Shown here: piece after piece, positions 1 through 64,000 of the stretch
How positions within the stretch are numbered: the stretch's first letter is position 1
Layout: each line of letters starts with the position of its first letter
Source of the DNA: Datnioides undecimradiatus
Lineage: Eukaryota; Chordata; Actinopteri; Lobotiformes; Datnioididae
Assembly (NCBI GenBank): GCA_008933995.1
Contig: WARS01000012.1
Span: forward strand, 7,511,001-7,575,000
DNA: 64,000 bases
Direction: 5' to 3'
Notes under the pieces: model-generated
What the model was told of the DNA's origin: nothing
Databases searched by the model: none
The model's input: only the letters and a program-made list of their open reading frames with translations
Position numbers and translations under genes: made by a program

Positions 1-1719
1 TCAGTTATGTCTAGCCAGGTTGCTGAGGCTCTGATCAATCAAAGCAGCAGAACAACAGCAAAATATATATATTTTTTCTCATTGTCAATAAATCCCATTA
101 AAGACAAACAACAAGAACATCAATTACACTGGGTGACAGCTTCCTTTATTACAATCAACATGGTTTGTTTTGAGTCAGTTCCACATGTCTGCTGCTGCAG
201 CAATTCCTCATGAATCCACCAAACGTGATTTAGCCTGCCGCTGAATCCAGTCCCATCATATCCACCGTTTCTTCCTGTTTGAACTACATTTGCTAAAAAC
301 TACAGTGCCCAGCAGTTTCAGGAAATGTACATTTTTTTAATAAAAAATGTATTTGTATTTGTTTTAAAACTTGTTATTTGTTCAGTAGGAATGAATTAAT
401 TTTGTGCTCAGTGCCACAGAAATATTACAAAAGAGACATTGTTAGTTTGTATTTTTCACTGGATTTGTTGACAATATAAACAAGTAAAAAGAGTGTATAT
501 CATCCCTGGGCTGAAATGTGCAAAACTGTAATATATCTATCTGAAAAACCTTGCCTCCCCTAAAGATTAACTATTCACTAACTGGCTTTGCATCTAAAAG
601 GACAAAGATTTAGAAAAAAAAACACAGAGAAACTGCAAAATGAAATGTCTTATTGTTCAAATAAATTCAAACGTAAAAGCCACCAAAGAGTGATTCACAA
701 GCTCTCAGTATGGTCACATTAATGTGCATTCTGTAAATGTAGACAATAGAAAAGTCCAAATTTTCCCTGAGGACAATCTACCTGCATACAAGCAGAACGT
801 CATGCTACAGTGAGAGCTGAAATATTTCAATATTGCAATACTGCAGTGCAATATGCCTAGACTTTAAACTGTAGGTGGTCCTCCATGTGGAGTCTGGGGC
901 AGGATGTGGTTTTATTCAACCGTGCCTCCAGAATTTGATATACCTCCAGTGTTTGATCTGTCGAAAGGTTGGTCCCATATTCCCAGTGGGTGAAAATACC
1001 CTCCCAGGCCTGCTACTGCTGCTCTTGAAATTCATCTGATCACTGAGTCAGGGATGATGCCGGCCGTCTTCACTTCCAACAAAATGACTCAACACTCACA
1101 TCCAATCGCTGTCACACTCTGGACCGCAATCAAACAAGTGACATGACAGCACATCTGATATAAAACGTGCACTTTGCCGTATTTTGCACCACTGGCAGTG
1201 CAGTTCTGGATTACTTTGAGCGGTTTTGTATTTCCTGGATAAATCATTTGCCAAACCATAAGAGACAGCGGGCCCAGGGTACATTAAGGAAGCCAGAAAA
1301 AGCTTGGAAATTGTCATGAACTGCTAACACTTCATTTGATGTATTACACTGAATTGGCATAATAAAGCTATGCCACTGTTGATTAATAGCCTGTCAGCGG
1401 AGATTCAATTCACCCTCTCCTCAGTTACGTATAAGTATTAAATGAAACTCCAACAGACTTACCAATGATTCTGGTGGACAGATATTAAATCTTCAAATGA
1501 AATAAGTTAATCTCCTACACCATCTTTCCACATTATCTGCTGGGAGGAGTATTTTCCACCATGAGCAGGGACCAGTGATGAATCAGACAGAACAACCTCT
1601 AAGATGTGAGTCATCAAAACAAACCAGCCAAATGAATTAGATGTACCTTGTCAATGGGTTGTTGACTCTTGAGAAGAGAAGCAGCGCTTTGACAGAAATC
1701 CAATTCAAATGTTCAGACA

Positions 1720-1729
<10 letters not shown>

Positions 1730-1765
<36 letters not shown>
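1730..1765. repeat. (CA)n microsatellite
   Basis: An uninterrupted AC dinucleotide run of about 18 units, directly visible. Such runs are common in teleost genomes and are usually length-polymorphic. Confidence 0.97.
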
Positions 1766-1766
<1 letters not shown>

Positions 1767-4511
1767 CGTAGACTAAATGTGTATGTCATTAACATTTCAA
1801 CTGACCTTTTTCCTGTGTCAAAGTCTACACCGTCACGTCAAATAGCACCACACAAACATGAGCGAATGGCACACATTCACTAGGAGCTCAGAATACCTAC
1901 TCCTACAGGCAGAATTACTTATGAACAGTTTCACCTCTGGGAATCTCAGTTATTGTAGTTTTTTTTTAAATTATTATTATTTTCCCCAGCTGACAGTTAA
2001 ATTCTTTCCACAGGCCTCAGATAAAACAAACCAACATGCTTATGGGGCCATCTTGTGGTGCAAAGAGGCACGGTTTCAGTAGAGGTTGTATTGTTGAAAA
2101 AGTAATTAGATTATATTAGAACTTGTTCGTTAGTGAGTAAGTGACAAAATAACACAGATGACTATTTTCAAAATCTGCTCAAGCTGAAATCTCCATTTTA
2201 TAAACAATAGCGTGCATACTAAATCTATCACATTTGTAATTTGCGATGCACCACAACTTCCGTAGTCTTCACTTCCTCTAGGGGGCTATATAATCTATGT
2301 TGTTCCTTCATTTACACTAAAAACAGCTTCTTTCTTCTCACTTCCTTAACACTGTGTAGTACATAGTGGCTGATCACATGCTACAGAGATATCAATGGAG
2401 GCCCTAGTGTGAAAATTTGGGTTGTTTTTGTGATTTCCTGCTTCTAAGACATCCATCTACATTGTAAATGGTATATAACATCAGAAACATTCAAGAGCGC
2501 AAACATTAAATTCAAGAATTTTACGTGTAAGTCTAAAAGCACTTACTAAATACATTGTGTGCAACATAAGGAGTAAATGACTACCATAAGAAAAATGATC
2601 AGAAACAATAAAAAGCCATGCAAAAATACTTAAACATCAAAAGGGTCATTCATTTATTTAGATTATTCAGATTGAATTGTGGACGTGATAAAATAATATT
2701 GGACATCAGGTTATTTGGGTTTAAAATATCACAGAGAGATGCCACTAACTGACAAATCTTGAATTTCAAAGTGATCAGCAAAACCTTCAAATCCACTCAA
2801 AATAATAGGCAATACTAAGAAAAATGGACAGAGAACAGAGACCATGTAATCTTTTCTTTGACAGTAGCAGTCTGTTCTGTAAATAACCTCTGACACAGAC
2901 TAGAAAGCTCATTCATTCATATAAAGGTCTGAGTGCAATATTTTCAGTTTCCTTTTGTGACAAGCCACATCGTCTTTTTCAGTGACAGAGCAACTTTGTC
3001 TGTGATGCTGTTTGAATATTGTTCCTAGTTCATCTTAATGAATGATATAAGCTGCTGAAAATATACTCAAATAACCACTTGAAAGCCTCGCCTCAGCAGA
3101 CTTAATATATCAGCCTAAACCCTTCCACTCTGAGCTCAGGCTAAACACGATCTCTACCATAAGAACAAGGTAGTGTGGCTGATACTGACAAAATCAACTA
3201 TTTAAGCTCAGTAATTTGACAATATTGTGAAAATATATCTCGCAGAAAACACTGAAACAAAATAAAGACAGTCACTTATACACAAAAATAGCAGAACGTA
3301 ATCGTAGCACAGTTGTTGAGAACAGAAAAACACGACATCGCAGCTGTAACACAATTTTACTGTAACCCAAATCCAAGATGATGTCAAATTGAACACAACA
3401 ATATTTATATTTCATCAATTTGTCTCCCAGCTGAAGATCAACACGATATTTGTCATTCAGACAATACTATAAACAATGCATTAAACATTTGCAACTAGAC
3501 TACCTAAGTTAAAAGTAATCTGTGCGTTAATTATTCTTAATTCAAATAAATAAAAACAAACATACTATAAATTAATATATAAATAATAATACTATAAATT
3601 AATGAATCTTCCTCAAGAACTTGCATAAAACTAAATGTAGTTGCTTCATTTAAAAAAGGGGAAATCTGAGAAAAACTTTTGCTCTTTCAACATGTTGTAA
3701 ACTCCCTGCAGTACTATCCACAGATAGCAGAAATGAAATTTTGTATTGACCACGCAACAATGACGGTGAAGCGTGATTTGTGGTAGTCAGTGACCAATTC
3801 TTACACAGAGCGATTCCACTGGAACCTCGGGGGCAACACATGAATGTGACCAGAGGTCTGCAGGGGGAGTGAGGCTGAAATTGTTTCACAGCAGCCTTGT
3901 GCTGTCTCTGCTCTGCCCGAGTGTGGAGTAACACCCTGAAACATTCGTTGCACATTCTTCGAATCCTCAAGAGAGCCATAAATCACCACACTCAAGATAT
4001 CAAGTAGCCCTAAAAAGTAAATAAGCATTTATGAGTCTGTGTACAAAAATATATTATCAAGCACTGATGACCCTGTAGGATCTAGAGTGAGTTTACACTG
4101 ACATGACTGCACTTGTACCTTTATTTTAATGACATTTATAACATCACTAATATAGTATAATATTCTTATGGAAACATACATTGGGTGGGTATTCTGGTGA
4201 ATGTATGCTCTGTAAAACACTCCAGAACTTGTTTTTAAGTGTTACGCAAGTATAGTTGTTTCTTCATACTATTAACTTTATAATCTGTGCACCTTACTAT
4301 TATCAAAGATTAACACAGTGTACCTGAATGGGACTTTGGTGTTTACCAGTCTCTTATATGAAACCTATACATACTTTTACTCTACTACGATTCAGAGAGA
4401 AATACTGTGCTATCCCCTCTGTTATCTGATAACTTTAGACAGTTTATTTTGCATATTCAGGTGAATTATATGAAATATTTTCAACAAATACATTATGATG
4501 CAACATTAAGA

Positions 4512-4600
4512 CTAAAGATAAGACTTTTATTGACCCCTAGGTGAGGTTCACCAGCAGCCTGGCAGTATATATGTTCAAAATAAACCCCATCTTTACTGAC
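4512..4600 (-). mobile_element. Possible LINE 3'-end fragment
   Basis: The stretch reading as 'aagactttta ttgacccc' resembles, on the opposite strand, the 3' ends of fish L2/Rex-type LINEs, which carry a short 'gggaTCAATAAAGTCTT'-like tail. The match is short and decayed and no coding part is visible nearby. Confidence 0.35.
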
Positions 4601-5599
4601 AGCAACATCACAGTGTCCAAACGCTTTCGCTTAAGTAAAATGATTAATGCAAATCTTATAATCATAAAGAGTTTCTTGCAGTTCTTTGTTGTAACAGTTG
4701 TTACAATGACTTCCTATGCTGCACACACATACTTTAGCTGAACTCACGGCTGGCTGTTTTAACTTATAACTTATAACCAGACAAAGCAAACACTAGACAG
4801 GTCTGTTGACGCAGGAGAGGCACCTAGTTACTGTATATCTGAATACTGAGAGAAGAAACCCAAGCTGTAGATGACTGTGGAGCTGTGGGAGGAAGTTATA
4901 CAAGTATACCTTGCACCACTATTAGATCATGCTACATCAAACCAAGATAAGTACATTCAAAAAACACTTTATGTTTCTGTATTGAATTTCTGTATTGAAT
5001 CTTTTTAAACATATTCCATGTGCTGCATATCTTTTCTGATGCAGTATAGGCCAATGTTATTTGTCACATGTCACATATTTGATGCATGTTAATGTATATC
5101 TGACTGTAAATTGCTGAGCTCTACCTCTTCTACTCCCAGTGAATACAGAATACAAGCTGAAAAGAAAAAGTGAAGGGAAACTTTTTTTCTTAATGTTTTT
5201 TTTAATTATTTTATCTGTGTTAGTGGAGATGGTGTGGTCAAGGCTAACCTGGTGGTGGGCGGGATTTGGGCTGACACTGAATTGCTCCAACTGTGGCCGC
5301 TCTGTTGTATATAGCACAGTGGGGTCAGGGGCCCCTTCACGTCTTTTAGTGGGCTTCTCAGGATGAACTCAAGGCCGTGGTGTTATTTATCTCCAGCAGT
5401 ATAAATCACCACAGTTTTACAGCATCAACGCGTTTAGTATTGTGTACATTTGGGCGCTTTCCACCCTGCCTTTTTTTTTCCACGAGCCCCACGTTTCGCT
5501 GGTTTTACTGGTGTTTAATCTTCAGCTGTGGATGTCTGAATGGTGTGCTGAAAAAGAAAGGAAAGAGAGAGAGCTTCCCTGGCAGGCATCATCCCCCTC

Positions 5600-5774
5600 A
5601 GTCAGTCTGACCGCCCACAGTCCGGGGGGAGAAAGTGCTGCTTTGTGAATGAAGGGAGCGGCGGAGGGCAGAAAACAAAACTTCAGCAACGTTATTTCCG
5701 ACGGCTGACGATCAAACATCCGATCGAGAGCTTTCGACGGCACAGCAAGCGACACCTGGACCAAACCAAAAACA
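5600..5774 (+). promoter_or_regulatory. CpG-richer 5' region and non-coding exon 1 of the LTD membrane-protein gene
   Basis: About 5600-5770 is richer in G+C and CpG than its surroundings, as vertebrate promoters often are. It ends in a good splice donor (gtaagt at 5775). The next exon opens after a strong polypyrimidine tract and AG at 6518-6519, 25 bases ahead of the start codon. I infer a 5' UTR exon ending at 5774. The transcription start is not determined, so the left end is approximate. A 19-codon upstream open frame (5649-5708) would lie in the leader if transcription begins before it. Confidence 0.5.
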
Positions 5775-6544
5775 GTAAGTGACCAAGAATGTTTAAAGAC
5801 CTTGTGTGGCACTGATAGAAAGCACGGAAAGATGCATGCATAGCAGCCCAACCGTGACCGGAATAGCTGTCGTGAGATGGGAGATAATTTCAACTCCACA
5901 GACTCTTTCTCCATCTCCAGAAAAGCGTCTTTCTGTGTGTGTCCCGGCGTGCTTTTCCCAAAGAGACTGTCGTGCAAACTAACACAGCCTCTTTGAGACT
6001 TGATTTTTGTAGCTTGCGTTATAATCTGCGACCATTTGAAGTGATTGGGTAAAATGGGATCGCAAAATTACATCGTGTGTTCACGCTGATCCTGAAAACA
6101 AAATAAAAGAAGACCCGGCTGCCGTTTATTTAAGATGATCCGTCCATTCAGGCTACTTAATCCTGTTTATTCACCGTTTCATGCAAAGTTTCCATCTGCT
6201 TGCCAGTGTGTTTCGCAACATTTCATGAGTCATGCAGAAGACGTGCATTCCCAGTGTCACCATGAAGAGAAAAAAATAGACTCATAGAAGACTCATTCAT
6301 GATATTATGAGGTTTCCCCTCTAGGGAGTCTGGTCTGCAAGTGGTAAACATAAGATTTGATCACAGTGCTGTGAGCACACTTTCATACAGTGGCAGGTCC
6401 TTTTCTGTGGCTCAGATTTTGTTGTGTTCTCACATAAATAAAGAAGACTGCACCATTAAATCTAATTCAGTTTATTTTACTGACAAAAACATCTGGTGGT
6501 CTTTTTTTCTTTTTTGCAGGAGCATTTCAGAGAAGCTGTAAATC

Positions 6545-7367
6545 ATGGTGGTCAGTTTGGCCTGTGTGGCCTGTCTTTGCCTGGTGGCGGTGGTCAGTGG
6601 CGACCCCTGCCTCATCATCAGTGAGATCAACGCAGACAACCCGAGACTGGACACCACAGAGTTTGTGGAGCTGTATCACACCAGTGGGCAAAGGGCTTCG
6701 CTGGATGGCTACACTCTTGTGTTCTATAATGGGAATGGAAATATAGCCTACAAGGTGCTGGACCTCAAAGGCCAGAGCACAGATGACAGGGGGTTCTTCC
6801 TGGTTGGCTCGGTGGACATGCTGCCCAAACCCGCCATCCTCCTCCCTCCTAACACGGTGCAGAACGGCCCAGATGCCATCGTCCTCTACCACACATCTGC
6901 TGCTCGCTACAGTGAGAGGATGAACGTGTCAGCCCACGGGCTGGTGGACGCTGTGGTGTACATGACCCGCCGTACTGGGGGCGCAGAGTTCCTAGCTGAG
7001 ATGCTGACACCTGGGGAACCAGCCTTTGTTGAGGACGAAACGGCACTCGAGGGGGATGAGTCCATTGAAAGGTGCCTGCTGTCTGAAGATCGCTGGGGCT
7101 TTCAGGTGTCCTCTCCCTCCCCAGGCCAGAGGAATAACTGCACCCCACCTGCTGCACCAGCAACCATTCCTGTCATCACCGAGCTGAAGCTGGGTGGAGG
7201 GCAGGTGGACGGTTTTGTGGAGCTAACAGAAGCTCCAGCTGCAGGTCCTCTGGTGCTGGTTGTGCTGGATGGGAGAACGGACAGGGTCAGTGTGAGTGTG
7301 GATGTGGGCGTAACCACCTCCAGGAATGGTTTAATCTCCATTACCATAGAGAAGAACTACATGAAAG
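6545..7367 (+). CDS. Coding exon 1: signal peptide, LTD unit 1 and start of unit 2
   Basis: This 823-nt exon encodes residues 1-274 plus one base (phase 1 donor gtcagt at 7368). Residues 1-19 are hydrophobic with a small-residue cleavage site before DPC. LTD unit 1 covers about 22-199: IISEINADN at its start, EFVELYH at 39-45, RGFFLVGS at 82-89, and a closing motif ERC (C177) followed 22 residues later by C199. Unit 2 begins at about residue 209 with VITELKL and contains FVELTEA. The upstream acceptor AG is at 6518-6519. Confidence 0.88.
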
Positions 7368-10300
7368 GTCAGTGAGCCAAGCAACAGGTTTTTGTTTCAC
7401 CAGGCTCGACACACATGGGAGCTTCAGTGTCTTTTAGTCATTTTTCATTCATTCACTTTCATTTCATTGTAAATTCTTGGTTGCTGTTCTAATTTTTTTC
7501 TCAGGAGACGAGTCTGGGGCAGTGGCTATTTACAGTGGCAGAGCCTCAGACTTCCCCGTGGGCAGTCAGCTGAGCCAGATACAGCCTCTAGATGCATTTG
7601 TCTTTGCCGGACCCGGAAACAAGCCTAGTGCCAACCTCACAGAGACTCTCATCCCAGGCAGACAGCCCTACCAGCTCAGCAACAGGCAAGACATTTAGAA
7701 GACTTTAATAAAGTAACCCCCCCCCAAGTTTGACTACAGTTAGAAGAGTTGGAAAGAATCAGAACCAGTTTGGTGAAGCTGTGGATGTGTTTTTGGTGTG
7801 ATGTGTTAGAAATGTTCACTGGTTATTTTTGTAGCCACAGTTTCAGGGTTGTGCAACACGTTCCATTAAACACTTGGTAGGAGAGAAAGGATCAGCTTGT
7901 GACTGTTGTTCCTCTTTGCTGATACATTTTTTCCTGTGTGTGTTGTCTCTGTCGACACTCAAGCTGACGCAGAACACTTCAACAATTTGTATCACAACAT
8001 ACTAATGTGACTAACAAGTTAAAATAGTTTAAAGCCACACCACAGCAGCTCTGTGGCATTGCATTTAAAAGCAGCTGCTTTAAGCAAAATGCTAATGTGA
8101 CCAGGCTAATATGCTCACAATAGCAGTGCTAATATGCAGAAAACTTGCAAATATAATGTTTGGTCACAAGCTTTTTTAACATGTTAGCATGCTCACATTT
8201 TGCTAATAAACAGCACACACAAAGCTACACCTGAAGTTGAAATCTAATTATTACTGTGTTGGAGGAAAACACAGATGATCACCAAAGTTGTTGCAGTTCA
8301 TCCTGAGAGGGTTGTGAAAGAGTACTTCAAATTCTTTGGCTCTGTACGTTATAGCTGTGAACACATTTATGAAAAGCCGAAAATGTCGACCTGTCGGTGG
8401 CGCTAGAACTGCTGGAAGAGCTAAACTATTATAATAAAGCATTACAATCAGTTTCTTTGTATTTGATGGTAACACTGCTGGAAAGCATTATGGCATGATT
8501 TTGTTTGCTGATTGCAAAATATAGATATGGCATGCACTCACTAAACCAACTGTGATCATTGATAATGATTTCATTATGTTGTCAGTTTGAGAGAAGGAGG
8601 CTTCTATCTGAGTCGCTGTGGTGTTGCCACCTGGACCAGAGATCCTGGTGTATTCTGGGAGGCCCCGCAAACTCCTGGACAGCCCAACCAATGCCCCTGG
8701 CCAAAGATCTGCCCTCACAGTATCGGTGAGTGTTTGAATGACACGTCTCTTTATATTAGGGGCTCAGGATTATTACAATTTGTATGTGTTAGTCAGTTGT
8801 TTTTAGTCAGGCGCGTGTTTTGCTCAGGTTAGCTGTTGACAGCGTTGGTTCATTTCTGCAGTTTATAGATAGTAAAGAAGGACATGTGACTGACAGGTGG
8901 TTATAAGTCTCACTTGAGCAGCAGATTAGGCAATTGATTGGATGCTTAAACTCCTTTTATTTTATGAGCTAATAATCAATAAGAGGCACCTTATATGTGT
9001 GGGATTCTGACATTTCGTCTCAGTCTTTGATAATCCAGGTATATAATAATACTTAAACATGTCAGTTAAAAAACCTGTTAAATAAACCTGTTATTGCTTT
9101 AATTTTACACCAACTGCCCAGTTTGCCTCAACGCTAAAAACATTGATTTACATTACTTTACCAACGTGCCCTGTATTTAAAGAAAATAGTAATCTGCCAT
9201 GTAGTCCACAGATTGTGTTCTGAAACATGGATTAAATCAGTGTTTGTTTTGTTATAACTTACTTCTGCTATGCGTTACATTATGTTCTGTATGGCTGTTA
9301 AAAGATGTGATTTGAAACAGCATGCATGACATTTGAGAAAGAAAATATAATGTGAGCTCAGGACTTAATGATCATTAAGTCGTGACTGTGGTTTGATAAC
9401 ATGTGAGAGCGAGATAATGCATCTCTGGGAAAAATCAGCAGGAGTCACGCTCAGAGAGATACGTAATTCAGGTGCTCAGAATGAACATCTTTATACGCTG
9501 ATGGCATGCTGACTTCTGGAAAGATGCAGATTTTAGCTTATTAACCAGCTGAGGAACTGACACTGCAACATCACTGCATCAGCTATTGCAAATTAAGGAA
9601 CAGTTAGTTCCTCTGCCGGTTTAACAGAGAGATCAGTTTCTGCGTCTCCAAATATTAAGATGAGGAAAGCCTGTTTACCATGGACATAGACTGCTCTTTC
9701 ATCCAACTGATGATCATTAAATGATAAAATGTTGTAGGATGCAGCTAGATTTGTCAACATGTCAAAGTGAAAAACAAGGTTGTTAAGGTTCCAAATTGTA
9801 TTTTCCATTATCAAAATAAGATTTTAAAGATAAAGTAACATCCTCATGAAGGTCACATTATATGACTGAAAGCTCCAGAGCTGCTATTAAATGGACCTCA
9901 TGGTGAGATCTGGTCTTTAAATGAGCAAGTCAACAATACTAGCCGTTCAGTCACATGAGCAGGAGTTTGGGGAGGTGGAGGGAGCTGCAGCAGGAGGTGG
10001 TGCTGGCATCAAGAGAGTCATGGTGAGAACTGACAGTTCATAAAGGCCCCTTAGTGCAAATGTATGAACGTGATTGGATGCTGCCGGTCAGCCGGTGGCC
10101 CAAAACAGGTGATGTCTCAGTGAGCCATTAATTAAGAGCTTGCCTTTTTACACCTGAAGCTGGTCAGCTGATGTGAGCGCCACTTTGTTTCTAACACAAA
10201 GGTGCATTTCACACAATTATCCCAAGCACTGAGAGATAGTTGCTAACATTTGTGCTCTCACTTTAGGTGTTACCTCCAAGCAAAGTGGTTTTGTTCCTCT

Positions 10301-13300
10301 GGCTAAACTCCTTGATGTGGTCATGTGACTGCTTATTTCTTTACCTTGTGGACTTTATAACACCAACATGATTTTGTTTCTTACCGGTAGTATTAGTAGG
10401 TACAATGTTATCATGTCTGAGAAAACATGGGAATAGCGCCTAAAGGGAATTATTCTTAAAGTTGCAGCACCCTCGGGGACAGCACCATACAGAGCTTCCA
10501 CATAAACGTCAGTGAACAAATATACAGGTACATCCATTATTATATCTGTTTGATAAATAAAACAATAACATATATAAACCAGTCGAATAAATAAAATAAC
10601 TAAAAGTGGTAACAATTGACTAATTTTAGATCCCAGGTTTAATCATCCAGTCAGGAAGAGATATGCAGTTTGATGATTAAGAAGACAAACATCAGAGGTC
10701 ACTGGTCTGGTGTCAGAGTTTACAAGGTCCACTTTTCTGTTATAGTCATTACAAGGTTCTGACAAAAACCTGATGAAAACATGTTTTTCTGTGAGACTCA
10801 GCAGCACTACACTTATGTCATCATCTAACACTCATTTCAAGAGAAAGTAGGTGAGATCAAGGCAGAATGAAACACCCACTTCATCAGGGCAACAGGGAGC
10901 TGCAACCTACCTAATGGTCTCTGTGATGAACAGCGGATCTAAGAAGTCTCTGCACTTTATGAAATTGCAGGGTTTTTAATGAAAAGACAAAAATAACATC
11001 AATTTAAATTTCAGCCTTGTTCCATCTTTAATGTGATCTTGCATAAGAAACATCATCCCTGTACAGTAACAAGGTACAAGGCATCCACCTACTATCAATG
11101 AAAGTGATTTTATCCAAACAAGATTAAAGTCAGTTGTTGCTGTAGGATTTGGTTGAATGTTTGGGGCTGATGAGGCATGAAGTGCTGTCCAAACCATCAG
11201 CAATAAGTGGAGAAACTGTACCACCAGATCAGGACGACCCTCCAAAGTTGATGAGAAGGTGAAGAGAAAACTGACTAGGGACGCCACCAATACATTGTTA
11301 TTTCTGTCTTTACATTTCAAAACCCTCCAATCTTATGAGTGTGTGTAGACGTTTATTTGTTTGAATTTTCAACAAGAAATTGACCAGTATTGACCAGTAT
11401 TTGCTTTACAGCGCCTGATGGGGAAAACGTCCATCTGGTGCCTTTAACTAAATGAAATGAAGTGCAATTTAAAAAACAACAACAACTAAAGCTTTATTCT
11501 TTATTAAATAATAAAATAAAGTGTTTTACACTTCATAAAAAATATGTGTACCTCAGTGTTGTCATGTTGTTGTAATTATGAACAAATAAATATAAGCAAG
11601 CGCTGACGTTTGTCAGAAGTCAGTTGTATGAAACAGTGCCATTATGTGAATGTAATAAGCATATAATCAAATACTGCTGTATCTCTCCTCATGTGTCTCG
11701 CCGCGGTGCTCTGAAGTGCACTCATCACTTGTGGGAATTTCAAAAGTTGTTCACCAGGCTTTAGTGATTGCATGCAGTCCTCCATTATGTCAACAAATCC
11801 CTGTGGATTTGGCTCGGGGCCGGTTTTTCCGGTCTCAGCTCAACAACATGCCGCAGAAAATATCTCCAGACACTTGTCACATTTGATTCATAGAACATTC
11901 ACTAAATGTTGTCTCTCTGCTCCAACAGCCAAACTAAACAGGAAACGTATGATTCAGTAGACACGATAAAGAATACTAATTGGTGTTCAGCCACACATAT
12001 GTTTGTGCTTCAGTAAATGTAAAGCATTAATGGCTTTGATCATAATATTATGGCCCATTATTCCTGTAATAATTGTCAAACAGCAGTGCATGAATGCATA
12101 AAATTGTACACTACACAACTACAGAAATACAGATTATATTTATATGTGATTTGGAATAAGATTTCCTTATGTTTTTGCCGTTCAAATCTACTGACAGATA
12201 AAAATCACATGTCTCTCTCACTTTGACACTTAGTTCCACTGTATTCTCTAATGGATTATGGATATTGTGGATATTAAATACTGAGAAAAAGATCTTTTTT
12301 CTTTTCCCTTTTCCTTTAAGCAAAATGAGCTTGATGAATGAGCTGCTTTACATGTTCATTTAAACAATAAATACTGTTGAGGTCAAAGAAAAAGCTGGTC
12401 CTTGTGGGAAATATGCGTACTTGCCGTCGCACTCTTTGACACACAAAATTAAAAAGTACTTCACACAGGCAGGAGAATGTAAATGAGTATACAGACAACA
12501 GATAGTAAAAATAGACTGATTAAATCAATTATGACAGAAAAGACAGAACAACCAGAACCAGAACCAAACCAGAAGATCCAAAGCATGAGACCAGGACAGA
12601 GATTTCTATGAAGTGCTCGCCTATAGAGGTGAGTTGTTAGAAGCTGCTAAAATCAGTCCATAACAGGTCTGATGGATTGGGGACAATGATTCTAGACAGG
12701 TGAGGCTAAAACTGCAAAGGCACATTAATCTTTTGTTTGGTTGTTTAGGATAAAAGGGTTTGGGGATTAATGATGTCAAGAAGTGGAATGCCAAAGGAAA
12801 ATGAAGACTCAGAAATATAACTGTGAGCAAGGTCATGCAATACCTTTTTTTTATTCTGAATTTGGAAGGGTGGAAGTGGAAGGGTGCAAAACAAGGCTAA
12901 CTTGTGACCATTCCCTAGTTATTGCTAATATCCAGGCACTTCTATTGTGTCCCAGCTATCAACGATTTAGAACAGCTTGAGTGAGGCATACGTTGTGGGA
13001 ATAATAATGATCTATAACATGATGGTAATATGATGGTCCAATGTCATATCTGTGTGTTTAATACAGAGCTATAACCAGCAGCTACTTAGCTTAGCTTAGC
13101 ATGGGAAGCTGCCCTGGTAACAAAATCTGCCTACCAACACCTGTAGAGCTCTTATTTAACATTTTTTATGTTGTTTGTTTGTTTGTTTATTTGTTGTAAT
13201 ACCTTCCTTTTATACGTAAGTAATTCCAGGTGGAACAGACTCACCGCCTCATCTACCACCCTGGGGGAACAGTGACTTCCTGATCAATGAGCTGAACACT

Positions 13301-16300
13301 GATACACCTGGAGCAGCTGAGGACGGCGAGTACATTGAGCTTTGGCACCCATCAGGGCGCCGTGTCTCTCTGCAGGGCATCTGGATACTTCTGTTCAGTG
13401 CACACAACAACAAGCCCTACAGGGAGATCAGCCTGAGTGGACACTTCACCACATCCAAGGGCTACTTTCTGCTTGGCAGTGACAGGTTGGTGCCTGCACC
13501 ATCTCTCCGCCTGCCCCCCAATACCATCCAGAATGGACCAGATGCAGTGGCACTTTATCGCAGCCCTTTTGGACCACCATCAGCCACACAAAGGGGGATC
13601 CCCACCAAAGGGCTGCTGGATGCAGTCGTGTATCGGCAGCGAGGATCTGATAAAGAAGCACAGGAGCTGAGTAAGGCTCTGACACCGGGACAGCTGCCTC
13701 TGCTGGAGGATCCAGAGGTTCTGCCTGGTGACGAGGCCCTCAGCCGCTGTCGAGGCCTTTATCCCTACGACCTGTCTGCTTTTTCAGTGAGTACAAAGGG
13801 CGAAGTATTCACAGGACAATAATTGCTTTATTAACCCAATGCTTATTAAAACTGTAAGGATCATAGTAACAGTAATAGTTTTCTATTTTGGGAAATTTGC
13901 TCATTGGCTTTTTTTGCCAGGCTTAGATAAGAATATAAATGTCACTTTAATGTCTATAAACATGTCTAAACAATAAGCCTTACCCAGCAGGCAGTTGGCT
14001 CAGCTTAGCGCAAAGACCAGTGTAGACTTGCCTGGTTCTGTTCCACAGTAACAAAATCCACTTTTAATACACTAACACATTATTTTATTTGTTTGATCTG
14101 TACACAAACCAAGGTGTAAATATGACATCTTTTGAATATTTGCCAGGGGACTCATTCTTCTTAAAATGTTAAACTATTCATTTAAATATTTTTGCAAATT
14201 TTTGTTGTTTTTTGAGTGAAAAGAAAAAAGAAAAGAAACATATGAAATGTATCAACAGGTGGCTCCACCCACACCTCTAAGGGAGAATAGCTGCCCACGC
14301 CCCCCTCCAGCCCCTGAGGGTGTGGTCATCAGTGAGGTGGCTAGTGGCCACTGGACCAATCACAGCCAGCAGAGGGCCTTTGTGGAGCTGCACGGGCCCT
14401 CCATGACAGACCTGCAGGGCCTGGTGCTCACTGTGTTTGACCAGGAGCGCAGCGGGACCGTCATTGCCCTCCCTCTGACCGGATCCATTGACCAGGATGG
14501 ATTTTACATTGTGGGGAATGTCACTGGAGCAGGTGAGAGCAGTAGGGCACTAGTTGTTTAGAGATAATAGTTTCCTTCACAGTCTCTTCCTGTTCTTTTT
14601 CTTGTTTTGCACCTGCTCTCACACCTCTCACTGTACTCCTTCACCTCCTCTCTCTCCTGCATAGATCAGACTTTTCCGGAGGGCTCCACGGTGCCGGTAC
14701 GAGGAGCAGTCGTCCTATGCTATGACCTGTTCAGTGTTTGTAGAGCTGGCACCGCTCTGACCAACTCCAGTCTCAGGGATGTACTCGTGTTCAGTGAAAA
14801 CCAGCAGCTGCTCTCCTCACTCTCCACCAGCAGGGGGAGACAAGTGCTTCCAGCTCTCAGGTAAATACTCAATGAACCCACCAGCATGAATCACTGAGAA
14901 CCACAGGAATCTGGTGAGAAAGGATCATATTAGGGTGCCCTGGGGACTCTGACAAAGTTTGGGGTGCTCAGTTTAAGCATGCAACTGTAATTCAAACAAT
15001 ACAATTCACCTGACTATGTTTGAGAGCAAGAATGACATGGGAGTGCATGCATGAGTGAGCGGCCGAGTGCATTCATATACAGAAGAGCAGAGAAGAGTAA
15101 CCCCTCCGTCAATGCTTGAGCTTCGTCAGGATGATGAACGGGGCTTCCTTATCATTAAAGACCTTCAACTTGGCAGGAGACAGAGGGGAGCTCTGCGCTC
15201 CCTGTCTTTATGGTTCTGTCGTGATGAAAGCAAAAGCCATTCTGCACCTTGAGGTAACAAGGTGTAGCTCAGGACTCCCTTTAGCCGGGAGATGAGCCAG
15301 TGGCAGATGAGCCAGCGGCAGCCTGTACAGCCTTCCTGTCGGTGTAATGGAGTCATCAGGATATAATCCGTCTTGGATTGTTTTCAATGGCAAACTCAGC
15401 CTAAACTCACTCCATCTCCATAACCCCTGTCGCTGACAGCCTAGGGAGCCATGTAGGAAGTTGGCACTGGTTGAACCCCAGTTCAATAATCCTCCTGTTC
15501 AGCAACCTATTCCCAAATGTTCTGGAGCTTTTCTTTGTTTAGTTGAGTTATCCCATGCTGTATATGTGCAGGTCAGACTGGATGATACTGGTGCAATCTG
15601 AGAGCCACATGGACAGATATTTAAACAGCCTTTGAACTGTCTGTTTGGATTGCGGTTACAGCAACAACAGCGTGGCACTTACATCCTGCAGGATTTTAAT
15701 CAGAGAATCTTTTAAGTCAGCAATTGCTCGGGAGATACAGATCAGATGAGAGGTTACAGAGATATCTTAAGAAGCGACAAGGGCTCTGCATACCAGCGTT
15801 GTGTGTGTGTGCTTGTGTGTTAGCTGGGGGGGGATGTACAATTTTGGGGTGGTCTGATTCTGATAGAGAGCCCTATGATTTTCTTATAATCTTGGATTGG
15901 CAATGGAGAAGGCAATTTGGGCTTCAAGTCACGGGTTGTTATCCATTGATCCCAAAGTGAGTTTAAAGTTTTCAGTGATAGCAATGACACCATTAATCCT
16001 AAAAGTTTGCAATGCCAGTTTGGTTTTTTTTAGTTTTTTAATCATCACAACGTGCTGCATATGCTGCCAGGCTAACTAGGGGAGATTAAAGTAAGAAGAA
16101 AGGAGCCAAACAAATGAAACGGCCGTGTGACAATAATAAAATATATTCACAGTAAAGTTACAATACTAAGGAGCACCAAACTATGGATTATTATTTCTTT
16201 TGAAACAGATTAAAGAAAATATTAACCAGAGTTAGCATCATGCTGGGCTCTTGGGCCCTTGCACAGTACAGGAGAAAGCTTGTATGACTTCAGTTATTGG

Positions 16301-19300
16301 CAGTGCACCCCCATTAACATCTTAAGAATTCAGAGAAAATAGCTAAAAATGTGCCATTCATGCTGTTTTGTTGTTGTTGTTTTTTTTAATTTAATGAGTC
16401 AGGAGCTGTCAGCCGAAGAAAGGGATTGATCAGGCTTACTCGTTGCACGTGTGCTTCACGTTAATTAATCAAAGCAGCATGGAGCATGTTCCAGGGGGAG
16501 TGTTTTTTGTTTTGTTTTGCTTTTTTCAGGTGAAAAATGCTGGACGCAAACATTTCAATCAGTCACAATCAGCTCCACCATCCAATTTCCTGGGGGACAA
16601 CCCTGAATTTCTGACAGTGATTGGCTCACTGTAGCCTAACAACAGCAGCACTTATATTCCACTGCTGCAGCGCAGGAGGAATATGAGGCATCTTTGTCAG
16701 TACAGCCCTTTTATAGAGATAATAAAAGAAAAGACACATTGAGGCTCAAACATTTTAAAATTGTTGTCTGCACAAAACAGCTGAAGAAGCTTATTCAGAG
16801 ATCAGCTATACAGAAAACATTTGATTAATAATATAAAAACACAAATGGCTCATGGCCACTTTCATTTTAGCAGATTCTCAGGGGTAAATAGTTGCAGGCC
16901 GCTGCTCTAGGCGGTCTTTAACTTTACCGTCTTTACTGTATGTAGATTCATGTATTCATACATGCATGCTTGTGTGCATGTGCAGGTCAGTGGAGGATGG
17001 ACCTGTTTCACTCAGCCGATGTTCATGCTGTGAAGTGAGGAGCCCCTCCTCCTGGACAAGCTCCTCGCCCACACCTCACAGCACCAACCTCTGTCCGAGC
17101 TCTGCCTTCTCAAGTCACATTGACCTTTGCCTTGGACCCCTGTCCAGTGACTGGCAGGAGCAGCCAGGAGGTGAGACGTTGTAACTCAACGCAACTAAAA
17201 TGTATAAAAACTCATCAAAATATGGTCAAAACAAATGCATTCTTGATTTTGGCTGATTGATTTTGACCTAAATCAATCAGCCAGATTGACCTGATATTGG
17301 TGTGCTATTAAAAACAAGTGTTGCATTAGAAGAATACTTCCCAGGACTCAAGCCATGGATCTGACTTTGGAACAAGGAAATAAATGGAATACATTTGTCA
17401 CATAATGTATATCCATAATTACACACATTCTGCTCATATTATGAATATTGTGGATGTAAAAATTCAAGTAAACAAAATTTTTTTTTGTCAGAATTGTTTA
17501 GTCACAGCACAGTAAACATACCCTCACAGGAGCTGATGTCCTTATCTCTGTGTGTCCCAGACTGCAGCGGTTTAATCCAGGGGAAGCGAGTGGCTGAGGT
17601 GGCCGACTACCTGGAGCAGAAATGTCACTGTGGCATCTCTGCCTTGTATCTCCAAGGTGAGGCACCTTGCTCAGTAGAAATTGAAGCAGCCACAGTCGGC
17701 TGGTTCTAAATGTAAGAAATGACTGTCTAATCTGTTAGTTTTTTAAAAAAATGGCTGTTTGTTCAAAAGTTTTCAGTGAAAAAGAACGAGAAAGATTACA
17801 GACCGGTGACTTGACTGGCCCCAGGGAGAGAACTTGACCCCTAACAATCAACACAGCAGTGCGGGCTGCTGTTACCATGGAGTTGTAGTAAAGTAGGAAT
17901 AAAGAACTGCTAGTTAGGATGCAGGAACACACCACTACAGCTGAGTCCTGGTTTATTTTATTTATTTATTTATTTTTTTTAATAAAGCAGTTCTTCACGA
18001 TTGTAATAACAAGGTTAATTACAGGAGATGACCGGTGCTCAGGAGCACAGCTCTAGCAGCCCCCTCATCCACGTTGTGCTCCAAAGTTTATTCTTCCAGA
18101 AGGAAATCATTTACAGACAGACAGCCTCAGGTGCAGCTGTTTCCATGCCATTATCACACCCTGCATCCCTCATATACATTAAGTAATTGCCATGAATTCT
18201 TCTCTTTACATGTAAAAGATCATTTCCTCTTTATCTACCAAACTGCAGCACATCCTAAACTCTATCATATAGAGATAATGAAGCAGTTGTGTGTCTGCTG
18301 GTGCTTCAGGAGCCAACTTCTCTTGTGTGTCCGGGTGGCTGCGAGTATGGGGGAGCATCCAGGCGCTGTCGGACCATCAGAAGGCCCTCATCATTCAGAC
18401 ATCACACACGAACCCTTCATCTGCTCAGGGAGACTTCTGCTCTGCACCGACCACGGACCGGTATACGAGCACAGGTTAGCACCTTCATGGCTACACAACA
18501 CTAGCAGCAAAACAAGTTCACAGCTAGATCATCTTTACCTTACAATCAATGAATGAAGAGTCTGTAGTGAGGAACAGAGAATTTAAAGAATTTACTGAAT
18601 TTTTTTTTTTTTTTTTTTTTTTTTCATTTTTAAGCTTTTGAGAAGCTTCATCCGTCTTGGACCTTGGTGGTTGTTTTGAACACAAACCTGACATTAATCT
18701 AAGTCACATACCTGTTAATAATACTGATATCCCAAACTCATAGATATTCTTTTCTCTCAGTTGCAACACCTTTAGCCATCTACCAAATATGATGAATCAA
18801 ATGAATGAATCAAAAAGGGTCAAATATATAATTGTAGCACCGTCACCCCTTATAAAGGACCAAGAGATGGTGTTTGGGAACTAGAAAGCTCTTAAAGGGA
18901 TGTTGCAAAAGGAAACAAAAGGAAAGTGATTTCCATTAACAGAAATATTAATGGAATGGGAAAAGATTATCAAAAATAGCTTAAGGCATAACAACCAACA
19001 TATAAAATCTGCAGCCTCATAGCAAGCTGCCACCTCCTGTGTTGCTGTATTGACCACTGAATGGGTCATACCCCCTCACACCTGCTCACATAACACCTTC
19101 ACAGATAAGTATGGGGGCGTGCTAGCAAGATTCTAGAGATTGACAGCTGACCTAATGCCTCATAATTATCAAAACTGCTACGATTGACAATCACAATCCA
19201 CTAAACGTAGACACATCCACATTAAGTGCACCTAGTACCCCAAACTCATTTATTAGAGAACATTTACCTATCTCTCCGGATTGGACAGACAGCGAGTCAC

Positions 19301-22300
19301 TCACTGCAAAGAGGACATTATGATCCAAACCTGCTTCCACTCTCCCTGATTGATCCACCACCCACATACACATCCAGAGTAGGCTAACCCCTCTAACAGG
19401 ATATGAACTTGTATAAAAAAATCAACCACACACAGAATCAATGGAAACATTTATTGAAAATTATGATATCATACACAAAACAATGACAACGTTGCGAAAT
19501 GGGCCACAGTGCTACATTGGCCAATAGTCTGATTTCGCCTTTAATGTGCTTGCAGAACTAAATCTGTTGCTGGTGCTAAAGTGTCAGCAGGATGTTTGAG
19601 TTGCCATGTTGTGTTTAAACACTGATTTCTTGATAAATTTGACTTGAATTTTTATTTGACTCTCTCCTAGCAACTGCCCTGGGGTTACAGATAGGGCTGA
19701 TAGTAGCTGTGCTCCTGCTGCTGGGACTGGGAGCTGCTTTGTTCACGTATTTCTACAGGAGGAGGTGAGGAGACTTATTCTGTGCATTATCCTCCTTATC
19801 TCGCTCTTCTCTCTGCTGGATGTGCTTGCTGATGCCGTTTTGCTGGCAATTTTTACAAAGCCAGATTATTAACATTTGGTTAACCCCTCGACTCGAACTG
19901 CTTCTTTCGATTACACAGCGATTGAGTGTTATGAATGGGATATTTAAAAACAAATGTGCGCGTAATCGAGAGTGAATAATGCTCATTTGGCTCTATTGTC
20001 TAGAGCCTCGCACTTAAGACGTTTCTTTTTGTTTCTTGTTCACGTAGGTCATTGCCTTTATTCCTTTTTTTTTTTTTTTTTTTTAGAAAAGGCTTTGGTT
20101 ATATAAAGAGAAGTCACACACCTTTTTCTTTTGGGGTTGCACATGTCTAAATTCAGAGAGGAGGAACTGAAAAAGTAAGGGTGTTGAACTATTAGGAAAA
20201 GGGCCTGAAATATAAATGATGGATGACATCAGAGTTGTCACTGATGATACTTAAAGCTGTTATGAGGAGCCAAAATGACCTAGACATGTGTACTGTGCAC
20301 TGTGTACTGTGAATAAGTGCGAAAATCTGATATAAAGAAGCATCTCAGTATGAATACAGCATAAATAAATGGTACTGTTTATAAATGAATATACTGTGTA
20401 ATGAGAAATGTGCAATATAGAAGTGCCGGCTGTTTGTTCTCGTGTGTGGAACACAGTAAACAGCCAAAAGATCATTAGTCATAATAATCATAATAATAGA
20501 TTATTTAAATTGAAGCCCAGTCACAACAGACATGCTGTCCTTACCCATCTCCCTGTGGTTTGTGCACACCTTAAAGCCTGACGGTGTGATGAGAGGTGCA
20601 GTAGTCATGATGAACAAGTCGATCCACTCTAGAATGACTTTAATCATGCAGATGTACAGTTTTATTGATTGCTTAGCTTAGCATAAAGAGCTAAAATGAG
20701 GAATTGACTTACCTGGCTTTGTCCAAAGATCAACACCGACTTAAGTATTAATTACTGAGCTATAGAAGAGTTGCTAGGCACATTTTACATTTTGGAAAAC
20801 ACACATTTATACTTCTTTTCAGGAATTAGATGGAAGATGGATTTCACTGTCATTACTGTTGTTTAAGTAAATGGAGTTGCAGCAGATAGAGTTGCAGCCA
20901 ACGGCTACCTAAAGTCACTTAGCACAGAGACTGGAAACAGGGTGAAGCAGTCTGGTTCTATAAGTGTTGTGTAAGTGTTGTTTGTTGAACCTACTCAAAA
21001 ACAACAGATGTTTTGTACTGTATTGCATTGAGTAGTTGCCCAGCAACCAGCAGTGACTCTAGAAAGTTACAAGTCCCAAACACAAAACAGTCTTAAACAC
21101 AACCCTCTTGCTGTCCTTACCAATTTAACTGGAACTGTTATTTTAACAGAATCTACCAATGACCTTGCTATGAATATTTAAATAAAAAACATTTAAAATA
21201 TGTTTTCTTTATAAAATACTCTGGGATATACAGACTTGAAACAGTACAAAATAACCTGTAGGTACCTTACTTGTCATGTGGGATACTGCTCAGGATCAGT
21301 AGCTGTCTATTGTAGCTGTTAAGTTAAAATAAAAAAATAACCCCTGATGATGTCACCAAGATGCTGGCATTTATTTGACAAGGTGGGTCTAATGAAAGGT
21401 GCTCTGTTGCATCATGTTAAATGTAGAATGTAAATGTAAATGTTTGTTAGCGTTTTGAAAATGAAAAGTTTGGAAATGTCACATTGTACTGCTTTAGTTT
21501 TGATCATGATCCTGATCTTTGACAGTGCAATGCTAAATCACTGGAGCAACCTTTTAAAAGCTTTCAAAACTTAGACCCTTCAACAAAATTTCAGGTCCTT
21601 ACATTTCACTTTGCACATGCTTTTTTTGGCAGAGTTGCTTAATAATCCTGTTTGGCCACGCGGCATTCAGCTCTGTGGCATTGATACATGCATGAATAGA
21701 GACATTTGAAGTGACTGACGTATGGATGTTCACTGAATAAAAATGTATTTTTATGTGCATTTGCTCTTTCTGTATATATTCGACTTAGATTACTGGTACA
21801 CTTTCAGTCTTGTAGATTTGCACATTTTCCAAAGATGTGAACTGTCAGCAACGCAATATCAGCATTTGGTGTCATATTATAGCTCTGAATTAAAGAGCAA
21901 GACCTTAACTCTGGTCTTAAACACACTTATATTTATATCTGTAGCATTTATGTGCATGTATTAAACACTTCAGTATTGGTGTTAACAAAAAAGTGTTGAT
22001 TTGATTTTCTCACACTTTGGTGCTAGACAGAAGTTACCCACTATTCATTAGCATTTGTCCACACTGACAGCTGCCACGCCACCGTTTTTAATTTTCTATA
22101 TATGCTGGGAGTGTAAAATAAAAACTGTGGTTTCTACATTGAGTCTGTAAAGACAGAATATGATCAAAATGTATTTTTATGACGTGCATTTATTAATAAA
22201 GTTAAAACAACAACATCAAAAAATTGTTGGGCAGTGGGCCGTGCTGCGAGCGGGGCTGTGTGGGACTGTCTAGCTGTGACATCGCAACGTCACCAAATTG

Positions 22301-22909
22301 TTGACAGCTCATTTAAAGGTGCAGTTTCTGAATCTGGATTGAGTGTTTTGACACATTAGTGAACAGGACTTGTATCGCACCCATACCTGCTTTATAAGAA
22401 AATAAACAAGACATGGAGGTCTCTCTTTCTGCAGTCTGGGACCTTTAACATTTGATAATAACGTCCACTGTTTATAGGGGGAGGAAGTCCATGAAGATTT
22501 GCTGTAGAATGCTAATCCCCATCATTACCATCACCTGTTTCCGTAACTCAGACATAAATTCACAGAGGTTCACAACCACGCTCTGAAAGTTGTTTAAAGT
22601 CATTCAGGGAAATGCAGCAAATCACAGGTTGAAGCAGTTTTAATAGATTAGGCTGGTTGAGGGCAGAGTGCGGACAATCCACAGGTAAATTATAAAACGT
22701 TATCAATAAATTACTTCCATAACACTTGAACGTGAGTGAGTTAGCGAGCGAGCGAGTGGAAGCTGCCCTGTAATTGCAGTGTGTGTGTGTGCGTGTGTGT
22801 GCAGATTCTGAAGGCTCGATTCTGAACCCCTGTCTCTGTTCTCAGGCGCCCTCTGGACTATTATACCATGGAGCTGAGCGAACACGCAGAGGGACTGTCA
22901 GATCTATAA
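6545..22909 (+). CDS. Type I membrane protein with four lamin-tail-domain-like ectodomain units (924 aa, 11 coding exons)
   Basis: Coding exons: 6545-7367, 7505-7685, 8586-8725, 13230-13786, 14259-14532, 14665-14860, 16986-17170, 17561-17656, 18310-18474, 19671-19764, 22846-22909 (TAA). They total 2775 nt, a multiple of three, and every junction keeps phase. The start has a good context (aatcATGG) and opens a signal peptide (about residues 1-19). Residues 22-760 form four LTD-like units, recognised by the pattern I-x-E-[IVL] ... F-V-E-L/Y-I-E-L-[YWH] ... G-[FY]-[FY]-[LI]-V-G. A stalk (761-872), one transmembrane helix (about 878-900), an Arg-rich stop-transfer and a roughly 20-residue tail follow. 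N-glycosylation sequons (NVS, NCT, NLT, NHS, NVT, NSS, NFS) fit a secretory path. Function is unknown; a surface adhesion or receptor role is inference. I do not recognise an established gene name. Confidence 0.85.
7505..8725 (+). CDS. Coding exons 2-3: remainder of LTD unit 2, joined across a GC-AG intron
   Basis: Exons 7505-7685 and 8586-8725. Reading past 7685 hits a stop at 7696, and no GT donor fits the frame. A GC donor (cag|gcaaga at 7686) restores the frame into 8586 (acceptor gtcag), giving ...QLSNS-LREGGFYLSRC.... Unit 2 closes at C346 and C371 with the spacing seen in the other units. The exon 8586-8725 ends at a standard gtgagt donor. Confidence 0.8.
8030..8345. repeat. Dispersed repeat, family R1 ('gctaatatgctcaca' type), intron copy
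   Basis: The intron between 7685 and 8586 carries a diverged copy of a short dispersed sequence rich in 'atgctaa', 'gctcaca' and 'ttagcatgct' words, followed by a 'gatcaccaaagttgttgcag' stretch. Further copies lie near 30.65, 32.4-32.8 and 45.1 kb. From general knowledge this family is widespread in fish genomes; I cannot assign its transposon class. Confidence 0.6.
8726..13229 (+). other. Large intron of the LTD gene
   Basis: A 4.5-kb intron between a phase-1 donor (gtgagt, 8726) and acceptor (ttccag, 13229). I find no extra exon in it. It contains AT-rich DNA, a G-rich stretch near 9960-10010, and a repeat of family R2 at 13068-13145. Confidence 0.6.
13068..13145 (-). repeat. Dispersed repeat, family R2, copy 1
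   Basis: On the minus strand this reads as the '...tgctaagctaagctaa...cagctgctggtta' core shared with 38.2 and 63.8 kb. On the + strand it shows 'taaccagcagctacttagc' followed by 'ttagcttagcatgg' and 'ggtaacaaaatctgcctacca'. It lies just ahead of coding exon 4. Confidence 0.6.
13230..13786 (+). CDS. Coding exon 4: LTD unit 3
   Basis: This 557-nt exon encodes residues 382-567 and ends in phase 0 (donor gtgagt at 13787). It holds a complete LTD-like unit: DFLINELNTD, then EYIELWHPSG, GYFLLGSDR, and the shared LPPNTIQNGPDA block also seen almost unchanged in unit 1 (LPPNTVQNGPDA). The closing motif starts LSRC (C555) and is completed by the next exon. The close resemblance of units 1 and 3 points to duplication of a whole two-unit block or of single units within the gene. 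Confidence 0.87.
13975..14180 (-). repeat. Dispersed repeat, family R2, copy 2
   Basis: The intron 13787-14258 is largely made of a diverged R2 copy: 'gttggctcagcttagcgcaa', 'gacttgcctggttctgttcc' and 'aacaaaatccacttttaata' are in the order seen in the other minus-strand copies (13.07 and 20.7 kb). Confidence 0.55.
14259..17170 (+). CDS. Coding exons 5-7: LTD unit 4 and its closing motif
   Basis: Exons 14259-14532 (phase 0 in, phase 1 out), 14665-14860 (phase 2 out) and 16986-17170 (phase 1 out). The first supplies the second Cys of unit 3's motif (C579) and then VVISEVASG, AFVELHGPS and GFYIVGNVT of unit 4. The second holds the RGAVVLCYDL strand and a more divergent region. The third closes the unit with LSRC (C736) and C760. 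The intron 14861-16985 (2.1 kb) contains no further exon that I can support. Confidence 0.82.
14861..16985 (+). other. Intron of the LTD gene, possible conserved non-coding DNA
   Basis: No exon seen. Two stretches (about 15050-15250 and 16390-16640) are less AT-rich and free of low-complexity sequence, with AT-core words such as 'acgttaattaatcaa'. They look like possible conserved non-coding elements, but this is an impression of composition only. The 65- and 92-codon open frames inside lack domains and splice context. Confidence 0.3.
17561..19764 (+). CDS. Coding exons 8-10: extracellular stalk module and transmembrane helix
   Basis: Exons 17561-17656, 18310-18474 and 19671-19764. Residues about 786-872 form a module I cannot assign: GKRVAEVADYLEQKCHCG, then NFSCVSGWLRVWGS and QKALIIQTSH, rich in Cys and with one glycosylation sequon. 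The third exon encodes a clear single transmembrane helix (GLIVAVLLLLGLGAALF) followed by FYRRR, a stop-transfer signal fitting type I topology. Donors are gtgagg, gttagc and gtgagg; acceptors are cccag, ttcag and cctag. Confidence 0.8.
18599..18624. repeat. Poly(T) tract
   Basis: A run of about 25 T in the intron before the transmembrane exon. It could mark the reverse poly(A) end of an old retroposed insertion, but no element is recognisable next to it. Confidence 0.7.
20670..20830 (-). repeat. Dispersed repeat, family R2, copy 3
   Basis: Shows 'gcttagcttagcataaagag', 'cttacctggctttgtccaaa' and a closing 'ttttggaaaacacacattta', in the same order as the other minus-strand R2 copies. Confidence 0.6.
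22225..22450. repeat. Dispersed repeat, family R3
   Basis: Contains 'cgtcaccaaattgttgacag', 'aaaggtgcagtttctgaatc' and a closing 'tgggacctttaa', which I recognise from general knowledge as a dispersed sequence common in fish non-coding DNA. Only one copy is seen in this window. Its class is unknown to me. Confidence 0.5.
22846..22909 (+). CDS. Last coding exon: cytoplasmic tail of the LTD protein
   Basis: After acceptor ctcag (22841-22845) the phase-2 join gives RR-PLDYYTMELSEHAEGLSDL and TAA at 22907-22909. YYTM fits a Y-x-x-hydrophobic sorting signal, and the acidic end is ordinary for a short tail. A longer open frame through the same exon (to TGA at 22986) would need a phase-0 join, which the upstream donor does not provide, so I did not choose it. 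Confidence 0.7.
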
Positions 22910-25900
22910 TCCAGGCTTTGAATCGCTGTGTTTGCGACCAGGAGTGCTCGTGTGAGTCGGAAGACTTCAGCAGAGAGAGCGAGTGACGGGGGTAATCAGA
23001 GGTTAATTTGACCTGAACGTAGCTGATTGTGCGCTTGTTTTGAAACCACGAGTGTCCTCTTCTGTGTCTATGGGAGATCACTGATGAAATGACTCCAAGT
23101 TGTCTGTTAAGAGTGCGCTCGCAGCTGGTGTGTGACGTGATATTTCATTGCAGCGATGACACTTAAGACATCAAATCAGGCAACCCATGAGTTGAAGTTA
23201 AAAAAAACAAAACAAAACATAATGATAACATATTTTTGTAAAGGTCATTGTACAACCCCCCTTCCTGTGAACAGTGCTGGTTACTACTTTTTAAGGAAAA
23301 GGAGGATAAAAGGGAGGATTTGTTTTAAATACTTGAGTCCTAAGTGGTCTTTTGACTTGTTCATGTTTCTGTGGAAGTGGCCCTTTTTAAATTTAGAAAT
23401 TTCAACAACCATGCTTTTGATTTTTGCAGGAAGCTCTTATCAGTTCATTGACTTTTCCTTCATCACATTCTCAACGGCACTATGGTGTTTTAACTTTATA
23501 ACAATGTAGTATTTGCTTAGCTCACAATTTATTCTTCAAAACAGTCAACTTCCTGCTTTTTCCTGCTGCATGCTGTCACAGTCCATTCTTAGACTCTAGT
23601 CGCTCAAGGGCCTGATTGTCTTTTTAAATGTGAATGTCTTTAGCTAACTTGTGATGAGTGTCTGTAACCACTTTTGGATGCTTACTTCAAAGCAAAATGT
23701 TTACATTTTGATTTTAAAATTTCGAAGAGGGGATGGGAGAGACTGGTCTTGAAGTAATTTCTTGAGTGTTTGTTTTGGTAAACGCAAGATTGCTCAGTGT
23801 TATGCTATTTTATGTTTCACTTGGTTTTTTTTTTATTATTTTTAGTGGCTCAGAAACCTCTACTGTTATATTTTGTTTCCTCTCTCTTTATTCAAGGGTG
23901 CGGCCTTTGAATTTGAGGGCATGACTCATTGATTTCACTTTGAGATCTTGTTTGATGCAATCTAGTGAAATGCAGAACTGGGTTCTTCTGCTCTCATCTT
24001 CCAAGGGTTTATTATATGAAAACACGTCCGCATTAACTGGTCATCGCTGCAAGTGCTTTTCTATTGGCTGACACTAAAGTCTGAGTGCACAGAAGCAGCC
24101 TGAGTGCGAGCGGAGCTGTATCTGGAGCACAGGAAATCTGTGCAAACATCGTGTCTTGAGTGCAAGCACACAGTCTGAGCAGACGTAGAGCAAATCTGAA
24201 CCGCTTGAGCGGCGGCTATTTGAGGGTTTGGAGGGTTTAGAGGGACAGCATTAGAAAAGGCTGCACATGAAATCAATTAGTCATGCACTTGCATTGAAAG
24301 GCCACTCTTTGAAGGGAAAAAGACCCATGTACTGTGCCTTTTTACTTGTCTGTTCCTCATTAATTAGAGGGAAAGTACAGCCATCTCTGCTGCAGCCATA
24401 AATGTAAATACAGTGGGTATTTTAGTATTCTCAGGGGGGGACAAGTCACTGCCAATCAGAAATATAACTTATTGTAGAGATATAGAAACTTGCCAGGGTC
24501 AGAGCAAAAATTTACCTTTTTTGATTGGTCGAGTCAGTTTGATTTCGCTTTCAGTCAAACTTATTTTAAAAAGAAACTGCCAATACGAAAAAGAAAATGC
24601 CAATACGAAGTGCCATGAAATGTTATAAATAAGCTTGGATATGCACCACTGATGTGCCACTTGCCTTTTAATATTGCCATTCTCATCTGCGTTGCACTGA
24701 AATTCAGTGTGTTTGCTTTAACTGCCTTGGTCAGGTGTTTTTAGGCTGTGGCACCATTTTCTTTAGCACTAATCTTCTATTGACACCATTAATACACATC
24801 TGTCAAGCAAAATTAACCACATAAATCAGATTCTTTTTCCAGCTTGGTCAACTATTTGAAATCTAGAAAAACTAGATGGGAAAACCTGCCAAATCGTGCA
24901 AATTATGACCTTTTTTAATCTTTCATAGTGATCAATCATGATGCCCTCTACAGATGATGTACTGTTTGTCAAAATGTCAAAATGTTTAGGTTTTATTTGA
25001 AATGGTACATGTAGAGGGTTTTCAACAAAAAGGGGAACAAGATATTTGCAGATCACAGCCCAAAAGCCATACTGGTATGCAAAAGTGTTTACTCTTGCAT
25101 AAAATGTGAGAAAATCTTCCACCTAAAGAAACTGCGCAATGCAGAAAACAGCTGAACACAATTTGATGTAGCACTTTTGCTCAGCGCATTAGTTTAACAT
25201 GAGAATCAATATACTATATATAATGCACACTGACAACAATCATAAGAAGTGGACAAAAATTAGGTTTGAAAGAATAATCGCAGTTGCGTATTGACAGATC
25301 AGGAGCAGCTGCATTCAGAGCTAAAACAATTATAAGAGACAAAAATCTTCATGGTCTACAGCAGAAGAGGTCACAGAACACATTGGAAAGAAAACTTTGA
25401 AATCATTTACAAATCATTTGCATCTCAAGGTCATGATTTAAAAGTGTATTTTTCCCTATTTTCCCTCCGATGTCATGCACATGTAACAGGTTTGAAATAA
25501 AGTACTTCCACAAATGTGCGATTAAGTTTCACAGTTGTTTTTCAACCTGTTGTTTCCTCGCTCTGCCACCACTCTCTGTTTGATATTCATCCCCGCAGTT
25601 AATTCTCAAATATCTAATTATTATAATTTCCAGCCAGTCACTCCCCACTGTTCCCTGAGAGCAGATGTTCCTATGTTCCTGGATCTGTTTGGTCGGGTAC
25701 GAACAGAGCTGAGTGCAACACTCCGATATGTCATCTTTGTGCTGAGCAGTACCTACCTATTACGTGTAATACTATATGTTTGAGATGAGTAGCAAACTTG
25801 TGTGCTTATGGCTTCCTGCCAGTGGTGATTTAGAGAATCCCATGTTCAGTTTTGATGGTAAAAAAACACTTGATTAGTTTATCATCGACGTGCAGGAGCA

Positions 25901-26350
25901 CTTGCACTTGCTGATGCACGTGGGACCTGAAATTCTTTGTGCATGCGTCTGACAAGCTTTAACAGCAGTAATCATGTGGTATCTCTCATTGCAGCTCTCC
26001 TCTGTGGTTCACCATCAACTGCATAGTTGAGCAGTAGTCGATGCATGGTTAAACTTTCAGGCCTTGGGCGATGTCACATTGAGAGAACAACTACAAACAA
26101 ATGGGTTTTTTTTTCTTTCTGTCTTCTTGTCACTGTTCAACCTGCTAACCGCAGCACAGGAAGACAGATTAGACAGACAGGAAGGAGCTGCAGCATGAAA
26201 CTGTGTCTCCCGCACGTCAAGATGAAGCTGCTGCGCGTTTGTTTCACTTAATCCGCTCGATGGTCTTCAAATAGGTTTTGCTCCGTAGAAAGTCCTTCAC
26301 TTTACACTCAAACATGCCCTCCGACTGCTTTCGAGAGAATTATGGCGACT
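22910..26350. other. LTD gene 3' UTR and intergenic region before nlrc3
   Basis: No coding exon is recognised. The first canonical AATAAA I noticed after the stop is at about 25496, which would imply a long 3' UTR; a non-canonical signal nearer the stop is equally possible. A 98-codon minus-strand open frame (24826-25122) has no recognisable domain. Confidence 0.45.
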
Positions 26351-26351
26351 C

Positions 26352-26422
26352 TATATAAAACATCTTTGTGGGCAGCGTTTTACATCCTTTGACACCTTCC
26401 GGGAACTTCCACCAAGCCCACA
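26352..26422 (+). promoter_or_regulatory. nlrc3: Candidate nlrc3 promoter (TATA box) and non-coding first exon
   Basis: A TATA box (tatataaa, 26352-26359) is followed about 60 bases later by a strong donor (aca|gtgagt at 26423). Transcription starting about 30 bases past the TATA box would make an ATG-free leader exon of about 40 nt. It would splice to the acceptor at 28515, ahead of the first coding exon. A GGGAACTTCC decamer (26401-26410) fits the NF-kB consensus GGGRNNYYCC, but such a match is expected several times by chance in 64 kb. No transcript evidence is available here. Confidence 0.35.
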
Positions 26423-28515
26423 GTGAGTAACCTACATGTGTACTGCACACTATACTGCGATACCCAAACTTCACAGCTATGGAAGGTTTTAACCTTTACT
26501 CCAGCTTTATGGCTTTAAGCCTGTATCTGTTCCAGGCTGTTAAATGTGTTGTAAAATAAGGATTTTTAACAGATTTTTAACTTTCACCCATTTTGCAAAA
26601 AAGCTACAATACATTTCTGACCTCAGAATTAACATGTTTAATTTAATGTGCAACTGCTATGTTTGTGTTTTTCTTTGTACAGTTTATTACTGGTGTGTTT
26701 GCATCATGCAAATGATACTGCTAAGCATGTTTTTGCTTGTTACTGATGATGATAATTATTGTGCAATTTTGTTGACTTGTCCTTCTGCAATTACTGGGTA
26801 TTTTCCAGTGTAACGCGGTAGCGGCAGTTTGACATTCTTCCAAAAACATTGCTTTGATATCATTAGTATGTTATTAAAAGGTCTGGCCATTAAGATAATC
26901 TGTCATCAACTTCAGACCGGATGCTGGCAAGCTGTGTCAGTCTGAGGTGTGGGTTTTTGAATCGGCTTCCCTTTAAGAGAACTTACGTTATCAGTAATAA
27001 ACCACACAGGAAGGCATTTTCCATTTCACATTTGTCTCACAGAAACCTCAAACACAATTTAAAGTAATGTTCGCTGTACTTTCATTGCATTTTCTGTTAA
27101 TATTGGTGATGCTAAACCAAACTAATGTATGAAAAAGTGGTTCGTGAAAGATAAAAATTATATGTGGAGAAAGATGCAAGAAATTCTAGTAAAATCAAGC
27201 TGCATGTGTGTTTGTTAATAGCTAAAGAAAGTGCACAACGTTTTCAAGAGTCTGTTTGCATGAACTAAATACAGCATCACTGTCAGCCTGAAGAAAGTGA
27301 AACAAACTTTATGACAGAGAAAGTCTGTGGAGGTCATTTATGGTATTTTAATTAAAGCTGGGAATAAACTGAAAACAAGTAGAAGCTCCTCAAAGTTGAG
27401 ATGTAATGAAAAATTCTTTATTTATAACCTGTCTAGATCACATCGTCATACTGTGCAACTATTTGACAATTTATGCAAAAAAAAAATACAAAACAAAGAT
27501 ATTTCTGTCAAAATTCTGTTTCTTCCTGTAAAACAAAATACAACTTGTGCCTCTGTAAGGCTGAACAAAACAGTAATGAGAGAGAGTGTTTTTAGCTTAA
27601 GTAATGTGAAATATATATAAGCTGAACTAAATATGTATTTGTGAATTCAATTGTGAACAGTGATTTAAATTAAATTGTTCATGTGTGATTGGATTGCTCC
27701 AAAGTTGGTGTAGCTCAGAGAGTTCAGTGTGATGCAGGGTTAGGGGGAATTCAAGAGATGTAGATGATTGCTCGCGTTCTTTCACTCGAGGAAGATCAGA
27801 TCCAACCTCAATAACACTCTTCAGACATGTAAACAAAGTGAGGAGGAAAGGCAGGGGCTTGTTTTTAACATACATTTTCCACACATATTTACCTTAAAGT
27901 AATACATTAAACTCGAAAAATGTCAGTTTCTTTTCATTGTGTCTTTAAAATTTTATAGGTAAAACCTGGATGAGGGACAAAGTTGCATTAATTACAACAT
28001 GAAAACAATGTTGCTCCTCCTTTTGGTCTGTTTCCTGATAATCATTTTTTTTCTTTAATTTGTCTGTAAAAGTCTTTGTCTGGAATGTAAAGCTGTGTGT
28101 CATCTACGTAACAACATAAAACAGATGCCATGTCTAATAAAGGAGCCTAATTGCAATGCAGTGTATTGCAGTGTATGCATGGTAATGCGTGCAAATTAAT
28201 ATAGATTCTCACTGCAGAAAGATAAAAAGCCATCTGGTTATCAAATCTGCCTCACAGAAATTCACATCATAGCTTAAATAATCAGTGGCAGCCATAGAAC
28301 AAATTGCTGTTTTGATCATTAAGCTTATTTCAGAACTACTAAATTAGTAATGCATTACTATTTTAGTATTTCTGAAATATAACATAATACATTTTATAGT
28401 AAACACAAATTCGGAGAATCAATTAGACAATTGAAGACATTTTTTTGAAGACTTTGAACCTTTCATGCTCACCTCTGCACATTTTAAGTAAGTAATGGTA
28501 TTCTCTATTGTGTAG

Positions 28516-28684
28516 TCAAAAACGGGAACGTCTGAGGGTGGAAAATTCTCAAACTTTCTCATGGAGAGGAAAACACATTATGATTCTATCCTGGACAGAA
28601 GCAAACGCATCATGTGGCAGGACGACTGCTATGTGGATCTTCAGTCTACGTCCTGCTCTGTCTCTTCACAGGCAGAAACAGAAG
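28516..28684 (+). CDS. nlrc3: nlrc3 first coding exon (41-residue leader)
   Basis: The acceptor tgtag ends at 28515, and an in-frame stop overlaps it (TAG, 28513-28515). The frame is open across the exon, with the first ATG at 28561 (28516-28560 is taken as 5' UTR). It encodes MERKTHYDSILDRSK and further polar residues through SQAETE, ending in phase 1 at gtaagg (28685). I recognise no domain in these 41 residues. If a coding exon lies further upstream, the true start would be earlier. Confidence 0.65.
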
Positions 28685-31600
28685 GTAAGGGTTTCTTTAA
28701 TACATTCATCTTGTCACTCATGCACTGCTTGCTATGGAGCAGTTAATGTCAGAAGCTGCTTTCCTCAATCTACCTTTTAATCCCTTTTAATTAATTTTGA
28801 GCAAGCAAAGATGTAGGGCTACACTCCTGCATATAACGTGGTAATAGTAAATGGTAAAGACCTCTAGGTTTGGTCCTGACAGTGAGATGAGGACAAATAA
28901 TGGTAACCCCCCCCAAAACTAGTTAGTAAATGGAAATTTATCAGGGATGTTAACATTTAGAATAGCACCATCAAAGGGAATTAGCATAAAGTCATAAAGA
29001 TACTTACTGTACTTTCATTTACAACAGAACCAGAGTGATACTGAACATGACATTTATCAGTAAACTGTTCTCCAGCTGTTAATAATCAAAATGGGATGAA
29101 CTACTGATCCTTGTTGGTTGATGTTTGTGATTCAAGTCTTTGAAATGTGATGTGGGAAAAAATTGCTTTCAATTGTACTAGAGTAGAACCCTTTCAGACG
29201 AAAAAGAAAGAGACTATCAAATCAAAATAGAGCTTGTTATCAATTTTTTCAAAGACAGCTGATATTTAAATGTGTGATTGGATGGCCTTTCAATGTGGTT
29301 GCCTAGTTTTATTTATTTTTATTTTTTTTATGTTTCATGCTTCAAAGAGTTAAATTACAGCTGTGTTCATGTACTGAACCTCTTGTGATGGTCCGCTTGC
29401 ACTGAATGAAATGTACTTCATACACTTAGATATCATTTTTAGAGTAAGAATGGCAGTAGTTACACAAAGTGTATGTCTTTCAATTATATAGTCAAGTCAA
29501 TTGTTTGTGACCGTTGCCTGGTTACTGAGATCACAAACTAGGACATACCAGTTACCACGTCTGCTCGCCAGTTTCCGGGGGGAAACCCTGATAGCATAAT
29601 ATTCAGCTATAGCTTACAGGTGATGGAAATTACTTTCATCTTTCTCAAGAATTAAGAACCAGAAAATGCCAGAGCTGCTTGTAAGACTCTTATGTAAACA
29701 CTTAGCTAGGCATCTGCTAGGCTGAATGCTAAGGAGATTTTAGGGCCAGTGAAATCAGCATAGACAAAATAAGTGTGAGCAGATGCTCCCTTTTACAGGT
29801 TTGTACAGCTTTAGATTTAAGAATCTGTATCTGTGTCTGATTTCAGTTGGGTTAGAAGTAAAGCGTGTAGATGACCATCCAGTGAATCATTTATTACCAG
29901 AAAGTTTTCTAATCTTTCCTAATTTTTGCTCCTGATATGTTTGCATGTGCATGTTCTAACATTGTTATGACTAAAATTGTACTGTTAAATGAATAAGACA
30001 AGTCTGGGACGTTTGGGGTAAGGCTGTCACCATATGTTTCACAAGAACTGATGGTAATTGCTGCAGAAAGCTTAAAGCAAGCTGGAACTGATGATCTATC
30101 CTTTAAATTAAATTTAGATTTCTAACAGTGATGAAACTGGCTTTCGGGGATTGGAAAAAGACTGTAGCAAAACCCTGAGTTCTCCTTCTTTAAGTTAATG
30201 TATTTAATTGGTTGTTGCACAGTATGTTACTTCATTCTCAGTTACTCCTGAGTAAAATGTGGATTAAAGCACACAATTGTAGTTTACTATATACAACAAA
30301 AAATTCTCACAATAGTAATTATTCACAAAACACAATTATTGACAATAATATTTGACATGTACTGCACGGATTGTAGATTAGTGTTTGCTGTTGTCTGAAT
30401 GTTTGCAGAGATGAGAATCTGTGTGCTCTTCTTGACAAGATTATGAGCATGGCAAGCATTATGGATTGTTGTTATCCATTACAAACACAGCAGCATTAGG
30501 AATCATTTTCTCCATGAGGCTCCTTACATCCTTTCTGAAGATAAATGGGGAATTAATGCTATTGTTGTGGCTGCTGCAAGGATATTGGATATGAATTTAG
30601 CAGGTTAAACTAAGAGCTAGTGGTTCTGTGAGGCTGTGTGAAGGGGCTTTGAGCTAACACATAGCACACACATCACAACAAATGCTGACACACTGATTTT
30701 CCTTTAGCTAATTATAAGGCTAACATTTGCTAGGTAGCACTAATCAAAAAGTACAGCTGAGGATGATATTTTAGTTCTACATATTTTAGTTCTATATTTT
30801 ATTTATATTTTCTATATTTTATCTTGTTATTATTTTTTGTTTCCTTCTTTACATTACTCAGTGTTATGTCATCTGTTGTTATTTGCTGCCGTAACAACAC
30901 AATTTCCTTCAGGGGATTAATTAAGTACTTCTATTCTATTCTGTTCTATTCTGTTCTATTCTATTCTATTCTATCATCACAGTGGTAACCGCCATCTAAA
31001 GTTTAATAAACTCCTTAATAAACTTAATTTCAGTGTGTAACCCACAGCTGTTGTGACTTCAGTGTTAAAATCTCCCCTGAAGCAATCTAGTCTAGCTTGC
31101 TCACAGCTAAACAATTACAGACCCATTTCTGACCTTTCCTTGATAAACTCCCAGAGAAAATTATTTTTAATCATCTACTTGTTCCTCTAATCACCAATGG
31201 CATTTTAGAAATGCGCCAATTTGGTTATCAGCAAAACCAGAGCACAGAGACAGTCCTCCTGCAAGATGTGAACAACCTGAGAAAACACTATGGATGAAAA
31301 CAATGTGGCTGTCCTCCTTTTCTTAGCCATCAGCACAGCTTTCAGAAGAATTACCTGTGAAATTCTAATTGAAAGCCTTAAGAAATACATCTTTCTGACC
31401 ATGTATTAGTTTTCAGTCGTCTTTAACTGACAGTTTTTTACCAGACTTGTACTGAACATGGTACTCATAAGGAAGTATACTCAGCCCAATTTTGTTCTCA
31501 TTTTATGAGTGTTTCTATGCTACCACTCAAACATATTAACCATTAACTTGTCAAATACCATTTCTATGCTGATGATACAATATTGTACATCTCTGTCTCA

Positions 31601-34600
31601 CCAAATGACCCCAATGCACTGCATGCTCCCATTGCCTGTAATCCTGACATCAATGCGTGGATAATTAAACACAGATTAAAGCTAAATGAGGAAAAACATT
31701 ACATTCAAAGCAGCAGAAACCAAACTACACTGGATGCTTACTGGACTATAAAACAGAATAAAAATAGTATCATAAACCTGGGAGTGATTTTCAAGTGAGT
31801 TTTAAATTTGAATTTTCATTATAATGTTATTGAAGCCTTATAGCTAAAGGAATATCACCAAAGTAAGAGGTTGTTTTTTTTAAAACTCAGAGCTAGTGCT
31901 GCTGGTAGCTATATTTACTTTTTATCAGATTACCTTGAAAGTCTGTAAAAAAAAAAAAAAAAGAAGTTTAGATAGCAGACAGAGTCCTGCCTGAAACAAG
32001 GGAAATGTTCAAATTACCGCACTACTGAAAACATTATATGGCTACCTGAATTTTTTGCCAATGTCTTTTACTTGTGCGTTAATCTTCTAAAGTTTTAACT
32101 TAATTTACTATGTTCTTTCCTTCAGCAGAGATCTTCAGCTATCACTAACGTCCTCCACTGGTTTTCTTCTTAATATTTAATATGTAACTCATAAAAGTGT
32201 GAGTGAAGCTGTTATTCCCCCAAACTGTGGAACTTAAAAGTCTCTCTGTATTTTCAAAGAGAAATTTAAGACCCATGTTTTATAATGTAGCTTTCAGTTT
32301 GGAGTAATGATATAGCCTTAGATTTTTTCTAAGGTTGTTAAAGGTTGCAATGTTTTTAGTCTTGAAAATTAAAAATAAATTAAAGTGGGAGTGGAGTTGA
32401 GCTTTATGGTGGCACTACAATAAAAGTCAGAGGATCAACAAAGTCAGTCTGATTCTTCATAGACCATGAATAACTCTTATCACATTTTGTGCTGATACAT
32501 AGAGTAGTGGAAAGATTTGCACAGATAATGTCCGTGTGTTCTGTATGCTCTTCTTGAGGCTTTTCCTTGTGTTTCTTAGGGAGTTTTGCTTTATCCAAAT
32601 GAAAGGTCAAAGGGCAGATTGTGTCATAGGCTGTGTAGAAACGAATTTGCCAATCATAATTTGTAAAAACTATTTTAAGATATTTGTATATTGTGTTGTA
32701 CCTATTTTATATTTACATTGCTTTGGATAAAAGCATCAGCAAAATGACATTGTAGAATTGTAGAATTTCAGTCTGGACAAAGTTGCGGTCTCACCGACCA
32801 ATCACACAGACAGACATTATCATCACAGGGAGGAATAGGATTTCTGTGTGTGTGTGTGCGTGTGTGGTTGTGGCACTGTTAGTGTCACAGGGCATTTTAT
32901 GGAAGGAAAACAGAAATAAAAAAACAAGAACAGACTGTTATTCATAACTACAGGTATTGTGAAACATAAAGAAAAAGTACAAATTAGAAAAACAGACAAT
33001 ATATGTATATGAACTTAATTTCATATTTATTGTACTATGGACAACCCTGCCCCCATGAACTGTGTCCTTAGTAGAGTCTGAATGAATGAATGGATTGATG
33101 AATGAGACAACTGACTTTGAATAAATATGGTTCTGTGAAACAACAGGAGGTAATATGAAGCCTCAGGCTATAACATGTTCTATTGCAAAAATTATTTTTG
33201 TCTGGTACACATAATACGAGTGACTGGTGTCTATACTATACATTCTGTTCATTAAAAAAGATTGTTCTAGTTGATGAAATTGTCACTTTATAGTCTCATT
33301 AATGACCTATATTTCTTCCTTTCTTTTCCTTTTAATGTTGATTTAGATCTTGGCTGGATCCAAAAGCATCAAGACCAGATGCTCCGCTTCATTACAGCCC
33401 CCTTCCTGGAGGAGATATTATCTTACCTGAGAAAGGTGGATGTGCTGAGCTCAGCTGAGGAGACCAAGATCAAGGAAGTGGGACGGCTGCAGGACCAAAT
33501 TACCATGCTCACAAGTATTGTCAGTGGCAAAGACACTCAAGGGTCAGATGTCCTGCGGGGCTTCATAGAGAGTTCAGATTCTCAAGTGGCCCAGTTCATC
33601 AGAAACCATGGTAAGGAGCTTGAAATAGGGTTTGATATCTGTGTCGCTCAAGAGAAAGGAAAGTAAGGAAAAAACTAATAGTAGCTCAGGTGGTCCAGCA
33701 GATCAGTAATAGCCGATATAGTTGTTTGATTCCTGAAATCTCTTAAAAGCATGTCAAAGTGCCATTGACCCAAGAGCCCCAAATTGCCCCTCATGGGTTT
33801 TTCAGTTGAGATGTAATGCACTGGAAAGCACTTTGCACCACTCAGGATAAAAAGCACCACATAAACGCAATCAATTTCCTGTTTCGACTTTTTGATAATA
33901 AAAATTTACTTTCACTAACAGTAATCTGAGCCAATTTCTTTTTCTGCAGATTCCATGGTGAAGGAGCACAAAGAGGTGCTGTTACGTCAGTATGAGCAGT
34001 ACAGAGACAGAGATTCAGTCAGCTGCCCCAAACTGAACATCTCCTCAAGAACTTTACTTCTGGTTGATGGACTTTCAGACCTCCAACAAAAGGAACATGA
34101 CTTAATGCAGGTGGGGGTAACTCGAGGGAGGAAGAGAAATCATCTCAGACAGCTTGTGCTGCCTAAACTCTTGGAGCCCCTGACTCGGGTCAGTTTACCT
34201 CCCAGGGTCTCCCTCACAGTTGGCGTGGCTGGTATTGGCAAGACAACCTGGGTCCGACACTTCATTAGACAGTGGAGCCAAGGGGCCATCTGTACAGATG
34301 TAAGCTTTGTCTTGCCCTTTACTTTTTGCGAGCTGAACTCATTGGAGAAGCTTTCTGCTGAAAAGCTTGTGAAAATGGCTTATCCTCATTTAACTGACCC
34401 CAGTCTGGTCCTGAGCAGCCAGTGTCGCACACTGCTTATCCTTGACGGGTTGGATGAATTCCGCTGCACCTTAAATTTCTCAGATGCAGCTCCTTGCAAT
34501 GACCCAAAGAAAGAAGTGTCCATTGATGACCTAGTTACAAACATCATCCAGGGAAATCTGCTTCCTGACGTAGCAGTATGGGTGACTTCCAGGCCAGGAG

Positions 34601-37600
34601 TGGCCTCACTCATCCCTGGAGGACTGGTTGACAGGGTGACTGAGATCCCAGGATTCAGCCCAAATGATATCCAGATCTTCCTAAACCACCACTTCACTGA
34701 GAAGAATTTTGGCAGTAAAATATGGGCCCACTTGGAGTCCCATAAGATACTAATGGTAATGTGCTACATACCATGTATTTGCTGGATAGTGGCTGATACT
34801 TTGGTGTACATCATGCAGAGTGGAACACAAGAGAGCCTTCCAAGGACCTGCACTGAGCTGTACGCTTACTATTGTTCCATGAAGGCAGAAGCAGGTGAAC
34901 CGAGAGGCAGGGAACCGGTAAAAATGGAGCAGCTACATGGCAGCAATCGTAAACTGCTTGGGAATCTTGGACGACTGGCATTTTATGGGCTCCTCAAACA
35001 CAAGTACACCTTCAGTGAGCAGGATCTCAGGGCCTATGGAATTGATCAGTTGTTAACTCAGTCCAGTCTTGGTGCTGGAGTTCTTGTTCGCAAGGAGTCA
35101 GCCATATACACAACATACCAGTTCACTCATTTGACTCTTCAGGAGTTTCTTGCAGCTACTTTCTACCATGTCTCCTCCAAGAGGGCAATCTTTGACTTGT
35201 TCTCAGAGAGCACCATGTCTTGGCCAAAGATTGGTTTCCAGAACCACTTTAGAAGCGCCTTTCAACACTCACAACAAGCTGAAGATGGTCACTTGGATGT
35301 GTTTGTACGCTTCCTGACAGGTCTGCTGTCCTCAGTAGCACTGAAACCTCTCGCTGGGCTTTTGGCGCTTGGGAAAGATGATGGCAATCAGAAGGCATGG
35401 GCAGCAGGATTTTTACAAGGTCTCTTGGTCAGCGGGGGTAGTGTAGTGTCCCTGCGTTCAGTCAACCTGGCTTATTGTTTACAGGAACTGCAACACACAG
35501 AGCTGTTGCGGAGTGTAGAGGAAGATTTGCAGTTTGGAAGCCTGGCAGGGAAGTTAACACGGGCCCACTGTGTTGTGCTGGGCTACCTACTGCATGTGTC
35601 TCCAGAGTGCAGTGAACAGACCAACCTAACAGGATCTCTGAACAACACAACAGTGAAATGTTTGCTCCCACAGCTACTGTACTGCAGTCATCTCAGGTCA
35701 GCTACCCAGAGCAAAGTCTCCCACTACACTGAAACTCTGGAGAAAGCCTGAAAGGTGCAACTTGTAACTTATCTGCTCCACAGGTTAGAGAACAATCACT
35801 TCAAAGATGATGTCATGGAATTGCTGGGAAGCCTCTTGAGTGCCAAAGACTGCCATATCCAGAAGATGAGGTAGGATCACACCTACCTTTCATCTTTTTA
35901 TTGAAACAAAATATATGAGGAACATTTAACAGTCTTATTCTGTAGTTCTGAACCATTATATCCAATAAACTTGCCTGATTGCTGACACAAAATGGCAAAA
36001 CATTTTAATTACCAGTTAGTGTCAGTCTTGTTGATTACAGGGGTGTAAGAGACACTTAGTGATTATCGTGTGGTTGTAGGATTGGTGCAGTAATGATGAT
36101 GAATGTGATTAGGGCTCATATTTTGAACCATCTGATTGTAACCTCTTTTATTCACACCTTTAGTTTGGCAGAGAATGCTATCAGCAACAAAGGCGCCAAA
36201 GCCCTGAGTCGAGCCCTCTTGGTGAACCGGACGCTAACTTCTCTCAAGTGAGATCTGTTTGTCGCCAGTGACTGATTGCAAGTGATTTGAGTGAAATGAC
36301 ATAATTTTTTGAATTCATAAGATATTTTCTACATATTACATATTTTCTATTGCTTTTATTTGGAATGAGATGAGAAATATGCAATGGTTTTGACACATTA
36401 CAACAAATTCTATGCTGGCATTGGTTGATCACAATCTCTGTGAATTATATTACCATATGTTTGCATGTATGATGTTTGATACACATTTGTTAAACATTCA
36501 GCTGGTGAATGGGTTGAAGCTTCTTTGGAAAATATGAATAGTTTTCATTCTGTTTAGATTTATTCAGAGTGTGCTTATCTCCAACTCCCTGGATTGCTGA
36601 AATTCTAACAATCTGTCTTTTTCACAGTGTTGTTTCTCCTGTGATTCTACAACGCTGTATATCATCTAACCAATCATTTATAATTTAGTCTCAGAAACAA
36701 CAATATTGGCTCCAAAGGTGCAAAGTTTCTGGCTGAAGCTCTGAAAATGAATCAAGTCCTGGTATCAATCAAGTGCGTATAACTGCCATAGATTTTGGTT
36801 TATATCCAGAATGATCTTGCACAATGCCAGTGTAAGTTTTGAGTTGGTATAATTGCACTATTTCTCTAACCACTCATCAGCCTCCAGAACAATGCCATTG
36901 AGGAGGAAGGTGCTCAGGCTCTTGCAGAAGTCCTGCAGTGCAACCGCAAACTGGTGTCCCTGAAGTGAGCTTTGTCTGCCATCTACGTGTGTTTGTTGCA
37001 TGTCTTATGCATAGTATATGCTTGTGATGCCTGTGATGTGGCCAAATATGTGATTTTCATATATGTACTGACTCAGTATACAGAAGAACACAATTGGAGC
37101 AGGAGGAGCGAAAAGGATCGCAGGCGCACTGAAGACAAACCGGACTCTCACAAAATTGATGTAATCTTAAATAAATTTGTATTAATTTGATCAGCTTTGA
37201 TCATATGATACTGCATGTTTTTACATATCAATGAGCTTGCACAATTATGAAAACATAAAACATTGCATCCAGTAGACTACAAGCTGTTCTTCTTTTTCTG
37301 TATTCTCTAGTCTCTCTCTTGTTTGCAAATTTATCAAGGATCTATGAACAGAGTAGCTCACTAATTATTTACACAGGCCTCATGTTAAACTAACTATCCT
37401 TACTTACCAATGGGCCTTTCATTAGGTCACATGCTGATCATCAAGATTTATAATTTTACTGTTTCTTAATGGGTTCATTTATTTTTTGTTCTTGTCTGCA
37501 GTCTTTGTAGCAACCAGCTTGGGGACAAAGGAACAGTTGCTCTGGCAGAGGCTTTGACGGTCAACCACACTCTGCTGTCACTTCAGTCAGTACCCTCTGC

Positions 37601-40600
37601 AACCTCTGCAGCTTCTTCCTTATCCATCGCCCCTTTTGTAGTTCAATACACTTTTGCTCACATGCTGTGCAGCAACAATGCAGTTTGTCTTGCAAGTAAT
37701 CCATAACAGTTGTGGTGAATTTTTCCTTCGACAGACTGCAGAGTAACTCAATCAGCAACAAGGGGATGACAGCTTTAACCAAAGCACTTAGGCTGAACCA
37801 TGGACTCGTCTCCTTGAAGTGAGTACTAAATAAGGCAGCTTTCCTGTAACAACACGAGACTGACATCATTCACGACTTGATGTTGCAGTATATTATCTAT
37901 TTCTCCAGCACCAGCTCCTTCTGCTCTGCAAGTTCCCATCCCATCTTTTGTCATGTGTCTCTTTGCAAAACAAAAAAACAAAGTGTGTTGAAAAGAGTTA
38001 TTTTTCAAAGCCTGGGATAAATAGTAAACCAAAGCAGTGTCTTCTATTATATGTTGTAAAATGAAAACAGAATACTGGATTTCTTTTTTAAATTATCATC
38101 CTTATGTTAAAATTATTTCTGTTAATTTAGAAGTCAGTGAGCTTTTTTAAGCTTTAGAAGTGCAAGTAGGGGGATTTTTTTTCTGGCTTTGCTACTAAGT
38201 CAGGATAGCTGCTTTCAGATATTTCCAGTTTTTATGCTAAGCTTAGCTAAAATAATCAGCTGCTGGTTGTAACTTCATATTTTACAACTATGTACTATGA
38301 CAGAACAGTGGTTTCCATCTTTTAATCTTATGCCATTAAAAAACTCATGGCATGCTGTGTGTAAATGAATACTTATTAATATGATATGCTATGTAGACAT
38401 GAGACTTGGCATTGACACTGTTTTATGTATTTTTTAATCTGGTTAGTTTAAGGGAGAATTCAATTGGCGTGGAGGGAGCAAAGAACATGGCCCATGCCCT
38501 CCATGAGAACAACACTCTACAAGACCTCGAGTGAGTCACATCATTGATAACTGTGCATAGTGTAATGCCCTAAAGAGGTATAGAAATATCCAGCTGTTCA
38601 GAAGATGTCTTTCACTCCGTCAGTGGTATGTCACTCAGGGCTATTGTATGATGGAAAACTGCAAACCTGGTTTGTATGAACTCTGTGGCTGTTTATACAA
38701 ATGTGACTTTCACAACTTAATATTCATGGCATTAATCGACTCCAGTTTTCCTGGACATTTCCTCTTATATCACCTTTACCACATTAAATTAAATGTATTT
38801 TCAAACTTCAAAGCCACATGTTTTATCAGCTTGAAAGCAGACACATTAAAAAAAAGTAGTGACAGACTTAAAATCATAGATAATATAATCTTAAATATTC
38901 TTTCTTTTTAAAAAAAACAAACTGTGGTCTTGTTTGTAATACATATGCTGTGTTTATTTGTATGTCTTTGTATGCGTATGCGTGTGTGCTGCATATCTCA
39001 GTCTCACAGCCAACCTGTTGCATGATGATGGGGTTCAAGCTATAGCTGGCGCAATCAAGTTTAATCAAGGCCTCACCTCTTTGCAGTAAGTGGAAAATGC
39101 AAAAACAAACACACAAAAGACACACATTTGAAAAAACAACTTAAAACATGTTCTGGAGCACCAATAGTCAATAAATAAAGCAAATCCCCTCTACTAGTTT
39201 GATGCATACAAGTTATTCAGTTGCACCATATTATAAGATTTTGAACTATTTCAGAAACACTTGAAAGATGATATCAAAAATATAACATAGATAGTTAGCT
39301 TAGATTGATTACTTGATTGATTTCCACAATCATGACATTATTTGAAAGATGACGCAATTCTGCAATTTCCCACAACTCTACTTAGCTTTCTAGCATTTTT
39401 CTCCAGGCTCTCATGGACACAAGATAGCAGAAATCAGCAAGTAGCTGGTGGCATAGTAGCATTCAGAAAGAGCATCCAAATGTCGAAAAGCCAATAAAAG
39501 TGAATTTGTTAGATAATGATTTCTTTTTTTACATTTGTTGTGACATATAAAAATGATATATACAGTATTTACAGGATAGTTTATGTGCCTCTGTCTCTCG
39601 TCTTTACAGTCTGCAGTGGAATTTCATCAAGTCCTCTGCCACTAAAGCTCTGGCCCATGCACTCTGCTCCAATACCACAATGCAGCTCCTGGAGTAAGTT
39701 CACTAGTTCAGACATGTGTCAGCCTCATTTACCACCCCTTCCACACACTCTTTTCTCTCTGTAATTAAATTGATCTCCTCAAAAATAAATTAAAGCTGTG
39801 TGATTTCTAAGAAGTCTGGGCTGTGAGCAGATTACAAGCTACAGGATTTTATTGACTGATTGTGATAGCTGCTAAACAGTTCTGAGAAATTTCAGTCACA
39901 GGGTTGTATTGTTATTTCTAATCATCACTCTGTGTCTGTGTCTCCATCTTTTGCTGCAGTCTACAGGAGAATGCTATTGGGAATGAAGGTGTTGTTTTTT
40001 TGGCTGAAGCCCTGAAAACCAATGCGTCTCTGCAAACATTATGGTTGGCCTTACAGTTGTTGATCAACATATAAGACAGCCTTTATTTAAACAATGATGG
40101 AACTTCATTTTTAAACACATAGATATGAATATGTGTTCACATAAAAGTTCTGATTCACCCTAATTTTTGTGCATGTGTTGACTGTTTTGTGTCTTTTCTC
40201 TGTAGTCTTCAGGGCGTGTCTGCAGGGACTAGTGGCGCCATTGCAATGGCAAAGGCTCTAACGGCCAACCAAACCCTGCAAACATTAGAGTGAGTCTGAA
40301 CTCTGTCTTGTGTCAAACTGTTTTCTTGTCAATTGACATCTAATTGTGCTTGAGTGTAACAGGCATTTGGCTCAAATGAGACTAAGCAGGACAGTTGGGT
40401 TGATGAGAGGTACTATTGCTCATTTCCTTCAATTACTCCTGCCTGGGGAAAAAAACAAAAACATTAAGCTTATCATTTTATACATTTGATAGCTTTTGAT
40501 TGGTCTCTGTGATAGTTTTTGAATTTGTTTTTCTGTTCAAGCCTGATAATGACTACGCCCAATTTCACAGGTCTGATTGTGATCTGGCAAAACTCACAGA

Positions 40601-42283
40601 TGTTCACTTGAGGCAGACATCATTTTGTCCAAGATTTTGTCCATTTGTCTATTTATGTCTGGGTGTAATGGACCACTGTGGGCAGTGTGTACAAGTCGAT
40701 TTGCAGCACTGATTTGTAAATTTAGATAAATGCTGGATTTCTTTTAGTGCCCAAACTAGACATTCTTGTATGGTTGTTTTATTCATGAACACTTTGACTG
40801 TACAGAAAGTGTTTGCAACACTTTTAATCATAATTCAGAGATGACTTCAGTCCGACAAGGTATTTTCTCACAGAGAGTTGCTTTCAATCTCAATGCAATG
40901 TTAAATATAATCGAAATTGTAATTTATTTCAGTTTGCTGGAAATCTTACAGTCAGTCAGTCAGTCAGTCAGGCAGTCAGTCAGGCAAAAAAGACAACAAA
41001 TTATGCAATTACTTCTAGCAGAGCAACTCATCAGAAAAGAAAATTTTGTATTATATTTCTGGTTTTCAAAAACAAAGCAACAAAGAACAAAAGACATTTT
41101 GGACTGAGGCTGGTAGAACAGAGCCTAATCCAGAGGAAGGTTCAGACCTCAGCACTTTGTGAACCTCTCCAATTTTTTCCATCATGTAACACGCACAAGG
41201 CAGCTCATTGTGAAGCTGCAAATTTTCCAGTCCTTACCGGAGAACCCATTTGAAGACTGCAAACTAAAAAGAAATGGCCTAGAGGGAGAGAAATATCCGA
41301 TTCAGTGAGAATCCTCACCAGTGTTCAGTTATGTTTCTATTACCTGTGGACCTCAATGCCTGTCATTTAATATCATAATAATCTAATTCAGCCTCTTGTC
41401 GTTTTTTTCTCATTCATTGTGCTGCCTATTCTACACCTATTCTCTTTTTCACGCTTAATGTTTGAATATTTTACACTGTTTCAGTCTGCGTGGGAACACT
41501 GTAGGCATGGAGGGAGCCAAGGCTCTGGCTAACGCTCTGAAAACCAACAGAAGCCTCAAGTCACTGAAGTGAGTCCTGACTAGAAACCATCATAGACAAT
41601 GTGAAATAAAACTTAAGCTCTTATCCAGTGTGGCATAGCATTAGAGCTGTCATTGCTGTTGATAACAGGGACAGCCTAATTACTGCTTTAATTATTTTCA
41701 TACCGTCTATTTTACGGAAAAAAAGGATCATTTTCTCAAATTAAATCTGATTTAATGCACTGGATTTGTAACAGACAATTGATATAGAATGCAATTTGGT
41801 TAAGATTAAAATCTCATATTTGAATGTACGCTTTTGTTAACTTAGCTGTTAGAAAGCACGCAGAGATTCATATGTAATGGCCTTTCTGTTTTTTACTGGA
41901 AACATATTCAACTGAATCCAGCATTTTGCATTTAATAACAAAAGCTTAAAACTTAAATTACTGGACACTTAACTGTGTGCACCATCAGTCTACAGGAGAA
42001 CTCTCTGGGTATGGACGGAGCCATATTCATTGCAACTGCCTTGAAGGGAAACCACCAGTTAACATATATCAAGTGAGTTTTGTGTGATACATAATTCGTT
42101 TTCAGTGTATGTGAATCTGTGTCACAGCATTTCAAGGACCCCAAACATGCTGTCATTCTGCACATGTTTAACACTGCTGTGTCTTTCTGCAGTTTGCAGG
42201 GAAATGGCATTGGAGAATCTGGAGCAAAGGTCATATCTGATGCTATACAAGCCAGTGCTCCAGGCTGTGTGGTTGACATCTGA
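28561..42283 (+). CDS. nlrc3: NLRC3: CARD-like, NACHT and 15-LRR NOD-like receptor (1134 aa, 18 coding exons)
   Basis: Coding exons: 28561-28684, 33347-33610, 33950-35696, 35784-35870, 36164-36247, 36689-36772, 36881-36964, 37077-37160, 37502-37585, 37735-37818, 38447-38530, 39002-39085, 39610-39693, 39960-40043, 40206-40289, 41485-41568, 41989-42072, 42193-42283. They total 3405 nt in one frame. NLRC3 is a cytosolic negative regulator of innate signalling; in mammals it dampens TRAF6/NF-kB, STING and PI3K-mTOR signalling. Identity rests on NACHT blocks shared with human NLRC3 (GVAGIGKTT, LILDGLDE, DPKKE, IPGGLVDR, LGRLAF, RAIFDLF) and on repeat-by-repeat agreement of the LRRs, including LTANLLHD, LQWNFI and LQENSLGMDGA. 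It is therefore the conserved single-copy type, not one of the many fish-specific NLR-C genes. Neighbours give no functional hint. Confidence 0.93.
30648..30775 (+). repeat. Dispersed repeat, family R1, copy 2
   Basis: Shows 'gagctaacacatagcacaca', 'aaggctaacatttgctaggt' and 'agtacagctgaggatgat', a word order I know from a dispersed fish repeat and which recurs near 45.1 kb. Confidence 0.55.
30930..30974. repeat. (TTCTA/TTCTG)n pentanucleotide microsatellite
   Basis: About nine tandem pentamers alternating between ttcta and ttctg, directly visible. Confidence 0.95.
31090..32300 (+). mobile_element. Decayed non-LTR retrotransposon (LINE, L2-like) fragment
   Basis: Broken frames read in the order of a LINE reverse transcriptase. 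An LNNYRPIS-like motif lies near 31115, 'QFGYQ...STET' near 31220, the catalytic YADD at 31565-31576 within FYADDTILYISV, and INAWIIKHRLKLNEEK then LGVIF near 31650-31790. Stops and frame changes show it is inactive. The endonuclease part is missing (5' truncation, usual for LINEs). The order of motifs resembles the L2/CR1 group. Confidence 0.8.
32400..32830 (+). repeat. R1 repeat interrupted by a retroposon 3' end (nested insertion)
   Basis: 32400-32515 ('ggtggcactacaataaaagt', 'cagaggatcaacaaagtcag') and 32764-32830 ('tttcagtctggacaaagttg', 'tcaccgaccaatcacac') look like the left and right parts of the 3' half of R1. The intervening roughly 250 bases carry 'gggagttttgctttatcc', 'tcaaagggcagattgtgtca' and end in 'ctttggataaaagcatcagc', resembling 3' ends of fish retroposons. 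I infer insertion of the latter into the former. Confidence 0.5.
33347..33610 (+). CDS. nlrc3: nlrc3 CARD-like exon
   Basis: This 264-nt exon (acceptor atttag, donor gtaagg, phase 1 at both ends) encodes residues about 42-130. The pattern is that of a six-helix CARD: LGWIQKHQDQMLRFI, EEILSYLRKVDVLSSAEETKI, LTSIVSGKDTQGSDVLRGFI and DSQVAQFIRNH. Human NLRC3 starts within this region and retains only a partial, CARD-poor equivalent (QVKALMDLLAGKGSQ lines up with QITMLTSIVSGKDTQ here). A CARD could mediate homotypic contacts; its partners are unknown. Confidence 0.85.
33674..33883 (+). mobile_element. tRNA-derived SINE in the nlrc3 intron
   Basis: A 210-bp element with a pol III A box (tagctcaggtggt, 33682-33694) and a B-box-like gtttgattcctg (33724-33735), spaced as in a tRNA head. 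The body 'catgtcaaagtgccattgac' and 'agccccaaattgcccct', and the end 'ggaaagcactttgcaccact' then 'cacataaacgcaatcaattt', match a well-known teleost SINE. The B box has mutations, so it is probably silent. It lies between the CARD-like and NACHT exons. Confidence 0.8.
33950..35696 (+). CDS. nlrc3: nlrc3 NACHT/winged-helix exon
   Basis: This single 1747-nt exon encodes residues about 130-712. It includes Walker A GVAGIGKTT (221-229), Walker B LILDGLDE (292-299), the sensor VTSRPG, and the NACHT-associated winged-helix and superhelical region (FTHLTLQEFLAA, HFRSAFQHSQQAEDG, LQELQHTELLRSVEED). The P-loop Lys and the Walker B acidic residues are intact, so ATP binding is expected. The open frame continues past the exon to 35751; splicing at gtcagc (35697) is required to reach the LRRs. 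Confidence 0.92.
35784..42283 (+). CDS. nlrc3: nlrc3 LRR array: 15 ribonuclease-inhibitor-type repeats, one per exon
   Basis: The first exon is 87 nt, then come 13 exons of exactly 84 nt (28 codons), then a 91-nt last exon; all introns are phase 2. Each exon encodes one repeat of the form L-x-x-N-x-I-x-x-x-G-A-x-x-[LI]-A-x-A-L-x-x-N-x-x-L-x-x-[LI]. The exon 37077-37160 is easy to miss because it opens with Ile (IQKNTIGAGGAK) rather than Leu, but it matches the fifth human repeat (LQKNSIGPMGAQ). The protein ends GCVVDI (human TCTVEM). The exon 39960-40043 uses a weak donor (gttggc). Confidence 0.93.
38185..38305 (+). repeat. Dispersed repeat, family R2, copy 4
   Basis: Plus-strand orientation: 'tttccagtttttatgctaag', 'cttagctaa', 'cagctgctggttgtaacttc', 'atattttacaactatgtact', within an nlrc3 intron between LRR exons. 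Confidence 0.65.
40290..41484 (+). other. nlrc3: nlrc3 intron with a (CAGT)n microsatellite
   Basis: A 1.2-kb intron between two 84-nt LRR exons. It includes a CAGT/CAGG tandem run at 40949-40985. I looked for a further 84-nt repeat exon and found none. Confidence 0.7.
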
Positions 42284-42640
42284 AGAAAAAAACTACAGAG
42301 GAAGCCATTATGTACATGTAGCACAGAAATAACATAAATTAAACTAGCTATAGCTTTTTACTTGAATTTCACTTACTATAACTCTTATACTAATTTCAGT
42401 GTATTTTTAAACAGATATATATTTATAATATCTTTATTGTTAAAGCACCTGTTGCTATCCAATGGATAAAAAAACAGACTAGGATGAAGGTGTTAAGAAA
42501 GGCACCAGGTTGTTATGTAAAATACAATTAGCATCCATATTTACAGAGTAGAGGTGCATCCCAATTAATATGTCAGTCTGTACATTTGCTCTATTTGCAC
42601 AAATTAACATGATGTATATAAATAAAATGTTTTTACAATT
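42284..42640 (+). terminator. nlrc3: nlrc3 3' UTR with poly(A) signal
   Basis: A canonical AATAAA lies at 42621-42626, about 340 bases past the TGA, and is followed by T/GT-rich sequence typical of a downstream element ('tgctctttttgtttttgggtgt', 42657 onward). Cleavage is expected around 42640. Confidence 0.6.
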
Positions 42641-45079
42641 GCCTATGAAAGGATCTTGCTCTTTTTGTTTTTGGGTGTATAAATACAAACATACTGTATA
42701 TTTTATCAGAATTTTGAGTCACTGTAGAAAAAGCTGATAAGGAAGCTTTTTTCTACTGATAGGAAGGCCGTCTTTATTACTCTCAGGGAATCAGCATCAT
42801 TTATTTGTCATCTCACAACGCAGGGATGTACAATAAAATGTAAGTTGGAGCCCCTTCATGCTACACAAACAGTCACACAGAACACATATGCCAGTGTTTA
42901 AATTTACTAATTTTGTTTTAAAGCTTTAAATTTATTTTAAATTTCCTCACCAAAATATCTTAGCATCACCAATCTCCAAAATATCTTATCATCACCAATC
43001 TCTGATATTATTTCTTGACACAGTTTTTAGATAGTATACATAAGAACAGCACTCATATAGGAAAATGAAGCCACTGAAGGTATGACACACGTGTACACCT
43101 CTAGCTACCCGCTCATTATTTTTTCCATTCACCTCCATGGGGTTGAGGTAATGGAATTAAGTGGCCTAGGAGGCAGTTAAAGCTTCGACTTGTATCCATG
43201 GCAACAAGAATAATCGTTCCAGCAAAGGAGATGGCTTGAGCACACTCTTATGGCATTTTATACCTTTACTTTGTTTGGGCGTTGAGCTGGTCACTGCCGA
43301 GCAAAGTGAAGACAAACAGAGCCTCATGGGAGTAAACATCAAATATTTAGCTGGATAGTTAGTTTCCTAAATGGAGTGAGGTCTTATTCAATAACCTTCA
43401 CTGCATATGATTTTGTTTTGTTCCAAACATAAACCCCTTTGGCTCACCATTAAAACACTGTTGTTTTTCAGTTTTATATATGTTAATATATGAAATAATA
43501 CATATCTGCACATGTATGAAAGTGATCTATACATGTGCATGACAGTAAAAGACAGAACACACATTTGCACTAAGCATGCCTTCGTTCAAAAAATGTTTCA
43601 GTAGAATTAATTATGCCTTTACAATTACATCTGCATCTTAAAGCACAATAATCACACACAGGCTCACAAACAATAGCATATACAATAAAACTGAAAAATG
43701 GCACAATTAGTAAACCTATGTGGACATTGTTTGTATGAGAGAGAGAAACACATTCTGTAACTGACTAATAACCACGCTAAAAACAAAGCAGGGGCACAAT
43801 CTGAAAATATCGGGAACCACAATTGTCACCTGGGGAGAACGTACCAGAGTTCTTTGTCCCTTCTTGTGAATTCATCACAGTAACAGATTAAGTTATTTCT
43901 TTGTGCAAAAGATACCATTGTCTGCTACCATGCTGCTGTAATGAAGTGTTTTTCCTTCCAAGACATGCCACAAGTACATGTGAACATATCGTTCTTAATG
44001 CTGTTTACACAACTTTCTGGGGAAAATTAATTTTTTAATTTTTTATCCTTTAGAAAAACAGAAACTGCAATGTTGTATTTTGCCAGAAAGCCTGCAGATT
44101 CTTTAAAAGAGTTGATGTAAAACTTTCTGTATGTTGTGAAATGCTGTAGACAAATTCTTAATTATCTGTCTCCTTTGGTACAGCCCAGAAATACCTGAAT
44201 CAGAGTTTCTTCTCTCTGTCTTAATTTTCCTCATTTCTCTTTTGTCAGTGCTGTAGAAACTTTGGAACTGATGTCCATTTACTAACATGACTGACATGGG
44301 GACTTGACATGATCTTTCTGTTGAGGATAAGGGCACCTATACTGGGTCTGAGCCAATGATTGACCTGAATCCTCCTAATATAATTGTATATTCATTATAT
44401 GTACAAACAAACATTTTTCATAAAAGTTAAAAAAAATAGTTAACCTGCGACTGTGTACACATCTATGGTAGCTCTGACGTCCTCACTCAAACAATTAGGT
44501 GACCGTGCCAATTGGTGCTGTCAATCCAGCAAAATAATCATATAAGCCAAATATTGTAACCACCCCTCTCACACAGTTTCCACACCCTAATTTGTTGGAA
44601 ACAGTGCATCTTGGCAGTGAACTGATGCTTTAACCACCTTCTAATTTGCAGAGAAATTTAGATGAGAGCTGCTACTAATTTGCTCTGGAACTCTGGACCA
44701 AACAATGCAAACCATCTGTCATCCACCACCAGAAACAATTGCTGTTGATTTCCTCTCAGTGAATTAACTGTTGTATGGATTAAATGCCCAGTTATCTTCT
44801 CTTACTTGTACTTGTAAGCTCAGCTGATTTATATGCTTATCAACATTTACACTGTAAAATTTTAGTAACAGCTTCATTACTATTTATCATACTATTTTTA
44901 CCTGTGGACTAAAAACCTATGTAAATTGCTAAATTTCAACTGCATTGTGTGTTTTAAATGGTCTACAGCCAGACTAGCTGTGAGGCAGTAGAGCCAATCT
45001 ATAGGGGGTGGCCAGATGGGGGTGGCACAGACTCCTCCCCCCTGGCCATTTAGGCACAGCAGTGGTAAAGCAGCAGGCA

Positions 45080-45235
45080 GCAGTGCTTTGAGCTAAATGC
45101 TGACAACAATGACAATCTTAAAATGCAGCTATTTAGCAGTTTTAATGTTTGCAATATTAACAGTTTTAGTGTGTGACATGCTAACACTTACCAACTAGCA
45201 CTGAACACAGAGTATTGGCATGGGGAGACAAAAGT
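45080..45235 (+). repeat. Dispersed repeat, family R1, copy 4
   Basis: Shows 'aaatgctgacaacaatgaca', 'gacatgctaacacttaccaa', 'actagcactgaacacagagt' in the same order as the copy at 30.65 kb. Confidence 0.55.
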
Positions 45236-46678
45236 TTAGGAGTGATGCTTATGCTATGTGTATTTTTATTGGGCAAATTCAAATTTTAACCAGATTACAC
45301 ATGAAAAGTTAAAAAATCAACAAAGTCATTGCATTGAACGTCAAATTGGATTGTATCATTTCACTGAAAATCAAAATGTCAACCCTGTGATATAACTACA
45401 GGAACCAAAAGCACATCACAGTGACAGTACAGAAGCTCATGACATTCAATGGCTGTGCACGTGAATGGTGTTTTTTTTTTCACCTGTGCAGTTTCTTTCT
45501 TTCTTTTACAAACAATATTTTTACAATTGGTGTGTAAGAGATGTGGCAGTAACACAACATTCAATTAGCTAAACAGCACCCTACATGAACTTATGTGGTG
45601 CACCTAACCTTGAGAGGAGGATATAAGTTAAATCTTAGGTACACAGAAGGAGACAGTGACAAAAAAAACCTGATTTGATTGATTGAACTGATTGGGCCAT
45701 TATCTGGACCTTCTAATTGAACCAGGGCTTTAGACAGTCTGCGCCTTGAGAATGGTTTAGTGGGTTTGGAGTTCTTTTGTAGCTGACTGCTTAAAAGCGC
45801 CCACCATGAAACTGCCTTGTTGGTTTGATTCTATTCAGGGGCCCTTGTTGCTTGTGTTGACTCTTTTTTGGCAAACAATTTTTCAAATACCAGGAAACAA
45901 GGAACATAGCATGAATAATAAGATAATGTAAATAAGTAGGTGGTAAATTGGTGTGTCCATTACTAGTCTCTTCTACTCAGCTCTTATTCTTGCTCTTTTT
46001 TAATTTCTAACAACAACATAGATCCGTATCTTTTCTGTTGATATTGAATAGTTGTGTCCACAATTTTTAGAAAAAAGTGAGTAAACACAAATATTACACT
46101 GATTTAACCAAGAAGTCAACATTTTTTAACCAGCTTACTACGTTAAATACCTAATATTGTTGAACTGGCACACATTTAACAGTGGATTCTTGATCATGAT
46201 GCACATACAGTAAAACTGTTTGGAAAACCAAACAAAAAAGGCTGATTAAGTAAGACTTGTCACCTGTAGTCTGTAACGGTATCCTCATCATTTGTGAATT
46301 CTTAAATATGTGATGACACTGTTGACAAATCAGCAAAAGGAAAGGAAGACTTAGTTATCTGTGCTTTTTCCCCTGAAGCTTTCAGCCAAATCCCATGGCC
46401 TTTATCAGCGAAGAGACTTTGCTTAGTTGTCATGGAAATGGTTTAGTTGTTACTGCCAACTCAACCCTACAGGAACCACCAAATGCATCCTAATGGGACT
46501 ATCTTACACGGCTGGGCTTTCAGATAATGTAGCCATTAATAGTTTTTAAGTCAAGTCAAATCCAATTTCTTTATATAAAATCTTAAATTCCCTCATCCCA
46601 CATTACCATCTGTACTATGTGTGACATCTTCTTTACTTAGACCAAAACTCCCCTCGATTTACCTTTTACACAGGAAAA

Positions 46679-46700
46679 AAAAAAAAAGGGGGGGGGGGGG
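46679..46700. repeat. A-run followed by a G-run
   Basis: About ten A followed by about a dozen G. A homopolymer junction like this is prone to sequencing and assembly length errors. Confidence 0.85.
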
Positions 46701-46822
46701 CGACTCTCTTCCAGGATGGGCAGGTATTGAATAGATGTTGAACGATTAAATCAGAAAAAGGCAAGATTTCTATACATATAGGTAGATTGTAAAGCTTAAG
46801 TTAGGGGCATGGATCCAGGAGG

Positions 46823-47560
46823 ACAATAAGAATAAGAATAAGAATAAGAAAACCTTTATTTGTCCCACAATGGGGAAATTGCATTGTTGCAGCAGCAAGT
46901 GAGAACAGTAAGCAGGTAAGAGCAGTACAGTAAGGTAAGAGCGGTAAGTAAAGTAATAAGCGACATATTGTAATAGAAAATTTAAAAAAAAAAGAATAAA
47001 AAGTAATAAAAAATAATAATAAATAAAGATATTGCACAATGGAATGGAATGAGATTGCACATGTCAGGAGTGGTTATTGTAGAGTCTGACAGCAGCAGGA
47101 AGGAAAGATCTTTGGAATCTTTCCTTCACACATCGGGGATGGAGTAGTCTGTCACTGAAGCTGCTCCCCAGAGCTGACAGGGCGTCCTGCAGGGAGTGGG
47201 ACTCATTGTCCAGCAGAGATGACAGTTTTGCTAGGACCCTCCTGTCACCCACCTCCTGCACTGAGTCCAGAGGGCAGCCCAGGACAGAGCTGGACTTCCT
47301 GATGACTTTGTCCAACTTCCTCCTCTTTCTTTCAGTGATGCTGCTGCTCCAGCAGACCACACCATACAGGATGGCAGATGCCACCACTGAGTCATAGAAG
47401 GTCTTCAGGAGTGCCCCTTTCACTCCAAAAGACGGCAGTCTCCTCAGAAGGAAGAGCCTGCTCTGACCCTTCCTGTACAGTGCGTCTGTGTTCACCGGTG
47501 AGGGGAGGGCAGACCGTCGCCTGCGAAAGTCCACCACCATCTCCTTGGTTTTCAATGACC
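46823..47560 (-). mobile_element. 5'-truncated LINE with reverse-transcriptase C-terminus (L2/Rex type)
   Basis: On the minus strand, a frame that is nearly intact (ORF to 47064) reads KTKEMVVDFRRRR, then QSRLFLLRRLPSFGV, KTFYDSVVASAILYGVVCW, RKLDKVIRKSSSVLG, RRVLAKLSSLLDNESH and SFLPAAVRLYN. This is the C-terminal region of a fish LINE ORF2. It is followed by a 3' UTR ending 'gggacaaataaaggttttc' and a (TTCTTA)n-like tail (46825-46852, + strand AATAAG repeats). Homology stops near 47555. It is too short to be active, but little decayed, so a fairly recent insertion. Confidence 0.85.
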
Positions 47561-47759
47561 ATCTTTGGGTTACCAAATAGGTCAAACCTGAGCAACATGA
47601 CCTCCTCTTAACAGTGCTGAACTGTTGGGAGAACAGGACACACAAGAAGCAGGACAGCATTCACACAGATGGGCGAGACAGACAAACAAATAGAGGGATT
47701 ATAAGAGAGGAGAGGAAATGGGGCTCAATTTCCTGTTGGACAATGATTCACATTCAAAC

Positions 47760-48240
47760 TCCTGTCACGGCTGGTAGTAGGAAAGGACTCAAACACAAAC
47801 AGTCAAGGCCAGACAAGATTATGTCATGATTTCATGTTTCAATAGAAATACAGTTTCTAGAGCAGGTAAACAGGTAGGCAGACCTCAACAAGGTAAACGC
47901 AAGAAAGCAACTACGATGAACTGCTAAGAATCTGCAGGTTAAGAATCTGAAGTACTGATGACGGAGGTTGGAAACAGTTGAATAGGTTAATGGAGAAGTT
48001 TGGGTGACTGGAACAGGAGAAGACAGGGTTACTGCAAGGCAGGCCGGGTTGTCTGGATGTGGGAGTGAGATAGCTGGGACGAAAGAAAAAGTCAGGGGGC
48101 ATCTGGTGGACGGGATGAGAATGGCAATGAAAGTGCCCCAGGAACTGGGAATGTGGCTGGAGGGAGGGACAGAGAGGCAGATTGTGACGTCTGAATGAGG
48201 CACTGACAGCCGGGGGGGGGGAGAAAAGAGGACAGAGAAC
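47760..48240. repeat. Probable dispersed repeat (unclassified)
   Basis: The segment opens 'cctgtcacggctgg' and runs as a purine-rich sequence of short 'gcaggtaaacaggtaggcag'-like and 'ggaacaggagaagacaggg' words, a composition known to me from dispersed fish repeats that yield accidental open frames on the minus strand (148 codons at 47832-48278). No transposase or terminal repeat was identified. Confidence 0.45.
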
Positions 48241-48864
48241 AAAACTATATATAGAGAGATGTAAGAAGAGAGATGCACAGAGTTTGCAGCTTGTAATACA
48301 CAGACAGCAAACTATAGAAGTTAGAGAAATGCAGTGTTTATCAGATGTTTACAGTTTGTTTGTTGATTTCTCTTCATCAACATAAACACAGATGATAAGC
48401 ACCAGGGTTAAGAGATTTATTGATATCGTGAAATTTGAATGTAACAGGTGCAAGGTCTGAATTAATAAAAGAATCAGTACAGATTTTAAGTTAAGGTAGA
48501 TTAGTCTCAGTTTTAAATTTGGATTTAATTTTTTTTACTTTTTCTGCCTCCATTTCCAGTTGCCATTAGTACACAGGTACGTACACAACCCTGTGCCTCC
48601 GAAACAATGTCTAAAATAATACTGCAGGAAACTGTCATAAGAGACTGAATGAACATGGACACAGGTGGGAGTCTAATGCATGATGCTTTTCTGTCAAGTG
48701 AAATAAAAAAACGCTTTTCATGTGCTTTGCTTAGCACTCTAAACCTACCTTAGTACCATGCACTGCATTTATTTTATTCCCTTGGCCTCATTGCTTGTGT
48801 CCAGATCATATAAATGGGTATGACCTGGGATCATTCATACAAATTAGACTTCAAAATCAAAGAC

Positions 48865-48869
48865 GCACA

Positions 48870-48936
<67 letters not shown>
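48865..48936. repeat. (CA)n microsatellite, long
   Basis: About 35 AC units with a single early interruption, directly visible. Confidence 0.97.
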
Positions 48937-48941
<5 letters not shown>

Positions 48942-51900
48942 CCCAAGTGCTCTTAAATGATTTCTGGGGTCTTGGATTCAGAGGCTAAATGTATAAATGA
49001 AGCTAATGTACAATAGTCATGCATGCACCATTCGCGACACATTAACTTCTTCACTGACAGATGGAGCAGACAGGGGTCTTCATATACTGACGGATAAGGG
49101 GCACCTGTACATCAATTCATGGATGCAGAAGTGGAAATCAGGCTTGTGCACTTGCACACAATTTCATATTGATTGAGATTTTTATAAACCATGCTTACGC
49201 TCTGCTTGATAGATCTGTCACAGACCTTTCTCATGCATATTTCAACTTTTGTTCATCGGTCCCAGGAGTACCACCTGGCTCCTGGCAATAATGAGCTGAA
49301 ATCCCATCTTGCCACAATTCAAAACAAAGTGCTAGTCTGTGTTTTGTTTTATACATTTTGCATTCTCTGTCATTTCTTTTGCATATCCATCATCATTGGA
49401 TGCATACAATAGCCTCAGATTTTCTTCATGCTCATTGACTTTTCGTAATTGGAGCAGCAGCCTGAATTCTCATTGCAGCTACCTAATGCCATGCTATGCT
49501 ATGTTATGCTGTATTGTATTTTATCTTTATTTTATCAGTAATATTATTGACATTATTAACATTATCATTATCAAACTAAGCTATGCAATAAGTGATATTA
49601 TTCTTGCTTCTCTTTGACACTCAGTGACAGTTTCTTCCCTTACTCTCAGCATGTTGAGAGATTTAACGAGTAGAGATTTGAAGGAAAACTGATGGTCATC
49701 CAAAATCTGTCCCTGAATAGTTATGTCACACAAAAGACTTGCCATATAAAAGAAAAGAAACCTTCCTCAGCTGCGGGATAATTCAAACCACACATCCTCT
49801 ATTATTGAGCTGTGTGCTGCTGTCAAACAGAAACTGAAAACTTTGTAGAAAACATGGTGGAAAACATTGGCAAAACCAAATTCAAGTAGGCTGCATAGAA
49901 ACAGACAGCCTACAGCCCAGATAGACATTTGCACACACAGACTCAGAGGAAGTGCAGTTCCATTTTCTTGAATTATGTCTGAAGCACACGAGGTAAACAC
50001 AGTCTTATAGAAAACTGCTCTGTATATATTTATGGATTATGGCAAATCTGATATGGCAGAAAAGAGCTGAGACAGCAGGGACACTGTATTACACAGTTTG
50101 CACATTCTCCATGTGGGTGGAGTTGCTTAAATGACCTAATCACAACAACAACAACAACAACAAAAAAAACTGAGTGACAGCTGTGATAGCATGGATGATT
50201 GAGTGGGTGTGATAATTGCTTTTAAATGGGTGTAAAACATCAGCGGCCGTAGAAACATATATGAAGGAAATAACTGCAAGGGCCGCGGCCTAATTACATT
50301 ATATTTGTCAGTGTGGGTTTGCCTGGGCATACTGTGAACATGGCATGAGCAAAATACAGTACTCAATCATATACACCCATCCAACGACAATCTGTCACCC
50401 ATCTGTCTAATTTCTACTGTCTAAAAATGATTAAAAAAAAAACAATCATGGTATTTTTCCTGCTGAGCATCGAGGAGGTAGATATCCCTAAACCTGTGAC
50501 ACCTTCTTAAATATAGACTATGATGATGTAATTATAGCTTCTTTCCTTGTGGTTTTATTGACAGTTATATATTATAGTTATATTGACAGAAATAATGTGT
50601 GACTTCATACAGCTGAAACTCCCTTTACAGGAGTTACTCCAGATTTAGAATCTAAAGCTGTGCTGCCAGCACCTGCACCATCACATCCATCACATTTGAA
50701 TCATAGTTTCTGTTCAAATACATGTATATCGCCAGGAAAAATACATTCGAGTGGCTTAAACCTTTACGATATACTGAAGGTACTTAAATAAACATCATGA
50801 TGTTGGACATTAACAATCACGGATACACTAATGCATCAGTCATTCAAGCAAATTCTATGGCCATCTTTATTCAAAGCTCTGCCAATGATCATGTGGGTAA
50901 TTCTAACTCATTACATTGATGGTGTTGCACTTGCAAGGCTCAAAGTTCTGTAACAATGTTCAAAGGAGGTGATTAAAGGAGATGTCAGGAACCTCTATTT
51001 CTGGCCACACATAAACATCCACAAATAACCTTTATTTAGATATGTGTTTATTTTAAAAGATTACACAAGCTGCCAGATCACAGCTCACACACTAAAATGC
51101 AGCTTGGTTTCTGTGATTACACTGGATTCTAACAATAGTTTCACAGCAAACAGCAAAAGAAACTTATCAAACGGATTTCCCAGTATAATCATTTCTCCTC
51201 TTTTTAGTTTATTTTTCCCAAAATGTAGCTGAGACCCTGCGCGTGATCATCTCATGCTGACAAATGAGCATATGCTCTTGGTTTGAGTTAGACTACTGAT
51301 CGCAACTCTACCCTTCCTTATTTATTAGCAATAAAAAAATGCACATGTAGCCTCCCAGGGGGAACACTTAATACTATAATACTCTTGACACACATGCACA
51401 CTGTTTTATAAGAAATGTGAGTGTTGTTATGTTATCTTCATGGCTACACTTGAAGCCAGTGAAGCTGTTAACACTGACATAATATCGCCTTTGAAATAAG
51501 CATGGTGTGCAGTTGCCTAGCATTCATTTAGTGTCATATTATGTGGTCCAATGTTAACTCACAGAAAGTGAGAAATGAAAACTAAAAGAAGGACCTGAAA
51601 TTTGGTAAAACACTAGCTGAGGAGGAGAATTGGGTGCTAAATCTGTGTGGGTTCATCACTATGAGCAATACTATTTATATTGTTTTATCAGATGTTATCA
51701 CGAATGAATTATTACAGCTTTGAGCATAAACTGTGTTGTCAAAGACACAAAACAGAAAGCTAAAAGCCAAATTCCAAACCACACAGATTTAGACTGAGAT
51801 TAGATTATCTATCCATCTATCTATCTGAAAATGACAAAGTCAACTGTTTAAAAAAAAGCTCCAAAATATGAGAATTTATGTCTACAGCAGAATAATCCAA

Positions 51901-53125
51901 ACCATTTTTCTCAAATAAACGGGAGTACTTTGATGTGATTTTCTCAGTTCAAAGCTCCACTTACTCAGAGTTTAAAGAAAATGTGGCCCTCCAGTTCTCA
52001 GATATGTTGTCTGTAGTCCATCTCAAAATTCCACTTTGTTTAAAAATTGATGGCCTGGAGGCAATGATCCGCTAATAGCTGCACATACAGCATCTGCTGA
52101 AAGCTTTGATCTGAGGCACTTAATACTAAATCAAAGCCAATGATGATGTTGAAGTTTCCAGTCTTTAATACTAAGACTTATTTATTTGTTCACTTTTAAA
52201 TTAAAATTATCTTGTTTTTTCTTCCCTTATAGTCTGACACTCTGCTCATTTATGCTTTATAATTTCCATTGTTCTGAAGCTCTTTGACTTGCCCTCTGTG
52301 TGAGGTTCTCTACACAAGTACAGTTGTCTCATCCTAAAACTATATCAGGATTTGTAATATCATTGAAATGAAATTGGGACGCAGGTTTCAAAACAGAATA
52401 TATTGCCCTTTCATTCAGTCTGAGCTTTGCTTTCAGGACCTGACACTGAGGTCCTGCCACATGTCATGTTTCCCTGGCAATGAAATGGCATTTCCACTCC
52501 CAAAAAATGTGTATTCTGCTGCTGTCAAGCATCAGTTCTGACCCTTATCAGATCTGCCACTTTGTTCTCAGGTCCCCTCTCATTCATCCAGCACTTGTTT
52601 TCCCCACTCTTAGCCTCCAGACTAGCCCCCATCAGACACAACATTATCCCCATGTCACCTGGATTCCTTTGTACTTTGGCAATGAAATCACTTATTATTG
52701 ATATGCAGAGTGGACAGTCAGGCCTTTTTTCAGCTTTCCAATTCACAGAGAAAATAAACACAAGTTCAACTGAGGTCCATCTTGGAGGAATTACATCAAA
52801 GAAATAGACTGGTGAAAGAATCAAATCAAAACTCGAATGAAGACATAAATGCCAAAACATCCTCATATAGGTTGTGCTCAGGGCCTCCTCGGCCTTATCA
52901 ATCTCCAGAGAAGCTGGCGATGGAATAATTTCTCAAGGAGAACAGTAAACAAAGCAAGAGAGAAAACTATCCTTGGTTTCATTATCGCTGCACACTGCAT
53001 TCTGTTGTGGTATAAATGGTTTCATCTGAGGAGCGATTCTTAAATTTACTTCACAAAAAACAAACCTGACAATGTTAAGGACATCATATATGAAGCTAAT
53101 AGCTAAAGAAATGGTTTATATATAC

Positions 53126-53128
<3 letters not shown>

Positions 53129-53179
<51 letters not shown>
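53129..53179. repeat. Compound (TA)n(GA)n microsatellite
   Basis: About 13 AT units directly followed by about 11 AG units, directly visible. Confidence 0.97.
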
Positions 53180-53180
<1 letters not shown>

Positions 53181-53504
53181 AGTAGTTGTAGAGTTTTTCT
53201 TTTCAAAACAAGCTATTTTTTAAACTATTACTTTGCTGGGTGCTAAAGAAAGCAATCATATAGTAATATGCACCATAAATAACACTGGCTTCTCAACAGG
53301 ATTGAAAAACAATAATACACCATATTTTGGGCATTTTGAATTAAGTACTTTGCATAAAACAGAAACATAGTTTTGCTTCAGTTATAAAACCTGCTTGGCC
53401 AACACTTGGAGCCAATAAATCTGATCTGCTGCATGTGGGAACAAGTAAATTGTAAGAAGAGACTTTGGTGGAGTAAGCTCGGCGCGTGGAGGTGAGAAAC
53501 TCAC

Positions 53505-53564
53505 ACTGGTTGTTGATGAGGCAGTGGGCGGCGAGCAGTTTNTGGCTTTGTCCAAAGGCAAAAT
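53505..53564 (-). other. Exon-like segment of unknown identity, containing an ambiguous base
   Basis: On the minus strand a 60-nt GC-richer block is bounded by a polypyrimidine tract with AG (ttttttgtacag, ending at 53565) and a canonical donor (gtgagt, 53499-53504). One frame is open and reads FAFGQS, an unreadable codon, then KLLAAHCLINNQ. The undetermined base N is at 53542. I cannot find partner exons or name a protein, so it may be a stray exon, a fossil or chance. Confidence 0.2.
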
Positions 53565-54544
53565 CTGTACAAAAAAACCCCCATAATGTAAGAACAACAT
53601 GAACAACATGTTCAGCAAATACAATATAATGTGTATTGGAGGTACTGGGAAACAGATTTTGTTGCTGTCAGATAGAACGTAGCTAACTGTTTGGGTGAAT
53701 ATCATATCTTAAGTCTTCAGGATATGGTAATCCCCTTCACATTCAGCATACAGAATTTCTTGTCCAAGCCTCAAATTCTCATGAAAGTCAATGTATGCTT
53801 ATATCCTAAAATGTCAAATTATTCACTTAAGACTTAAAACCCTCAGGGAAAGCAAACATGAAGAGGTTTCTACACCATTTATTTAATTAGCTGTAAGAAA
53901 AAGACAGATATTTCAATATGCCAGAAATATCAACATCTGCCAGCATTCAGTTCCTCTTTACCGTTCTGTGGGCTGTTTATAATTTTCCATGCCACTAATT
54001 TCATTTCTTCTAAAAATATACCCTTTGCTTGGCAGTGTTTCAATCAAGAGTCTGAGATGAATGACACCAGTTCTGCTGAGCGAATTAGTTTGTGACTTAC
54101 ATGTTGATGAAAACACTGGGAGAGGCCAGACATCACAGATGAAATGCACCTCTGTTCTGTGCTGCAAACCTGCTAAACTAATAGGATCGTTGATTTGGAT
54201 AATATTTCAAATTTCATATTTATCTGCTGGGCGCTATTCAGAGAATCAGCGCTGTTGAATGAACTTCGATTCAGCTCATGCTTTCATGAAATCAAAATTT
54301 TACCAAACCACTAAAATACTATCAATATAATTAGTAGGCTATTCAGAACTCAGCAGTATGACTATTAATTCTGTTCTGCAGCTGATACTATTCACCAAAT
54401 ATAGAAAGGCAATTGTGAAACACAAAACATCCAACCACTGTATTCTAAACTGAATGTAGTTTAAAATCATTCACTTTCATTTACTTTCAGTAAACTGAAA
54501 ATATGTATAAATAATTAAATAAAAATAACCATGATTATTCTCAT

Positions 54545-54800
54545 TGTTAATTCAATTCAATTCAATTTTATTTATATAGCGCCAATTCACAACAAAAAGT
54601 CATCTCAGGGCATTTTACAAACAGAGCAGGTCTAGACCACACTCATTACTATTAATTACACCCAACAGTTCCACCATGAGCAAGCACTTGGCAACAGTGG
54701 CAAGGAAAAACTTCCTTTTAACAGGCAGAAACCTTGGGCAGATCCTGGCTCTAGGTGGACGGCCATCTACCTTGACCGGTTGGGGGGAAAGAGAGAGAGA
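54545..54800 (-). mobile_element. Retroposon 3' end with (TTGAA)n tail
   Basis: On the minus strand it reads 'ggtttctgcctgttaaaagg', 'aagtttttccttgccactgt', then 'gaattggcgctatataaata' and 'aaattgaattgaattgaatt'. This is a very common teleost retroposon 3' end (LINE/L2-like) with a pentanucleotide tail. No coding part is present. Confidence 0.75.
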
Positions 54801-55494
54801 GAAGTACAATATAGAATAATGACAGCAGTGTTACCAACTTAAAAAACAAAACATATTCATAAGTTGTTTTCAAAGTGTTGTTAGAAAAAACACCACCAGG
54901 GATTTTCAATTTGGACAGTATGAGCAGGACAGCCCCTCTTTTTAACAACAGTATGTAGTCATGATCCATCTTCTCATTCGACTCTAAGGTAACAAAATTT
55001 AATTTCACAGTGGTCATTTTTATTTTTCCAAACTTGAATTCAGTCTACTTCTGTAAGTGTCACCGTTAGATAGTTTGAGATACTGGAAATTGGGGGCTGT
55101 TCCATTTTAATCAGTGCAGCCGGGGACTCCAATGCCAAAAATGATTAGAAAATGTTTTTTATTTTGAGGTGTGTGTTTGTGTGGTTCTGTGATTGTTTGT
55201 GGGTGGCTGGTTTGTTGTGGTCTGGATCTGGGCCTGCTGGTACAAATACTCTATTTAAAAAAGGTGAATACAAACCAAGACCCTTTCAGAAGATCCTTTC
55301 AGAAGACCCTGACACCTTTATTGGAGCCTCCTTCCTGTGGCCACAGTCAACCTTCAACCAACACCTACCCTCATCTAAATGACTCCCCAACACCACCTCC
55401 TGTGTCACACCACGCTAATCTCCAAACAACCAAAATTAGATGATGCCATGGAATACATTTAGAGTCGAGATAATCGGGCTATCCCAGCATGTTT

Positions 55495-56085
55495 TGAGTG
55501 CCAGTCTACCACACGCAGGGATGACACACAACTGTAGTCATGTTTCAATCATGTTTTACTTAAAAAAGCATCACATCCAGCTCTGACCCATAGGTTATGT
55601 TTTTGTTTCATGCTAGTTGTTCTTGATTCACTTTGAAATCTTCCCCACTCCTCTGGTTTCTTTTGCTTTTCTCCACACCCTGTGTGTTTCCCTCCTGTGT
55701 GATTGTTTGCCACACCTTGATTAGTTTCACCTGCCCCGCATTAGTTTTCCCTCCCAGGTGTATTTAGTCTTTGTGCTCCCTTTTTAATTTGCCAGTTTTG
55801 TCTTTGTACCTCATGTCAAGAGTTTCTTTCAGTCTCCTCGAGTTTCGCAGAGTTTTGGGGGGTTTTTGTTTTTGGGATTGAGAGATTTTGATTCTGGCCT
55901 GCCCCTCAATGGATTTATTTGTGTGTTTGGACTGGATTAGACCTTTATCTTTCTCCCTATTGTTTAAGCTTCTTGTAGCTTTTGATTTTTGTATTAAAAC
56001 TATTGAACTGCACCAGCCCTGACTCTGTGGACTGCATTTGGGTCATACCTTTGTTTTCCTGCTCTCTGTGTGTGACACAGTCATC
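55495..56085. repeat. Probable dispersed repeat (unclassified)
   Basis: T-rich sequence with 'gattagtttcacctgccccg', 'ggtgtatttagtctttgtgc', 'ctgactctgtggactgcatt' and 'tgggtcatacctttgttttc', a word order I know from dispersed non-autonomous fish repeats. It may belong to the same broad family as 47760-48240 in the other orientation. No terminal repeats were established. Confidence 0.45.
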
Positions 56086-58519
56086 CTGTCAATCATGTGC
56101 AGGCCCAATAATGAGATCTTGGCTCAATTTAGTTTGTGAATAAAATCTGAGAACAACCATGCTGATCATTGTTGCAGTTTAACCCATGATGACTATGGAG
56201 TCCACATTAATAGTATTTATGAATTTTGCAAAAAGATATCAAGCTGCACAAAGCTATTATCTTACTGAGAGTTTTGACACATAACAAGAATAAACTGCTT
56301 TGTACATGCTACTAGTGGATTATGGCTGCTCAATTCCAGCATGTATGGACAAGGAGCAGAGTACATCCTGGACAGGTTGTCAGTCCAAGCAAACGCTAAC
56401 AAATATCAAATGCATTCTAGCTGAGAAATATTACATTCACTTAAAATGTTAAAATTCTTCAAAAATGTTTCCAAAGTGTCTATCCCTTACAGAGTCATTG
56501 ACTCACTGTTTTGGTTGTGCAGCCTGCAGCTTTACTGCATGGCACCAAAGGGGAGAGAACAATAGCAAATAGTGATGAAGTGCAACATTTAGCATTTAAA
56601 CAGCCAAATGTGTTTCTTGGAAGTTGGTGGAGACCCAAAAGAGAGCAAAAAGAACAAATATTGGTTTTCTTTAGGCAACAACCAAATGTATTATGTATAA
56701 GGTTTTTGTGTTAAACAGTTGGAAGCTAATCTGATATGCTTCATTGGGACTGCCTGGTTGTAACGGTTGAACACACAACCTAACAGCTGATGGTTCTGAT
56801 TCAAGTGTTGCTCAACTGTTTACTTTCACTATGGTCAATTATTCTGTCTTGTCAGGGTAGAAACAACCCATGACAAAGACCATGTACTTGCAACATACCC
56901 ACATTCACCCCATGTTTCCTCCCTGCCCCACTGTCTCCACTGTCAACTGATGCTCAAACAAAAACTGTTGAAAATCTGTCAAAAAGGACGAGAAGAGTGA
57001 AAGAATCTACAGTCATCCTTGGCCACAACCAGGTCAGACAGGTCCTCTCTTATGAATATCCAGCCCAGAGCCTCAATGGAGGCACAGCCTTGATGGTATA
57101 TCCACTTGAGCCCTACACCTGAATGTTAGGGTAAAACAGAAAAATGTGTTAGAGGAGATGAGCCAGAAAGAGAGATTAGACTTTGCTGCACTGTTATAGG
57201 AGCTCAGAGGAGGATGTGAGTACATCCGAGTGAGTTCATCTCATCTCAACAGCATATGAAATTTTGACTTAAAATTCCAGGTTTTGTGAGATTCTTGAGC
57301 TCAGGAATCAAACAAGCCAATGAAGAGCCACTTGTTCCTTTGTGGTGGTAATTAAGTGCACCTTTAGTAAATATGTGGTGAGCTGATTGTGGGAGACTCT
57401 TACACATACTACAAGTACTGTATAAGATATGGTCTCAGTTAAATACTGATACTTCTATATGAGCCAGTTTAATAAACAAGAACATAAGAGCATGTTGCCA
57501 GGTGATTTATACAAGAATTTGTGCATTGCCAGGAAAAATTTCTCAGTGAGCGGTTGTTATCCAGTTATGATGAAGCTTGTTTTCTTTTTATATGTTATAC
57601 CTTACGTTATATTTTGTGTTTATGGCTGCTACTGTGGCATGATCAGCAAAGAGAAAATTTACCAATAGATATGGAAGGGGACAGATAAAGACTCAACAAA
57701 ATTACTATTACAGAGCAATTAAATCTGTTAGTTGCAGGATTCTGAGCAACTAAGGTGTATAAATGGCACTAAAGCTGACTTTGTTTCACCATCTTCATGT
57801 CGCAGTTATTAATCTCTCACAGGGATAAATAGAGTACCCCATCGCTATTCATCCCACTAGCAGCTGTTAAAAAATAAAATTTTTTAAATTGTATTAAAAC
57901 AAATACAGATGCTAGGCAGATCAAGCTCTGTATGAGGCAATGGGAACATGAGTGCTTTTGTCCAAAGGGGAGCCAAAATCACAGCAAACAAACCTAACTC
58001 GTACATGATTACTGGTAAACCTGCCATTTAATCATCTTTACTTGTTGACTGTTTTTTTAATTAGTCCATGAAATATCCTAAAATTTAGGAAGAAATGCCC
58101 ATCATGACTTCCCAAAGCTCAATGTAACCTTCAATTTGCTCATCTTGTCCAACCAGTGCAACAGAGAAAAGCAGGATATTGTGAATTTTGAGAGTTTTAC
58201 CTGCTTCAACATGCAAAATGTATCATGAAGGTGCTTGATTACAGCAGGGGGTTTGAACAGTGATGAGAAAGGAGACTTGGCTGATTGATGTGATTTTTTG
58301 CCTTGAAAATTAAAGGTCAGGCCAATTATTGATTCTATATTGATTTTGATCCAGTCACCTGAGTTCTTTAGCTACCTCACATTAGAGTCAAAGCCTGTGA
58401 AGAAAACAAATAAAGGCAGTGGTTGATGGAGCTATGAATGGCCATACTCATTCATAAACTATGTAAAGGCGTTGCTTACTTCTTTTACTCATTTTTAGCA
58501 GCTCCTGCATTTAGAAGCA

Positions 58520-58885
58520 GTCTCTTTTCCCGCCTGTGCTGGAGCGCAGAGAGGAAGATGAGCACAAATTGATGGCGTGAAAATCAGTGTCCCCTCATCA
58601 ATCGATAAATAGGAGCGAAATCACGTCGGTGTTAGGGGACTAATCGCTACGACAGGCTTTCTGTAATGTGGACATGTTTGTTTAAAGATTTACTCAACAT
58701 CGGACAATAATAATGAATACCAATGGAGAAGTCGGTGAATTCAGAGGGACTCTGTGCTGGGCAGAGCATCACGGTCAGACACACTCCTGCTCTGTGCAGG
58801 TTCAGGTGCAGTCACGCTCAGGACGGAGCATCTCTACACCGCATCTCTGAGAGCTGCTTTCTCCTTTCCAGCGGACCCTTTATCT
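58520..58885 (+). promoter_or_regulatory. Possible promoter and 5' non-coding exon of the glucagon-receptor-like gene
   Basis: A G+C-richer, CpG-containing stretch ends at a good donor (tct|gtaagt at 58886), 3.6 kb ahead of the first coding exon. Class B receptor genes often have such leader exons. Two open frames of 80 codons in the block (58723 and 58754) run through the donor and look accidental. The transcription start is unknown. Confidence 0.35.
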
Positions 58886-61800
58886 GTAAGTGGCATGCTC
58901 TTATTCTTTTTCTGTTGTTGTTTTCTTTTGTTTTGTATATGCTTTTATCTGTTGGGACGTTTTAAAGGATATTTAACGACTGCAATAATTAAATAGAGCT
59001 TTTTTCTGTTGAGTCTCTGCACATACATAAAAAGGATATTTTTTCCTTACATGGGCTGACCATGAAAAACCTTTTTCAAATTCATTTATCAATCAACTGC
59101 TAATTTTTATAATTACAAAACCGACGACTGTCGCGGTCGACGGGGGGGGGGGTGCAATGCTGACAATATTTCCAATGCAACTCTTTTGAAGTGCTTAAAG
59201 AAGCCCATAACTGCAAAACTGCATTAGCCCCAAATCATCGTAAGTTGTTTATGACCTTTCCTTCACACGTATCCCGTAAGCTTGCTATAGGGACTTAGAG
59301 CCGGTTATGAAAGCTACTGTAGATGCTCTGCCATGACTTTTTTCATCCATTCCATTTGCTTCTTGACGAGTCAACTCGTTGTACTACTTGCTGAAAACTT
59401 TTAACCACAAGAATAGAGTAGAATGAAAACAGGTTCACGGGCTTTGTAAGTGCTTTACAGTAAGTACGCATTGCTGGCAGGTCTAAGTGGTCAGCTCTTG
59501 GAGCGACTGTGTAACGTGTTCCTGCACCATTTTATCTGGGCTCTCAAGGAGTCCTAATGAGTCCAAAAATACTTACGTGGTCTGCGGTGGAGAAGCAAAT
59601 AGACCTGTAACAGCTGTGGATCAGATTACAGTTACTGTTTTTGTAAGCCGAGGTGTAAGGGCTCACACTTGAAAATCAGAGCCCCTGGTTTAAATGTTTC
59701 ACAGCTCATTGAGTCCTTCCTACACTGGTTCACACTTGTAAGCTTCACTTTGGATTTCTTGGGGATGAGTGAGTAGTTGAGTGGATTTTAGGAGTGATAT
59801 GCCTCTTGAAATTTAAGGTGTCAGTTTCCTGTTTGCCAAGGAGTATGTAAAAGGAAGTTGCGTGTCTTTTTTGTCAGACTGTGGCACAAACACACTACTG
59901 GCTTTAAATGATCACGGTTTTAAATTAACAACCACACATTCAACATTTATTTAGTCAGAGTAAGAGGACTTATTCCTCCTGCCATCATGTCACAGAGAGT
60001 GTGGGAGAGGTCCACATGGGGCAACTCCCGGACCTATAAGAAACCAAACCCGATGTGGTCTCGTTCCTTGAGCTTCCACAGGCAATGACTGTCAAATGCC
60101 ATGTACCAAGAGAGAGAAATCAAATCTGCTTTTTGGCAATCTGTTGATGTACAGAAGCATGCTGCACTGAGCCTGAGGTGGAACCCCCACAGAGACATGG
60201 GGTCCATGGTGCTTGCTTTGCTAATAAATGTAGTTCCAGCAGGGCCTTATCTGGGGACGCAGCACCACTATAGAATAGTGGCTCTATCCTGCCAACCTAA
60301 AATATTTGTCAGCACAATATCACATTTTTTGACAAGTGAGACAAATGAAAAAAAAGTCCTGGGAATTTACACTGCCTTATGGACAGACAGAAAATGGAAA
60401 GAAAAACTAATAATAATACTCACTGCTACCTTCAGTGAAAGATAATTTCCATGTTTTTGGTTGATTTTAATTGAGTTTAAGAGCAGCTGGTCTCATGCAG
60501 CCTTAGACTCTGTATCTGCTTCTGTCAGGCAAGCTGCTGCAGGATAGTTTAGGTCACACGGAGACATACCATATCAAAATAAGAACCCACTGAAGCAGCA
60601 ATCATTTAGTATAACACATATGTTTCATCTCTCCAACTGGCCAATGCAGAGCAGGGATGGCTATCTTTTCTTAATTACTGAATTCAGAATAACATATTAG
60701 TCATAACCTAAGGGGGTAGCCAGGTTAAAAAGACCTGCCACAACCCTGAGCAGACCACTGATGATTCAGAGCTGATGAATTTGGCTGACACCATCCTGTG
60801 CTGTGGGTGACAAATGTCAATCAGCCATGATAATTATGATGGTAATATAGATAGTTCACAGTTTACATTGGGTTTCAGAGTGTATTTGTAGGCTTCTCAC
60901 AATCATTCTGCTAGCATAGGGTTGTGTTTGTTAGGCAGTCCCTATCTGTCTATACTGAGCAGGGTTTGAATACGTAAATTGACAAAATTAAGTATATTCA
61001 AACTGGTTAGGAGGCATAGCCCTGTAATACCTCTGTAGCCCTGTTATAGCTCATAGCGCATAACTGTATTTGGAATAAAGCTTGACTGATATGTCTGTCA
61101 GTCGATATTATCCACTAATTTTAGCCCAACCTGGACATGTTTGTTTAATCAGTATCAGCATATCTGTAAATGTAAACTCTTTTTTCAGGTATGCATTGCA
61201 GAAAAAAATATAAGTGGTATTAAATTAATGTCACTACAAAAGTAATCATATGAAGAGTATTTAACTAAAATATATTCTTTTAAAGAATATAAACTGAATT
61301 TTGATAACCTTTGCATAGTCATATCTGTGTGCAGTCCACAAAAAAGGTCTGTTTCCATTCCAGCTCAAAACCTCACTATTTAGACCACTTTATGAATAAT
61401 CTCTATCATGTTTACCCTCTAAATCAGTAGCAGTCTTGAAAATTCCAGTTTGGTTAGCCTCTAATTTTAAGAAAATAAACTCTAATTGACTGTTTCCATT
61501 GTTTTCATAAAAAATATTTATCCCAAACTATGCATGCTTCAGAGCTTGTCTTGAATCTACAGTCTGTTATATGCATTGTAAAAAGTTTTCGAATGAAATG
61601 AAATGCAAAATTGAAGTGGAGGAACTGCTTACTGCTGCAAAATATGAAATAAACCTGATGGCTGACAACATCTGGCTTTTTGTTTAATTTTAAGTGAAGT
61701 GAAGCAGCACTTCAGCGTTTGAATCTGTCAAGCACTTCATCATTTCCTGTTATCACAAAACATAGAAGCTCACTGAATTCAAGTATACTAATTGTAAAAG

Positions 61801-62479
61801 AATGTAGTGTACACTGTTTACATCCTGTCCAATATGTTGAATTGGACAACGCATAAGCCCATTTACTACCAGCAGTACTTCTGCCCACCCTTATCAGTTA
61901 TCTGTCACACTGATCCCAGTGTGTATGAGTGGTCATGAGTGAGTGAGCAAATGAGGAAAATGGGAAATACTCAATAAGAAACCAACGGGCTTTTCAAGCT
62001 GCTGAGAATTTTCATGAAAGCCAGCAATGTGTCTGCAGTGACTCAATTCAACAAATTCCGACACATTTAGAAAGTGATTCCACATAACAGCTGGGTTTGG
62101 CTCAGTGCTTGTGCTAAGAAACCTATTAAGAGGCTGTTGAAAATGGACAGTAATTCAAATATTTCCAAACATGATTGTTCACAGGGCAACATGCAACAAT
62201 TTTTCTTGAAGTGTCTTTCTTCATGATGAATGTTCAGGAAGTAGTATTCACAATCTACAACAATTCAAGCTTTAATGGGTCCTAAAAGGTTCACATCCAT
62301 TTCCACAGATCCTTGTGACAACCCATGCTTTTATGGACAAAGCAGATCAATTGACTGATGAATGCAGACTCCCTAAAATGTCTTTGTTTACAGCATAAGC
62401 CACCATAGCACTTCCTGAACTCAACACATACAACTGGTTCTTTAAGCGGTTGAAATCGTTCTGTTCTTCCTCCTTTCAG
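58886..62479 (+). other. Intron or 5' flank of the glucagon-receptor-like gene
   Basis: No exon recognised. It contains a G homopolymer of about 11 bases (near 59142), AT-rich DNA and short domain-free open frames. If the exon ending at 58885 is real this is its first intron. Confidence 0.45.
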
Positions 62480-62511
62480 TCAGAAAGATCAGAAAGAACC
62501 AGTCTGCAGGG

Positions 62512-63342
62512 ATGAACAGAACACAGGACATAATGGCTTTGATCTGCCTGCTGTTTCTCAAACTGCCAAAGGTTAGTGTTGGTGAAGTACAGTATTCATT
62601 TTTTTTTCTTTTGAGTGAAAAGTTTGACAGACAAGAATGACTGAAGTGAAGGGTTTTTATCTTTGGGAATCCCTGAACAAAAAACTAAATAAAATGTTTT
62701 TTTATAAATGCACTTTAAGATTGAGATGGCCAGTGGGAAAGTCTTGGAGGAAACTTATCGGAAGTGGGTGCAGTATAAAGAAGACTGTGTCAAAATGATA
62801 GAAAATGACCCACCCCTTCAAGGTATGGATAAATATCATCCACTCAGTATTCATCATTCATGCAAAAGGGTATTTAGCATGAGGTGTAAAAAGAGAAGAA
62901 AGTGAAGGAGGAAATTTTTTGACATTAAAATCGGCACCAGAAAATCAACATCTACTGCTTTTTGGTTAAGGAATAGATATCATTTCCAGTTTTGAAATTG
63001 AATTGAATTGAAAGCCTTTATTGTCATTGCACAAGTTAGAAAGAAAAAAAGGTACAACGAGATTGCAGAGAGCCTTCCTTTAAGGTGCGTGTAATAGGAT
63101 AGATAATATAAAATATAAAAATAGAGGTATAAAATACAGAATATGAGAAGGAGACGTTTGCATGGCAAACATAATGATAAATAAAACATATAGAGATTTT
63201 ATATTATATTTTATATTGTTTGCCCTTCTTGCAGGCTTGTACTGTAACAGGACATTTGACAGATACGCCTGCTGGCCAGATACTCTTGCAGGCTCTATGG
63301 TGAACATCTCATGCCCTTTCTACCTGCCATGGTATGACAAAG
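62512..63342 (+). CDS. gcgr: Glucagon-receptor-group class B1 GPCR, N-terminal part (cut by window end)
   Basis: Exons: 62480-62571 (ATG at 62512; [20 protein letters not shown], signal peptide, phase 0 donor gttagt), 62720-62822 ([16 protein letters not shown], phase 1) and 63235-63342 ([29 protein letters not shown], phase 1 donor gtaaat). This is the hormone-binding extracellular domain, with Cys residues and CWPD/YLPW motifs diagnostic of glucagon, GLP-1 and GLP-2 receptors. The WPDT and NISCP-YLPW-K blocks fit the glucagon receptor best, but a GLP-receptor paralogue cannot be excluded. These receptors signal through Gs and cAMP at the plasma membrane. Transmembrane exons lie beyond the window. 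Confidence 0.78.
62997..63080 (-). mobile_element. Retroposon 3'-end fragment with (TTGAA)n-type tail
   Basis: The + strand shows 'gaattgaattgaattgaaag', 'cctttattgtcattgcac' and 'tacaacgagattgcagag', the reverse complement of a common teleost LINE/retroposon 3' end. It sits in the intron between coding exons 2 and 3 of the receptor gene. Confidence 0.65.
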
Positions 63343-63699
63343 GTAAATCACACAAAGCAAACTGAAACACAGATATTTTCCTGTCGGCTTCCTTTTGACA
63401 TTGTTGACATGTAGTGTTGTTGGTTGGGCATTAGGGAAGTAGCCCCACACGTTAAGTATATAAAAATAGTTCAACATATTGCAAAATACTCTAGTTGTAG
63501 TAGCAGTAGTCAGTAAGATTCTCCAGCTAAGGGGCAACTAACTAGGGGAACTTTACATCTCACTGCCTATTTGTAACGATATCCAAGCACCAGCACCTCC
63601 AAAGCTTACAACTGAATATTTTACACATATTGCTGAAGTGTTTCGGAAAGTTATGTACCTCTGCTATAAGCAAAGTAGCTGCTGACTCCTATGAAGTGT

Positions 63700-63935
63700 C
63701 TACATTGTTTAATTCATACAAAATAATGAAGTGTAGAGTGACATGCTAGCTAATTGTTTGCCCATTTTTGCCAAAAGCTAAGCTAAGTTAACCAGCTACT
63801 GGCTCTATCCTCATATTTACCATACAGATGTGACAGTGATATTAATTTTCTCATCTAACTTCCAGAGCTTGAGAGAAGAATACAAAGAAGCATATTTCCC
63901 AAAATGTGAAAACTACTAATTTAAAGCCCTTTTGA
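63700..63935 (+). repeat. Dispersed repeat, family R2, copy 5
   Basis: The best-preserved copy: 'aaaagctaagctaagttaac', 'cagctactggctctatcctc', 'atatttaccatacagatgtg', 'ttctcatctaacttccagag', 'catatttcccaaaatgtgaa'. This lets the other four copies be recognised. Confidence 0.7.
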
Positions 63936-64000
63936 ATATTACATTTTTAAAACCTGGTTTGATTTTTTTGCATCTACATATGTATGTGGTCATTGTTGTA

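Follow-up and report, generated by a model that had tools for sequence, protein, structure and literature searches.

The window, a stretch of 64,000 nucleotides from the fish Datnioides undecimradiatus, carries a gene for a predicted protein of 924 residues with four units that belong, by their sequence, with the long lamin tail domains (LTDs) of bacteria. The new point is that, compared at the sequence level, the four units are not lamin-type LTDs. They look like a duplicated A-B pair and, as the initial annotation of the window had proposed, they sit in what looks from hydropathy and sequons like a membrane-anchored ectodomain.

Gene model

The coding sequence consists of 924 codons and a stop codon from 11 joined coding exons between 6545 and 22909 (+), with no internal stops (Table 1). 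All ten introns end in AG, nine start with GT and one with GC, and the phases match. The GC-AG intron is the second coding intron (donor CAG/GCAAGA, at 7686-7687), and the homology of unit 2 runs across this join. An in-frame TAA is present two codons upstream of the ATG, the GC content is 0.569 in the exons vs 0.385 in the introns, and the single AATAAA within 4 kb after the stop lies at 25496. The uninterrupted 924-codon model of the initial annotation was thus borne out by open frames, splice sites and phases that fit over the 11 coding exons, and the gene model is sound. A twelfth, 5' non-coding exon that ends at about 5774 and is joined to 6520 is possible from a reading of the splice sites.

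Table 1. Exons of the LTD gene in the window; the coding sequence joins 6545-7367 with the ten exons listed after it.
Feature	Position	Strand	Remarks
Putative 5' non-coding exon	5620..5774	+	5620 arbitrary, start not fixed; donor ACA/GTAAGT after 5774; splice-site reading of the sequence only
First coding exon	6520..7367	+	ATG at 6545; putative signal peptide, all of unit 1 (LTD-A, residues ~20-200) and the beginning of unit 2; acceptor upstream of 6520 from a splice-site reading
Middle of unit 2 (LTD-B)	7505..7685	+	Profile match; GC-AG intron after
End of unit 2 (SRC...TPGQPNQC)	8586..8725	+	Gene model and bacteria-only profile
Nearly whole unit 3 (LTD-A)	13230..13786	+	Pfam, bacteria-only profile; 39% identity to unit 1
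Last part of unit 3, beginning of unit 4 (LTD-B)	14259..14532	+	Gene model and bacteria-only profile
Middle of unit 4	14665..14860	+	Profile; taken alone E 3.6, not significant
End of unit 4	16986..17170	+	Gene model and bacteria-only profile
Membrane-proximal, cysteine-containing	17561..17656	+	No Pfam family above cut-off
Remaining membrane-proximal region (residues ~818-873)	18310..18474	+	No Pfam family above cut-off
Transmembrane-like helix (~877-901)	19671..19764	+	Hydropathy
Last exon, short putative cytoplasmic tail and stop	22846..22909	+	Gene model

A search of the fish's own genome (581 Mb, 497 contigs) with the whole protein listed 11 matches, all of which were exons of this gene. 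No paralogue or second copy was found among the matches listed at E ≤10, in which the best candidates were scored, and the gene is apparently single-copy.

Several other features were seen in and around the window. Open stretches at 33271-35751 (+) matched CARD (E 2e-9) followed by NACHT, the NOD2 winged-helix and NLRC4 HD2, and are probably one innate immune receptor gene of the NOD/NLRC type on the same strand as the LTD gene. The fourth beta-propeller of WDR90 (92.8 bits, cut-off 50) and WD40 were matched some 14-29 kb beyond the right-hand end of the window (L096:4401-4766 and L097:8227-8547), and WDR90 is likely a neighbour gene that is useful for synteny. About 31 kb to the left (L091:8533-9441), one large open stretch showed a protein kinase domain (E 1.8e-32), which may be SBK-like from its look. 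On visual inspection, an open frame at 47067-47660 (-) resembled the terminal part of a LINE reverse transcriptase; Pfam gave only an ALKBH8_N match below cut-off.

Predicted protein

The hydropathy profile (Kyte-Doolittle mean above 1.6 over 19 residues) showed two hydrophobic stretches, one at the N-terminus (within residues 1-28) and one at 870-902 that is followed by RRRR. This agrees with the signal peptide, single transmembrane helix and stop-transfer described earlier, and from it we infer a type I membrane topology. Six N-X-S/T sequons without a following proline are present (127, 318, 601, 654, 692 and 820). A looser rule adds N198-C-T-P, which the no-proline filter drops, and gives exactly seven, so that the initial count of 'seven or more' stands at its limit under that rule and falls one short under the strict one. 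The protein has 23 cysteines, and its ectodomain is acidic (net -30, pI 4.96). The Pfam scan found no nuclease domain in the protein and no family above cut-off in the membrane-proximal residues ~787-870. The short predicted tail contains YYTM, which fits the YxxPhi sorting signal, and ends in GLSDL.

LTD units and predicted fold

The whole protein scored 47.9 bits against Pfam LTD (PF00932), above the gathering cut-off of 34.3. Scanned singly, unit 1 (31.4 bits) and unit 3 (17.5 bits) both fell below this cut-off, and neither unit 2 nor unit 4 matched LTD at E values up to 10. Pfam saw two of the four LTD units that the initial annotation had described and missed the other two, whereas all four were recovered with a profile of 20 bacterial sequences that contained no fish rows. 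With E values stated for 20,000 sequences, units 1-4 matched this bacteria-only profile at E 9e-46, 9e-6, 5e-30 and 4e-9 (155.9, 25.5, 104.6 and 36.4 bits), unit 2 at profile positions 37-185 only. Among the 2,236 six-frame open stretches of at least 20 amino acids in the window, four were significant (E 3.7e-49, 2.6e-30, 9.2e-7 and 1.5e-5), and all four were exons of the LTD gene. As controls, the protein was shuffled 1,000 times, with E 3.5 as the best score, and reversed, with E 1.5. Compared within a five-sequence set without composition correction, unit 1 matched unit 3 at E 2.6e-44, and units 2 and 4 matched units 1 and 3 and each other at E of about 1e-4 to 1e-7. A search of NCBIfam with the first exon and with unit 3 produced nothing of weight.

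The predicted structure of unit 1, the one unit modelled, has the Ig-like fold of LTDs, as the initial annotation had anticipated. DSSP placed several conserved residues of the model in loops, namely in the D12 loop and at QNGxD before strand 92-97. The top-scoring solved fold was that of the DUF4876 protein BT_1938 (PDB 4q1z) at 15% identity, and no convincing solved relative was found by sequence.

Relationship to bacterial LTDs and to nuclear lamins

To collect relatives, we aligned units 1 and 3 with two LTDs from bacteria and used this alignment to scan 84,980 prokaryote genomes. The best 80 of at least 234 confirmed relatives were kept and gave 79 loci, which are a sample. In the 31 best of these loci the best-segment identity was 32-43%, and the match reached at least residue 178 of 183 in 21 of the 31. 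Unit 1 and one bacterial LTD (L003), aligned over 180 columns, were up to 40% identical. The best plasmid match of unit 1 was an alphaproteobacterial ExeM/NucH endonuclease (L001; E 2e-8, 40.6% over 93 residues); five other records scored lower, beginning with L002 at E 4e-3. Unit 3 alone gave nothing significant against plasmids (best E 2). A phage or viral source was considered and rejected, with no phage match at E ≤1 and a single weak match to a viral contig (residues 6-97, 31%).

A family profile that included fish rows matched none of the 16 lamin sequences of the PDB library at E ≤10, and a lamin query recovered all 16. In hhalign, the same profile aligned with one lamin A LTD at a probability of 0.3%, and the bacteria-only profile did not list the lamin A LTD up to E 10. 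The Pfam scan of the fish protein found no filament family (intermediate-filament rod) up to E 10, and the C-terminus does not have a CaaX box, although lamins without CaaX exist (PMC10125929). A lamin-derived ectodomain is thus rejected at the sequence level by profile and hhalign, while the fold is still common to both. Of the 'lamin-tail-like' label the fold has stood for unit 1, and a nuclear-lamin subtype by sequence has not.

Units as a probable duplicated A-B pair

The first tree grouped unit 1 with unit 3 (support 99/98) and unit 2 with unit 4 (95/93). Of the 62 bacterial long units, this tree included 49, no more than two from any locus, along with 12 short ones; 19 of 65 rows were dropped for the second tree. 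A branch supported at 98/100 put the fish units, which are themselves on long branches, together with the main long bacterial LTDs, and a few bacterial units that passed the length rule (L002, L034, L049 and L062) grouped with the short ones across this branch. A single clade of the four fish units was not supported in the tree and not rejected (p-AU 0.368).

Units 2 and 4 each contain one phase-1 and one phase-2 intron, while unit 1 has none internally and unit 3 has one near its end. The phase-2 introns of units 2 and 4 were one column apart in 6 of 6 alignments. The phase-1 introns were 10-17 columns apart, so that this pair coincides only if a gap is moved. Out of 52 positions near-invariant in bacteria, units 1 and 3 keep 38 and 37 and units 2 and 4 keep 23 and 22, a difference that is favoured in itself by the way in which the bacterial set was collected, starting from units 1 and 3. 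At the 131 other positions the four units are alike (27, 27, 23 and 26). QNG-D is intact in the A units and lost in the B units, and conserved acidic residues are present in the A units.

Bacterial partner domains

A Pfam scan of the bacterial ORFs covered 20 of the 31 best of the 79 loci, and the 20 are not independent samples. A nuclease-type domain (Exo_endo_phos or Exo_endo_phos_3) was present in 13, above cut-off in 12 and just below it in L022; one had a 5'-nucleotidase and six had neither enzyme. The pairing of LTDs with nucleases is already known (PMC4486849, PMC6085458, PMC8289736, PMC5118699). For ExeM, the LTD is reported to be required for full activity in vitro, and the protein without it to clear nearly as the wild-type in vivo (PMC6085458). 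The bacterial long units had a median net charge of -24 per unit. They are more acidic still than the fish protein, so that the acidic fish ectodomain weighs little against binding to DNA by simple electrostatics, and charge, as calculated here, neither proves nor excludes that DNA is bound.

Two or three full long LTD units were found in ORFs of L015, which extends to the end of its locus, and L024 (adjacent units in both) and L028 (spaced units). Several units per protein are therefore not special to the animal protein.

Proposed function and alternatives

With somewhat less than even confidence, we propose a type I membrane receptor or adhesion glycoprotein whose A units capture an extracellular ligand, with B units as spacers and an internalising tail. 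The ectodomain would consist of long bacterial-type LTDs arranged as an A-B pair that is present twice. Units 1 and 3, with their conserved loop residues, would hold the ligand, and units 2 and 4, in which many such residues are lost, would act as spacers. The short tail could let the cell internalise bound material through YYTM as a possible YxxPhi signal. By analogy with the bacterial partners alone, the candidate ligand may be an extracellular nucleic acid or some other polymer. The computed parts of the proposal are the gene model, the fold of unit 1, the homology between bacterial LTDs and each of the four units, and the A-B-A-B grouping; the homology covers exons 1-7, with none for exons 8-11.

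A rather doubtful but possible alternative is an adhesion or structural protein in which the LTDs would associate through their edges, in cis or in trans, without ligand capture or internalisation. The LTD fold predicted for unit 1 and four units on a stalk would suit such a role, and LTDs of lamins form edge-strand dimers in crystals (PMC12051499); the position of conserved residues in loops of the model (D12 loop, QNGxD) instead favours a loop-borne site. An innate-defence receptor for nucleic acid or a bacterial polymer that keeps the partner role of bacterial LTDs is unlikely: the frequent nuclease-type domain and the single 5'-nucleotidase in the relatives, and the dependence of full in vitro ExeM activity on its LTD, speak for it, but the net charge of -30, the in vivo clearing by LTD-deleted ExeM, the lack of a nuclease domain in the fish protein and the six relatives without either enzyme speak against it. 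A wider version is less probable again, namely that a bacterial LTD with a surface or nuclease-partner role was adopted by vertebrates for an extracellular receptor, through an ancient transfer or a non-lamin inheritance, and that its duplicated A-B pair would bind extracellular DNA or microbial polymers. If true, it would place in innate recognition a receptor class outside the usual Ig, lectin or scavenger domains.

Capture of a metal or haem complex, in the manner of DUF4876 proteins encoded beside TonB-dependent receptors, is very unlikely. The best-scoring solved fold and the conserved acidic residues of the A units point that way, and tables of iron-dependent genes from B. thetaiotaomicron and P. 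gingivalis list DUF4876 genes together with those for TonB-dependent receptors (PMC10434189), but the identity is 15%, Pfam DUF4876 is unmatched and the ligand is putative only. It is most improbable of all that exons were wrongly joined or that the gene is no longer active. One GC-AG intron and a model known here from sequence alone would allow it, but the fit of frames, splice sites and phases over 11 exons, the GC contrast between exons and introns and the homology kept in all four units argue against it. Should the fish protein work as a receptor, the LTD, whose role is unsettled in bacteria, would gain a vertebrate context in which to test ligand and function.

Comparison with known LTD proteins

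Our literature search, which covered few subscription journals, recognised no vertebrate multi-LTD membrane protein, and public databases may well contain unnamed orthologues. A zebrafish gene considered as a candidate orthologue was set aside; its gene-table line gives no tie to LTDs. The initial annotation described secreted LTDs as mainly bacterial, which is broadly correct, but non-lamin LTD-like proteins of several eukaryotes are mentioned in print (PMC5630835). LTD is named among the domains of ctenophore TIR-type proteins (PMC11797021), which could be another non-lamin animal LTD. Other mentions in animals concern an intermediate-filament-like flatworm protein, a tsetse lamin, octopus mucus lists and a pearl-oyster transcript annotated LMNTD1, while the SMP-LTD domain in a shark is unrelated.

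Two histories under the name 'lamin tail' are set apart, one nuclear and one extracellular, the latter tied by sequence to bacterial proteins. Nuclear lamin LTDs have no profile-level sequence link to the fish units, which add a C-terminal part of about 55 residues. DUF4876 BT_1938 is similar in fold, with 15% identity and no Pfam DUF4876 match up to E 10. A patescibacterial transmembrane protein (PMC12419801) has external LTDs anchored in the membrane as in the fish; it is bacterial and is likened here by description only. ExeM/NucH-type proteins and their relatives (L001, L002) have short LTDs with EFIE, LYNG and QNGAPDG motifs in common with the fish; these LTDs are shorter than the fish units and lie, with the unit of L002 included, across the branch supported at 98/100. 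The bacterial long LTDs (Aquimarina, Fulvivirga, Alteromonas, Caldilineae, Pyrinomonadaceae and others; L003-L033) have a unit of about 180 residues as in the fish, and share with it INExDAD..EFIEL, QNGxDA and the SPG/TPGxxN end; the cysteine pair RC...N..C of unit 1 is also present in 4 of the 62 bacterial long units. Unlike these bacterial proteins, the fish protein is without a nuclease and a bacterial sorting tail, and has introns, sequons and a transmembrane-like anchor.
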